IMG/VR virus record: IMGVR_UViG_3300033571_029303
Coordinates: 1 to 35,012 of that record
DNA: 35,012 nucleotides
Source: a virus
Reading direction: 5' to 3' (one strand)
Part shown: positions 1-35,012 of the stretch, in pieces
Layout of the letters: each line of letters begins with the position of its first letter
How positions within the stretch are numbered: position 1 is the first letter of the stretch
Program-made: the position numbers and the translations under genes
The notes under the pieces: generated by a model
What the model was told of the DNA's origin: nothing
Seen by the model: the letters and a program-made list of their open reading frames with translations, nothing else
Databases searched by the model: none

Positions 1-441
1 CATGATGTTGATATGATTCCAATCGAAGCAGATTACAGCTGGGCGGCTAATCCCATTCATATGGCTACGGAATGTAGCCAATTTGAATATAAATTACCAT
101 ACGATAGTTATTTCGGTGGTGTTACAATGTTTAACCGAGATGACTTTAGAAAAACTAACGGGTACAATAACGAATATTGGGGATGGGGTGCTGAAGACGA
201 CGATTTGCGAGCAAGGTGTACTGTGGTTGGATTGGAATGCACCAGAAGACGTGGTAGATACATGTCTCTTCAGCATGGTCGAATAATAAAACAAGAAGAG
301 TATTCTAAAAATATTGAAGAGTTGAAAAGCTTTACACCAGAAAAAATGCAATCAAATGGATTGAGTTCTATCGGATATTCTTTGATAGAACGAAGCCAGC
401 TTAGAAATCAAAATGGTTTTAAATACAAAGTGAGTATATAA
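1..441 (+). CDS. beta-1,4-galactosyltransferase-like glycosyltransferase, C-terminal part (5' end outside window)
   Basis: The frame is open from base 1, so the gene begins upstream. The first visible residues are HDVDMIP, matching the metal-binding DVD motif of GT7 beta-1,4-galactosyltransferases. About 60 residues later comes WGWGAEDDD, the family's acceptor/catalytic-site signature, inside a stretch (FGGVTMF...NGYNNEYWGWG) typical of the Glyco_transf_7C domain. It should transfer a hexose from a UDP-sugar, probably galactose or an N-acetylhexosamine, in the cytoplasm. The stop TAA shares a base with the next ATG (TAATG), so the two genes are probably translationally coupled. Family assignment is strong; donor and acceptor are unknown. 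Confidence 0.85.
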   Translation, partial: HDVDMIPIEADYSWAANPIHMATECSQFEYKLPYDSYFGGVTMFNRDDFRKTNGYNNEYWGWGAEDDDLRARCTVVGLECTRRRGRYMSLQHGRIIKQEEYSKNIEELKSFTPEKMQSNGLSSIGYSLIERSQLRNQNGFKYKVSI

Positions 442-1211
442 TGGGCGTAATTTTAGGCGCATCTAAGAATTTTGACTTTAATACTCTTTATCCTTGGGTA
501 AGCACTGCTTTAGCGACTAAAAACAAAGTAGTGATGATATTGATGGAAAATAATCGAACTTTAGAAACACAGTTAAAAGGTCTTGGAGTTGAAGTTGTTG
601 TAAATGAAATATCAAATAATGTTGTGCCACATCACGAACGATTTCGTATTCAATACGAATACCTGATGAATTGCGATGAAGAATATGCTGTAGTAACCGA
701 TAGTCGCGATGTTTTGTTTCAGAGTGATCCTGTAGAATGGATGAAAAACAATCTCGGCACTCATAGCATTGTTTGTTCCAGTGAAGGTTTGAAGTACAAA
801 GATGAATTTTGGGGAAATCGGAATCTCCAAGAGGGATTTCCCTATCTTTATGAAACACACAAAAACAACACTATTATGAATGTTGGAGTTCTTGGTGGTA
901 AAACCCAAGCAATTGCAGAATTATCTTTGATGATATACAGTATGTGCAAACACAATCCAGCTAGAGTTTCTGATCAGTCTTCATTCAATGTCCTTTGTGG
1001 TATGAAATCGCTTGACTCGTTTATACTCAAATCTAGATCCGATGCTGGATGGGCACTGCATGCTGGAACATGGTGTAAAACCAACAATTTTCATTTGTTT
1101 GAACCGAATCTCCTGGAACCTCAACCAACATTTGAAGGTAAAGTCGCCAAGACGCATGATGGCAAAACATATGCTATCTTGCATCAATACGATAGAATAG
1201 CAGGATATTGA
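441..1211 (+). CDS. putative glycosyltransferase, GT-A-like
   Basis: A 256-residue protein. An acidic motif VVTDSRDVLFQ (about residues 84-94) looks like the DxD-type nucleotide-sugar site of GT-A enzymes. It is followed by NVGVLGG (147-153) and DQSSFN (178-183), an arrangement seen in GT8-like and related enzymes. No signal peptide or membrane segment is visible. It sits between other transferase genes, starting on the last base of the upstream stop codon. Likely role: adding one sugar to the phage-encoded glycan. The exact family is not recognised, so substrate is left open. Confidence 0.65.
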   Translation: MGVILGASKNFDFNTLYPWVSTALATKNKVVMILMENNRTLETQLKGLGVEVVVNEISNNVVPHHERFRIQYEYLMNCDEEYAVVTDSRDVLFQSDPVEWMKNNLGTHSIVCSSEGLKYKDEFWGNRNLQEGFPYLYETHKNNTIMNVGVLGGKTQAIAELSLMIYSMCKHNPARVSDQSSFNVLCGMKSLDSFILKSRSDAGWALHAGTWCKTNNFHLFEPNLLEPQPTFEGKVAKTHDGKTYAILHQYDRIAGY

Positions 1212-1212
1212 T

Positions 1213-1899
1213 ATGAAAATTGCTTTATGTTTGTCTGGACAACCAAGAGGATTGGTAAAAGCATACGAATATGTACAAAGAAACGTTTTATGTTGTAACG
1301 ATGTTGATGTTTTTTGTCATGTATGGAACGAAGAAGAAAAAGTAAAATCATTATACAAACCCAAAAAAATTTTAGCAGAATCTCAAAATAAGATAAAATT
1401 AAACAAAGAATATAAAACAAGAGATAATATAAATCATCCAGCTATCAATACTTTTTGCTTTTTTTATTCTCTATATATGGCCAATAGTTTAAGAGAAGAA
1501 TACGAAAAAGAAAATAACATCAAATACGATATTGTAATAAGATCTAGATATGATTTTGCTATTGCTAGATGTCTGAATTTTTCTGAATACGATACAGATA
1601 AAATTTGGACTCCTCTGATAAAAATACCAATGCCTTCTACTTTTGTTTGCACAGATCAGTTTGCTTTTTCTTCCTCTCAAAACATGTCAGATTATTCTAA
1701 AGTTTATGAAAAAATAGAATATTATTATGATTCTGGTATCTTGATAAACGGCGAAGATTTGCTCGCTGCCCACATCAAAAAAATTAATTTAATCAACAAA
1801 ATTTCTTATGTTGATATGTGGGATCCTTTTTATGGTGGTAAATATAATTATGGTCCGCATTCTCTTGTGCGAGATGATATGGAGCAATGGGTTAAATGA
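1213..1899 (+). CDS. glycan-cluster protein, glycosyltransferase-like, function unknown
   Basis: A 228-residue protein beginning MKIALCLSGQPRG. This opening and the later VIRSRYDFAIAR (about residues 108-119) recur in uncharacterised proteins of polysaccharide and viral glycan loci. RSRYD may take the place of a GT-A acidic motif, but this is inference. It starts one base after the upstream stop and its own stop overlaps the next start by 4 bases (ATGA), so it lies within one transcription unit. Codon use is very A+T rich like its neighbours. It could be a glycosyltransferase or an accessory protein; no catalytic assignment can be made. Confidence 0.6.
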   Translation: MKIALCLSGQPRGLVKAYEYVQRNVLCCNDVDVFCHVWNEEEKVKSLYKPKKILAESQNKIKLNKEYKTRDNINHPAINTFCFFYSLYMANSLREEYEKENNIKYDIVIRSRYDFAIARCLNFSEYDTDKIWTPLIKIPMPSTFVCTDQFAFSSSQNMSDYSKVYEKIEYYYDSGILINGEDLLAAHIKKINLINKISYVDMWDPFYGGKYNYGPHSLVRDDMEQWVK

Positions 1900-2708
1900 A
1901 AGTTGTATGTAAACGCCAGCCAAATTGGATAAACTTTGATTTACATTTTCCATGTGAAGTTCATCTTCAATATCCAGAGTTTCCTTTTAATAAAAATGAT
2001 GGCATTTTTAAAGTTTATTGCGATTCATTTGAGCCATCTTCATCTTGCGCAAATCATCTTCACATAGAGAAGATACTTCCACTTTATAATTTAATTTTAA
2101 CGAAAAATCCATTTATATTGTCTAAATATAAAAACTCTAGATTATTTTATTTTGGATCATCTTTCATATATCCTCATTTACCTTGCAAAAAAACTTATGG
2201 TGTTTCTTTTGTGACTACAAAACCGAGCTGGCATTTACCCGGTTATGACTTGAGGTATGAGTTGTGGAGTAGGCAGAACGAAATAAAAATACCAAAGGTT
2301 TTTTACAGTTCCAACAGAATGCCAATAGATACAAACAGACTTCTTCCTGGAAATGGATCTAATTTAGATAAAATGATAATGTTTGAAAGTATGTTTCATG
2401 TTGCAATAGAGAATACGAAAGAAATTAATTATTTTAGTGAAAAAATCAATGATTGCTTTTGGACAAAAACTGTTCCTTTATATTGGGGTCATAAAGAAAC
2501 AGTTAATTCTATTTTTGATGAAAAAGGAATAATACATTTTGATTCTGTAGATGAATTGATAAAAATATGTAATTCTTTAACAGAGAACGATTATTATAAT
2601 CGAAACTCTTTTATGGAAAAAAATAAAGTTATATCTGAAATTTATGCTAAAGATATGAACGAAAGAATTAAATTTGAAATATTAAAATTTAAAGAAGGAA
2701 AAATATGA
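1896..2708 (+). CDS. GT10-like (alpha-1,3/1,4-fucosyltransferase family) glycosyltransferase
   Basis: A 270-residue protein. The C-terminal half carries the GT10 signature: FHVAIEN (167-173), then SEKINDCFW (181-189) and VPLYWG (193-198), corresponding to the family's F-x-x-x-x-E-N ... EK-x-x-x ... P-x-Y-x-G GDP-fucose-binding strip. GT10 enzymes transfer L-fucose or a related 6-deoxy sugar from a GDP-sugar. The N-terminal half is divergent, as is usual in this family. Both ends overlap neighbours by 4 bases. The donor may be fucose-like, but no GDP-fucose synthesis genes are visible in the window. Confidence 0.75.
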   Translation: MKVVCKRQPNWINFDLHFPCEVHLQYPEFPFNKNDGIFKVYCDSFEPSSSCANHLHIEKILPLYNLILTKNPFILSKYKNSRLFYFGSSFIYPHLPCKKTYGVSFVTTKPSWHLPGYDLRYELWSRQNEIKIPKVFYSSNRMPIDTNRLLPGNGSNLDKMIMFESMFHVAIENTKEINYFSEKINDCFWTKTVPLYWGHKETVNSIFDEKGIIHFDSVDELIKICNSLTENDYYNRNSFMEKNKVISEIYAKDMNERIKFEILKFKEGKI

Positions 2709-3400
2709 AACTTTTGGTATGTGGACATCTTAGAAATTTTTCAAATAATTATTATATTTTTGTAGAAAAATATTTTTCCAAATTAAATGCTGATAGTAAA
2801 CATCTTGTTACTTATAAAAATCTCGGTTGGTGGAGTGCAAAAAATTCTGTTAATGACGGAGACGTAATTGATGCAAATAAAATTATTAATTTTAATTTTT
2901 TTGATACTATTAATATTTTACAAAAAGAAATAGTGCAAAATATAGCGAAAGAGTATATCAAGCCTGTATCGATTGTGCGTCCTTATTTAAGAACAGAAAA
3001 TATGTCTAGTCAGTTTGCAATGAGGTACCTTTCTTGCAAAATTTTAAATTCTTTTGTTGATTCAAACGAAACAGTAGTTTTAACTCGCCCCGACATTTTA
3101 CCTTCTCCTAATATGGTAAATACTATAGTTGACATGATCAAAGATGTAGATAACGATAAATCTTTAGTGTGTTATGTTGGCGGTACTTCTGTTGAGCAAG
3201 GAGATCCTTTCTTTGTTGGTACTGTTTCTAATTTAAAACATATAATGTCATCATCAGCTGTTAATAATAATGAGTATATGGATGCACATGCGTTTTTAGA
3301 TGGAGCAATAATAGGAACCGATATCAAATTGAAAAGATATCCAGAACTTGGATGGGTATTATGTAATTCGCCAAATATGACAACTTATAGAGAAATTTAA
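2705..3400 (+). CDS. glycan-cluster protein of unknown function
   Basis: A 231-residue protein opening MKLLVCGHLRNF, a pattern that parallels the CLSGQPR opening of the gene at 1213. A central VVLTRPDILPSPNM (about residues 122-135) resembles the R-x-D segment of that protein, so the two may be distant paralogues of a GT-A-like fold. No membrane segment or signal peptide is seen. It overlaps the GT10 gene by 4 bases and is followed 4 bases later by the next gene. Position argues for glycan assembly; the reaction is unknown. Confidence 0.55.
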   Translation: MKLLVCGHLRNFSNNYYIFVEKYFSKLNADSKHLVTYKNLGWWSAKNSVNDGDVIDANKIINFNFFDTINILQKEIVQNIAKEYIKPVSIVRPYLRTENMSSQFAMRYLSCKILNSFVDSNETVVLTRPDILPSPNMVNTIVDMIKDVDNDKSLVCYVGGTSVEQGDPFFVGTVSNLKHIMSSSAVNNNEYMDAHAFLDGAIIGTDIKLKRYPELGWVLCNSPNMTTYREI

Positions 3401-3404
3401 TAAA

Positions 3405-4076
3405 ATGAATGTATTATTTTTTCAAACATCGATAATAAATGTTTCTAAAGATCCATTAAATTATAATCCTATCAGGTCCATGTACGATCCCGAGACACGC
3501 CTGCAACAAACAATTAATGGTGTAAACAGCGTTAGACTAAAATATCCTTCGGCTAAAATTTTCGTATGCGAAGCGAGTAAGCTTGACGATTACCAAGAAA
3601 AAAAATTAAAAGAATGTTCGGACAATCTTATTTTACTGCACGATGTGAATGAAGTTAAAGATACAAGAAATCATTCAAATAAAAGCTTAGCCGAAGCAAC
3701 TCAAGTTAAGCACATACTTAGTAATCCGGAAATACAAAATTATGATTTTGTATTTAAAATGTCGGGAAGATACTGGCTTTCAGATAGCTTCAATCCATCA
3801 TATATTGAGAATAAAAACAAAGCAAAAGTTATAGTAAGAAAAAGATTCTCAAATCCATATCGTCACTGGTTCAGTACTTCTTTGTATTGTGTAGGTAAAT
3901 ATGCTATTCCTATGATGATTAATCAGCTTGATAAAGCCATAGAGACACTAAAATACAACAATACAGATATTGAAAGCACTTTGTTTCGAGGTATCGAGAA
4001 TACATATTTGATAGAAGTAGATTCTATAGGATGCAGTGGAAGATTGGCTGTAAACGGCGAAATTGTTGATCATTAA
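3405..4076 (+). CDS. glycan-cluster protein, possible glycosyltransferase
   Basis: A 223-residue protein. A segment DFVFKMSGRYWLSDSFN (about residues 115-131) and a later ENTYLIEVDSIG resemble uncharacterised LPS/capsule locus proteins in which K-x-x-G-R-Y-W stands near the presumed sugar-nucleotide site. It starts 4 bases after the preceding stop, with no convincing Shine-Dalgarno, so translation is probably re-initiated. It is as A+T rich as its neighbours. Function is inferred only from context. Confidence 0.5.
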   Translation: MNVLFFQTSIINVSKDPLNYNPIRSMYDPETRLQQTINGVNSVRLKYPSAKIFVCEASKLDDYQEKKLKECSDNLILLHDVNEVKDTRNHSNKSLAEATQVKHILSNPEIQNYDFVFKMSGRYWLSDSFNPSYIENKNKAKVIVRKRFSNPYRHWFSTSLYCVGKYAIPMMINQLDKAIETLKYNNTDIESTLFRGIENTYLIEVDSIGCSGRLAVNGEIVDH

Positions 4077-4089
4077 ATAAGAAGTTAAT

Positions 4090-4692
4090 ATGAGCGAAAG
4101 AATACAAATATTAAATAGTCTTCTAGAAAAGCGCACAAATCCATCCTATCTTGAAATAGGATATGGAGATGGTACCTGCTTTGAAAGTATAACATGTGTG
4201 GATAAAACATGTGTAGACCCAAGTCCCTTTTGTGATAAAAATTTTGGAAAATCTGGAACTTGCATAAAAAAATATAGCGATTCTTTTTTTGAATCTAATC
4301 AAAAAATGTTTGATGTGATCTTTATAGATGGAGATCATTCTTATGATCAAGTGTGTAAAGATTTTTCAAATTGTTTAAAGTTCCTTAAAAAAGGTGGTTG
4401 TATAGTTTTACATGACTGTAATCCTCCAGATAAAAACCACACAAATCAAAATTTATGTGGAGATGGTGGATATAGAATGTTCACCGAGTTTTATCAAAAA
4501 AATACAACTTTTACATGGATGACTTCTTTTGAAGATTATGGTGTTTGTGTTGTTACAACGGATAATTCTAGACAGGCGGAGACTTTGAATAAAAACGGCG
4601 AAGATTTATATGATATATTTTCTAATTCTAGAATTAATATTTTGAATTTAAAACCAGCTTCAGAAATTATTAAAATAATAAATTTAATTTGA
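4090..4692 (+). CDS. class I SAM-dependent methyltransferase (Methyltransf_24 type)
   Basis: A 200-residue protein with a Rossmann methyltransferase core. Motif I is EIGYGDG (22-28). The segment DVIFIDGDHSYDQV (75-88), followed by LKKGGCIVLHDCNP (about 99-112), is characteristic of small-molecule/sugar methyltransferases of this family, where the D and H residues bind metal. In this cluster it probably O-methylates a sugar or glycan end, a cap that can stop chain growth. A GAAG about 6 bases before the ATG can serve as ribosome site. The C-terminal 60 residues are less typical. Confidence 0.8.
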   Translation: MSERIQILNSLLEKRTNPSYLEIGYGDGTCFESITCVDKTCVDPSPFCDKNFGKSGTCIKKYSDSFFESNQKMFDVIFIDGDHSYDQVCKDFSNCLKFLKKGGCIVLHDCNPPDKNHTNQNLCGDGGYRMFTEFYQKNTTFTWMTSFEDYGVCVVTTDNSRQAETLNKNGEDLYDIFSNSRINILNLKPASEIIKIINLI

Positions 4693-4706
4693 AACAAGGT
4701 ATTTTT

Positions 4707-5612
4707 ATGAGCACTATTCGAGCTTTTATGTTTCATGATGTTAGAGATGCATCTAATACCAAATATGCTTCTCGATATTCTTTAAAATCTTATTTAACAC
4801 CAGAAATTTTTAAAAGACAAATTGAATTTATATCTAGCAGATATAAAGTAATCGATAGTTCTGAAATATTATCTATTAATTTGGATGGGGATGAGAATTA
4901 TGCTGTTTTAACTTTTGATGATGGCTTGAAAGACCATCTAAATGTAGCAAAATATCTGAAAGATAACTCATTACCAGCTACTTTTTTTGTGCCAGTGGAG
5001 CCAGTATTTCATAATACCGTTATACACGCCCATAAAATACAATTTATCTTATCTGTAACAAATGAAAAAGAACTTGTAAAAGAAATTTTAAATAATTTTA
5101 GTGACGAAAGAGAAGTTATTTGGAATCAATACAGCCAGACGATATGGAAAGATAATTGGTGGACATTAGAAATGATATTCATCACCAATTTTTTAAGAAA
5201 GCATAACACAGAAAAATTTAATTGTTATGATTATTGTGATGTTCTTTTTAACAAGTATGTGGTATCCAAAGATATAGAATATTTTAAAAATTTTTATTTG
5301 AATGAGCAAGATCTAAGTTATATTTACGATAATGGATTTACCATCGGAGGGCATGGTTATTCTTCTAACAATCTTTTGTTGGAAAAAGAATGGATAAAAG
5401 ACATAAAGAAGTGCGAACCAATAAAATCATACACAGATTTTTTATGTTTTTCGTATCCTCACGGTGGTTATTCGGATGAAATTAAAAAAGAATTGAAGCA
5501 AAATGGATATGAGTTCGCTTATACAGTCAATCCTTTTACAATAACGGAATTAGACAAATTTGATAGTATGGAATTTCCAAGATATGATGCCCCACAGAGA
5601 ATATTAGTATGA
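4707..5612 (+). CDS. polysaccharide deacetylase-like protein (NodB/CE4 fold)
   Basis: A 301-residue protein from ATG 4707. An upstream TTG at 4689 is also open, but the ATG has AAGG at a good distance and gives the usual length. CE4 motif 1 is TFDDG (69-73), followed by LPATFFVP (89-96). A second motif reads IGGHGYSSNNL where active enzymes normally have H-x-x-x-H, so the second zinc histidine seems replaced. FSYPHGGYS (near residue 250) matches the later RxPyG-like motif. It would remove N-acetyl groups, possibly making the free amine that the next enzyme formylates. The altered motif leaves activity uncertain. Confidence 0.75.
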   Translation: MSTIRAFMFHDVRDASNTKYASRYSLKSYLTPEIFKRQIEFISSRYKVIDSSEILSINLDGDENYAVLTFDDGLKDHLNVAKYLKDNSLPATFFVPVEPVFHNTVIHAHKIQFILSVTNEKELVKEILNNFSDEREVIWNQYSQTIWKDNWWTLEMIFITNFLRKHNTEKFNCYDYCDVLFNKYVVSKDIEYFKNFYLNEQDLSYIYDNGFTIGGHGYSSNNLLLEKEWIKDIKKCEPIKSYTDFLCFSYPHGGYSDEIKKELKQNGYEFAYTVNPFTITELDKFDSMEFPRYDAPQRILV

Positions 5613-6259
5613 AAATATTATATTATGGTTACAGAGAATGGGCTTATAAAATATTTAATAATTTAGATAAAAAAAATATTTATTTAATTTCGAATGATGA
5701 CTACAGTATTATAGATTTTATAAAACCTAATTTAATATTTTTTATAGGATGGAGCAACATAATTCCATCTGAAATTGTTAAAAAATATAAGTGTGTATGT
5801 TTACATCCTTCTCCTTTGCCGAAATATCGTGGTGGAAGCCCAATACAAAATCAGATATTAAATAATGAAACCGAGAGTGCTGTAAGTTTATTTTTGATGG
5901 ATGACGGTATAGACACAGGAGATATATTGTTTCAAAAGAAAATTAGCTTAGACGGAACTTTGAATTGTATATTCGATAGAATAGTGGAAACAGGAACCGA
6001 AGGAATAAAGTTTATACTGTCTAATGTTACAAATTTGGATTCCATATCGAAAAAACAATGTGAGAATGACGCTACTTTTTTTAAAAGAAGAAAACCACAA
6101 CAAAGCGAAATAACAATAGAAGAAATACAAAATAGTGATGCATTATTTCTTCATAACAAGATTAGATCATTAGCGAATCCGTATCCGAATGCCTATATAA
6201 AATGTAAAGGTGGTCAGAAACTCTATATTTTGGACTCTCGGATAGATTATGAAAAATGA
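5609..6259 (+). CDS. sugar/methionyl-tRNA formyltransferase-family protein
   Basis: A 216-residue protein with the Formyl_trans_N fold. The diagnostic strip is CLHPSPLPKYRGGSPIQ (64-80), and the catalytic aspartate lies in MDDGIDTGDIL (D102). Sugar N-formyltransferases and Fmt use 10-formyl-tetrahydrofolate and an Asn-x-His...Asp triad. Here the position before LH is Cys64 rather than Asn, while His66 and Asp102 are kept. It lacks the C-terminal tRNA-recognition domain of Fmt, so a sugar amine is the likelier substrate. It overlaps the deacetylase by 4 bases and the SDR gene by 11. Confidence 0.8.
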   Translation: MKILYYGYREWAYKIFNNLDKKNIYLISNDDYSIIDFIKPNLIFFIGWSNIIPSEIVKKYKCVCLHPSPLPKYRGGSPIQNQILNNETESAVSLFLMDDGIDTGDILFQKKISLDGTLNCIFDRIVETGTEGIKFILSNVTNLDSISKKQCENDATFFKRRKPQQSEITIEEIQNSDALFLHNKIRSLANPYPNAYIKCKGGQKLYILDSRIDYEK

Positions 6260-7178
6260 AAAAATTTTTATTACAGGTGGAGCTGGTTACTTAGGTCAGA
6301 ATCTCTGTAAATATTTGTCTCAAGATAACGAAATAATAGTTTACTCCAGAGACGAATCAAAACATTATTACATGCAAAAGCAGTTTCCTAATGTAAGATT
6401 TATAATCGGAGATATACGTAATAAAGATTATTTAATAAGAAAATCTAAAGGATGTACAATTGGAATATTTGCGGCATCTTTAAAACAGATAGATGCCTGT
6501 ACCAATAATTACGAAGAAGCTTCTAAAATCATAATAGATGGTGCTATAAATTCAAGACTTGCAGCCGAAGAAAATGGATTTAAGTCGGCAAGTTTTATAT
6601 CGTCAGACAAAAGTCGAGCAGCAACCACAATATATGGTGCCATGAAATATGTTGCAGGAGAGTCTTTTATAGTTGGCGATTCTAACTCTAATTTAACCAC
6701 TTTAATTTATGGAAATGTTGCAAATTCAACCGGGTCAATTATTCCATTAATATGGAATTGTATCAAAAACAATAGATGTTTGACTCTTTATGAGCCTTCA
6801 ATGACTCGTTTTTGGATAGATATCAAAGATGCAGTGGATTTAATAGTCAAGGCTCAAAAATATAAAGGTTGTAATATAATACCAAAAATAAAATCTTTTT
6901 GTATAGAAGATTTGTGTAAAATTTATAGCGAAAAATTTGGATTGAAATATACAGTCGGCACTCCTCGTGTCGGAGAAAAAATTCATGAAATAATGGCTTC
7001 TAATGAGGAAATTCGAAGATTGCAATATGTTTCTTCTGATAATTTATACGTTCTGTATCCAGACAGACAAATCAATAATTTAAGTTTTCCAAATAACGAA
7101 TATTCTTCAAAAGATTTTTGTATGGATATAAACGAATTGTTCCATGTACTAGAAGATAAGGATTTTTATAAATTATGA
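6249..7178 (+). CDS. NDP-sugar dehydratase/epimerase, extended SDR (CapD/PseB/WbjB-like)
   Basis: A 309-residue protein with an N-terminal NAD(P) site TGGAGYLG (9-16), acidic GDIRNKD (54-60), and ISSDKSRAATTIYGAMK (117-133). The last stretch carries the Tyr129-x-x-x-Lys133 pair and the SxDKA-like strip typical of UDP-GlcNAc 4,6-dehydratases (PseB, CapE/WbjB, FlaA1). It probably converts a UDP-HexNAc to a 4-keto-6-deoxy intermediate. The following gene is an RmlD/CapF-like reductase, so the pair fits early steps toward an N-acetyl-fucosamine or related 6-deoxy amino sugar. The precise product is not decidable. Confidence 0.82.
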   Translation: MKNEKIFITGGAGYLGQNLCKYLSQDNEIIVYSRDESKHYYMQKQFPNVRFIIGDIRNKDYLIRKSKGCTIGIFAASLKQIDACTNNYEEASKIIIDGAINSRLAAEENGFKSASFISSDKSRAATTIYGAMKYVAGESFIVGDSNSNLTTLIYGNVANSTGSIIPLIWNCIKNNRCLTLYEPSMTRFWIDIKDAVDLIVKAQKYKGCNIIPKIKSFCIEDLCKIYSEKFGLKYTVGTPRVGEKIHEIMASNEEIRRLQYVSSDNLYVLYPDRQINNLSFPNNEYSSKDFCMDINELFHVLEDKDFYKL

Positions 7179-7978
7179 AATGTGCAATATTCGGAAATAA
7201 TGGAATGCTCGGTTCGTATGCTCGATCTTATTTACAAGACTTTTATGAAATATCGTCTTTTGGTAGGAAAGATATAGATATATTTTCTTGTAGTAAAAAA
7301 GATTTTTTTGATTTTGCCGACAAAAAATTAAAAAATATCGATGTGATAATAAACTGTGCAGGTGTCATAAAGCAAAGAAATGTTTCCGATGAAGAAATGA
7401 TAATTGTAAATTCAATATTTCCGCATTGGTTGGCTGAAATTAAAAAGAATACTAATTGTAATGTAATACATTTTACTACTGACTGTGTTTATAGTGGTAT
7501 TAAAGGTAATTACTCGGAAGACGACAAACACGATTGCGCTGATGTTTATGGAAAATCCAAATCAATAGGTGAAAATCAAAACTTGACTATTATTAGAACT
7601 TCTATTATTGGAGAAGAGCAAAGAAATAAATTAAGTTTATTAGAATGGGTAAAATCTAATCAAAATAAAACAGTAAATGGTTTTACAAATCATTTCTGGA
7701 ACGGAGTGACGTGTTTAGAATTGATGAAGTATGTACATAGTATTATAAACTACAATCTTTATTGGAATGGTGTTCGCAACGTTTTCAGTCCAAATGTTGT
7801 ATCTAAATATGATTTAGTTAATATGATATCTGAAGTTTATGAATTAAACGTTAGTGTTAATAAAAACAGTCATATTGATTTTTGTGACAGGTCTCTTTCT
7901 TCAATTCACAGTAAAAAACCCATAGCAAAATCATTAATCAATCAATTAATTGAAATTAAAAATTTTAAATTAAGTTAA
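7175..7978 (+). CDS. sugar-nucleotide reductase, RmlD-like SDR
   Basis: A 267-residue protein starting MKCAIFGNNGMLGS, an RmlD-type GxxGxxG dinucleotide site. It has VIINCAG (57-63), HFTTDCVYSG (99-108) and the catalytic YGKSK (125-129). RmlD/CapF-type enzymes reduce 4-keto groups of 6-deoxy NDP-sugars using NAD(P)H. The gene overlaps the dehydratase gene by 4 bases, which supports a two-step route. A CapF-like C-terminal cupin is absent here, though a cupin is fused to the next protein. The order is typical of O-antigen and capsule clusters. Confidence 0.82.
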   Translation: MKCAIFGNNGMLGSYARSYLQDFYEISSFGRKDIDIFSCSKKDFFDFADKKLKNIDVIINCAGVIKQRNVSDEEMIIVNSIFPHWLAEIKKNTNCNVIHFTTDCVYSGIKGNYSEDDKHDCADVYGKSKSIGENQNLTIIRTSIIGEEQRNKLSLLEWVKSNQNKTVNGFTNHFWNGVTCLELMKYVHSIINYNLYWNGVRNVFSPNVVSKYDLVNMISEVYELNVSVNKNSHIDFCDRSLSSIHSKKPIAKSLINQLIEIKNFKLS

Positions 7979-7988
7979 TAGGTTTATT

Positions 7989-8945
7989 ATGAAAGATATA
8001 AAATTAGTAATGTTTGATCTCGATGGTGTTTTGGTTGATGCTTGTGAACTTCATTACGAAGCTCTAAACAAAGCTTTAACTGCAAACGGCAAATCGTCGA
8101 TAAGCCGAGAAGACCACGAAAGCAAATATAACGGTCTTCCTACCAAAGTAAAGCTGAATCTTCTTGGATATGAAGATGCTTTGATAAAAAAGATCGACAG
8201 CGACAAGCAAAATTATACTTTAGAACTGATTGAAAAATGTTGCACCAAAAGACAAGAAAAAATTGACTTGATTGATTATTTAAAAAAAAGAGGCATAGTT
8301 GTCGGTTGTGTGACCAATTCAATAAGAAAAACCACGCAAAAAATGCTAATTCAGACCGGCATTTACGATAAAATAGATTTTTGCATAACAAACGAAGATG
8401 TTGATTTTGCTAAACCGGATCCAGAAGGTTATGTAAAGGGTATATCTTTTTACAACAATCTTATCGACTCGATTGCCAATCAAGTAATAATAGTTGAAGA
8501 CAGTCCTAAAGGATTGCAAGCAGCTCGAGCCACTGGTGCTTGTGTTATTCAAGTAAAGGATCCAAATGACGTTCATGTTGGATTGTTCAACTCGATTGTT
8601 GCAAAAGATGTTGAAAAGTCTCAAGTAAGTATGATGCGTGGTGGGTGGTTTGTTGGCGCATTTGAACCTACATTAGAAAACACCAAAGATTTTGAAGTTG
8701 GTTACAGAAGTTACAAAAAAGGCGAAGATCATGATATGCATTATCATGTTGTAGCCAAAGAAATAAATTGTGTCGCTAGAGGATGTGTAGAAATTGAAGG
8801 AGAATTGTATAAAGAGGGCGACATTTTCATTGTTCATCCTTTCAAAGCAATTAAACCGATATTTCATGAAGACAGTTCTATAGTTTGCGTTAAGATACCA
8901 TCATGTCCCAACGATAAATATGTCTTAAAGGACATTACACTATGA
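7989..8945 (+). CDS. HAD-superfamily phosphatase fused to a C-terminal cupin-like domain
   Basis: A 318-residue protein. The HAD part (about 1-210) has motif I MFDLDGVLVD (8-17), a motif II-like VTNS, KPDPEGY and the metal-binding VEDSPKG. It fits the beta-phosphoglucomutase/sugar-phosphatase subgroup. The C-terminal 100 residues carry a histidine-bearing beta-strand pattern (HDMHYHVVAKE ... GCVEIEGELYKEGDIFIVHPF) typical of a small cupin. The likely role is dephosphorylation or isomerisation of a sugar phosphate; the cupin may be an epimerase-like or sensory domain. It overlaps the nucleotidyltransferase by 4 bases. The combination is unusual, but both halves are clear. Confidence 0.8.
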   Translation: MKDIKLVMFDLDGVLVDACELHYEALNKALTANGKSSISREDHESKYNGLPTKVKLNLLGYEDALIKKIDSDKQNYTLELIEKCCTKRQEKIDLIDYLKKRGIVVGCVTNSIRKTTQKMLIQTGIYDKIDFCITNEDVDFAKPDPEGYVKGISFYNNLIDSIANQVIIVEDSPKGLQAARATGACVIQVKDPNDVHVGLFNSIVAKDVEKSQVSMMRGGWFVGAFEPTLENTKDFEVGYRSYKKGEDHDMHYHVVAKEINCVARGCVEIEGELYKEGDIFIVHPFKAIKPIFHEDSSIVCVKIPSCPNDKYVLKDITL

Positions 8946-9655
8946 AGATATTGATACCGATGGCTGGAGAAGGATCCAGGTTTGCCAAAGAGGGATATAC
9001 GTTCCCCAAACCATTAATCGATGTTAATGGTAAACCTATGATACAAAATGTTGTGGAAAATATCAGCTTTGATGCTGATTATATTTTTCTGGTAAGAAAA
9101 AGTCATTTAGACAAATATCCTGGTCTTGGTTCTACCCTAGAAAGAATCACCAAAGGAAAAACAACAATAGTGACTGTTGATAGTTTGACCGAAGGCGCAG
9201 CGTGTACAGCTTTGCTTGCTAAAGATTACATAAACAACGACGATGATCTGCTTATCGCCAATTCTGATCAAATAATCGAATACAGCAAAGAAAATTTTGT
9301 AATTATCAAAGACAAGATAAGCGTTGACGGTATAGTGTTTGCGTTTCGTTCAACTCATCCTAAATGGTCGTTTGTAAAGTTAAACAAAGAAAATTATATA
9401 ACTGAAGTTGCTGAAAAAAAACCAATTTCGGATGTTGCTACTTGTGGAATATATTGGTACAAGCGTGGTAAAGACTTTGTATCGGCTGCCGAGCAAATGA
9501 TTGCCAAAAACATACGGGTGAACAATGAATTTTATGTAGCCCCCGTCTACAACGAAATGATATCCGATGGTAAATTCATACTACCATTTTTTGTTGATAA
9601 AATGCATGGTATCGGAACACCGGAAGACTTGACAAATTATTTAAAAATAATATGA
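8942..9655 (+). CDS. sugar-phosphate nucleotidyltransferase
   Basis: A 237-residue protein with the NTP-transferase signature IPMAGEGSRFAKEGYTFPKPL (about 5-25), i.e. G-x-G-S/T-R-x ... K-P. NSDQII near residue 105 supplies the catalytic/metal aspartate, and the C-terminal part carries a second acidic site near MHGIGTPEDL. It would activate a sugar 1-phosphate (or glycerol-like phosphate) to its NDP form for the transferases upstream. It overlaps the HAD gene and the GDPD-like gene by 4 bases each. HAD, nucleotidyltransferase and GDPD-like genes in a row suggest supply of an unusual activated building block. Confidence 0.85.
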   Translation: MKILIPMAGEGSRFAKEGYTFPKPLIDVNGKPMIQNVVENISFDADYIFLVRKSHLDKYPGLGSTLERITKGKTTIVTVDSLTEGAACTALLAKDYINNDDDLLIANSDQIIEYSKENFVIIKDKISVDGIVFAFRSTHPKWSFVKLNKENYITEVAEKKPISDVATCGIYWYKRGKDFVSAAEQMIAKNIRVNNEFYVAPVYNEMISDGKFILPFFVDKMHGIGTPEDLTNYLKII

Positions 9656-10128
9656 AGTATTTGATATCTCATCGTGGCAATATTGATGGTCCAGTCAAAC
9701 AATTTGAGAACATGCCACAATACATAGATCTGGCCCATTCTAAAGGTTATGATGTTGAAATTGATGTGTGGTATGACTCTCAAAATTCTGATTACCATCT
9801 TGGCCATGATACACCAGAATATAAAATTTCCAAACAGTGGTTGTTGGAAAGAAAAGACTGGTTATGGTGTCACGCAAAAAATCTTGAAGCTTTACAGCAA
9901 CTAATTCAAGACGATCTGCACTGTTTTTGGCACCAAGAAGATCAAGCCACAATCACCAGCAAAAGAATAATCTGGTGTTACCCTGGAAATTTTATAAAAA
10001 ATGGTATAGCGGTAATTCCAGAAAATGTTTTTTCGGTATCAGAATTTAAAAAAATTGTGAATAAAGTTTTGGGAGTTTGCACCGATTATCCTAGTAAATT
10101 CTCATCAGAAGATTATAATACGGTATGA
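9652..10128 (+). CDS. short glycerophosphodiester phosphodiesterase-like (PI-PLC-like) protein
   Basis: A 158-residue protein opening with ISHRGN (His7-Arg8), then EN, GYDVEIDVWY (Glu36, Asp38) and LGHDTP (His52, Asp53). These match the catalytic and metal residues of the GDPD TIM-barrel family. Typical GDPDs are about 240 residues, so this is a minimal version found in some capsule loci. It may act on a glycerophosphate- or phosphodiester-linked glycan decoration. Its stop overlaps the helicase start by 4 bases (ATGA), which ties the glycan cluster to core phage replication genes. Confidence 0.7.
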   Translation: MKYLISHRGNIDGPVKQFENMPQYIDLAHSKGYDVEIDVWYDSQNSDYHLGHDTPEYKISKQWLLERKDWLWCHAKNLEALQQLIQDDLHCFWHQEDQATITSKRIIWCYPGNFIKNGIAVIPENVFSVSEFKKIVNKVLGVCTDYPSKFSSEDYNTV

Positions 10129-11558
10129 AAATAGAACATATGATTCTCTCGTCGCTTGCCAAACGAGAAGAATATGCACGTAAAGTTTTGGCTTTTATCA
10201 CTCCCGAATACTTTAGCGATTCGTCCGAACGAACTTTGTTCGAGATGATGTGTCGCTATTTTCAAAACTACAACGCATGTCCAAGCAAAGCTGCTTTGGT
10301 GATTGAAAGCGATTCTCTGTCGTTGAGTCAAAAAGACCATGAGCAGATTCGTCAAATCATCGACAGCGTCGATGCGATTGACAATTCAAACGATCTTGAT
10401 TGGACAGTTGATGCAACCGAGAAGTGGTGCAAAGATCGAGCCGTGTACAATGCAATCTTCGAGTGCATCAAAATCATTGACGACAAAGAAGGCAAGCAAA
10501 AACTCAGCAAAAACGCAATCCCAGAACTGTTGCGTCAAGCCCTGAGCGTCAGTTTTGACACCAACATCGGGCATGATTATATCGAAGCTTTGAAAGAACG
10601 CTACGACTATTATCACAGCGGTGAAGAAAAGATTGCGTTTGATTTGACGATGCTCAACACCATTACCGATGGTGGTATACCTCGTAAAACCTTGAGCGTA
10701 GTGGCTGCACCAACTGGTGGCGGAAAGAGTATCTTTCTGTGTCACCATGCCGCTGCGTGTTTGCGTCAAAACAAGAACGTTCTCTACATTACCCTTGAAA
10801 TGAGCGAGCAACGAATCGCCGAGCGCATCGATGCAAACCTAACCAACACGCGTCTCAACGAGTTGCGCGAATTGCCGTATCAGATGTACGAAAAGAAGTT
10901 CAAGCGTGCCACTCAAGATGTTCAGGGTAAACTGATCATCAAAGAGTATCCAACTGGCACCGCCAGCGCACTAAACTTTCGCCATTTGATCGACGAGCTT
11001 CGCATCAAAAAGAACTTTTCTCCGGATGTGGTGATTGTTGACTATCTTAACATCTGCAGCAGTTCCAGATACAAAGCAAGTGCCAACGTCAACAGCTATA
11101 CACTGGTCAAAGCGATTGCCGAAGAGTTGCGTGGTCTTGCGGTCGAGACGAATGTTCAGATGTTCACAGCAACGCAAATCAATCGCCAAGGGTTCAACAA
11201 CAGCGATGTGGACCTCACCAACACTGCCGAAAGTATGGGTCTTCCTGCAACTGCAGATTTCTTTATTGCGATCATCGGAACCGAAGAACTCGAAGAATTG
11301 AATCAGGTGATGATCAAGCAATTGAAAAATCGTTTGGGTGATGTTGGCAGCAACCGCAAGTTTGTTGTGGGTCTCGACAAAAGCAAAATGAAGTTTTACG
11401 ATGTGAATCAAACTGCTCAGCAATCGCTGGTGCATGTTAACAGCGAAAGCGGAAAGGTTGTTGCTGCCGACAGCGACGAACAAGACGATCCGTATGCCAA
11501 ATCTTTGTTTAGAAAAAGCGAGCAAAAATTCAATCAAAAGTTCAACGATTGGGGTTGA
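10125..11558 (+). CDS. replicative DNA helicase, T4 gp41/DnaB family
   Basis: A 477-residue hexameric RecA-fold helicase. The N-terminal region (1-150) is the DnaB-like primase-interacting part. Walker A is APTGGGKS (195-202), followed by NVLYITLEMSEQRIAERI, a DnaB H1a strip, Walker B VVIVDYLNI near residue 300, and a DnaB motif 3-like MFTATQINRQG. It unwinds DNA at the phage replication fork on the lagging strand together with a primase. Its base composition and codons are clearly more G+C rich than those of the glycan cluster it overlaps. No primase or helicase loader is visible nearby. Confidence 0.93.
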   Translation: MKIEHMILSSLAKREEYARKVLAFITPEYFSDSSERTLFEMMCRYFQNYNACPSKAALVIESDSLSLSQKDHEQIRQIIDSVDAIDNSNDLDWTVDATEKWCKDRAVYNAIFECIKIIDDKEGKQKLSKNAIPELLRQALSVSFDTNIGHDYIEALKERYDYYHSGEEKIAFDLTMLNTITDGGIPRKTLSVVAAPTGGGKSIFLCHHAAACLRQNKNVLYITLEMSEQRIAERIDANLTNTRLNELRELPYQMYEKKFKRATQDVQGKLIIKEYPTGTASALNFRHLIDELRIKKNFSPDVVIVDYLNICSSSRYKASANVNSYTLVKAIAEELRGLAVETNVQMFTATQINRQGFNNSDVDLTNTAESMGLPATADFFIAIIGTEELEELNQVMIKQLKNRLGDVGSNRKFVVGLDKSKMKFYDVNQTAQQSLVHVNSESGKVVAADSDEQDDPYAKSLFRKSEQKFNQKFNDWG

Positions 11559-11582
11559 AAAGGTTTGATTGATGTGTATAAT
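11555..11582 (+). promoter_or_regulatory. sigma70-type promoter for the tRNA segment
   Basis: TTGAAA at 11555-11560 (5 of 6 to TTGACA) is followed after 16 bases by a perfect TATAAT at 11577-11582. Transcription would start near 11589, about 5 bases before tRNA-CAU. It overlaps the helicase stop codon. Match and placement are both good. Confidence 0.7.
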
Positions 11583-11593
11583 GTATCGAAGAT

Positions 11594-11664
11594 TGCGGGA
11601 TAGATTAAGGGTAGATCGTCGGTCTCATAATCCGACCGTGGTGGTTCGACTCCACCTCCCGCTA
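11594..11664 (+). tRNA. tRNA with CAU anticodon (elongator Met or Ile2)
   Basis: Cloverleaf: acceptor GCGGGA/TCCCGC, D arm GATT...GATC with GG in the loop, anticodon loop CTCATAA (anticodon CAT), and T arm GGTGG-TTCGACT-CCACC. The outermost pair 1-72 would be T-T and pair 31-39 is also T-T. The anticodon stem lacks the three G-C pairs of an initiator, so elongator Met or lysidine-modified Ile2 (reading AUA) is likelier. No CCA is encoded. Confidence 0.85.
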
Positions 11665-11666
11665 TT

Positions 11667-11846
11667 ATGAACGAGCAAGATAAATGTTGGTACTGTTGTT
11701 GCGATGATGGGGAACTTGTGTTCTGCAATGAGTTTGATGCTTTTGTTCATGTTGCTTGTGTGCGAGAAGCCGCAAAAGACGCGAACGATCGTGAAGCGCA
11801 AATCATTGCCGACGAAATTTTGGGTCCTCGTAGCTCAGTTGGATAG
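11667..11846 (+). CDS. small Cys-rich protein (59 aa) overlapping tRNA-Arg
   Basis: ATG 11667 to TAG 11844-11846 encodes 59 residues. The N-terminal half holds CWYCCC and a further FC and AC, so five or six cysteines plus a histidine (FVHVACV) could form a small zinc site of the type C-x-x-C...C...H-x-x-x-C. The C-terminal half is an acidic/alanine helix. The last 23 bases lie inside the tRNA-Arg gene, so stop codon and tRNA D arm share bases. It sits 3 bases after tRNA-CAU. Similar small Cys-rich proteins occur among tRNA genes of T4-like phages; function unknown. Confidence 0.6.
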   Translation: MNEQDKCWYCCCDDGELVFCNEFDAFVHVACVREAAKDANDREAQIIADEILGPRSSVG

Positions 11847-11897
11847 AGCGTCAGCCTTCTAAGCTGGATGTCGCAGGTTCGAGTCTTGCCGAGGACG
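11824..11897 (+). tRNA. tRNA-Arg (UCU anticodon)
   Basis: Full cloverleaf: acceptor GTCCTCG/CGAGGAC (7 of 7 pairs), D arm GCTC...GAGC, anticodon loop CTTCTAA (TCT, reads AGA/AGG), T arm GCAGG-TTCGAGT-CTTGC, discriminator G. AGA is frequent in the A+T-rich glycan genes here. No CCA is encoded. Confidence 0.95.
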
Positions 11898-11909
11898 TTT
11901 GGAGAAACC

Positions 11910-12140
11910 ATGAATTACCGACTGCACATTGATGTACCGCTTGTAGCCGACATGAACGAATCGGTTGCGATGTCAAATCGATTGATTGAGATTATTAAAA
12001 ATGCCATGATTGCCAATAACATTCAAAATACTCAAATTAACTACCGTGTGGGTAACGATGAAGATCGTCAAAAGTCAAATTATTTGAGTATCAATGAAAA
12101 CGGTCACGCTAGCAACAAAAAGAGTATTATTGAATTGTAA
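11910..12140 (+). CDS. small hypothetical phage protein (76 aa)
   Basis: ATG 11910 is preceded by GGAG at 11901-11904, giving 76 residues. The frame remains open upstream through tRNA-Arg, but that part would be non-coding. A long helix-like segment (SNRLIEIIKNAMIANN, residues 18-33) is followed by a charged, polar tail. No cysteines, membrane segment or recognised motif. It lies 13 bases after tRNA-Arg and just before a structured non-coding element. Confidence 0.55.
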   Translation: MNYRLHIDVPLVADMNESVAMSNRLIEIIKNAMIANNIQNTQINYRVGNDEDRQKSNYLSINENGHASNKKSIIEL

Positions 12141-12146
12141 CATATC

Positions 12147-12217
12147 GTGCCGTGGGAGGAAAGCTTCTCAGAACCGCTTATAACGGTTTAAAGCCGGGGC
12201 AGTACCGGAACGGCACA
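12147..12217 (+). ncRNA. cloverleaf-like structured RNA upstream of an HNH gene
   Basis: This gene-free stretch folds in a tRNA-like way. A closing stem GTGCCGT (12147-12153) pairs fully with ACGGCAC (12210-12216). Inside are a short GAGG/TCTC arm (12156-12159 with 12166-12169), a 5-bp arm AACCG/CGGTT (12172-12176 with 12184-12188) with a 7-base loop CTTATAA that looks like an anticodon loop (UAU), and a CCGG/CCGG arm (12194-12197 with 12205-12208). It lacks the T-loop TTCRA, the D-loop GG and T8, so it is not a normal tRNA. It may be a degenerate tRNA-Ile(UAU) or a cis-regulatory RNA. Confidence 0.55.
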
Positions 12218-12234
12218 TTAAAATAAATAAGTGT

Positions 12235-12747
12235 ATGCAAATGGACGTTTTGCTGCTCAACAACACCGAAGAAGTTTTGAATGTAATTCCTTGGCATCGT
12301 GCGGTTCGCTTGATGTATACGGGTAAAGCATCCGCACCGTATGGTCACGAAGACTATTATCGAATTGCAACTGGTGAAGGTTACTTTGAACTACCAACAG
12401 CAATTGTACTTTTGAAGTACGTCAACATCCCATACAAAAACGCAAGTCTCAGCAGAAAAAACATTCTTCGTCGCGACGAATACATATGTCAATACTGCAC
12501 GAGCGATTTGATCGAATCAAATCAAACGCTCGACCACATACTTCCGGTGAGTCGTGGCGGTCGTCACGAGTGGACCAATTTGGTGGCTTGTTGCAAAAGT
12601 TGCAACGCAGCCAAAGCCAATCGAACACCCGAAGAAGCAGGCATGCGATTGCTGCGAGAACCGGGCATACCATCACGCAGAGTTTTAGCGGTCAAATTGA
12701 TCAACAAAAAGACCAAACAAGGTTGGAAACGTTGGGTTTCTTCCTAA
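12235..12747 (+). CDS. HNH endonuclease
   Basis: A 170-residue protein. CQYC near residue 84 and CKSCNAAK near residue 120 form a zinc-binding CxxC...CxxC pair around the HNH core: LDHILPVSRGGRHEWTNLVACC (His, Asn and the second metal site). The following RTPEEAGM matches a common bacterial/phage HNH_5-type family. HNH enzymes cut DNA; in phages they are often mobile or support packaging or competition with rival phages. ATG 12235 and ATG 12241 are both possible starts. A TAAATA element lies just upstream, after the structured RNA. Confidence 0.88.
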   Translation: MQMDVLLLNNTEEVLNVIPWHRAVRLMYTGKASAPYGHEDYYRIATGEGYFELPTAIVLLKYVNIPYKNASLSRKNILRRDEYICQYCTSDLIESNQTLDHILPVSRGGRHEWTNLVACCKSCNAAKANRTPEEAGMRLLREPGIPSRRVLAVKLINKKTKQGWKRWVSS

Positions 12748-12750
12748 ATA
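12744..12750 (+). promoter_or_regulatory. late-promoter-like CTAAATA
   Basis: CTAAATA differs from the T4 late -10 element TATAAATA at its 5' end. It overlaps the HNH stop codon, ahead of the hairpin and the start of the structural block. A weak match taken alone. Confidence 0.35.
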
Positions 12751-12751
12751 C

Positions 12752-12777
12752 AAATGCCCTGCCTGTGCAGGGCATTT
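12752..12777 (+). promoter_or_regulatory. 11-bp perfect hairpin abutting a start codon
   Basis: AAATGCCCTGC (12752-12762) pairs perfectly with GCAGGGCATTT (12767-12777) around a CTGT loop. ATG 12778 follows at once. The only Shine-Dalgarno-like AGGG for that start is inside the 3' arm, so the hairpin would hide it. A terminator role is possible, but the U tract is only three bases. Confidence 0.6.
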
Positions 12778-13725
12778 ATGTTACAGCGATTGGTTGAAAA
12801 ACTCGAAACTTTTGGTGTGGTGCGTGTTGACGGAAAACGCATAAAGGTTTGCATACCTTCAAAATGTCGCAACGACCGCGTGCAGGTTTTGCAACAAGTA
12901 AGCGACAATTTTCAAGATTTTTCTGCTGTGTTGATGAACGATATGCCCAGCTACAGCAGCATTGGGTATGTGCAAATACAAGATTTTCGAATAAGCGTCA
13001 AATCGCTACCGCAACAAAGCAGCATGTCGCCGGGTGTACCCAACGAGCATGTTCTAGCACAAAAAATTAATAAATATATAAAAGAATCGGGAACGATAAA
13101 TTTAATATTTTTGAGCGATAAAAATAGAATTTGCTATGAAAATGTTATGAATTGTCGTTTAACCGAAAATCGTAAATCAAGAAAAGGGCGCAACAAAGCC
13201 GATATGATCGTCGAAACACAACAAAACAACTATGCAGTTTCGATCAAACAGGACGATGCCGAGCGTTGGGAGTCGGCAGACACGTCGCACGGTACAGTAG
13301 CCCTTCAGCAGCTTCAAAAAGCTTTGGACGAACAAAAAACCCGCTTGCTTCCGGTTCTCGATAAAAACGGAGCACCGATGGTTCGCAAAGACGGAAGAAC
13401 CGTGATGCGGTTGGAAAACGAGCTTTTTTGGTGCATGGAAGAAAACCAAGCCAAAAAGACGATTTTTGGCGATGATGTTTGCAACGGTGGAGCGGTGGTT
13501 TTCAACACGTTCAACGATTCTCATTTTTCGTACAACAGCACCGATTCTAGTTTGACGGTTGCATGCGACCGAGTGTACACAACAGACGGCTCGATCGATG
13601 CACAAGATCATCCGTACTGGATAATCAGAAACGACGTAACCAGAAACTGTCGAAAGCTTGGAATACCCGGACTTCGCATCGAATCGGTATTCAAATCACG
13701 TATAAAATACGGAGTCGAAGTTTAA
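12778..13725 (+). CDS. putative PD-(D/E)XK-like nuclease-fold protein, first gene of the structural block
   Basis: A 315-residue protein from ATG 12778; an ATG at 12754 inside the hairpin's 5' arm would add 8 residues. A central segment GRNKADMIVET...YAVSIKQD has the D...(V/I)-x-(V/I)-K layout of PD-(D/E)XK restriction-like nucleases, preceded by basic RKSRKGRNK. The rest shows no known motif. A short AT-rich patch (about 13060-13150) interrupts the otherwise G+C-richer gene. Its stop TAA shares a base with the next ATG, which encodes the ATP-grasp fusion. Nuclease activity is an inference from one motif; it could equally be a virion protein. Confidence 0.5.
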   Translation: MLQRLVEKLETFGVVRVDGKRIKVCIPSKCRNDRVQVLQQVSDNFQDFSAVLMNDMPSYSSIGYVQIQDFRISVKSLPQQSSMSPGVPNEHVLAQKINKYIKESGTINLIFLSDKNRICYENVMNCRLTENRKSRKGRNKADMIVETQQNNYAVSIKQDDAERWESADTSHGTVALQQLQKALDEQKTRLLPVLDKNGAPMVRKDGRTVMRLENELFWCMEENQAKKTIFGDDVCNGGAVVFNTFNDSHFSYNSTDSSLTVACDRVYTTDGSIDAQDHPYWIIRNDVTRNCRKLGIPGLRIESVFKSRIKYGVEV

Positions 13726-16055
13726 TGCCAAACAACAATCACGTTACTGTTATTGTTTTGACATCTTCCGGAAAAGACGGTAGCGACACCGTAAACAAAA
13801 TACAACAGTCTTGCAAAAAGTTTGGCAAAAAGTTTTACATGGTTTCCACTCAGTATGCGTACATTGATGATCGTGCGTCAACTTCTGAAAAAATAGTGAT
13901 ACACAATCACGACGGTAGCGGCAAAAGCATCACACTCGATCCGCGTGATGTGGTTTGTTTTGCGCGTGGAGGCGTAACCAACACTCAAATCGGAATGGCG
14001 ATTCTTACGATTTTCGAGAACACCGGGATGTTTGTGATCAACGAACGTCGCCCGATGGAACTTTGTGCCAACAAGCTTTACAGTGCCATACAACTCGACA
14101 GTTACGATATACCAACACCAAAAACGGCGTTTGTTGCCAATTTGAGTTCGCTCGACAACGCACTCGAACAAATCGGCAATCAATTTCCGGTGATTGTAAA
14201 AACACTCACGGGTGCCGAAGGAGTTGGTGTTTCGATAGTTGACAGCTACGAAAGCTTGAAATCGGTTCTGCAAACTCTTTGGAAATACGATGCGGAACTT
14301 TTGATTCAAGAATACTTGGAAATCAAAAACGATGTTCGTGTGTTGGTTTTGGATGGCAAAGTTGTTGCAGCAGCGATGCGCGGCAAAGCACCCAGAGACT
14401 TTCGCACCAACCTTGCGCAAGGTGCCGAAGGTGGTCCGTATAAAATCAGCGACCAAGAGCGAGAAATAGCCGAGCGTGCGGCAGAGGTTTTTGGAACGTA
14501 TTATGTGGGTGTGGATATGATTACCAGCAAAGGAAAACCATATGTGATCGAACTCAACGCTTCACCCGGCAGCGGAAACGTGTATCGCAGCTATTTTCCC
14601 GACAGCGAAGGCAAAAACATCACGGGTCAAAAATTGATCGACAGCGTTGTCAAGCATGCAATAAACCGAGAAAATTGGAATTTCAATCACCGTGAAGTTG
14701 GTTTGATCGAACCGATCGACATCGATTCTATTGGAAAATACAAAGCCAAACTGGATACCGGCAACGAAAGTTACAATGTGTTGGGTGCAGAAAACATCGA
14801 AGAATACAACGGAACTGTTGCGTTTACGGTGCAAGGTAAAAAATATGAAAAACCCGTTGTGTCGCATGTGAGAATACGAACCAACAACATAAATGTGGAT
14901 CGTCGCCCGGTGGTGGAATTTGACGTAGAATTCAGAAATCGTAAATTCAAAAACATACGATTCAGTTTGGTGCCCAGAAGATTCAACAAATATCCTGTTT
15001 TGATTGGCAACAAATTTATGAATTTGGCCAAGATATCGGTAAACGTCAATACGATTCAAACGTTACCCGAAAGCAACAAAAACAATCAATATATTGAAAA
15101 AATAAATACATTAGGAAGTTTTGTGCAAATCGACGAAATGCGCGATATTCTTGCAGAAAAACTTCAAACGTGCAAAAAAGAAGATGAAGTAGTTTTGATC
15201 GAAGAGGCTTTGGGTCATATCAATGTTGCAAAATACAATTTAAAAAACCAGCAACAACAAGCTTACGATAGGAACACAATCATGTATGCCGACAAAAAGT
15301 TTTTAAAATTCTTAGAAAACTTTAACAATGAAAATTCTGAAAAACAAAATTTAAACGAAGAGGTTGTGTCCGAAGCCACACGCGCCAGCAGCATTTCGCA
15401 AGCGAGAAAAGCACTCGCCAAAATATCCAAAAAGCGCGAAGCGTTGCGTAAAGGCAAAAAGCAACGCAAAAGCCGTTCGGTTGGTGTAAAAATCGTAAAA
15501 GGCAAGCCCAAAGAAAAAGACTATCAACGCCTCGATCGAGCAATTCAACGCAAGCGTGCCAAGTCGGATCGTGAAAAGGGTATCGTAAGAACGAAAAAGC
15601 GTGAAAAGATGGGTCCTGCGCACGTTGGTGCGATCGAAGGAGCAAGCATTCCAGCAAGTCGCGAATATTCGCAATCGCGACGTTCGCAGCTCGAACGCTT
15701 GTATTCCAGAAAGAAATACAAAGAAAAGGCTCCAACCGAATACAACCCAGAAATGGCATCGATTCGCTTTTGGAACTATCGCACCCCCACAAACCCAAGA
15801 CGCAGCGATGCAGGCAATCCAATGCAAAGCGGTGCGCGTGCGAGTGTGGTTGACGGTGGCATCAAGCAGCGTTTTGGACGCTACTACGGCAACAAAAAGG
15901 GCAAAACCAAGAGCCGCACCGGTATGACCGGCGAAGAAATTCGTTCGGTTGTTCGTGAAAAGATTCGTCGTGGCGAATGGCCATCTCCGGGTGGTATGGC
16001 TGGTTTGCGCAAAGGCTGGGAAAAGACTTGGATGAAGAAAAAGAAAAAGGACTGA
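13725..16055 (+). CDS. RimK-type ATP-grasp ligase / retropepsin-like (RimB-type) peptidase / basic tail fusion
   Basis: A 776-residue protein. Residues 1-300 form a RimK-like ATP-grasp ligase: PVIVKTLTGAEGVGVS (about 155-170), LIQEYLEIKNDVRVLVLDGK, and the metal site VIELNASPGSGN (274-285). Residues about 325-440 match the RimK-associated ATP-dependent zinc protease/retropepsin-like family: IDIDSIGKYKAKLDTGNES with Asp344-Thr-Gly, then VDRRPVVEF and FNKYPVLIGNKFM. Residues 530-776 are very Lys/Arg rich. RimK adds glutamates to protein C-termini and RimB-type proteins trim them, so writer and eraser may be joined here. The site LNEEVVSEA before the basic tail resembles a prohead-protease site. 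Confidence 0.85.
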   Translation: MPNNNHVTVIVLTSSGKDGSDTVNKIQQSCKKFGKKFYMVSTQYAYIDDRASTSEKIVIHNHDGSGKSITLDPRDVVCFARGGVTNTQIGMAILTIFENTGMFVINERRPMELCANKLYSAIQLDSYDIPTPKTAFVANLSSLDNALEQIGNQFPVIVKTLTGAEGVGVSIVDSYESLKSVLQTLWKYDAELLIQEYLEIKNDVRVLVLDGKVVAAAMRGKAPRDFRTNLAQGAEGGPYKISDQEREIAERAAEVFGTYYVGVDMITSKGKPYVIELNASPGSGNVYRSYFPDSEGKNITGQKLIDSVVKHAINRENWNFNHREVGLIEPIDIDSIGKYKAKLDTGNESYNVLGAENIEEYNGTVAFTVQGKKYEKPVVSHVRIRTNNINVDRRPVVEFDVEFRNRKFKNIRFSLVPRRFNKYPVLIGNKFMNLAKISVNVNTIQTLPESNKNNQYIEKINTLGSFVQIDEMRDILAEKLQTCKKEDEVVLIEEALGHINVAKYNLKNQQQQAYDRNTIMYADKKFLKFLENFNNENSEKQNLNEEVVSEATRASSISQARKALAKISKKREALRKGKKQRKSRSVGVKIVKGKPKEKDYQRLDRAIQRKRAKSDREKGIVRTKKREKMGPAHVGAIEGASIPASREYSQSRRSQLERLYSRKKYKEKAPTEYNPEMASIRFWNYRTPTNPRRSDAGNPMQSGARASVVDGGIKQRFGRYYGNKKGKTKSRTGMTGEEIRSVVREKIRRGEWPSPGGMAGLRKGWEKTWMKKKKKD

Positions 16056-16058
16056 TTT

Positions 16059-16736
16059 ATGAAGCATAAATACTTAGCCGAGATGAGTGTAAAATCCGGA
16101 GCCGTTAGTCAATTGCCTTCGGGTGTTTTGCGTGCTTTGGCTCCGTTGCTTGCGAAATTGTCCGGAAAAAGCAAAAACAAGTCGCAGCAAAAGACCGATG
16201 AAAAAATGATCAATTATATGGATCAAGGATGCGGTGGCGGTGGTTCGTATTCCAACCAACCAGCAGCCAGCACAACTCCTTCGGATCGTGAATGGGGTAC
16301 ATCATCGTCGGTGAACGCTTATTCTACCATGACTCCCGGACAATCGCAGTCGATTCGCGAAAGTGCCGAAGAAGAACGCAATCGTCGCGATTACAAGCGT
16401 TGGAAGCAATTGGTAAACATGGGTGCCAAGGAAATACAAGCCTTTTTGGACAGTCAAGACGGTAAAAAAGCAGGTCTCAGTCGTAAAGAAGCTTCCACAG
16501 CAGGTGCTGGTGGCGGCAGAATCACAAGCGGTCGCGACAGCGCACGAGCAATCATCCGAATGAAGAGCAAACCGTTCAGCGAATGGGATGCAAGCGACAT
16601 TCGATGGATGCGCAAGCAAATAAACTTTATCAGTCGCATGCGAGGAAATCCCGGAAAGTTGCGCGACGAACAAGGCAGACCCACCCGCAAGTTGCTGGCT
16701 CTCAAAGTATGGGGTCACAATCCATCAAAAGGTTAA
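16059..16736 (+). CDS. conserved phage-type protein of unknown function
   Basis: A 225-residue protein starting MKHKYLAEM, a short sequence that resembles the head-targeting N-termini of the genes downstream. Residues 1-100 are Ser/Gly/Gln rich and likely disordered (GCGGGGSYS). From about 105 to 225 it has a compact conserved-looking domain: IQAFLDSQDGKKAGLS, SGRDSARAIIRMK, DIRWMRKQINFISRM, GRPTRKLLALKVWGHNP. I have the impression this domain recurs in uncharacterised phage and bacterial proteins, but know no function. A ribosome site AAGGA lies in the end of the upstream gene. Confidence 0.6.
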   Translation: MKHKYLAEMSVKSGAVSQLPSGVLRALAPLLAKLSGKSKNKSQQKTDEKMINYMDQGCGGGGSYSNQPAASTTPSDREWGTSSSVNAYSTMTPGQSQSIRESAEEERNRRDYKRWKQLVNMGAKEIQAFLDSQDGKKAGLSRKEASTAGAGGGRITSGRDSARAIIRMKSKPFSEWDASDIRWMRKQINFISRMRGNPGKLRDEQGRPTRKLLALKVWGHNPSKG

Positions 16737-16747
16737 ATTCAGATATT

Positions 16748-16755
16748 TATAAATA
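16748..16755 (+). promoter_or_regulatory. T4-type late promoter TATAAATA
   Basis: An exact TATAAATA, the -10 element read by the T4 gp55 late sigma factor, lies in the only sizeable gap of the structural block, 28 bases before ATG 16784. This suggests late expression of the downstream virion genes. Confidence 0.7.
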
Positions 16756-16783
16756 AATAAGAGTAAAATCACAAGGAAAACCA

Positions 16784-17509
16784 ATGTTTAATAATCATAA
16801 TTTGCCCAAGTCGCTTATCAACGAAGTTGCCAACTTGCTTGGCACAACCAATTCGGATTTTGAACTTCCATCCGAGCTGCAAGAAATTGTGGCAGAAGCG
16901 GCGCGTGATTATGTGATGTGTCCCACACGAGAAGATCGCAAAGCCATCATCGAATGGCATATCGATCAAGTTATGGACATTAAAGACGTTGATTCGCAAG
17001 TGATTGTCAATTTTGAACGCGCAGTGGAATACACTGCTTTCAACGAAGCTGCGCCGATTGTTGGTGCAATTGGACGCGTGGCTATGCAAGCCGCTAAAAA
17101 TCCAGCGGTACAACAAGCGGCAGCAAAAATCGCTTCGGATGCCGTTGGCGGAATGATCAATCGAGCAAAGAAAAAGCTTGAACCCGAACTCACCAACGAA
17201 GCCAAAAAAAGAAGCTTTGGTGAAACTATGCGCCTCATGGCCAGACAAGCCGGAGTTCGTTTGGGACACAAGCAACCACAACCACAACCAGAAAAAAAAT
17301 CAATCGGCAACGTTCCTCTTGTGCACAAGGGTCCAGAGCCGATGCAAGATTCGGTCGATTACTCGCAACTCGTCCAAGCACTTTCCGAACTCAACGAACA
17401 AGAATTGAGTGCATATTTTGATATTGTAACTGTTGGTGAAGGTGGCATGCTTTCGGAACAGCAAGCCGAAGATCTTTACCGTGCGCTTGTTGAAGCAGAA
17501 ATCATTTAA
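16784..17509 (+). CDS. putative virion/head-associated protein with C-terminal NEQE-type motif
   Basis: A 241-residue protein. It has a helical N-terminus (LPKSLINEVANLLG), an Ala-rich central region around VGGMINRAKKK with basic clusters, a QPQPQPEKK linker, and a C-terminal helical motif YSQLVQALSELNEQELSAYF (193-212). The same motif recurs in the proteins at 20755 and, more weakly, 19655, so these proteins may dock on a common partner. It sits behind a TATAAATA late promoter with AAGGA as ribosome site. No enzymatic motif is seen; a scaffold or internal head role is inferred from context. Confidence 0.55.
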   Translation: MFNNHNLPKSLINEVANLLGTTNSDFELPSELQEIVAEAARDYVMCPTREDRKAIIEWHIDQVMDIKDVDSQVIVNFERAVEYTAFNEAAPIVGAIGRVAMQAAKNPAVQQAAAKIASDAVGGMINRAKKKLEPELTNEAKKRSFGETMRLMARQAGVRLGHKQPQPQPEKKSIGNVPLVHKGPEPMQDSVDYSQLVQALSELNEQELSAYFDIVTVGEGGMLSEQQAEDLYRALVEAEII

Positions 17510-17546
17510 CTAACAGACAAACAAAAATAACCAAGGAGATTTCTAG

Positions 17547-18497
17547 ATGCCCCTCTGGAACAATAAAGACTCAGAAAGCAGCAAACCAAGTTGGCTCACC
17601 GAAGAACAGAAGCGTCAGTGCTTCCGTACCGTTCGCGGATGGGAAATTCCGCTTGCGGGTCAAGGTTTCACCAACACAGCCGAAAACGTTTTCGGTTTGA
17701 CCAGCAACGGTACCACTGGTATTCCTTACCTGTACCGCTCGCCAAACTTTGTTGGTATGACCGAATTGCTTGTTGCCATGCCTATGGATCCTTCTGCCGC
17801 TGGCGTGACCAACGATTATCTTGCTGGTTTGCCAGCCACCGAAAAGCGTGGTGAAGTCAGTGGATTTGGTGGAACCGGTCCAACCAACGGAATTTACGGT
17901 GCAACCTCGGGTGATGATGTTCCCAACTACAAGCCATACATTACGGCTCCGGCTTCGGGTATCACCAACACGGCTCCTGGTACGATTGTTTATGCCACCA
18001 AGGGCATCACCAGCTACATTCCTGTAATCGCTTCGGATGCAAACTACACCGATGAACCAAAACTTTTTAGGTTTACTCTCGGTACCGCAGCCGCATCTAG
18101 TGGTCTTACGGGTTTGAGCCTCACATTTGGTGCTGGCTTTACTACCGGTACTTTTACGCATCTTTACAACACAATTCAAGCCACAGCCGGAACATCTGCT
18201 ATCACAGGTTCCACGCTCACCACTCGTCAGTTGTTGGTATTAAATCAGCCAACAACTCTCGTTGGTATGACCGCTGCTGGTTCCTACTGGGATCCTGCTA
18301 CCGCAACTTCTTATGTTGTGAACCGTTACGGTGGTTGGGGTGGCATCACTCAAGGTGCAGCCGTTTTGATTGTTGGTCCTTCGGCTGTAACCGGAAACTA
18401 CAGCTTGCGTCTCAGTGTGTTTGACGGTCGCGCTTCGGGTGGAGCAACCGGAACCGTAGACTTTACGCTCTCGATCACTAGCGGCACTTCTTATTGA
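17547..18497 (+). CDS. virion structural protein, beta-rich
   Basis: A 316-residue protein with a strong ribosome site AAGGAG. It opens MPLWNNKDSESSKPSWL, resembling the MPLWG...KPKWL opening of structural proteins of marine T4-like phages. The rest is rich in Gly, Thr, Ser, Ala and Tyr with alternating hydrophobics and few charges, as in beta-sandwich or Ig-like surface proteins. The end reads GATGTVDFTLSITSGTSY. It could be a head decoration or tail-surface protein. Cysteine is absent, as in many virion proteins. The stop overlaps the upstream part of the next reading frame. Confidence 0.7.
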   Translation: MPLWNNKDSESSKPSWLTEEQKRQCFRTVRGWEIPLAGQGFTNTAENVFGLTSNGTTGIPYLYRSPNFVGMTELLVAMPMDPSAAGVTNDYLAGLPATEKRGEVSGFGGTGPTNGIYGATSGDDVPNYKPYITAPASGITNTAPGTIVYATKGITSYIPVIASDANYTDEPKLFRFTLGTAAASSGLTGLSLTFGAGFTTGTFTHLYNTIQATAGTSAITGSTLTTRQLLVLNQPTTLVGMTAAGSYWDPATATSYVVNRYGGWGGITQGAAVLIVGPSAVTGNYSLRLSVFDGRASGGATGTVDFTLSITSGTSY

Positions 18498-18505
18498 GGA
18501 AACCG

Positions 18506-19246
18506 ATGAAACGTTACAAAGATCTTCGCGAAAAATTAAATGAAGATTCGGAAAGTTACTATGATGCCAAGTATCGTGTTGGTCCACTCGGAGGCAACAA
18601 CGAAGTAGACCAAGCGGATGCGGCAATTTTCGATCTTGCTCGTCCCGACAATGTTCGTCGCATCAACACTTATCTTGGTGCGGCTGGCGCAAAACCTGTT
18701 TTGGATCCAAATAGCGTTCTTCGTCAAATCCAGAAAAAGTTGTCGATGATTGGATTGCAGTTTAGCATTCCAACCAGCGACTTGGGTGGTAGATCTCGTT
18801 ACGGAACCAACGATGTTCCGGATGGTGGCGAGGGCACAACCACAAACGAATACCCACTTTCTTATTTGGGTGGTCGTTTTGGTGTTCTCGACAACACCGG
18901 AAAAATTGGTTACGACGACAACATCTCGCATCGATTGGGTCATGGTCTCAAACTTCGTGTTGTGTACCAAGACACTCCGAATGGTATGACTACGGTTGTG
19001 GCCAAAGTTGTAACTTCGGATTCCAACAACTCGGGAGAATTGAACGTTCCGAGCATGATGAAACAAGCAATCAACACCATGCGTGATGCGATGTCTAAAA
19101 ACGAAAACTACACCACACAGATGACTGGTATGACAACTGTGCTTCCAAAGCAAGGTGCCAGCGACGATACAGTCGCCGATGTGCAAACGACCGACAAGGT
19201 CGCCAGCATAATCGGTCGTCTGAGAAACATCACGCCGGGTCAATAA
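18506..19246 (+). CDS. putative virion protein with T4-like targeting N-terminus
   Basis: A 246-residue protein from ATG 18506, with GAGG 7 bases ahead overlapping the previous stop; an in-frame TTG at 18494 is less likely. The N-terminus MKRYKDLREKLNEDSES resembles the T4 capsid-targeting sequence, ending in a possible prohead-protease site LNE. The body contains PDNVRRINTYLG, a GGRSRYGTND loop and SMMKQAINTMRDAM. No enzyme motif is recognised. It lies directly after the structural protein and is likely a head or tail component. Confidence 0.6.
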   Translation: MKRYKDLREKLNEDSESYYDAKYRVGPLGGNNEVDQADAAIFDLARPDNVRRINTYLGAAGAKPVLDPNSVLRQIQKKLSMIGLQFSIPTSDLGGRSRYGTNDVPDGGEGTTTNEYPLSYLGGRFGVLDNTGKIGYDDNISHRLGHGLKLRVVYQDTPNGMTTVVAKVVTSDSNNSGELNVPSMMKQAINTMRDAMSKNENYTTQMTGMTTVLPKQGASDDTVADVQTTDKVASIIGRLRNITPGQ

Positions 19247-19260
19247 ATATATTATGATTT

Positions 19261-19650
19261 ATGAAATTCAAAAAACTTGATGATGATAATTTTTTGTTGT
19301 ACGCAATCAAGCACTATGATAATCCTCAATGTGTGAGCATGGAAGAGTTTTATCAGGATTTGTCCGCAATAATATATCTCAAAAGACTTTTTAAGAAATA
19401 CAAGAAATCAGGAGAAATTCGCGAACAGTTGGTTTTGAATCACACAATATTGTTGTACAACGTATTTGGTATCGAACCAGCCACACGAATACTTTTTTGG
19501 AAAATAGATAAAGAATATCATTCGCAGTTAAAAACTATTTTAATATTTTTGAATTATATAAAAGAGAATCATAACTACGGTGAATGGGATTTAGAAATGA
19601 ATCTCATTCCATTAGACGAAACCCTGGTGGAACGTTTAAGAAGGATTTAA
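19261..19650 (+). CDS. conserved T4-like phage protein of unknown function (129 aa)
   Basis: A 129-residue protein. The pattern FLLYAIKHYDNPQCVSMEEF, IIYLKRLFKKYKKSG, REQLVLNHTILLYNVFG and IPLDETLVERLRRI recurs in small proteins encoded beside structural genes of marine T4-like phages, where it is uncharacterised. It is more A+T rich than its neighbours. An AATAAATA string at 19242-19249, overlapping the upstream stop, may be a weak late promoter. The ribosome site is poor. It carries no targeting N-terminus and is probably a morphogenesis accessory factor rather than a processed internal protein. Confidence 0.65.
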   Translation: MKFKKLDDDNFLLYAIKHYDNPQCVSMEEFYQDLSAIIYLKRLFKKYKKSGEIREQLVLNHTILLYNVFGIEPATRILFWKIDKEYHSQLKTILIFLNYIKENHNYGEWDLEMNLIPLDETLVERLRRI

Positions 19651-19654
19651 CCCA

Positions 19655-20743
19655 ATGAAAAGCAACCACATGTCGATGATGCGCAATCATATTTTCAACA
19701 TCGCCGAAAAGAACAACCGTTCCAACAAGAGAATTCAGGAAGTTCGCAATCAGCGTTTGTTTGGAACCGAGCCATCGTATCTTGTGGTTGATTTGATGGA
19801 CGATGTGTATCAAATGAACGAACAGCAATTTTCGTTCTTCATGAATTCTTTGAACGTATACGATCGTCAGCGCGTTGATGATATTTTTGAAAGCGTATCG
19901 GATGCAATGGATTCGATGCTTGAATATCGTTCGCAATCCAAATGTTTGTTTGAACAATTCGACAGCTTGAGCGAAATGTTTTTGATTGAAGCTCAGATCG
20001 ACGTTTCCAAGAAGTTGCTGGGCGAACTTCAACGTCGTTTGGCTGCAGCCAAGCCGGACGATCTTTCTCAGATCACTGCTCTCAAAAGCAGCATCGAAAA
20101 AACCAAATCACGAATCGCTGCACTTGAAAAAGCCGGAAAAACCGGAGGAGAATTGGCTGGCACCAAGAAAGAAATTTCTGCTTTTGAAAAAGATGTCAAA
20201 TCCAAAACTTCTCCGGGTAAAAAACCAACATTGACATTGGATCAGTTTAAGAAATATCAAGAACTCGGCAAAAAGAAGGCAGAAACCGAAGCCAAACTCA
20301 AGGGAGAAAGCGGCGAAGCACAAAAAGCCAATCTGTTCTCGAAAGACAAAACTTCTCCGCTTGTGTCCAAGTACAATCTCAAACCGATTGAAAAGCCAGC
20401 CGAAAAACCCGAAGAAAAGCCTGCGGAAAAAACCGCAGAAAAGCCTGCGGAAAAACCAGTGGAAGCTCCAGCCGAAAAACCAAAGAGCTGGTGGCAAAAA
20501 TGGAAAGAAGATCAACGCAAGCACACCAACATCATGCTTAGCGATGCAGGCGAAGGTGCGGCTTACTACGCCAAGCGAGCACGTCAAATTGGTGGCGATA
20601 TCGCCAAGGGTACCGCTGAACTTGCTGGCAGAGGCTACGGAGCCACTTTGCGTGGTGGTGCAAACCTTTACGGTGCGGGTGTTGCGACCGGCAAGGCAAT
20701 CGCCAGACCAGTATACAATCGCATGCGCCCCACGACCGCTTGA
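19655..20743 (+). CDS. coiled-coil, EKPAEKP-repeat virion-associated protein
   Basis: A 362-residue protein. The N-terminal 110 residues contain DVYQMNEQQFSFFMNSLN (50-67), a weaker version of the NEQE motif in the proteins at 16784 and 20755. MFLIEAQ (about 108-114) is a plausible prohead-protease site. Then come long helical segments (SSIEKTKSRIAALEKA, KKKAETEAKLKG), a Pro/Glu/Lys repeat EKPAEKPEEKPAEK (about 245-275), and a C-terminal Gly/Ala/Arg-rich region. The layout suggests an extended scaffold or DNA-associated internal head protein. AAGGAT serves as ribosome site. No enzymatic motif. Confidence 0.6.
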   Translation: MKSNHMSMMRNHIFNIAEKNNRSNKRIQEVRNQRLFGTEPSYLVVDLMDDVYQMNEQQFSFFMNSLNVYDRQRVDDIFESVSDAMDSMLEYRSQSKCLFEQFDSLSEMFLIEAQIDVSKKLLGELQRRLAAAKPDDLSQITALKSSIEKTKSRIAALEKAGKTGGELAGTKKEISAFEKDVKSKTSPGKKPTLTLDQFKKYQELGKKKAETEAKLKGESGEAQKANLFSKDKTSPLVSKYNLKPIEKPAEKPEEKPAEKTAEKPAEKPVEAPAEKPKSWWQKWKEDQRKHTNIMLSDAGEGAAYYAKRARQIGGDIAKGTAELAGRGYGATLRGGANLYGAGVATGKAIARPVYNRMRPTTA

Positions 20744-20754
20744 AAGGAATTTTG

Positions 20755-21537
20755 ATGAAGAAGTTTCATCGATTCTACGAAGATGCTAGCACCGCCGCAG
20801 CCGAAGCTGCTGCCGAGGCTGCGGCTAAAAAAGCCGAAGAAGAAAAAAAGAAAGCAGCAAAAGAAGCCGAAGATGCAGCCAAGGCTGAAGCCGAAGCAGC
20901 CAAAGCCGAAGCTCTTGCCGCAAAAGCAGCCGAAGAACAAGCATTAAAAGACAAGATACGAGCGAAACAACTGCAAAAAAGTGCCGAAGAAATGGGCATT
21001 GCTCCTGCCACTGTAGCGAGTGCTGCTCGTGCGGGCGAACGAGCATTCACCGGACACACCCGAAGCATCGGAAATGTTCTTGTGGGAAGAGCGTTGGGTG
21101 GTGCGTATGGTGTGGCAAGAAAAGTAGGATCTATGGCTGTTGGTGCCGGTATTGCAACCGCCAAACAAGTGCCAACAGCAGCAGCAAACGTAGCGGGTGC
21201 CGGTATTGCAACCGCAAAAGCAGCGGGTCGAGCAATCAAAGCAACTCCATCGGCAGTTCCATCGGCAGTGTCTTCGTTGTACCAAAAGTTTCGTTCCGGA
21301 ACTTCCAAGTTGGCGGATCGCTTTAAATCTGGAAGACGAAGTGGTTTGACTTCGAGTTACGAATACTCGGAGTTGATTTCTACGATGTCGCAACTCAACG
21401 AACAAGAATTCAACGCTTTTGTTTCGCAATTGAACGACCAAGAATTTGAATTGGTTGAACAAGCAATCGAATCGATACAACCAACAAACGGATACACCAA
21501 CCTTAGAATGCGTTTGAATGAAAAATATGGTGAATAA
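20755..21537 (+). CDS. Ala-rich internal-head-type protein with targeting N-terminus and NEQE motif
   Basis: A 260-residue protein from ATG 20755 (AAAGGA before it); an in-frame TTG at 20740 is less likely. The N-terminus MKKFHRFYEDAS is T4-targeting-like. An Ala/Glu/Lys helix of about 55 residues follows, then a Gly/Ala-rich region with the repeated phrase AGAGIATAK, basic RFKSGRRSGLTSS, and the C-terminal motif YSELISTMSQLNEQEFNAF (204-222) shared with the protein at 16784. The pattern fits DNA-binding internal or scaffold head proteins. Low sequence complexity makes homology hard to judge. Confidence 0.6.
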   Translation: MKKFHRFYEDASTAAAEAAAEAAAKKAEEEKKKAAKEAEDAAKAEAEAAKAEALAAKAAEEQALKDKIRAKQLQKSAEEMGIAPATVASAARAGERAFTGHTRSIGNVLVGRALGGAYGVARKVGSMAVGAGIATAKQVPTAAANVAGAGIATAKAAGRAIKATPSAVPSAVSSLYQKFRSGTSKLADRFKSGRRSGLTSSYEYSELISTMSQLNEQEFNAFVSQLNDQEFELVEQAIESIQPTNGYTNLRMRLNEKYGE

Positions 21538-21556
21538 TCTTAATATTGGAGAACAT

Positions 21557-22246
21557 ATGAGCTTTAAAAAGTATTTGATCGAATCGCACCTTGATATGAC
21601 CAATTATCATATTGTTCAAAACAAAAACGGTACTTATTCGGTTCACTTTACCACCTCGGATGGCGACGATCAAGAAATACGCAAGCATGCTGCTGCTCAT
21701 GCTGCAATGCACATGAACAAAAAGATCGGCGAAAAACAATTCGATACGCAGCAACAAGCCGAACTTGCAGCTCAAAAAGCATTGAACGTAAAAGACGAAA
21801 AAGAAGGTTATCACGACGATATCGAAGAAGAAGCACCAACAAATGCTGTTGGTAGTGGCGAAAACATTGCAGGCATCAATCCTCCAGCCGGACCAGCTCC
21901 GCTCACCAGCGCAACCTTGAAGGGTGTTGCTGCCGGAATGACTCCGCAAGACATAGCCGATCGTCATGGTGTGAGTCTCGAAAAGATCACCAAGCAAATT
22001 CAAATGGGAATCAAGGTCGAAAAAGAGCACACCGACAACAAGAAAACAGCCATGAAGATTGCGATGGATCATGTGTACGAAGATCCAAAGTACTACAGCA
22101 AACTTGCAAAAATGGAAGGCAAGCCTAAAGACATCGGAAACGACACAAAGTTTATTGGAACCAAAGATCCTCTTGCGCAATATCGCGTCACCACGTTTCA
22201 AACACGACGCAATACCACCAACAAACCAGGAGATCAAACAATATGA
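21557..22246 (+). CDS. head-associated protein, DUF5661-like C-terminus
   Basis: A 229-residue protein from ATG 21557 with GGAGA 5 bases ahead; the frame is open further upstream over the previous gene's end. MSFKKYLIESHLD is a targeting-type N-terminus with an LIE-S cleavage-like site. A middle TNAVGSGENIAGI stretch and the C-terminal LEKITKQIQMGIKVEKEHT...AMKIAMDHVYEDPKYYSKL (about 147-192) look like DUF5661, a phage-associated family of unknown function. The His-rich helix HAAAHAAMHMNKK (about 46-58) is notable. The stop overlaps the next ATG (ATGA). Confidence 0.65.
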   Translation: MSFKKYLIESHLDMTNYHIVQNKNGTYSVHFTTSDGDDQEIRKHAAAHAAMHMNKKIGEKQFDTQQQAELAAQKALNVKDEKEGYHDDIEEEAPTNAVGSGENIAGINPPAGPAPLTSATLKGVAAGMTPQDIADRHGVSLEKITKQIQMGIKVEKEHTDNKKTAMKIAMDHVYEDPKYYSKLAKMEGKPKDIGNDTKFIGTKDPLAQYRVTTFQTRRNTTNKPGDQTI

Positions 22247-23190
22247 AAACCTTTTTTATGGCTTTGTTTGTGCTTTCGGCACTTTGCTTGAATGTAGGAT
22301 GTTCTTGGCGCGGAGAAGTTGAAACTCCAACGATAAAACCAATAAACGACAACACTGCTCAAAGCATCAGCTCGTCGGCAATTATTCAGTCCGACTCGAT
22401 CGCAAAAATCGGTGAAGCCAATGCTTCCAGCAAACAGTCGGTCGATTCGATTCGCGCAACCACCGACGAATCCAACAAAACCGCTGCGAGCATCGTGGAA
22501 AAAACCGAAGATGCTACGATCATCACCAGCGTAGATGCAATCATCAATCACAATCAAAAGATTCGTGAAGATGCAAATGCAATCGAAGCCAACAGCGAAA
22601 AGATACAATCGAATCTTGAATTGGCTCAAAAACAAAACGTTCAAATACAAAAAGACGCTCAAGCTGTTCAAAATTTACAACAAACTATAGCAAATCTTGA
22701 AAACGAAAAACAAAAATTGCAAAACGATGCAATTAAAAATCTGTACACCACACTGAGCTTTTTCTTTGGTTTGGGATTTCTCACGATCATTTCGGGACTG
22801 GTGTTGGCTTTCTTGGTGAACAAAAAGCTAGGTATGAGCATTGCGGGTCTTGGTGTGCTTGCGTTGGCTCTTGCTGCCGGTGCGATTTATTATCTCAAGG
22901 CTATTGCGGTTGTTGCGATTGTTATTATCATCGCAAGCATTGTGGTGTGTTTGGCGATCGGCGTTTGGCATGTGGTGCGTGAAAATCGTGAGAAGCGAAC
23001 ACTCGAACAAGCCAACATCGAAAATGTCACGCTTGTTCAGAAGATCAAAGAGCGTTTGGATCCCAACGCCAAAGTTGAAATCTTTGGCGAATACAAGCCG
23101 GGTCTTGCCAGCACAATACAAAGCGACAACACTCGTGATATTGTAAAGAAAGTTCGCCAGAAAATCGACAGCAACGGAGAAACTGTATGA
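22243..23190 (+). CDS. putative lipoprotein with coiled coil and three C-terminal membrane segments
   Basis: A 315-residue protein. The first 20 residues form a signal peptide, MKTFFMALFVLSALCLNVGC, with Cys20 as candidate lipidation site (the -3 residue Asn is not ideal). Residues about 50-165 are polar and helical with heptad features (IANLENEKQKLQND). Three hydrophobic spans follow near 168-192, 196-218 and 220-245, then a soluble charged tail. It must act at the host envelope, for example in lysis, exclusion or DNA entry. It is coupled by ATGA to head-type genes on both sides, an odd place for it. No family recognised. Confidence 0.6.
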   Translation: MKTFFMALFVLSALCLNVGCSWRGEVETPTIKPINDNTAQSISSSAIIQSDSIAKIGEANASSKQSVDSIRATTDESNKTAASIVEKTEDATIITSVDAIINHNQKIREDANAIEANSEKIQSNLELAQKQNVQIQKDAQAVQNLQQTIANLENEKQKLQNDAIKNLYTTLSFFFGLGFLTIISGLVLAFLVNKKLGMSIAGLGVLALALAAGAIYYLKAIAVVAIVIIIASIVVCLAIGVWHVVRENREKRTLEQANIENVTLVQKIKERLDPNAKVEIFGEYKPGLASTIQSDNTRDIVKKVRQKIDSNGETV

Positions 23191-23756
23191 AAAACTTCAA
23201 AGATTTCTTGAACGAAAGCACACAAGCCGAACGTGATCGTGCGATTGCCGCAAGATCCAAGAAAAAAGCAAGCGAAATTGAAGCGGAGATTGACGCTGGT
23301 GGTCAAACACCCGAACGACGTAGGGAATTACGCAAGAGTTTGACTGGTCAAAGAAGAACTGCTTTTGAAAAGGATACAGGAATTCCTTTTGACGTGTTTG
23401 CGAGTTTGTTGAAAAAGGAATCGTACAGTGCCGAAAACGATTACGAAGGCGAAATGGCTAGCAGCGAATTGCGCAACATCATCAGCAACGCTCAAGATGT
23501 TGAATCGATGCTCAAGCCAACCACCAAACTCGAAGCTTGGGTTCAAAGCAAAATCACCAAAGCCAACGACTACATAAACTCGGTGCGCGACTATCTCAAG
23601 AACACTCCGGGTGCGGTTGAAGAAGCACTCGATCCGGTTGGCCAAGAAGATGCCGACATCAACAACGATGGTGTGGTTGATGGCACCGACCGTTATCTCC
23701 GCAAACGTCGTCGTGCTATTGCCAAGGCTATGGCCAAACGAAAAGGTCGCAAATGA
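23187..23756 (+). CDS. head-associated protein with targeting N-terminus and dockerin-like calcium loop
   Basis: A 189-residue protein starting MKNFKDFLNEST, a clear capsid-targeting-type sequence with an LNE-S cleavage-like site. A second domain, EGEMASSELRNIISNA ... LEAWVQSKITKANDYI (about 88-128), is familiar from uncharacterised structural proteins of marine T4-like phages. Near the C-terminus DADINNDGVVDGTDRYL (about 154-170) has the D-x-N-x-D-G-x-x-D spacing of a dockerin/EF-hand calcium loop. The end is strongly basic (KRRRAIAKAMAKRKGRK). Likely a core or internal protein; overlaps both neighbours by 4 bases. Confidence 0.7.
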   Translation: MKNFKDFLNESTQAERDRAIAARSKKKASEIEAEIDAGGQTPERRRELRKSLTGQRRTAFEKDTGIPFDVFASLLKKESYSAENDYEGEMASSELRNIISNAQDVESMLKPTTKLEAWVQSKITKANDYINSVRDYLKNTPGAVEEALDPVGQEDADINNDGVVDGTDRYLRKRRRAIAKAMAKRKGRK

Positions 23757-24040
23757 AAAGCTTCAAGCAATTCATAACCGAACAACAAAAACCCGTTGCT
23801 CCCACTCCAAGATACAACACTCCGATCGTAAGAGATTTCACTAAAGGTCCAGTCAATATCGAACACGATGGAATCTTTAGTGCGTTTGCCAGTGGTCGTC
23901 GAGCAGGATTGAGTCCAACTTTCAATCCCGATCGCGTTCCAACAATTCAAAGAATAGTTCAATCTTTTAAAGTTGGTCAAAGACGCGGAACTTTCGGTCG
24001 CAGACGCAGACCCACCGATTCTCCCGAAACAACGGATTGA
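23753..24040 (+). CDS. small basic internal-protein candidate (95 aa)
   Basis: A 95-residue protein. MKSFKQFITEQQ is the best match here to the T4 targeting sequence (T4 internal proteins begin MKTYQEFIAE). The rest includes FSAFASGRRAGLSPTF, echoing FKSGRRSGLTSS in the protein at 20755, and a basic end GQRRGTFGRRRRP. Small, basic and targeted fits a DNA-associated protein packaged in the head and perhaps injected. It is the last gene before the strand switch, coupled to the preceding gene by 4 bases. Confidence 0.65.
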   Translation: MKSFKQFITEQQKPVAPTPRYNTPIVRDFTKGPVNIEHDGIFSAFASGRRAGLSPTFNPDRVPTIQRIVQSFKVGQRRGTFGRRRRPTDSPETTD

Positions 24041-24106
24041 AACAAGATTGATTATATATAAAAATTTGTCTAAGTTTCAATAAAAAATAAAAAATTATTT
24101 TAAAGC

Positions 24107-24132
24107 AAAAACTCGCCAAACGGCGAGTTTTT
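24107..24132. terminator. bidirectional intrinsic terminator between convergent blocks
   Basis: AAAACTCGCC-type arm (24107-24117) pairs with 24122-24132 around a short AAAC loop, with a G+C core CTCGCC/GGCGAG. The flanking runs give a T tract on both strands. It ends the rightward structural block and the leftward block that starts at the far end of the window. Confidence 0.88.
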
Positions 24133-24167
24133 TGTTGTTTTCATGTGAAAGTTGTGAAAGTTGTGAA

Positions 24168-24458
24168 TTACGTGGTTAGCGTCAAGCCCTTCTTGGGAAT
24201 AATAACCTTTCCAAAAGCTGCTTGGTATTCGTTTTCGAGCTTGGGATCCACCGGAACCACAAACATAACTTTGCTGGGTTCGAGTGTGATGCCTTCCGAG
24301 AGATTTGCATGCGGCATGTAACCAATAAACCCAAGTTGATTGCGTTCAACCATTCCGAGTGTCACTGGGTCTTTGATCACAATCTTTCCATCGAGCGTAT
24401 CTACAACGTCACCAATAAGCTCTTCACCGTTGATCATCTTTACAATCTTGATACTCAT
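24168..24458 (-). CDS. Sm-like small phage protein
   Basis: A 96-residue protein from ATG 24458, which shares its A with the upstream stop (TGATG). IKIVKMINGEELIGDVVDTLDGKI (about 3-26) followed by DPVTLGMV and a second strip ITLEPSKVMFVVPV (about 55-68) has the two-part beta pattern of an LSm/Hfq-like fold; similar small proteins occur in marine T4-like phages. It could bind RNA, but this is inference from the pattern. It is the last gene of the leftward block, ending about 35 bases before the shared terminator. Confidence 0.6.
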   Translation of the reverse strand: MSIKIVKMINGEELIGDVVDTLDGKIVIKDPVTLGMVERNQLGFIGYMPHANLSEGITLEPSKVMFVVPVDPKLENEYQAAFGKVIIPKKGLTLTT

Positions 24459-24748
24459 CAAATAGTCTCCTTATTTTCAATATCGTCGCTTGTATCTATT
24501 GCTTCGCTGCAATATTCAATAACTTTTTTGTACATTTCTGGCATAATTTGATCGAATCCGGTGGTGTTTCGATTGCGATTGCCAATAACGGGGTTCATCA
24601 TTTCATTAAAGATTTCTTCGCTGTCGCGCATGTCGCCTCGTACAATCGCAGCAATTGCGATAAACGACAGACATCCACCAATAAAATCTTTTTGAAATCT
24701 TCCAACACGATCGCTGGGTTTCATCGAGTCTGAGTCGTCACAATCCAT
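24458..24748 (-). CDS. small hypothetical protein (96 aa)
   Basis: A 96-residue acidic protein with ribosome site AAAGGA. It opens MDCDDSDSMKPSDR, has a hydrophobic helix GGCLSFIAIAAIVRG (about 24-38) that is short for a membrane span, then FNEMMNPVIGN and an acidic end. No recognised family. Translational coupling by TGATG to the Sm-like gene suggests related expression. Confidence 0.5.
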   Translation of the reverse strand: MDCDDSDSMKPSDRVGRFQKDFIGGCLSFIAIAAIVRGDMRDSEEIFNEMMNPVIGNRNRNTTGFDQIMPEMYKKVIEYCSEAIDTSDDIENKETI

Positions 24749-24758
24749 TTTTTATCCT

Positions 24759-25364
24759 TTAAAACAATTTCAATGCTGTTTTCAAAATTTGTTTTGGAAG
24801 CTTTTCGGCATAAGACTTTTTTATCTTTGACGGCATCATCTGACCCAGCAAATCTCCATAAAATTTATTGGACGGTTCCCAGGATCTTTTCAACTCGACA
24901 CAATGATAAAAAACTATTTGACGATTCGCTTCTCGACGATACTTTTCCAAATTTATTGGCAGATCATATTTTTTTATTAAATTTGCAGCCAACTTGTCGC
25001 AACATGCTTCGTTTCTGCGTATCACATTGAATGCATTTTTAACTTTTTTGCAGTATGCTACTTTTCTTTGAACGTAGTTTTCAACCAACTTTACAGGATC
25101 ATAGTCGTACTTATAGTATGCAGCAAACGTGCTTTCGTCTTGTTTCCATTGCAAAAAATGTGCATATTCATGCACAAATGTTTCGAGCCAGCGATAATTT
25201 TTGTATATTCCAAGTTCCATCGAGCAGTCGTCAAAGTATCCGTCGATCTCAAATTTAGGATCTATGGTTCGGCGATATAGTTTTATTTTTATGTGATGAT
25301 GTTTCAAATCTTCGATAGCAATTGCAAGGAATTTTTTGACATGCGGATTGCGTGTGCAAAACAT
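24759..25364 (-). CDS. putative zinc metallopeptidase (HExxH, gluzincin-like)
   Basis: A 201-residue protein from ATG 25364 with AAGGG ahead; the frame is open further upstream into a tandem repeat, so start choice matters. ETFVHEYAHFLQW (about residues 59-71) is a perfect HExxH zinc motif in a helix. About 60 residues downstream NEACCDKLA provides the E-x-x-x-D third ligand of gluzincins. No signal peptide is visible, so it would act in the host cytoplasm or on virion assembly. The Cys content is unusual. Substrate unknown. Confidence 0.65.
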   Translation of the reverse strand: MFCTRNPHVKKFLAIAIEDLKHHHIKIKLYRRTIDPKFEIDGYFDDCSMELGIYKNYRWLETFVHEYAHFLQWKQDESTFAAYYKYDYDPVKLVENYVQRKVAYCKKVKNAFNVIRRNEACCDKLAANLIKKYDLPINLEKYRREANRQIVFYHCVELKRSWEPSNKFYGDLLGQMMPSKIKKSYAEKLPKQILKTALKLF

Positions 25365-25376
25365 AAGAATCCCTTG

Positions 25377-25435
25377 TGTTGAAACGCACAAATCGCACAA
25401 TCATATTGTTGAAACGCACAAATCGCACAATCATA
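25377..25435. repeat. tandem direct repeat, two 29-bp copies
   Basis: Two identical 29-bp units occupy 25377-25405 and 25407-25435, one base apart (period 30). Each begins TGTTGAAACGCAC and ends CACAATCATA. They lie between the HNH gene and the metallopeptidase gene, in the leader of the latter. Being a multiple of three, the period keeps reading frames open. Confidence 0.95.
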
Positions 25436-25440
25436 GTGAA

Positions 25441-25824
25441 TTATCTATCGCCAACATCCTTTGGACTGCCGTTGAGGGTTCCCGTGTGTTGATTACGGTT
25501 TCTGCCTTTTGCGGCTGTATCGTCGTTGTTTTCTTGTTTGCTTCCGGGCATCATGTGTTGGGGATTCACGCACTTGCGATTGTCGCAAGTATGCATCAAC
25601 ACTTGACCTTTGGCTACTGGACCCAAGAACAGTTCGTATGCCACGATGTGTGCTGGACGAGCCACCCCGTCTTGCCAAAACTGACCGTAATGATCGGTTC
25701 CTGTGTGTGCGGTGTATTCCCAACAACCATCTTTGGTTGGTTTTATTTTTTCCATGAAACGTTGTTGCTCGTTGCCGTGTTGTTCGGCTACGTATTCACG
25801 AAACGATTTGAATGGTTTTGCCAT
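25441..25824 (-). CDS. HNH_3-type homing endonuclease-like protein
   Basis: A 127-residue protein. VLMHTCDNRKCVNPQHMMPGSKQENNDD (about 75-102) is the classic HNH_3 core: H-x-C-D-x-x-x-C-x-N-P-x-H-L-x-x-G-T-x-x-x-N, with catalytic His and Asn. WEYTAHTGTDHYGQF upstream is the usual strand before it. The N-terminus MAKPFKSFREYVAEQ closely resembles the head-targeting N-termini of the virion block, so this enzyme might be packaged. A CATAAATA element is 6 bases from the ATG, leaving almost no leader. A short free-standing homing-type nuclease. Confidence 0.85.
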   Translation of the reverse strand: MAKPFKSFREYVAEQHGNEQQRFMEKIKPTKDGCWEYTAHTGTDHYGQFWQDGVARPAHIVAYELFLGPVAKGQVLMHTCDNRKCVNPQHMMPGSKQENNDDTAAKGRNRNQHTGTLNGSPKDVGDR

Positions 25825-25829
25825 ACCAT

Positions 25830-25837
25830 TATTTATG
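25830..25837 (-). promoter_or_regulatory. late-promoter-like CATAAATA ahead of HNH gene
   Basis: CATAAATA on the minus strand, one base from the T4 late element, ends 6 bases before ATG 25824. Transcription from it would give a nearly leaderless mRNA. It lies just before the stop of the upstream gene. Confidence 0.45.
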
Positions 25838-25839
25838 TT

Positions 25840-26025
25840 TCAGATTTGGTTGGACGCAAAACCAAGACGTTTCTTGAGATCTTTTAAGATTTCTTCCACT
25901 CGTTCTTTTTCCACGCCAATGTGTTCCCAGTGCTTGTACGATTCTGGGTCGGCTGTGACCAATGCCACGTAGATCAAGCGAATTTCTTGATCCGTAAATT
26001 TCCAAGTTTGTTTTTTACTGCCCAT
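25840..26025 (-). CDS. small hypothetical protein (61 aa)
   Basis: A 61-residue protein with GGAG ahead of ATG 26025. It is charged and helical: FTDQEIRLIYVALVTADPE, then VEKERVEEILKDLKKRLG. No cysteine, signal or recognised motif. It overlaps the 3' end of the upstream methyltransferase gene by 11 bases, as is usual for coupled phage genes. Confidence 0.5.
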   Translation of the reverse strand: MGSKKQTWKFTDQEIRLIYVALVTADPESYKHWEHIGVEKERVEEILKDLKKRLGFASNQI

Positions 26026-26542
26026 GCTTGCTCCGCAATTTAACGTAACGGTCCCACAAAACGATGCTGCCTGCGCTGCTAAGGTTCATGCTGGTTCCAG
26101 TTGCGCTAGGAAGCTTTATGAGATGTCGGCAGCTGCGACGTGCTTGATGGCTCAATCCCACATCCTCGCTGCCAAACAGATACACAGCACGATCCGGATG
26201 CTCGAATGTTTCGAGATTTTCCGATTTGCTGTCGAGTTCCACGCCCACCAACACGCTGCAAAGCGGAAGATTTTTGCGCAAACTCATGAAATCTTCAAAA
26301 TGCCATGTGGGAAGAATGCGATGGCTGTCGCACGGATCCCAGTGGTTGTTTTTGTCGTATCTAGCACCAACGGTCGCCAGAAAGTCTGCATTGCCGAGCG
26401 TGGCTGCGGTGCGAAACAACACGCCGATGTTGCCGTGCAGTTTGGGTGCTTCCACCGCAACACCGCAGTAGTTTTCTAGCGAACGATTGCGGTACACTTT
26501 GGTGTGTTCGCAACCAAACATTCGTCGAAAGATGCTGATCAT
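26015..26542 (-). CDS. SpoU/TrmH-type RNA 2'-O-methyltransferase (SPOUT)
   Basis: A 175-residue protein with the three SPOUT motifs in order: NIGVLFRTAATLG (about 38-50), VYLFGSEDVGLS (about 119-130) and IKLPSATGTSMNLSSAGSIVLWDR (about 141-164). The last has the family's knot segment I-x-x-P...S-x-N-x-S-x-A. SpoU-class enzymes methylate ribose 2'-OH in tRNA or rRNA using SAM and work as dimers. Length fits a minimal catalytic core without an RNA-binding extension, as in TrmL. Its gene begins 7 bases after tRNA-Val in transcription order, so a phage or host tRNA is a natural target. Confidence 0.85.
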   Translation of the reverse strand: MISIFRRMFGCEHTKVYRNRSLENYCGVAVEAPKLHGNIGVLFRTAATLGNADFLATVGARYDKNNHWDPCDSHRILPTWHFEDFMSLRKNLPLCSVLVGVELDSKSENLETFEHPDRAVYLFGSEDVGLSHQARRSCRHLIKLPSATGTSMNLSSAGSIVLWDRYVKLRSKHGQ

Positions 26543-26548
26543 GATGAA

Positions 26549-26622
26549 TAGTCCCTGCGTGACTCGAACACGCGCTCACATACCATGTAAAAGTACGGTT
26601 CTACCAACTGAACTAAGGGACT
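26549..26622 (-). tRNA. tRNA-Val (UAC anticodon)
   Basis: Minus-strand cloverleaf: acceptor AGTCCCT/AGGGACT (7 of 7), D arm GTTC...GAAC with GG in the loop, anticodon loop TTTACAT (TAC, reads GTA), T arm GCGTG-TTCGAGT-CACGC, discriminator A. The anticodon stem has G-T pairs. Its 5' ten bases overlap the end of the ferredoxin-like gene. Confidence 0.92.
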
Positions 26623-26789
26623 GTGCTGTGGGTTGCACCTTTTTGCAACTCACTCTGTATGTATGGTACGCAGAGACCACACTTGGTTCCACATTTTGTT
26701 TGATCTTTTATTTGCTCGACATCCCAACCGTTTTGCACGGCTTGTTGCACAATATCCGCAATGGTGCGATCGTAGCACACGCAACGCAT
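26613..26789 (-). CDS. BFD-type [2Fe-2S] ferredoxin-like mini-protein (58 aa)
   Basis: ATG 26789 to TAG 26613-26615 encodes 58 residues. Cys3-x-Cys5 and Cys37-x-x-Cys40 with 31 residues between the pairs is exactly the C-x-C-x(31-35)-C-x-x-C layout of the Fer2_BFD (bacterioferritin-associated ferredoxin) domain, with DRTIADIVQQAVQNG as the usual helix. Two further features are Cys33 and the KCGTKCGLCVPY context. BFD proteins release iron from ferritin or serve as redox modules. The start shares a base with the upstream stop (TGATG), and the stop lies in tRNA-Val. Confidence 0.75.
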   Translation of the reverse strand: MRCVCYDRTIADIVQQAVQNGWDVEQIKDQTKCGTKCGLCVPYIQSELQKGATHSTVP

Positions 26790-27409
26790 CAGCGTCTCCT
26801 GCGAAACATTGAAATTGCACCAAACGCAGCTAGCGAAGCAGACGATGGATCCGGAACGCAGTTGATTCGATATTGGTTTTCGATTGGGTATTGATTGTTT
26901 GGAACAAAACGATCAATCACAGGTGGTTGTTCGGATATGATGTTCCATTGCATCCAACTGTTGATTTGCAATGTTGGTTCGCAACAAGGAATATCAAAAT
27001 GATTCACAAAATTGTTTTGAATGTTGTAATTTGAATTGAAAAAATGTGTTGGTGTGGTGGGTGATTGTTCAACAACTACAACTCCACCAAAGTCAAAAAA
27101 ATTGTTGCCTTGCACCGATGGCACGGTGGTGATTGTGGGTGCGTCCACTGGAAGTTTGTTGTGTTGAATCGCAGAAGGTGTTGTTTCTGTTTGTTGTGGT
27201 GCGGATGGCACGCTAGCACCCAAACGATAAACAAGAAATCCTGCGATCGGCGACAACACAATGAAAACAAAAACAAACATGGTCCAAAAGCAAAACACAC
27301 CAAGAATCTTGTTGAGATCGCAAATCTTGAGTGGATTGCAACAGTCGGTTGGTTTTGCAACCGTTGCTGTTCTTCTTCTAAACAAAGGCTTTTTTCGGGT
27401 TGCTTTCAT
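26789..27409 (-). CDS. membrane protein with PEP-CTERM-like C-terminal tail
   Basis: A 206-residue protein behind GGGAGGA and a CATAAATA element. A long hydrophobic span (about 35-63) near the N-terminus anchors it, with a positive N-terminal side (RKKPLFRRR). The middle is Pro/Thr/Asn rich and likely extracytoplasmic (FFNSNYNIQNN). The C-terminus VPDPSSASLAAFGAISMFRRRR has all three parts of a PEP-CTERM sorting signal: V-P-x-P-S-S, a hydrophobic stretch, and an Arg cluster, though the hydrophobic part is short. If real, host exosortase would process it. Function unknown. Confidence 0.6.
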   Translation of the reverse strand: MKATRKKPLFRRRTATVAKPTDCCNPLKICDLNKILGVFCFWTMFVFVFIVLSPIAGFLVYRLGASVPSAPQQTETTPSAIQHNKLPVDAPTITTVPSVQGNNFFDFGGVVVVEQSPTTPTHFFNSNYNIQNNFVNHFDIPCCEPTLQINSWMQWNIISEQPPVIDRFVPNNQYPIENQYRINCVPDPSSASLAAFGAISMFRRRR

Positions 27410-27427
27410 AAGTGCATTCCTCCCGAG

Positions 27428-27435
27428 TATTTATG
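27428..27435 (-). promoter_or_regulatory. late-promoter-like CATAAATA ahead of PEP-CTERM-like gene
   Basis: CATAAATA followed by C lies 18 bases before ATG 27409, with GGGAGGA in between, a normal late-gene leader. One mismatch to TATAAATA. It also lies just after tRNA-Tyr. Confidence 0.5.
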
Positions 27436-27439
27436 TAAA

Positions 27440-27523
<84 letters not shown>

Positions 27524-27528
27524 TTTGA

Positions 27529-27831
27529 TCACACAATCTTTTGCAACACTTCACGCAACTGGGTTTCGGTTTGAATGCCAGTGAGCTTGGTGTGAACTTG
27601 TCCGTTTTTGAAAATCACAATTGCGGGAATGCCTGTGATTTCGTGTTGCTTGGTGAGATCGCGATTGTCGTCCACGTTTGCTTTGTAAAAAGCAAAATCT
27701 GTGAACTGTTCGGAAACCTTGCGGAATGTCGGCATCATGATGGTGCACGGAACACACCAAGGTGCCCAGAAGTCTACGATCGCAACATTGTGTTTGGTTG
27801 CATCAAATTCTGAATTGGTAATTTCGTTCAT
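27529..27831 (-). CDS. thioredoxin
   Basis: A 100-residue protein of full thioredoxin length. The active site is FWAPWCVPC (Cys26, Cys29), with Val-Pro in place of the common Gly-Pro. VDDNRDLTKQHEITGIPAIVIFKNG (about 53-77) contains the cis-proline of the family and the typical strand-helix end. It would reduce disulfides in the host cytoplasm; phage thioredoxins may serve ribonucleotide reductase or act as polymerase partners. AAAGGA lies ahead of the ATG. It sits between tRNA-Gln and tRNA-Tyr. Confidence 0.93.
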   Translation of the reverse strand: MNEITNSEFDATKHNVAIVDFWAPWCVPCTIMMPTFRKVSEQFTDFAFYKANVDDNRDLTKQHEITGIPAIVIFKNGQVHTKLTGIQTETQLREVLQKIV

Positions 27832-27851
27832 GTTTTTCCTTTTTGCTTAAA

Positions 27852-27924
27852 CAGGTCGGCAGCGAATTGAACGCTGATATTGAGTACCAAAAACTCATGT
27901 AATAAGCCATTATACGACCGACCC
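27852..27924 (-). tRNA. tRNA-Gln (UUG anticodon)
   Basis: Minus-strand cloverleaf: acceptor GGGTCGG/CCGACCT (one G-T), D arm GTA...TAC with GG, anticodon arm TGAGT-TTTTGGT-ACTCA (TTG, reads CAA), T arm CAGCG-TTCAATT-CGCTG, discriminator G. The D stem is weak. Confidence 0.85.
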
Positions 27925-27931
27925 AAGTTGA

Positions 27932-28177
27932 TCAGCTGTTGCGCCAATCGAATTGCATTTGATTTTTGTTTTCGGCTTTTTGCACCGAATACATGCGTTG
28001 ACTCACCGCACGAGCCACCCTAACCGGATCCCAACTGTCGTTGTGATTCACAAAAAGTGTATCGCGAAGAATATCAAGAGCCATACGCAATTCTCCAATG
28101 TTGTTGCATCCAGTACCTCGAAGAGCGTATTCGGTTTCGTTTGCGGTTGTTGCATGTTGATTTTCACTTGTGTTCAT
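27932..28177 (-). CDS. small hypothetical phage protein (81 aa)
   Basis: An 81-residue protein with GGTGGAA before the ATG. A disordered start rich in Asn, Thr and Glu leads into a helix GELRMALDILRDTLF, then SWDPVRVARAVSQRMYSVQ. No recognised domain. It overlaps the end of the upstream gene by 14 bases and stops 8 bases before tRNA-Gln. Confidence 0.5.
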   Translation of the reverse strand: MNTSENQHATTANETEYALRGTGCNNIGELRMALDILRDTLFVNHNDSWDPVRVARAVSQRMYSVQKAENKNQMQFDWRNS

Positions 28178-28415
28178 TGTTTTCCACCTTTAAAATACTT
28201 TGCATGTCGCGAAGCTCGTGACGCAATTGTTCGCGAGTAACAATTTCGTATGCGCTGGTGTCGGGTTTTTTCACACGTTCGAAAAACATGATTTGACGTT
28301 CGTATGCGTTGGTGCGTTCGGGTCGATTGATGAGCGCAAGCCACTCGCCATCACCGTTTTCATCCAATTCAATCCACTCGATTCGGTTGTTCATTTTCTT
28401 GAGGTAAATCTTCAT
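28164..28415 (-). CDS. small hypothetical phage protein (83 aa)
   Basis: An 83-residue protein. ATG 28415 has AGGAA 4 bases ahead and is preferred over an open extension to 28457. It overlaps the previous gene by 47 bases, more than usual here; ATG 28394 would reduce this but lacks a ribosome site. The sequence is mixed: RIEWIELDENGDGEWLALINRP, then IMFFERVKKPD and a helical end. No recognised family. Confidence 0.5.
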   Translation of the reverse strand: MKIYLKKMNNRIEWIELDENGDGEWLALINRPERTNAYERQIMFFERVKKPDTSAYEIVTREQLRHELRDMQSILKVENNEHK

Positions 28416-28734
28416 TGTGTTCCTGATAAGATGATTCAAAAATTTTGGTGATTTCATTCAACGCTTTTTCGGCTCGGTTGCGATACGCGTCTTGAGTGAT
28501 AGTTTCAATGCAATACTCTGCACCACAATGTGTGTCGAGTGCATCTTGAATCACTATGCTTTCGAGAGTGTCTTTTTCGGGATTGTGTTCGAGAACCACA
28601 TGATTGCGAACATCTTGCTTGCAACCCCAGCACAAGCGACTTTCCAAAAACTCCAAAGCTTTTTCACGAGTTGTGAAAGTCCAGCTTTCGCCATCGCCGC
28701 TCATTTTTCTCAAAACATAATACATCGCACTCAA
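28369..28734 (-). CDS. small hypothetical phage protein with CWGC motif (121 aa)
   Basis: A 121-residue protein. Start is uncertain: TTG 28734 has GGAGG 5 bases before it, while ATG 28725 would have the same site 14 bases away, so the TTG is favoured. Features are RLCWGCKQDVRNHVVLEHNP (about 33-52), with a Cys-x-x-Cys and two His residues that could bind a metal, and CGAEYC further on. The C-terminus is acidic. A CTAAATA string at 28765-28771 may be its promoter. No recognised family. Confidence 0.5.
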   Translation of the reverse strand: MSAMYYVLRKMSGDGESWTFTTREKALEFLESRLCWGCKQDVRNHVVLEHNPEKDTLESIVIQDALDTHCGAEYCIETITQDAYRNRAEKALNEITKIFESSYQEHNEDLPQENEQPNRVD

Positions 28735-28767
28735 TCAAACCTCCATCAAAACATTCGACGCTTGTAT

Positions 28768-29082
28768 TTAGTTGTTTTTGTTGTCAACTTCTTCGTTTAT
28801 TTTTTTGTATTCGTCAAAAGTCATGCCAGTCAAAAATGATGGCAAGTACTTTTGATCCTTTTCCGACGAACGAGCACCAAGAACATTGTATTCGATAAAT
28901 TCTTCGGCATCGTCTTCGCTCATGCCGTCGCGTTCCACCAGAATACGCACGCACTTGGCATAGTCGTAGGTCGCAAATTGTATGCCGTTTCGCTCGCCGA
29001 TTCCAATAAAAGCATCCTCAAAACCGTCTGCAAAAAGAATTGCCATGGGTTCTCCCGGATTAGAATTGTTCGAGGAATTCAT
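28768..29082 (-). CDS. conserved phage hypothetical protein (104 aa)
   Basis: A 104-residue protein from ATG 29082 with GGAGA ahead. The strip AILFADGFEDAFIGIGERNG, TYDYAKCVRILVERDGMSEDDAEEF and YNVLGARS (about 14-70) is widely shared by small phage proteins encoded in early or auxiliary regions; their role is not known. Residues after 75 are charged. It is the first gene after the 145-nt tRNA-like element in transcription order. Confidence 0.65.
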   Translation of the reverse strand: MNSSNNSNPGEPMAILFADGFEDAFIGIGERNGIQFATYDYAKCVRILVERDGMSEDDAEEFIEYNVLGARSSEKDQKYLPSFLTGMTFDEYKKINEEVDNKNN

Positions 29083-29110
29083 ACTTATCGTCTCCACTGT
29101 ATATATTCAA

Positions 29111-29255
29111 TCAAGCATGAGGGATTCGAACCCTCTGTTGCACCGCAGGTGTCATCGGCTCGCTCGCGGAGTTTTATGACAAGCCCTTTTGGGGTGCCCC
29201 GCTGCTTTGTGCTTTCGCCGTCCCGCGTTACTCGTTCCCACCGAGTCGATGCTTG
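29111..29255 (-). tRNA. tRNA-like gene with a long internal insertion (145 nt)
   Basis: On the minus strand CAAGCAT (29255-29249) pairs 7 of 7 with ATGCTTG (29118-29112). Next to the latter is a perfect T arm GAGGG-TTCGAAT-CCCTC (29135-29119). A D-arm-like hairpin ACTCG...CGAGT (29246-29230) follows the acceptor. The 94 nt between D and T arms is far longer than any class II tRNA. It includes possible stems CGCGG/CCGCG (29227-29223 with 29169-29165), TGTCAT/ATGACA (29181-29176 with 29155-29150) and CACC/GGTG (29151-29148 with 29144-29141). No anticodon can be assigned. Intron, tRNA relic or new RNA class all possible. Confidence 0.6.
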
Positions 29256-29262
29256 CGTTTGT

Positions 29263-29433
29263 TTATCCAAACAATGTTTCAGCATTGTCGCCACCCTTTT
29301 GGGTGATGATGGGTCGCTTGCTTTCGGGAACCCACTTGGGATCTTTGGGTGCGCAACAACTACTCACGGTGATGGGATGAGTGGTTCCGCATTTCGGACA
29401 TTCCCAAGAGGGTATTGAATTGTTTTGATTCAT
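29263..29433 (-). CDS. small zinc-ribbon protein (56 aa)
   Basis: A 56-residue protein from ATG 29433 with GAGAA ahead. WECPKCGTTHPITVSSCC has a C-x-x-C zinc knuckle followed 9-10 residues later by a second Cys pair, a compact zinc ribbon. The rest (PKWVPESKRPIITQKGG) is basic. Such mini-ribbons in phages often bind nucleic acids or host RNA polymerase, but no specific role is shown. It ends 7 bases before the tRNA-like element. Confidence 0.6.
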   Translation of the reverse strand: MNQNNSIPSWECPKCGTTHPITVSSCCAPKDPKWVPESKRPIITQKGGDNAETLFG

Positions 29434-29440
29434 TTGTTTC

Positions 29441-29836
29441 TCACTTAATAAAAACCGGTTGACCTTCGCGTTCGCGCAACTTTTGCCAAGCAAAAGGAAT
29501 CAGATGAATAAACATGTATCCACCATCTTCCAACAATCGTTGCATTCGTTTGGCACCTGGATCGTTCAAACTATGAATAACCACTGGCGTTTCTCGATGT
29601 TGTGGCATGTTTTTGCTCATGTATGCCGCAACATATTCTCCGTCTGCATTGATCTTTAAAACATCTGCATCTTCTTGCAAATCATGATCGAGCATGATCA
29701 AATCATACAAATGGTTGTTGAGAAACTTTAGTGCTACGTTGGCAGTGTACGCGTAGTCCACTTGAAAGTGTTCCGAGTTTGTTTTCATATCACGATGTCT
29801 AAATGGACTGTCGTCAAGAAACAATATTTTAGCCAT
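29441..29836 (-). CDS. cyclic-phosphate-processing receiver-like (cREC) domain protein
   Basis: A 131-residue protein from ATG 29836; the frame is open 15 codons upstream through the previous mini-gene. KILFLDDSPFRHR (4-16) and DLIMLDHDLQED (45-56) are the acidic-pocket and acceptor strips of receiver folds, in the version with LDHDL seen in stand-alone cREC proteins. VVIHSLNDPGAKRM follows near residue 90. cREC domains are thought to process cyclic phosphates or signal without a histidine kinase. Phage copies are uncharacterised. Confidence 0.65.
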   Translation of the reverse strand: MAKILFLDDSPFRHRDMKTNSEHFQVDYAYTANVALKFLNNHLYDLIMLDHDLQEDADVLKINADGEYVAAYMSKNMPQHRETPVVIHSLNDPGAKRMQRLLEDGGYMFIHLIPFAWQKLREREGQPVFIK

Positions 29837-29837
29837 G

Positions 29838-29915
29838 TTATCCGTTCTCCCAGTCGCCACTGAAAACCACAGCAGCAACAATCATAAGAAAAAATAAGAC
29901 GGTCAGCAAAATCAT
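29838..29915 (-). CDS. 25-residue single-span membrane peptide
   Basis: ATG 29915 overlaps the stop of the PAP2 gene (ATGA), and the TAA ends one base before the ATG of the receiver-like gene. The peptide starts MILLTVLFFLMIVAAVVF (18 hydrophobic residues) and ends SGDWENG. Gene packing on both sides supports translation. Small phage membrane peptides can modulate lysis, exclusion or membrane enzymes; here the PAP2 phosphatase is a candidate partner. Confidence 0.5.
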   Translation of the reverse strand: MILLTVLFFLMIVAAVVFSGDWENG

Positions 29916-30589
29916 TCGGGAACATCTATCCAAGATTTGCGAACAACAAATTCCGCCAATTTTTTACCAGCTTCGAGATCATCATAAAAATGCACTCCAA
30001 CCACCACTCGACTCACAGCAACAGTTTCTGCAACTTCTTCGAATGCTTGAGCGTGTTGCGGATGCAGTTGCGATAAAATCCTAGCAAAAACATAAGCTTC
30101 AAATGTGTGTGCCGATGGATATCCAGCGGTCAGCGGATCGGTTACGGTCTTTTTGATGTTTACTCCGATAGCCGGACCCAATTGAAACGGTCGCAAACGT
30201 TTGTATTGCAATTTAACATAATCAATAAAGCTGTCGGTTTGGCGAATGATTTTTCTGAACCATTCTTCGTTGTATTTTTCACCAGTAACGCTGTTTGCAA
30301 AATTTGCCCACATTTGGTAATGCGGTTTGTTGGGATCGATTGCTTTGGAAAACTTCACAAACAGTTCGGGTGCTGTTTGCATGGTTTTCAAAACATTCTG
30401 AGCATCTTTCAATGTCTTTTTGCTTGAATTAGCCGGAGGATTCTTTATCGGCAACTTGGATCGTGATTTCAAAAACTTGCCCAACACATAACTTGTGTTG
30501 TTTTTTTGTTTTTCAACACGAGCAACAGCAGACTTGGGTGGTGTTTGATGCGTCAGCTTGTCTAAAGATTTAGAGTTTTTGAATTTCAT
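29912..30589 (-). CDS. PAP2-superfamily acid phosphatase/haloperoxidase-type protein
   Basis: A 225-residue protein with all three PAP2 motifs: KLQYKRLRP (126-134), GYPSAHT (156-162) and SRVVVGVHFYDD (193-204), providing the catalytic His161, His200 and the Asp partner. The N-terminal 100 residues are basic and helical without clear membrane spans, so it looks like a soluble class A-type or lipid-phosphate phosphatase core. It could dephosphorylate nucleotides, sugar phosphates or lipid carriers such as undecaprenyl diphosphate. The ribosome site is weak; a CTAAATAAA string lies close upstream. Confidence 0.85.
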   Translation of the reverse strand: MKFKNSKSLDKLTHQTPPKSAVARVEKQKNNTSYVLGKFLKSRSKLPIKNPPANSSKKTLKDAQNVLKTMQTAPELFVKFSKAIDPNKPHYQMWANFANSVTGEKYNEEWFRKIIRQTDSFIDYVKLQYKRLRPFQLGPAIGVNIKKTVTDPLTAGYPSAHTFEAYVFARILSQLHPQHAQAFEEVAETVAVSRVVVGVHFYDDLEAGKKLAEFVVRKSWIDVPE

Positions 30590-30596
30590 GATATTT

Positions 30597-30722
30597 TTAT
30601 TTAGACGACTTTTTTGTGTGCTTTTTCTGTTTCTTTTTGCAGAAGATTCTGTCGTAGTTTTCGTTGTACTTGTCGCGATTCACCGGACGATACGTGTCGC
30701 CTTTGCCTGCTTGACCGTTCAT
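30597..30722 (-). CDS. small conserved phage protein (41 aa)
   Basis: A 41-residue protein from ATG 30722, sharing its A with the upstream stop (TGATG). AGKGDTYRPVNRDKYNENYDRIF is a pattern repeated in many phages as tiny proteins of unknown role, followed by a Lys-rich end KKKQKKHTKKSSK. The longer open frame upstream to 30890 overlaps the preceding gene and is not needed. Confidence 0.6.
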   Translation of the reverse strand: MNGQAGKGDTYRPVNRDKYNENYDRIFCKKKQKKHTKKSSK

Positions 30723-31003
30723 CAAAACTCCCTCGTCATGTCGATGTCTTCGGGTGTGATTGTGCGCGAGTTTACCGATGGCGAACGTTGCGTGTGAACC
30801 ATCGGTTTGGTGATAGACTGTTCGTACTTGGCTTGAAAATCTTGATTTGCAAGAATTTCGATGCGATTCTTTTCGTCGAGAACCACCCAATCACCCACCG
30901 AAACATACAAATATCCGTTTGCACCGTCTGGATGTTTGATGTTGAATCCAAATGGTGCTTGAAACGCTTCGACACTCGACGGACGACGATTATAAATTGC
31001 CAT
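30722..31003 (-). CDS. conserved phage hypothetical protein (93 aa)
   Basis: A 93-residue protein with a strong AAGGAG ribosome site. SVEAFQ, then GYLYVSVGDWVVLDEKNRIEILANQDFQAKYE (about 30-61), is a beta-rich pattern common to small phage proteins of unknown function. The C-terminal third is polar. Coupled by TGATG to the 41-residue gene downstream. Confidence 0.6.
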   Translation of the reverse strand: MAIYNRRPSSVEAFQAPFGFNIKHPDGANGYLYVSVGDWVVLDEKNRIEILANQDFQAKYEQSITKPMVHTQRSPSVNSRTITPEDIDMTREF

Positions 31004-31012
31004 TGCAACTCC

Positions 31013-32194
31013 TTACATTTTCAACACAACAACTTGTGGTTGTATTTTCATTGCCTTACATATCATAAGCCGCAACTCGCCAGCTATTAAAATATATTTT
31101 GAATTTTTTTCCAAAACAATAGGCATGTACATTTTGCGAGAATCCGATGCTTCCAAAATCAATTTTCGATAATCTTTTGTTATTTTTTCAACGTCTTCGA
31201 GTTGTTTGATGGAAAAACTCTGCGAGCGTTCGAGTTGTTTCCACATTTCGTTGGTTAATTTTTCTGGTTTGCTGGCGGTGTACAGTTGTTCGAGTTGTTT
31301 GATTGGTATTTTGTTTTCTTGAGCAATTTTCTCAAAATCTTGTTTTTCTTGAGAAAAATTGCTTTTTGTCCAATAGATGTTTTTTAGTTTTCCAACGTAC
31401 CATTGGTGATAAGAAAACTCAACAAACTCCTCGGAGGTACTGTTTTCAACAAGTTTTTTTTCGTCAACAACGCAGTCAACCACAAACTCGTTTTTTGAAT
31501 TTATTTTTGCGTTGTCTATGCTTTTTGCATAATTGTCAACAAACAAAACCGGAATGGTGCTTATTTCCAATCCGATGCAGGCATCAACAATGTCTGTGTT
31601 TTCGCTTGAAAAAATCGCACCACCAACTGTGATTATTTTTGGCGGCTCGAAAAACTTTCCGTTTTCGATCATTTTTTCGATTGCAAGCGATTCGTTTGTG
31701 TTGAACGTGTCGCCGAATGTGTTGATCAAAGCTCGATGAACAAACAAAGTAGGAAATTCTTTTATCAAAGATTTTGAAGGTGGTTTGAATTTCGGATCCA
31801 ACGGAAAGCTGTAATAATCTTTTTGGGCTTGCTGCTGTGTGTAGTAGTCTTCGACTTTTTGGATGGTGTCGCGAAAAACGTTTTTTCCCGCTTGTAAAAA
31901 CTGTAAAAACTCGGCAACTTTAAATTGTCGAAGCGCATAAGGTTGTCGCTCTTCGGATGGTTTGGATGCAAAACGATTGTTGAGAACGCCGACCTGTTCG
32001 GTTATACCAACCAATATGTTTTCAAGTTCCGAATAATCGGTTGATATCACATTGAAACCATCACTCCACATGTGTCGAGTGCTGATCAACTGGTCCGCAA
32101 CCGTAAGATTGCGTATGGGTTGTATGAGCGTTAAAAACTCATTCGGTTCTCTTGAAAAGAGATCCGTAATGATTACCGATTGTATGTCTATCAT
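31013..32194 (-). CDS. large phage protein with ParB/sulfiredoxin-like C-terminal segment
   Basis: A 393-residue protein from ATG 32194. The last 45 residues, including MYMPIVLEKNSKYILIAGELRLMICKAM, match the ParB-like nuclease/sulfiredoxin-fold strip P-x-V...(G/N)-x-Y-x-L-x-x-G-x-x-R-L, with G-E-L-R in place of G-x-x-R. A second region KIITVGGAIFSSENTDIVDACIGLEIS (about 185-212) has a similar feel, so it may contain two related folds. The middle is helical (IKQLEQLYTASKPEKL). No nuclease residues are certain. Function unknown. The gene is more A+T rich than those downstream of it. Confidence 0.5.
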   Translation of the reverse strand: MIDIQSVIITDLFSREPNEFLTLIQPIRNLTVADQLISTRHMWSDGFNVISTDYSELENILVGITEQVGVLNNRFASKPSEERQPYALRQFKVAEFLQFLQAGKNVFRDTIQKVEDYYTQQQAQKDYYSFPLDPKFKPPSKSLIKEFPTLFVHRALINTFGDTFNTNESLAIEKMIENGKFFEPPKIITVGGAIFSSENTDIVDACIGLEISTIPVLFVDNYAKSIDNAKINSKNEFVVDCVVDEKKLVENSTSEEFVEFSYHQWYVGKLKNIYWTKSNFSQEKQDFEKIAQENKIPIKQLEQLYTASKPEKLTNEMWKQLERSQSFSIKQLEDVEKITKDYRKLILEASDSRKMYMPIVLEKNSKYILIAGELRLMICKAMKIQPQVVVLKM

Positions 32195-32200
32195 CAACAG

Positions 32201-32665
32201 TTATTTAGCTTTGCGCCACAAATCGGCATCGGCTGTGCGGCGTGTTTTGCCGCCAGTAAGAAACGAATTGACGCGAGCATGTCCCCACTGTTGAGGGGTG
32301 GTTCCGGGACGATGACCCGTTCGCCAAGCCGCAACGCCACGGTTGTAAACTTGACGAAGAATCGATGTGGCGATGCCGCTCTTTTTTGCTTTTTCGCGCA
32401 AAGATTTTGTGGCACTTTCAACTATCTCCACCATGCGAGCAAGAACGCTTTCGCCGTACATTTCACGATACTTGCGTGTGTATTTGCTTGGCTTGGTTCG
32501 TGCGGTGCGATCGCCGGGTGCTGGTTTGTATGCGCTTGGATCGCGCCAGTGCTTTTCGGCTCCACGCTTGAAGTGCTTGGCGCGAGCTTTACGCTTGCTG
32601 CTGCTCATGCCGGTGTTATAACGTGCGATGGTTCCGGTAAAGTCGTGTGGTACTTGCTTGCGCAT
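32201..32665 (-). CDS. DUF5824-like phage protein
   Basis: A 154-residue strongly basic protein with AGGA ahead of its ATG. The C-terminal 70 residues read SGIATSILRQVYNRGVAAWRTGHRPGTTPQQWGHARVNSF, the pattern I associate with DUF5824 of phages, where GHRPG and QWxxARV are the hallmark. The first 70 residues are Arg/Lys rich (MSSSKRKARAKHFKRGAEKHW), suggesting nucleic-acid contact. The family function is not known. Confidence 0.65.
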   Translation of the reverse strand: MRKQVPHDFTGTIARYNTGMSSSKRKARAKHFKRGAEKHWRDPSAYKPAPGDRTARTKPSKYTRKYREMYGESVLARMVEIVESATKSLREKAKKSGIATSILRQVYNRGVAAWRTGHRPGTTPQQWGHARVNSFLTGGKTRRTADADLWRKAK

Positions 32666-32668
32666 AAG

Positions 32669-33262
32669 TTATCCTGTTGTTTTCGAGGGTTTAATTTGAT
32701 TGATCGTCACCAAGTACCCGCTGCAATCGCCGTTGTTGGCTCGCATCACCGTACCCACAATGTTGGCTTCGATGATTTTTTGGAGATTGCTTGATACAAT
32801 CATTTTGGTGCAAGTGTTGACGTTTCTTGTGGCATCTTTTGCGTTTTCAAACTGATGCACCACGCGTTCACGGTCTTTTTCGCAAACCAAGTTGTGCCAT
32901 CCGTAGCCCGAAACCGTGTCGCTGTCCACATCGAGCGTGTCGAGAAACGTTCGATTTGCCCAAACAAGACCCAATCCCGAATCAAGTTCGCACATCATGT
33001 TGGGGTGAGTTTGAAGAAATGCTCGTTCGCGTTGTTCGGTGTGAATTTGACGCGCTTCGATGCGGTTGATTGTGTCGCGAAGACTCGTGCCACCGTTGCT
33101 TTCGAGTTGATCGCTGATGTATTGAATGCGGTTCGAGATGTTGAGAAGTTTCGACACGCCGCGTCGAATCGAAACAAACACGCCAAAAAGCGCACCCGAA
33201 ATCGCTGTTATTGCTGCGATTCGGCTGCTCCAAATCTCAACTTGGTCCCATTCGTTGTTCAT
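32669..33262 (-). CDS. membrane-anchored PAS-domain protein
   Basis: A 197-residue protein. A hydrophobic span (about 14-32) near the N-terminus is followed by a helical linker (LRDTINRIEARQIHTEQRER) and a PAS fold (about 85-190). The PAS pattern is visible as LVWANRTFLDTLDVDSDTVSGYGW, then LVCEKDRERVVHQFENA and a final strand GYLVTINQIKP. There is no kinase, cyclase or DNA-binding output domain. It overlaps the downstream end of the preceding small gene by 4 bases. It may sense a ligand or dimerise with a host sensor kinase; both are inference. Confidence 0.8.
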   Translation of the reverse strand: MNNEWDQVEIWSSRIAAITAISGALFGVFVSIRRGVSKLLNISNRIQYISDQLESNGGTSLRDTINRIEARQIHTEQRERAFLQTHPNMMCELDSGLGLVWANRTFLDTLDVDSDTVSGYGWHNLVCEKDRERVVHQFENAKDATRNVNTCTKMIVSSNLQKIIEANIVGTVMRANNGDCSGYLVTINQIKPSKTTG

Positions 33263-33462
33263 CGTCTTGGTTTGCGTGGATTCACTCGGTCTCGACCGTG
33301 TCCGGGAAGCAAGCCAACCGATTTTTTGCGGCTGTCGTTTGGATTAGAAACACCTGAACGGTCGTCTTGGGCTACTTGTGCACCATAGGTGCGAGCAGCC
33401 GAACGCGCTCGGGTTTCTTTGAATAATTTAAGAATTTTTTGTGCGGTTGCTCTTGTGTCCAT
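33259..33462 (-). CDS. small basic hypothetical protein (67 aa)
   Basis: A 67-residue protein, pI clearly high: ILKLFKETRARSAARTYGAQVAQ, DDRSGVSNPNDSRKK and the end GRDRVNPRKPRR. No recognised motif; the sequence is likely disordered. It has an exact TATAAATA 6 bases before its ATG and overlaps the PAS gene by 4 bases. Confidence 0.5.
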   Translation of the reverse strand: MDTRATAQKILKLFKETRARSAARTYGAQVAQDDRSGVSNPNDSRKKSVGLLPGHGRDRVNPRKPRR

Positions 33463-33468
33463 CCATAT

Positions 33469-33476
33469 TATTTATA
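33469..33476 (-). promoter_or_regulatory. T4-type late promoter TATAAATA (minus strand)
   Basis: Exact TATAAATA on the minus strand, ending 6 bases before ATG 33462. It would drive the basic protein, the PAS protein and perhaps genes beyond. Spacing implies a leaderless or nearly leaderless transcript. Confidence 0.6.
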
Positions 33477-33488
33477 CGGACGAAATTC

Positions 33489-33701
33489 TCAAAAATCTCG
33501 ATCGCAGCACTCGTATGGGTTTCCAAAACCGTCGCCGTCGTATGGTTTTTTGCAATGATACTCAACCGGCTCAAAGTCGCGTTCCAACAAAATCGATGTT
33601 TGTTCGTTTACTGTGTGAGCAACATCTTGTCCTTCACCGTCACCCGAAGGTTCCAAAGTTTCCACATGAAACAATTCACGATTTTCAAAAATCAATATCA
33701 C
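33489..33701 (-). CDS. small acidic hypothetical protein (70 aa), GTG start
   Basis: A 70-residue protein. GTG 33701 overlaps the stop of the upstream gene (GTGA) and has GGAA 8 bases ahead, so it is preferred over the TTG at 33752 that would overlap the neighbour by 55 bases. The sequence begins ILIFENRELFHVETLEPSG and ends with YHCKKPYDGDGFGNPYECC, where three cysteines, a histidine and Asp/Gly turns could bind a metal. No recognised family. Confidence 0.5.
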   Translation of the reverse strand: MILIFENRELFHVETLEPSGDGEGQDVAHTVNEQTSILLERDFEPVEYHCKKPYDGDGFGNPYECCDRDF

Positions 33702-33952
33702 TGTTGGTTTCCAAAAAACTTGGCGGCTTTTTCTTTGCGAAAACGCTTCCAAATGATCACTCGACCACCATAGAACTTTTGATGCTGCACCAGCATTTCG
33801 GTGCCATCGGGATGCAAGTAAGTGACCGTTTGGCGAACTTTTTTAATCTTTTTGTATGCGTCGTTCACGGTGCAATCTTGCATAAAACCATCAAACTCTT
33901 CGGGTGTGAAATTGGTATAGATGAAAGCCGCTTGGTTTTCTTGGAGGCGCAT
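33698..33952 (-). CDS. small hypothetical phage protein (84 aa)
   Basis: An 84-residue protein with AAGG ahead of ATG 33952. It has FTPEEFDGFMQDCTVNDAYKKIKKVRQTVTYLHPDG and a basic end (VIIWKRFRKEKAAKFFGN). The beta-rich pattern QTVTYLHPDGTEMLVQHQKFYGG may be a small sheet. No recognised family. Coupled to the next gene by GTGA. Confidence 0.5.
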   Translation of the reverse strand: MRLQENQAAFIYTNFTPEEFDGFMQDCTVNDAYKKIKKVRQTVTYLHPDGTEMLVQHQKFYGGRVIIWKRFRKEKAAKFFGNQQ

Positions 33953-33969
33953 AACAAACCTTGATTTGT

Positions 33970-34179
33970 TTACTTGTTGTCTTCTTGATAGCTCATCAAC
34001 AACGACTTGAGAAGCAAAATACGCTCGGGATCAATTTCAACGCGAATCAATTCACGATACAAATTCACACCGTGCGAATAGTCGAGAAACGCTTGTTCCA
34101 TTTGCTGTTGCTCTTCAACAGTAAAATCGCATTCGCCAATTTCCGCTTTGCTGAGTTCGTATTTATCGGGAATAAACAT
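33970..34179 (-). CDS. small acidic hypothetical protein (69 aa)
   Basis: A 69-residue protein from ATG 34179 with a good AAAGGA site; an open extension to 34215 is not needed. It is helical and acidic (SKAEIGECDFTVEEQQQMEQAFLDY, then RVEIDPERILLLKSLLMSYQ). No recognised domain. A possible sigma70 -10 box lies 25 bases upstream. Confidence 0.5.
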   Translation of the reverse strand: MFIPDKYELSKAEIGECDFTVEEQQQMEQAFLDYSHGVNLYRELIRVEIDPERILLLKSLLMSYQEDNK

Positions 34180-34204
34180 GATGGTTCCTTTTGGTTTACT
34201 GGGT

Positions 34205-34210
34205 ATTATA
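34205..34210 (-). promoter_or_regulatory. possible sigma70 -10 box TATAAT
   Basis: TATAAT on the minus strand in the 73-base gap before the gene at 34179. The -35 region is poor (CTGTAT at the best spacing), so the call is tentative. The same gap also holds an AAATAAATA string. Confidence 0.35.
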
Positions 34211-34252
34211 TTCAACCAAAATACAAAATACAGTTGTTGAAATATTTATTTT

Positions 34253-34732
34253 TTAAAACTCCCAATCGTATTCGGTACCATTTTCGTCGATTTCTTCATC
34301 GGTATCATTGAATTTGTTGAGGTTCACGGTGATAGTGGGCTTTGTGTCGGGTTCAAAATTCAAAGCCACATAACCCACCGAACCTTCATTGATTTCGAAT
34401 CCGGGACAGCAAGAAGTCACCAATCCGTCAATCCAATCAAAGATGTATTTGCTCGCGCCGTCTTGGTGTTGTTCGTTCAGAGGACCGTGATCCATTTGGT
34501 AACCGTTTTCTTCGAAAAACTCCTCGAAGTCTTCGATGCTTGTGTCTTCGCAAATTTCAAAAAATCCACTGTCGCCACTGCCATTGAAATCAACCATGAT
34601 CGTGCCATAACAATCGTTTTGTTGCATCAACTGCATCATTTCACGCAATCGTTCAACCGATTGCTTTTGAGTTTGCTGCAATTTGTTGATGTGTTCCTGA
34701 TCCAAACCGTCGTAAAGATATTTGTTGTTCAT
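34253..34732 (-). CDS. DUF6878-like hypothetical protein
   Basis: A 159-residue acidic protein from ATG 34732 with AAAGGA ahead. YGTIMVDFNGSGDSGFFEI (about 42-60) and CPGFEINEGSVGYVALNFE (about 108-126) followed by a strand TITVNLNKF reproduce the D-x-x-G-D-S-G...N-x-G-x-x-G pattern I associate with DUF6878-type proteins of phages and bacteria, whose function is unknown. A helical segment QQTQKQSVERLREMMQLM precedes it. No signal peptide. Confidence 0.6.
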   Translation of the reverse strand: MNNKYLYDGLDQEHINKLQQTQKQSVERLREMMQLMQQNDCYGTIMVDFNGSGDSGFFEICEDTSIEDFEEFFEENGYQMDHGPLNEQHQDGASKYIFDWIDGLVTSCCPGFEINEGSVGYVALNFEPDTKPTITVNLNKFNDTDEEIDENGTEYDWEF

Positions 34733-34742
34733 TGTGATCCTT

Positions 34743-35012
34743 TCAATCGGGTCGTTCGTATTGGGGGTACTTGTCGAGAACACTGCGAGCCGTTCGGTGA
34801 ATCTCGTCCATGCGTTGCGTGTGCGCCATGATTTCCGAACGCAATCGTTGATTTTCTTGAGTGAGTTCCATCAAGTGTCCAATTTTAATCCAATCAGCCA
34901 CAATGCGTTTCTGCATATCCATGATGAGTTGAGCAACTTCAACCGTTGACCAACCTTGCGGCAGGTGCATCCTTGCCAACAAATCATATGCACGCTCCTG
35001 CAACTCTTCCTC
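34743..35012 (-). CDS. hypothetical helical protein, possibly continuing beyond the window
   Basis: At least 86 residues. The frame stays open to the window's last base. A TTG at 35003 preceded by GAGGAA could be the true start, otherwise the gene extends outside. It is largely helical: VEVAQLIMDMQKRIVADWIKIGHLMELTQENQRLRSEI, consistent with a short coiled coil. No recognised family. It is the most upstream gene of the leftward block seen here. Confidence 0.5.
   Translation of the reverse strand, partial: EEELQERAYDLLARMHLPQGWSTVEVAQLIMDMQKRIVADWIKIGHLMELTQENQRLRSEIMAHTQRMDEIHRTARSVLDKYPQYERPD

What the first reader, a model, noticed from the sequence alone, without database searches (positions are those of the whole stretch)
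13725..16055. Writer-eraser fusion: RimK-type ATP-grasp ligase joined to a RimB-like retropepsin peptidase inside a phage head operon
Seen: ATP-grasp motifs (VIELNASPG), then a retropepsin LDTG active site in the IGKYKAKLDTG context, then about 245 Lys/Arg-rich residues. Known: bacterial RimK adds glutamates to ribosomal protein S6, and RimB-type peptidases remove them. Inferred: one phage protein may add and trim amino-acid tails on a virion protein or on host S6, and its basic tail may bind DNA or place it in the head. This is the best candidate for a new system here.
Basis: partly seen in the sequence, partly recalled or inferred. Interest (0 to 1): 0.85.

Follow-up and report, generated by a model that had tools for sequence, protein, structure and literature searches.

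The report
Phage RimK-type ligase–protease fusion enzyme
This marine-phage protein joins an enzyme that adds glutamates to proteins with one that removes them; hundreds of phages carry relatives, most beginning with the short tag that phage T4 uses to load proteins into its head for injection, so the family probably modifies host proteins from the first moment of infection.

Summary
Window 13725-16055 is one intact 776-aa frame: a RimK-type ATP-grasp ligase (about 1-315), a RimB/RloA-type retropepsin (about 320-445), a helical linker, and a basic tail (541-776, net +43). Residues invariant in relatives are kept. The fusion is not unique: bacterial RimBK hybrids (opposite domain order) are published, and IMG/VR holds hundreds of phage relatives with this order. 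New here: 148 of 158 5'-complete phage relatives start with a motif ([FY]xx[FY][IL]xE) matching the T4 internal-protein capsid-targeting sequence at its four functionally defined residues. The strict pattern hits 3/254 T4 ORFs (two are internal proteins), 1/188 Mosig ORFs (the fusion) and 2/165 in another phage (the fusion and a nucleotidyltransferase). A homologue in Yersinia phage YerA41 was found in virions by mass spectrometry. Best reading: a head-packaged, injected protein-glutamylating/deglutamylating enzyme, comparable in delivery to T4 Alt. Caveats: the window's own copy lacks the N-terminal signal, the substrate is unproven, all activity is inferred. The 'head operon' setting is not confirmed by named head genes; most relatives sit between regA and DNA polymerase. 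New variant of a known kind.

The parts
13725..16055 (+). Whole gene, 776 aa: RimK-type ligase, retropepsin, helical linker, basic tail
   Evidence: Intact ORF; Pfam PF08443 and PF05618
13725..14669 (+). ATP-grasp RimK-type alpha-L-glutamate ligase domain (res about 1-315); invariant K117, K159, E196, D203, R205, R219, R227, N229, D264, E276, N278
   Evidence: TIGR00768 158.3 bits over cut-off 143.4; invariant columns (E196 invariant, nearly so); Foldseek RimK 7qys/5zk6
14673..15062 (+). Retropepsin (RimB/RloA-like, PF05618) domain (res 317-446), active site D344-T-G-N347, second motif VLIGN
   Evidence: (2pma 1e-11; RloA 9g58/9g59)
15063..15344 (+). Helical linker (res about 447-540), containing KKFLKFLEN, a capsid-targeting-like stretch lacking the final Glu
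   Evidence: AlphaFold helices 466-536; first part alignable with L174; motif is inference
15345..16052 (+). Lys/Arg-rich low-confidence tail (res 541-776, net +43) opening with an LxE prohead-protease-like site (LNE|E, res 543-545)
   Evidence: no relative found
16059..16736 (+). Downstream DUF3140-like gene (N-terminus MKHKYLAEM); in relative L174 this domain is fused to the ligase-protease protein
   Evidence: Pfam DUF3140 4e-9; L174 single 899-aa ORF
23187..23756 (+). Small protein with strict capsid-targeting N-terminus MKNFKDFLNES
   Evidence: Pattern scan
23753..24040 (+). Small basic protein with strict capsid-targeting N-terminus MKSFKQFITEQ
   Evidence: Pattern scan

Best explanation
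The gene belongs to a widespread family of T4-like phage enzymes in which a RimK-type glutamate ligase is fused to a RimB-type retropepsin. Shown by sequence: the fusion, the intact catalytic residues, and in nearly all relatives an N-terminal capsid-targeting signal of the T4 internal-protein type. Inferred: the signal takes the enzyme into the prohead, the prohead protease clips it after the Glu, and the enzyme is ejected into the host with the DNA. There the ligase adds Glu tails to a host protein (ribosomal protein S6 is the leading candidate) and the protease trims them, acting before phage genes are expressed, as T4 Alt does with ADP-ribose. In the window's copy the N-terminal signal is missing; an LxE site followed by a strongly basic tail may do the head targeting and DNA association instead.
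For: CTS-like start in 148/158 5'-complete relatives, 32/39 clusters at 90% identity and 9/14 at 60%, against 10/717 other ORFs in the same loci, 1/188 in Mosig (the fusion itself), and 2/165 in G001. Positive control: in T4 the pattern finds 3/254 ORFs, two being internal proteins. The four matching positions are those shown by mutation to direct targeting and processing in IPIII (PMC9026906). Lineage covariation: in phages G002 and G003 both the fusion and other proteins use a variant with L or I at the first position. Head protease gp21 is present in the two relatives with long records, Mosig and G001, and Mosig gp23 carries FLSE|AAP near residue 52. YerA41 homologue detected in virions by LC-MS/MS. 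Cyanophage stand-alone RimK proteins lack the signal. Catalytic residues invariant. Best solved-structure matches are alpha-L-glutamate ligases, one solved with RpsF (S6).
Against: The window's own protein has no N-terminal signal, nor does YerA41. A 189-kb relative record (G002) gave no gp21 match. No enzymatic data; the bacterial RimBK hybrid tested in the literature cut Glu tails but did not glutamylate the S6 tested. Scores fall far short of the S6-ligase equivalog (99.8 of 331 bits), and the RimB equivalog (cut-off 200 bits) is not met either. Relatives are clustered, so counts are not independent. YerA41 virions also held many replication enzymes, so detection there may be carry-over.
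Confidence: 0.58

Rival explanations
1. The enzyme is made during infection and works in the cytoplasm on host ribosomes; the N-terminal motif is not a packaging signal.
For: Most relatives lie in the replication operon between regA and gp43; YerA41 homologue is a middle-phase gene; window copy lacks the motif.
Against: Motif is highly specific to this protein in whole phage proteomes and covaries with lineage; in T4 the same pattern picks out mainly internal proteins.
Confidence: 0.22
2. A head-assembly or virion-modifying enzyme: it tags or trims phage structural proteins before or during maturation.
For: In the L044/L050 group it lies between terminase large subunit and tail sheath; window neighbours include proteins with capsid-targeting N-termini; basic tail with an LxE site.
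Against: Most relatives are not near head genes; no poly-Glu target known in virions; RimB homologues are specific for poly-Glu, known from S6.
Confidence: 0.12
3. A metabolic ligase (glutathione-, cofactor- or peptide-forming) or graspetide-type cyclase rather than a protein-tail modifier.
For: Annotated 'glutathione synthetase' in Mosig; ATP-grasp folds such as PsnB and LysX also match.
Against: Scores best to RimK (TIGR00768 2.5e-46; glutathione synthase 1e-21 and far under cut-off); fused to a poly-Glu-type protease; a metabolic enzyme has no need of a capsid signal.
Confidence: 0.08

Closest known systems
RimBK hybrid of Desulfotalea psychrophila and other bacteria (PMC11957791)
   Same: RimK-type ATP-grasp and RimB-type retropepsin in one polypeptide; the RimB part cuts poly-Glu from S6
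   Different: RimB is N-terminal there, C-terminal here; cellular, no capsid signal or basic tail described
RimA-RimB-RimK system of Pseudomonas
   Same: Ligase and retropepsin that write and erase Glu tails on ribosomal protein S6
   Different: Separate genes; the window protein misses the S6-ligase and RimB equivalog cut-offs
RloA/RloC operon of Pseudomonas aeruginosa (PMC12239564)
   Same: RloA retropepsins are among the closest solved structures to the protease domain, encoded beside an ATP-grasp protein
   Different: RloA is secreted; the cytoplasmic ATP-grasp RloC is separate
T4 Alt and internal proteins IPI-III
   Same: Proteins carried in the head and injected; the IP capsid-targeting sequence matches the family's N-termini
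   Different: Alt is an ADP-ribosyltransferase; IPs are not known as ligases or proteases
Phage stand-alone RimK (phrog_2599, cyanophages S-RIM8, S-RIM12)
   Same: RimK-type ATP-grasp domain
   Different: No retropepsin and no capsid-targeting start
R2K-clade ATP-grasp enzymes in phages (PMC4431377)
   Same: Predicted protein-modifying ATP-grasp ligases in caudate phages
   Different: A divergent clade; here only a weak R2K_3 hit (5e-4) against 3e-39 for RimK

Membership tests
RimK family alpha-L-glutamate ligase (TIGR00768 / PF08443) | Profile score over the curated cut-off | tested here: met
   158.3 bits vs 143.4; PF08443 134.9 vs 21
RimK family alpha-L-glutamate ligase (TIGR00768 / PF08443) | ATP-binding lysines and Mg ligands D/E/N | tested here: met
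   K117, K159, D264, E276, N278 invariant in 28 relatives; fold matches RimK 7qys; role assignment from general knowledge of ATP-grasp enzymes
RimK family alpha-L-glutamate ligase (TIGR00768 / PF08443) | Ligates Glu to protein C-termini | not testable with these tools
   Needs an assay
S6--L-glutamate ligase RimK (NF007764) | Equivalog cut-off | tested here: not met
   99.8 bits vs 331
Zn_protease/RimB-RloA retropepsins (PF05618) | Gathering cut-off and DTG active site | tested here: met
   39.2 bits vs 27; DTGN invariant in 28, DTG-like in 146/147 3'-complete loci
Zn_protease/RimB-RloA retropepsins (PF05618) | Retropepsin fold | tested here: met
   Foldseek 2pma 2.5e-7, RloA 9g58 1.6e-6, HIV protease 2.8e-4
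Zn_protease/RimB-RloA retropepsins (PF05618) | Dimeric active site | not tested
   Only a monomer was modelled
RimB equivalog (NF052261) | Equivalog cut-off | tested here: not met
   Not among the 25 best families listed for the window protein (all those are at or below 4.8e-6); 24.5 of 200 bits for relative L174
RimBK hybrid | RimB domain N-terminal to RimK | tested here: not met
   Order is RimK then retropepsin
T4-type packaged internal protein (CTS) | N-terminal [FY]xx[FY][IL]xE signal | tested here: not met
   Absent from the window protein's N-terminus; met in 148/158 relatives
T4-type packaged internal protein (CTS) | Present in the virion, processed by gp21 | not testable with these tools
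   Only homologue evidence: YerA41 virion LC-MS/MS

The most novel reading that the evidence does not exclude
Marine T4-like phages inject a prepackaged write-and-erase enzyme that resets glutamylation of host ribosomes (or another host protein) at time zero, together with a packaged nucleotidyltransferase partner that is sometimes fused to it; in the window's lineage the head-targeting function moved to a basic C-terminal tail.
Probability: 0.25. Interest if true: 0.85.

Novelty: new variant of a known kind. Interest (0 to 1): 0.62.

Why it matters
If right, glutamylation of host proteins joins ADP-ribosylation (T4 Alt) as a modification delivered by the virion itself, in phages of abundant marine bacteria such as SAR11. 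It would give a role to hundreds of genes now called 'glutathione synthetase' or 'structural protein', put a retroviral-type protease to work inside tailed-phage infection, and make the question of what RimK/RimB do outside their few model bacteria directly testable. The capsid-targeting motif is also a simple way to list candidate injected proteins in uncultured T4-like phages.

Tried and rejected
Frame error or chimaera: rejected, relatives keep the join and the ORF is unbroken. Metabolic glutathione synthesis: rejected on scores. Relatives of the basic tail: none in phages or IMG/VR, so its origin stays open; separate translation from an internal ATG at 15282 (SD-like 4/6) is possible but unsupported. 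Single-sequence IMG/VR search found nothing; profile searches found hundreds. Bacterial genomes: the phage-derived pattern found three weak ATP-grasp-only hits, which is not a fair test for bacterial fusions of the same order. A glutamine riboswitch reported in Melnitz lies at ssrA, not at this gene, so it was not used as evidence. Literature searches found no description of capsid-targeting on phage RimK proteins in the held library.

Full report
What is there. The gene at 13725-16055 is one unbroken frame of 776 aa whose ATG overlaps the stop of the upstream gene. Residues 116-286 match RimK (PF08443, 3e-39) and 338-442 match the RimB/RloA retropepsin family PF05618 (8e-10), both over curated cut-offs. 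An AlphaFold model with 28 sequences in the alignment gives pLDDT mostly 85-95 for residues 10-440, further helices to about 617, and low confidence for most of the tail. Foldseek places the ligase nearest RimK, including RimK solved with RpsF, and the isolated protease domain (pLDDT 84) nearest Lpg0085, RloA and then HIV protease; a profile search of solved chains agrees on the first two. The tail (541-776) has 67 K/R in 236 residues and net charge +43.

The family. A single-sequence search of IMG/VR found nothing, but small profiles built with Pelagibacter phage Mosig, Yersinia phage YerA41 and Methylophilales phage Melnitz found 425 relatives in one scan (more exist) and 133 in another. Almost all complete ones have the same two domains in the same order; 146 of 147 3'-complete loci keep a DTG-like active site, the exception being Melnitz, which has only the ligase. 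K117, K159, D203, R205, R219, R227, N229, D264, E276, N278 and D344-T-G-N are invariant in 28 diverse members; E196 is invariant in the 15-member alignment and nearly so in the larger one. The window protein therefore looks catalytically competent in both halves. The basic tail is private to it: no relative was found. Closest relatives are L006-L008 (42-46%) and L174 (46% over 469 aa). In these the protein also carries an N-terminal cytidylyltransferase-like domain, and in L174 a C-terminal DUF3140 domain that in the window is the next gene.

The unexpected feature. Listing N-termini showed that the relatives begin with short motifs such as MKAPKFKEFISEA, MINFNGYITEE or MQVQPFKNYLEEA. T4 internal proteins begin MKTYQEFIAEA (read from T4 DNA); residues 4 and 7 direct targeting into the head and 8 and 10 direct clipping (PMC9026906). 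The family matches all four positions with identical spacing. Of 158 relatives not cut at the 5' end, 148 have it; by clusters, 32 of 39 at 90% identity, 14 of 19 at 70%, 9 of 14 at 60%. Several of the members scored as lacking it have near versions: MSKSVRTFLNEE in L006-L008, MEKFADFFTEA in L024, MGIKQYLTEG in L040, MISLDDYLKEE in L041. Controls: 10 of 717 other ORFs in the same loci; 1 of 188 ORFs in Mosig, which is the fusion; 2 of 165 in phage G001, the fusion and a cytidylyltransferase-like protein; 3 of 254 in T4, two of which are internal proteins. In phages G002 and G003 the fusion and many unrelated proteins share a variant with L or I in the first position, which suggests that the motif follows each phage's own signal rather than shared descent alone. 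Stand-alone RimK proteins of cyanophages lack it. Mosig and G001 encode the gp21-type protease, and Mosig gp23 carries FLSE|AAP near residue 52 (reading it as the cleavage site is my inference). The YerA41 homologue (g112, 'ribosomal protein modification protein', which I equate with YerA41_066 from its place beside the ribonucleotide reductase genes) was identified in purified particles by LC-MS/MS and is a middle-phase gene (PMC7354516), although YerA41 itself has no such N-terminus.

Setting. In most relatives the gene lies in gp45-gp44-gp62-regA-[fusion]-gp43, the T4 replication operon; in the L044/L050 group it lies between terminase large subunit and tail sheath. In the window it follows a DnaB-type helicase, an HNH gene and an unknown gene, and is followed by a DUF3140 gene and unknown proteins, some with capsid-targeting N-termini. 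'Head operon' is thus not confirmed by named genes, but a cluster of head-internal proteins downstream is plausible.

How it most likely works. Step 1 (shown by sequence): two apparently competent domains in one chain. Step 2 (strongly suggested for the family, weaker for this copy): loading into the prohead by the N-terminal signal and clipping by the head protease. Step 3 (inferred): ejection with DNA. Step 4 (inferred from RimK/RimB biochemistry): addition and removal of Glu tails on a host protein, S6 being the leading candidate. For the window copy the N-terminal signal is missing; the LNE|E site at 543-545 and the following basic tail could replace it, or the copy may no longer be packaged. 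I put packaging of the family at about 0.7, of this copy at about 0.45, and S6 as main target at about 0.35.

Compared with what is known. [quoted passage not shown] RloA retropepsins sit beside an ATP-grasp gene (PMC12239564). So the fusion as such is not new; the phage family, its domain order, its capsid signal and its fusion to a nucleotidyltransferase are, as far as the held library shows, undescribed. It is a member of the RimK family by TIGR00768 but not of the S6-ligase or RimB equivalogs. That T4 Alt is a head-borne ADP-ribosyltransferase is established knowledge; its head processing is described in PMC9026906.

Limits. Counts of relatives are not independent; no dimer was modelled; no substrate was tested; ORF calling used ATG only in the background scans (the family scan also allowed GTG and TTG, which makes it somewhat more permissive), and contigs are fragments.

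Noticed in passing
L174:1307-3638: A DUF6267 gene appears broken at its VKWDG site by split-intein-like halves (CVHEET... and ...ENILIHN) with a free-standing ORF (1817-2524) between them, resembling the 'fractured gene' arrangement known from marine phages.
   Followed up: no
L177:7469-8422 (G001) and L006/L008/L174: A cytidylyltransferase-like protein with a capsid-targeting start is the only other strict hit in phage G001; the same domain is fused to the ligase-protease in L006-L008 and L174, suggesting a packaged partner.
   Followed up: partly
L184-L193 (G002), L188:12181-13587: Phage G002 has about ten proteins with a variant head signal (MRL.NY[IL].E); one is a weak Amidoligase_2 match, another possible packaged peptide-bond-forming enzyme.
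   Followed up: partly
window 1-9000: Glycan-type cassette (glycosyltransferases, epimerases, formyl- and methyltransferase) of GC 0.27-0.36 beside the rest at 0.43-0.48; looks imported.
   Followed up: no
window 24168-35012: Strand and AT-skew switch near 24.1 kb; minus-strand genes include a PAP2-like protein and one (32201-32665) matching the C-terminal end of phrog_3041 cytidyltransferase.
   Followed up: no
T4 18966-19130 (L200): A 54-aa T4 ORF starting MKTFKEFIKED matches the capsid-targeting pattern besides the two internal proteins.
   Followed up: no

Follow-up and report, generated by a model that had tools for sequence, protein, structure and literature searches.

Internal proteins that carry a capsid-targeting sequence (CTS) are a kind of protein already known from phage T4. 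Two of them, IPII and IPIII, begin MKTYQEFIAE/A (here and below, a slash marks the end of the tag), whereas IPI begins MKTFKEFTSTTTPVSTITE/A and the 682-aa T4 protein that we take to be Alt begins MELITELFDE; the original prediction, according to which T4 internal proteins and Alt share MKTYQEFIAE, is right for IPII and IPIII but not for IPI or Alt. Mutagenesis of the T4 tag has assigned targeting to positions 4 and 7 and processing to positions 8 and 10, and Asp at position 10 blocks processing while targeting is kept (PMC9026906). The tagged proteins IPI-III are anti-restriction factors that block type IV restriction (PMC12373910). In cyanophages, virion proteomes repeatedly hold enzymes (cytidylyltransferase or NMNAT, kinase, SAM hydrolase), and the authors were unable to decide between cargo and contamination. 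Our literature search for a spread of CTS tags to marine T4-like phages and their virion enzymes found no such report, and under "capsid targeting sequence" nothing on cyanophages, which is not proof that there is no earlier mention.

The window that we analysed is an entire IMG/VR record of 35,012 bases, probably a fragment. Its replicative helicase is closest to those of T4-like Kyanoviridae (55.6% for Synechococcus phage DSL-LC03, 51.5% for Methylophilales phage Melnitz), and for about 20 kb around the tagged genes there was no DNA-level match among 50,697 phage records. Downstream of the helicase come the genes at 12-24 kb; HTVC008M, S-SZBM1, Melnitz and DSL-LC03 likewise have hypothetical genes in a block downstream of theirs. 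Five N-termini had been singled out here as T4-like, and all are present in open genes of the plus strand, each preceded by a Shine-Dalgarno-like sequence:

18506..19246, plus strand: CDS 1, 246 aa, pI 6.7, beginning MKRYKDLREKLNE/D; IPI-like tag (residues 1-13, 18506-18544) with Y4, L7 and the candidate cleavage site LNE13 at residues 11-13; ribosome-binding site gaggaa
20755..21537, plus strand: CDS 2, 260 aa, pI 9.3, Ala-rich, beginning MKKFHRFYED/A; tag (residues 1-10, 20755-20784) with F4 and F7 present, but Y8 and D10; preceded by aaagga
21557..22246, plus strand: CDS 3, 229 aa, pI 6.8, beginning MSFKKYLIE/S; tag shorter by one residue (residues 1-9, 21557-21583); DUF5661 domain (PF18905, E 1.3e-17) in the C-terminal part; ribosome-binding site ggaga
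23187..23756, plus strand: CDS 4, 189 aa, pI 9.2, beginning MKNFKDFLNE/S; tag in exact T4 register (residues 1-10, 23187-23216); phrog_4359, phrog_3326; preceded by ggagaa
23753..24040, plus strand: CDS 5, 95 aa, pI 11.4, beginning MKSFKQFITE/Q; tag in exact T4 register (residues 1-10, 23753-23782); short and strongly basic; preceded by aaagg

For CDS 3, the start at 21557 is preferred because the earlier ATG at 21518 falls within the upstream gene. The targeting aromatics at positions 4 and 7 are exact in CDS 2, 4 and 5, shifted by one in CDS 3, and represented in CDS 1 by Y4/L7 only. An [LI]xE site ends the tag in CDS 1 (LNE13), CDS 3 (LIE9), CDS 4 (LNE10) and CDS 5 (ITE10) but not in CDS 2, where the tag ends YED. 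Like IPII and IPIII, CDS 4 and CDS 5 combine K2, an aromatic residue at 4 and at 7, I/L at 8 and E10, and here as in T4 the tag sits on otherwise unrelated proteins, no family hit being common to any of the five. Unlike in T4, where Ala follows the cut, Ser or Gln follows the predicted cut in CDS 4 and CDS 5; beyond the tag we saw no homology to IPII or IPIII, and the window's phage belongs to a different, Kyanoviridae-like group. CDS 1 is closer in design to IPI, with a targeting pair at 4 and 7 and an [LI]xE site several residues later, but the pair is Y4/L7, the LNE stands at 11-13, and no sequence homology to IPI was seen. The whole CDS 1 protein has [LI]xE only at LRE9 and LNE13, and in CDS 4 the LNE10 site is the only one. 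Beyond its tag CDS 4 consists of a helical domain, an EF-hand-like DINNDGVVDGTD loop and a basic tail. Its AF2 model (overall pLDDT 72, pTM 0.32, used only for the N-terminal helix break) places one helix at residues 4-10 and another at 13-37, interrupted at 11-12, with a local pLDDT of about 80 and few homologues; the model of CDS 1 (pLDDT 58) is too weak for a fold search. The five proteins had been described as mostly basic or of low complexity, yet their pI values make only three of the five basic. PADLOC returned zero hits on them. CDS 1 and CDS 2 fit the tag more poorly than CDS 3-5.

We consider it likely that a T4-like phage directs four or five of these proteins to its capsid as internal cargo, and that its gp21 cuts them, CDS 2 excepted. 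The core of the original prediction, T4-type capsid-targeting N-termini with a gp21-type cut after [LI]xE, finds support in the register of the tags, in their enrichment at gene starts in related phages, in the S-CREM2 virion proteome, and in the capsid cleavage sites of relatives. In outline, the tag would form a short helix that binds the prohead core or scaffold, and this binding would draw the protein inside during prohead assembly. The phage's gp21 (S77) protease would then cut after LNE13, LIE9, LNE10 or ITE10 and free the mature protein, which would travel with the DNA and probably enter the host together with it. For CDS 2 the T4 position-10 rule predicts targeting without a cut at Asp10, and the cleavage that had been proposed for it is not supported. 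For the window's phage itself we infer packaging, cleavage and injection, as we do any host function.

That the tag probably marks head-carried, host-delivered cargo follows from the occurrence of tagged proteins in the virions of a related marine phage. For S-CREM2, a T4-like cyanophage for which 52 virion proteins have been listed (PMC10665884), we took in all 219 annotated CDS. With the pattern fixed beforehand, four of five matches are in the virion list (p 0.012); with the exact register, written after a first look, all four matches are (p 0.0029). These four, all found in virions by MS, are the SAM lyase gp6 (MKDFDSFLEE), the kinase gp14 (MKRFDAFLTE), gp136 (MQTFSMFFSE) and the cytidylyltransferase gp154 (MKNFSSFLTE). 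A further protein of the virion list, gp13, begins MKDLHSFLTEQ; in the nuclease gp12, residues 18-26 read RFASFMAEA. The S-CREM2 virion enzymes and gp136 share the exact register but carry other cargo domains than the window's proteins, and the available text of PMC10665884 mentions neither tag nor cleavage. In S-CRM01, the kinase that PMC10665884 cites as reported in the virion begins MISFDQFLSE, keeping the register with a different sequence. The association was not repeated in the virion MS of S-SZBM1, where none of two exact matches and one of three relaxed matches, the cytidylyltransferase MRFRQFIIE, was detected; the two exact matches that escaped detection are small proteins, and little can be concluded when a protein is missing from an MS list.

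We found no S77 protease in the 35-kb window, which is a fragment; the protease is present in T4 and five relatives, which are all of the complete phage records that we searched, and in four of eight IMG/VR contigs of related loci, including the contig with a tagged Acb1. When the capsid proteins of seven relatives are aligned to T4 E65, their propeptides end LLTE/A, ILTE/A, FLGE/I, FLSE/A, FISE/A, FLSE/A and IVSE/A, which resembles the way the tags end.

It might be argued that the N-terminal helix serves during assembly to attach the proteins to another partner such as the portal, neck, tail or DNA-packaging complex, so that the tagged proteins would be ordinary structural proteins, uncut and uninjected. 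In cyanophages, homologous modules do form part of large proteins that lie between gp16 and gp17, untagged virion proteins are also found in related clusters (S-SZBM1 136 and 139, for example), and internal [LI]xE sites are not depleted in tagged proteins (observed/expected 1.01), so that we do not use them as support for the cargo reading. Against this explanation, the tag includes a protease consensus in agreement with the site at which the relatives' own capsid proteins are cut, and it is found on SAM lyase, kinase and cytidylyltransferase, enzymes unlikely to be tail parts; we regard the explanation as unlikely.

The wider neighbourhood of the five genes contains the following features:

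16748..16755, plus strand: TATAAATA, a candidate T4-type late promoter before 16784 and the block after it
17547..18497, plus strand: neighbour beginning MPLWNNKD, a family of 30 in related loci; untagged
19261..19650, plus strand: DUF7207 gene, 129 aa (PF23837, E 2e-41; phrog_407; 761 phage records); untagged
19655..20743, plus strand: Lys-rich neighbour, 362 aa, with an "LNEQEF" module common to CDS 2 and 16784-17509; untagged

Late promoter motifs of the TATAAATA type number three in the window against 1.2 expected, a weak excess. A RimK-like ORF contains an internal FLKFLENFNNE...LNEE, its N-terminus being without a tag.

The DUF7207 gene served as the anchor for comparing the cluster among relatives. 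The family of CDS 1 upstream of it (n=14) has a mean identity of 19%, and despite this the tag residues are among its most conserved positions: every member has K2, all 14 have an aromatic residue at position 4, and 13 of them have F, L or I at position 7. It is this family that supports CDS 1, whose N-terminus lies outside both of our search patterns. The HTVC008M protein just upstream of DUF7207, MKSFKDFQNVNE, is a homologue of CDS 1 (E 1.5e-5), and a Melnitz protein in the same position, MKNFKNHIAEE, has a similar N-terminus; both are shorter. A single-sequence search of IMG/VR found no direct relatives of CDS 1, and one for CDS 3 gave one partial match. The domains behind the tag in relatives are unrelated to one another (cytidylyltransferase, DUF6267, Acb1, DUF5824, NT5C and SAM lyase), and among the cytidylyltransferases of the cluster 13 of 20 distinct sequences have a CTS-like start.

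Could these N-termini be fossils, spread by recombination or duplication and sharing descent without present function? Some homologues do have degenerate tags (the kinases MKSLKLFEGQE and MKRLGRLLAEN, the cytidylyltransferase MKTLKELLRKK). Yet in the family at 18506 the tag residues stand out as conserved at a mean identity of 19%, and the S-CRM01 kinase keeps the register with a different sequence; we regard this reading as improbable.

To compare tags with chance we used two patterns, M-x(1-3)-[FYW]-xx-[FYWL]-[FYILVM]-x-[ED] and an exact-register pattern that was written after the first scan. With one gene caller, the first matches 4 of 55 genes in the window and the exact T4 register 2 of 55, whereas neither matches any of the 189 internal Met. 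Pooled over nine genomes, internal Met match the first pattern 19 times in 6372 and the exact register once in 6372. At these pooled rates the binomial P is ~2e-5 for 4/55 and, with the rate rounded up to 2 in 6000, ~1.6e-4 for 2/55. Across 80 IMG/VR loci around DUF7207 (effectively somewhat fewer, since a few are near-identical), with starts assigned from their ribosome-binding sites without regard to the motif, 23 of 1320 starts show the exact register versus 1 of 4910 internal Met, so that F4, F7, I/L8 and E10 combined are ~80x commoner at starts. As a positive control, the scan recovers IPII, IPIII and gp61.1 in T4; by the same caller there is no strict match in HTVC008M or Mosig. Positions that the pattern leaves free are also T4-like among 39 distinct tagged N-termini, with K2 in 35 and A/S after the cut in 26. 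Complete relatives have 0-5 tagged proteins per genome by the same caller, which recovers only one of four annotated exact starts in S-CREM2, against four in the 35-kb window. That the window holds an unusually large set of internal proteins is accordingly unproven, and set size cannot be judged from it because it is a fragment covering a cargo hotspot.

A last alternative is that the tags arose by chance or reflect the composition of gene starts: K2 could result if AAA is favoured as the codon following ATG, amphipathic N-termini are common, and the gene at 22243 has the lipoprotein-like start MKTFFMALF. We regard this as very improbable given the ~80-fold excess of the combined residues at starts and the P of ~2e-5 in the window.

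Two other starts in the window deserve mention. The ORF at 22243 (MKTFFMALF...LNVGC) has a tag-like look but was rejected, as it reads as a lipoprotein signal peptide. The other is a possible sixth case:

25441..25824, minus strand: HNH endonuclease (HNH PHROGs, E 6.5e-28), beginning MAKPFKSFREYVAEQ, with a FREYVAE core at residues 8-14

The alignments with its best homologues begin only around residue 8-22, and it is the weaker as a sixth case because the start-site check revealed no clear ribosome-binding site.

Beyond the window, we would give roughly even odds to a more general proposition: that in marine and freshwater T4-like phages one short, portable N-terminal tag is common to a whole class of proteins that are packaged into the head and injected. 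This class would take in enzymes as well as predicted anti-defence proteins (SAM lyase, kinases, NMN/cytidylyltransferases, Acb1); the gp41-gp61 and gp16-gp17 intervals would be cargo loci, and the window would be among the densest sets. If true, a CTS on virion enzymes would account for their presence in particles, and any T4-like genome would yield a testable list of injected proteins. An anti-defence role for some of the cargo is a fair guess by analogy, since the T4 tagged proteins block type IV restriction and relatives have tagged SAM lyase and Acb1; because IPI-III are anti-restriction factors, the tags of environmental phages may offer a route to new anti-defence proteins. A direct example of possible anti-defence cargo is the tagged Acb1 that occurs in the related locus L041.

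The T4-type capsid-targeting N-terminus (tag), or a sequence like it, also occurs in other phages on the following genes.

3837-13331 of S-CREM2: gp6 and gp12-gp15, virion proteins
18966-19130 of AF158101, minus strand: T4 gene 61.1, encoding the 54-aa gp61.1
785-1678 of locus L041 (IMGVR_UViG_3300037076_000045): Acb1, anti-CBASS (PF23474, E 9.7e-20)

The S-CREM2 set, comprising a SAM lyase, a nuclease annotated as Cas9, a kinase and two small proteins, carries tag-like N-termini throughout, be they exact, internal or degenerate, and the region looks like an accessory cargo island. T4 gp61.1, annotated as hypothetical, begins MKTFKEFIKEDM, in exact tag register; its gene sits in the gp41-gp61 interval, the cyanophage counterpart of which is a cargo-rich cluster. 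The L041 Acb1 likewise bears the tag (MKTYLQFISES), and a gene for an S77 (gp21-type) prohead protease lies on the same contig; we predict an anti-CBASS protein that would be injected.

Three further window genes concern us here.

13725-16055: fusion of a RimK-type ATP-grasp domain with one resembling an ATP-dependent Zn protease (PF08443, PF05618)
22243-23190: probable lipoprotein, MKTFFMALFVLSALCLNVGC
32201-32665, minus strand: 154-aa protein, homologue of part of the HTVC008M cytidylyltransferase protein (E 9e-42)

The RimK-type fusion has a long Lys/Arg-rich tail; Yersinia phage YerA41 encodes a homologue of it that carries the annotation "structural protein". The 22243-23190 product, encoded between tagged genes, starts in a manner that mimics the tag but, judged by sequence only, reads as a signal peptide; the protein has membrane segments and is a probable lipoprotein. 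A DUF5824 protein of the related locus L030, similar in sequence to the 154-aa protein, has the tag MKSFNNFIKED.

A module of ~60 residues around (M/L)NEQ(E/Q)FxxF is common to the window proteins at 16784-17509, 19655-20743 and 20755-21537, being C-terminal in two and lying at residues 37-108 in one; it was not found in the 80 related loci around the DUF7207 gene or in the other genomes compared. Finally, positions 1-10128 hold a series of genes that by eye resemble sugar metabolism (glycosyltransferase, methyltransferase, polysaccharide deacetylase, formyltransferase, epimerase, nucleotidyltransferase), probably serving surface glycan or DNA modification.

Follow-up and report, generated by a model that had tools for sequence, protein, structure and literature searches.

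RNAs that resemble tRNA and have no anticodon are rare; those whose roles are known, tmRNA and Y RNA, hold central places in the rescue of translation and in RNA quality control. In the bacterial Y RNA YrlA, the tRNA module is joined via its anticodon-stem side, and its acceptor is closed. Phage T4 encodes RNAC ("species 1 RNA", rnaC) and RNAD beside its tRNAs, and the role of both has been reported as unknown (PMC3014915, PMC9697503). We aligned RNAC from eight phages, each of a different genus. The alignment shows a tRNA-like acceptor stem with compensated changes and a T arm, together with two large hairpins, and no D hairpin; in Yersinia phage fHe-Yen9-01, the acceptor stem is fully paired. 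Most of RNAC was found in 698 phage records, and the regions inspected in RB69, VR7, and fHe-Yen9-01 have no annotated tRNA genes next to it. Rfam gave no above-threshold match for RNAC. A match of the RNAC covariance model in one related contig (L228) lies inside an ORF and was rejected.

A tRNA-like frame around a 94-nt stretch

The window analysed here is the stretch of 35,012 nt that makes up positions 1 to 35,012 of IMG/VR record IMGVR_UViG_3300033571_029303. It comes from a T4-like phage whose gp41-type helicase is about 50–56% identical to cyanophage and Melnitz-phage proteins. The two closest relatives (helicase 93% and 81%) are fragments that stop about 17 kb before the element described here. 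This element is a tRNA-like RNA gene of 145 nt that fills most of a 180-nt intergenic gap between two co-directional genes (Table 1). The coordinates and the length given in a first-pass annotation, made from the sequence alone, are correct, and the strand is minus.

The acceptor stem, CAAGCAT/ATGCTTG, has 7 of 7 Watson–Crick pairs. The discriminator is A at position 29111, and the element has no encoded CCA, like the other tRNAs of this phage. The distance from the D arm to the T arm is exactly 94 nt. On re-measuring, we recovered the perfect 7-bp acceptor, the D-arm-like hairpin, the T arm, and the 94-nt stretch of the first-pass annotation, which had also seen no clear anticodon arm; indeed, the insert contains no 5-bp stem with a 7-nt loop.

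ARAGORN with default settings called five ordinary tRNAs in the window and Rfam found four; the element was not among them, and in Rfam, it stayed unmatched even at E ≤ 10, with no match to the tRNA and tmRNA models. Thus, the ARAGORN and covariance-model searches that the first-pass annotation had suggested gave no default tRNA call. A strict descriptor of the tRNA frame (7 Watson–Crick acceptor pairs, 5 Watson–Crick T-stem pairs, a D hairpin of 5 Watson–Crick pairs with a GG-containing loop, and TTCNA as the T loop) had 0 matches when the whole window was dinucleotide-shuffled 150 times. When 2.3 Mb of related phage DNA was scanned with a looser descriptor, the few other matches were insert-bearing tRNAs, joins between adjacent tRNA genes, part of a tmRNA, and weak matches due to chance. 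What looked like a 279-nt tRNA with an insert in L228 proved to be neighbouring tRNA genes.

The folding energy of the element is no better than that of shuffles (z = −0.85), and 216 of 300 shuffles of the 94-nt insert fold equally well. Helices were first listed from the window sequence by itself, when the homolog was not yet known; the list contained Pa (29–34:107–112), Pb (36–39:97–100), Pc (54–59:85–90), and TGTCA/TGACA, together with rival helices. The "at least three candidate stems" reported at first reading are present, but their support comes only from the homolog and not from free-energy folding. When the window sequence was folded without constraints, the resulting minimum-energy structure was rejected, with five of its pairs broken in the homolog.

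Single tRNA genes for Val, Tyr, and Gln lie just downstream on the same strand, one per intergenic gap, and none of them encodes CCA. A gene for a SpoU-family RNA 2′-O-methyltransferase (window 26015–26542, minus strand) adjoins the tRNA-Val gene; this is possibly a phage tRNA modification enzyme. Two genes upstream of the element and on the same strand, at 29441–29836 (minus strand), there is a cREC receiver-like domain (PF20274), which one comparative study has associated, in the setting of phage conflicts, with the processing of cyclic phosphates and NAD/ADP-ribose (PMC7824862). Elsewhere, the window encodes an 830-aa protein with a RimK-like ATP-grasp domain and a putative zinc-protease domain (13563–16055, plus strand). 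The sugar and nucleotide-sugar genes at 441–9655 (plus strand; glycosyltransferase, epimerase, deacetylase, formyltransferase, and HAD) suggest phage-encoded glycan modification.

Table 1. Features of the tRNA-like element, its flanking genes, and T4 rnaC; positions are those of the window unless a contig is named.
Feature	Position	Strand	Remarks
Whole tRNA-like element	29111..29255	−	Homolog L277:7703-7846 (−), 89% identity over 140 nt, flanks non-homologous
5′ acceptor strand CAAGCAT	29249..29255	−	Pairs 1:144 and 2:143 both compensated in homolog
D-like hairpin ACTCG-GTGGGAA-CGAGT, 5 bp, 7-nt loop with GG	29230..29246	−	Identical in homolog
Pa 5′ strand CGCGGG, at anticodon-stem position (proposed)	29222..29227	−	Pairs with 29144-29149; two consistent one-sided changes
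Pb 5′ strand CGGC (proposed)	29217..29220	−	Predicted to pair with GCCG at 29156-29159; invariant
GAAAGCACAAAGCA, 14-nt unpaired stretch	29203..29216	−	Identical in both copies
Pc 5′ strand GCGGGG (proposed)	29197..29202	−	Double change at 59:85 and two G-U/G-C swaps
Pd mini-hairpin CCC-4 nt-GGG (proposed)	29184..29193	−	Stem invariant
TGTCA, putative pseudoknot 5′ strand	29177..29181	−	Invariant while neighbouring bases change; predicted pairing
Pc 3′ strand CTCCGC (proposed)	29166..29171	−	Double change at 59:85 and two G-U/G-C swaps
Pb 3′ strand GCCG (proposed)	29156..29159	−	Invariant; predicted pairing
TGACA, putative pseudoknot 3′ strand	29150..29154	−	Invariant; predicted pairing
Pa 3′ strand CCTGCG (proposed)	29144..29149	−	Two consistent one-sided changes
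GTGCAACA, 8 nt, variable-region equivalent	29136..29143	−	Invariant in both copies
T arm GAGGG-TTCGAAT-CCCTC, consensus	29119..29135	−	Double change at 121:137 in homolog, G-C to A-U
3′ acceptor strand ATGCTTG	29112..29118	−	Pairs with 29249-29255
Upstream CDS, 56 aa, Cys-rich, CPKC and CC motifs	29263..29433	−	Ends 7 nt before element
Downstream CDS, 104 aa, phrog_13182, function unknown	28768..29082	−	ATG at 29082, 28 nt after element
T4 rnaC, 139 nt	L231:1409-1547	−	Compared with L232-L238

A homolog in a second T4-like phage

IMG/VR was scanned with two independent patterns, one for the D arm and one for the 3′ half. Each matched a single contig, and it was the same one, IMGVR_UViG_3300010885_016343 (L240, record G038), in which the element copy is at the L277 position in Table 1. 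The match ends at the element boundaries and includes 19 substitutions and one indel. The homolog likewise has no ARAGORN-default or Rfam tRNA match. Record G038 is a contractile-tailed T4-like myophage with a T4-type portal, terminase, and sheath. Its contig has a GC content of 53%, as against 40% in the window, and the best protein matches between the two contigs are only about 29–65% identical. No other DNA similarity was found in the flanks of the element, which are unrelated, and the contigs have no shared protein neighbour that would point to one function. By this comparison, conservation is far higher in the RNA than in the surrounding genomes, through strong constraint, recent transfer, or both.

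The indel is a 1-nt deletion adjoining Pd. Because of this deletion and the pattern of changes, a shared protein frame is excluded, and a coding reading of the element was rejected, as no reading frame is common to both copies.

A covariance model built from both copies gives each of them 176–185 bits and everything else ≤17 bits; this model relates to two sequences, whose contigs are fragments. A search of 95 related phage records with the same model yielded no member besides the known homolog. BLAST of the element against phages and plasmids gave only T-arm or short chance matches. Over 85k bacterial and archaeal genomes, a T-arm-plus-acceptor pattern gave no match, and a core-motif pattern gave 34 matches, none in a tRNA-like context.

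Covariation and proposed structure

Twelve of the 19 substitutions are at paired positions, and none of the 41 proposed pairs is broken. There are four double compensatory changes: two in the acceptor stem (1:144, C-G to A-U, and 2:143, A-U to G-C), one in the T stem (121:137, G-C to A-U), and one in the internal helix Pc (59:85, G-C to U-A). At four more pairs (31:110, 32:109, 54:90, and 58:86), a one-sided change keeps the pairing, and the remaining substitutions are located in loops and linkers. GAAAGCACAAAGCA, TGTCA, ATGACACCTGCGGTGCAACA, and the D arm are unchanged between the copies. The D arm, Pb, Pd, and the putative pseudoknot give no covariation information because they are invariant.

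When the same substitutions were placed at random, the probability of no broken pair was 1.5 × 10−5 and that of at least four compensated pairs was 1.4 × 10−4, values that are somewhat flattering because the helices were finally chosen with knowledge of both sequences. If the partners are slid by 1–3 columns, all of the double changes vanish. A shuffle of the 3′ letters, which is a weak control for a two-row alignment, equals the observed covariation in 37 of 500 trials. Since only two members are known, the covariation rests on a single comparison; within it, the acceptor and T stems are shown to be under base-pairing selection. The first-pass annotation had proposed looking for covariation in relatives, and the homolog indeed has compensatory changes, which affect the acceptor and T stems as well as one internal helix. 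It had also considered that homologous phages might have an intact normal tRNA, with the insert as a random insertion, and we found the opposite. Because a distantly related virus holds a copy whose mutations keep the fold, we regard the element as a structured RNA and not a broken tRNA.

The predicted structure is a cloverleaf with an arm of about 84 nt (Pa, Pb, Pc, and Pd) in place of the anticodon arm, partly supported by covariation. In the proposed layout, the 5′ strand of the 7-bp acceptor is followed by 2 nt, the D hairpin of 5 bp with a 7-nt loop, 2 nt, the 6-bp Pa, an A bulge, and the 4-bp Pb. After Pb come the 14-nt single strand, the 6-bp Pc, the 3-bp mini-hairpin Pd, and TGTCA, with TGACA beyond Pb, and the chain then passes through the 8-nt variable region and the T arm to the acceptor. 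TGTCA would pair with TGACA, giving a compact pseudoknotted domain. In the homolog, Pd reads CCC-GAAA-GGG, its loop turned into a GNRA tetraloop. The GG of the D loop and the TTC of the T loop could form the usual elbow contacts. However, the element does not reproduce the canonical tRNA core, as both copies have C at position 8 and lack A14.

Some other candidates were set aside. A fluoride-riboswitch match (10.9 bits, E = 4) was dropped, being absent from the homolog. A hammerhead-like reading of GAAA, GTC, and CCGATGA was dropped by inspection, with C at core position 4 and the stems unpaired. HDV-like and group I strand orders, compared by eye, did not fit or lacked domains.

tRNA and tmRNA genes of related phages

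Two related phages have a tRNA-Asn(GTT) with a 48-nt insert in the anticodon loop (L152:10051-10170, minus strand, in G015, and L167:2275-2394, plus strand, in G014). The insert ends in a T-arm- and acceptor-like part (CGAGTTCGATTCTCG...TCTCC, with GGAGA upstream), making a mini tRNA inside a tRNA; the same tRNA-Asn is uninterrupted in Bacillus phage Moonbeam. In G020, the anticodon loop of tRNA-Lys(TTT) is split by a very short group I intron of about 183 nt (L157:11506-11761, plus strand), with an Rfam score of 37.7 bits, under the gathering score. The sister phage G019 has tRNA-Lys without the intron (L035:897-969). True tmRNA genes are present in G020 (L036:4785-5122, plus strand) and six other related contigs. 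The L036 tmRNA, with a tag ending in NRRLALAA, was missed by ARAGORN with default settings, and the tmRNA of G014 and G015 contains additional sequence near its tag region.

Alternative explanations

The element might be tRNA-Val(GAC) with a novel intron of 66–67 nt on the 5′ side of the anticodon loop, the TGTCA of the intron pairing with UGACA until excision. ARAGORN in intron mode makes this same fit at the same place in both copies (67-nt intron, and 66-nt in the homolog). TGACA would then be positions 33–37 of the anticodon loop, U33 and A37 are conserved in it, and related phages have the anticodon-loop inserts in tRNA-Lys and tRNA-Asn described above. However, with the ARAGORN threshold at 100%, both copies score below it in intron mode, and the 95% level is reached by 22% of insert shuffles. 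C8 and the missing A14 also speak against a functional tRNA-Val, as does the discriminator, which varies (A or T), with a first pair that is C-G or A-U; to our knowledge, such a discriminator and first pair are unlike those of any known tRNA-Val. There is no sign of a group I core, as neither copy matches RF00028 at E ≤ 10, whereas the G020 tRNA-Lys intron does. The 5′ splice site lacks a U, and known self-splicing introns are, as far as we know, far longer than 67 nt. Furthermore, the Rfam tRNA model, which does not match the element, still gives 60 bits to the G015 tRNA-Asn despite its comparable insert. An intron-bearing tRNA is thus unlikely. The element could decode only if an intron of 66–67 nt were first removed.

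A drastically reduced tmRNA, with the tag-coding region lost and the tRNA-like domain and one pseudoknot kept, would account for the combination of these two parts, which is the plan of tmRNA. True tmRNAs are found (above the Rfam cut-off) in 7 of 37 contigs with phrog_13182 homologs, and in G019 and G020, they are close upstream of that gene. We consider this origin quite unlikely: the Rfam tmRNA model matches neither copy at E ≤ 10, the G3-U70 alanylation pair is absent (A3-U70 in both copies), the element has a D stem and tmRNA has none, and a tag ORF is not conserved, as the 1-nt deletion makes the frames differ between the copies. A divergent homolog of T4 RNAC would be of the same length class (139 and 145 nt), in a T4-like phage in both cases. 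RNAC too has an acceptor stem and a consensus T arm, lacks an anticodon arm, lies near tRNA genes, and has been retained as a stand-alone gene in several genera. Yet the covariance model of the eight RNAC sequences matched the element only at the T arm, with 6.3 bits, the reverse search with the element model reached 12.7 bits at best, and the central architecture of RNAC is different, with no D hairpin; descent from RNAC is very improbable. A small selfish or mobile RNA or DNA element, whose tRNA-like ends serve its own spread between phages, would explain 89% identity in genomes with divergent proteins and GC content and unrelated flanks, and the high identity could reflect a recent transfer of this kind. 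However, no protein is encoded, no flanking repeats were seen by eye at the boundaries, and the fold is under selection, with strong constraint explaining the identity equally well; we think such an element distinctly doubtful. A decaying tRNA gene, or a chance match without an RNA product, would be in keeping with the absence of a canonical anticodon arm and of U8 and A14. It is scarcely credible, being refuted by the homolog: there is compensatory evolution across two phages, conservation is confined to the element, and the result of 0 in 150 shuffles argues against chance. Among the three options offered in the first-pass annotation, a new tRNA-mimicking RNA gains support from the compensatory changes and the unrelated context, a tRNA with a small intron is weak, and a decayed tRNA falls away.

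Proposed function and comparison with known systems

We suggest that the element is probably a non-coding RNA of T4-like phages that mimics tRNA, stands alone, and acts in trans. It is a previously uncatalogued RNA. Like each of the three single tRNA genes of the same strand, it fits closely between two genes, and it would be co-transcribed with the flanking genes. The 5′ and 3′ tRNA maturation enzymes that serve the neighbouring single tRNA genes would trim its ends, and CCA would be added post-transcriptionally. The elbow and the acceptor/T-arm half would then be offered as a tRNA to a tRNA-handling protein, and the arm without an anticodon may block, retarget, or titrate this partner. Candidate partners are a processing or modification enzyme, EF-Tu or the ribosome, and a tRNA-attacking defence factor. 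Host proteins that handle or attack tRNA are natural candidates because phages of this group devote genes to tRNAs, tmRNAs, and RNA-related enzymes. The RNA would act in the manner of T4 RNAC, without homology to it. More tentatively, we put forward that this is a new family of phage tRNA mimics, in which a pseudoknotted effector domain replaces the anticodon arm and captures or inhibits a host protein that handles or attacks tRNA. Now that other T4-like phages are seen to have a tRNA-like RNA that is unrelated to RNAC and whose fold is supported by covariation, it becomes testable whether a phage uses a fake tRNA to bind a translation or defence factor of the host. tRNA scanners pass over genes of this type in phage genomes.

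The element shares the acceptor, the D-like and T arms, the gene placement, and the lack of an encoded CCA with canonical and intron-bearing phage tRNAs. It differs from them in having no anticodon arm, C8, no A14, a variable discriminator, and the 94-nt stretch. Like tmRNA (RF00023), it has a tRNA-like domain joined to a domain with a predicted pseudoknot, but tmRNA is about 340–425 nt long and the element 145 nt. Like bacterial Y RNA (YrlA, RF02553), it would be a non-coding RNA with a tRNA-like module; unlike in YrlA, its ends form an open acceptor stem. The YrlA model matched neither copy, and no TROVE/Ro gene was found in the related contigs searched, which are fragments, so this absence is weak. 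T4 RNAC is the nearest analogue among known RNAs; it has a long hairpin and a 10-bp hairpin where the element has the Pa-Pb-Pc arm. On the evidence of their sequences, the element and RNAC are RNAs of the same kind but of different families. If our proposal is right, the element and T4 RNAC together would point to a functionally uncharacterised class of tRNA-like RNAs that recurs among T4-like phages.
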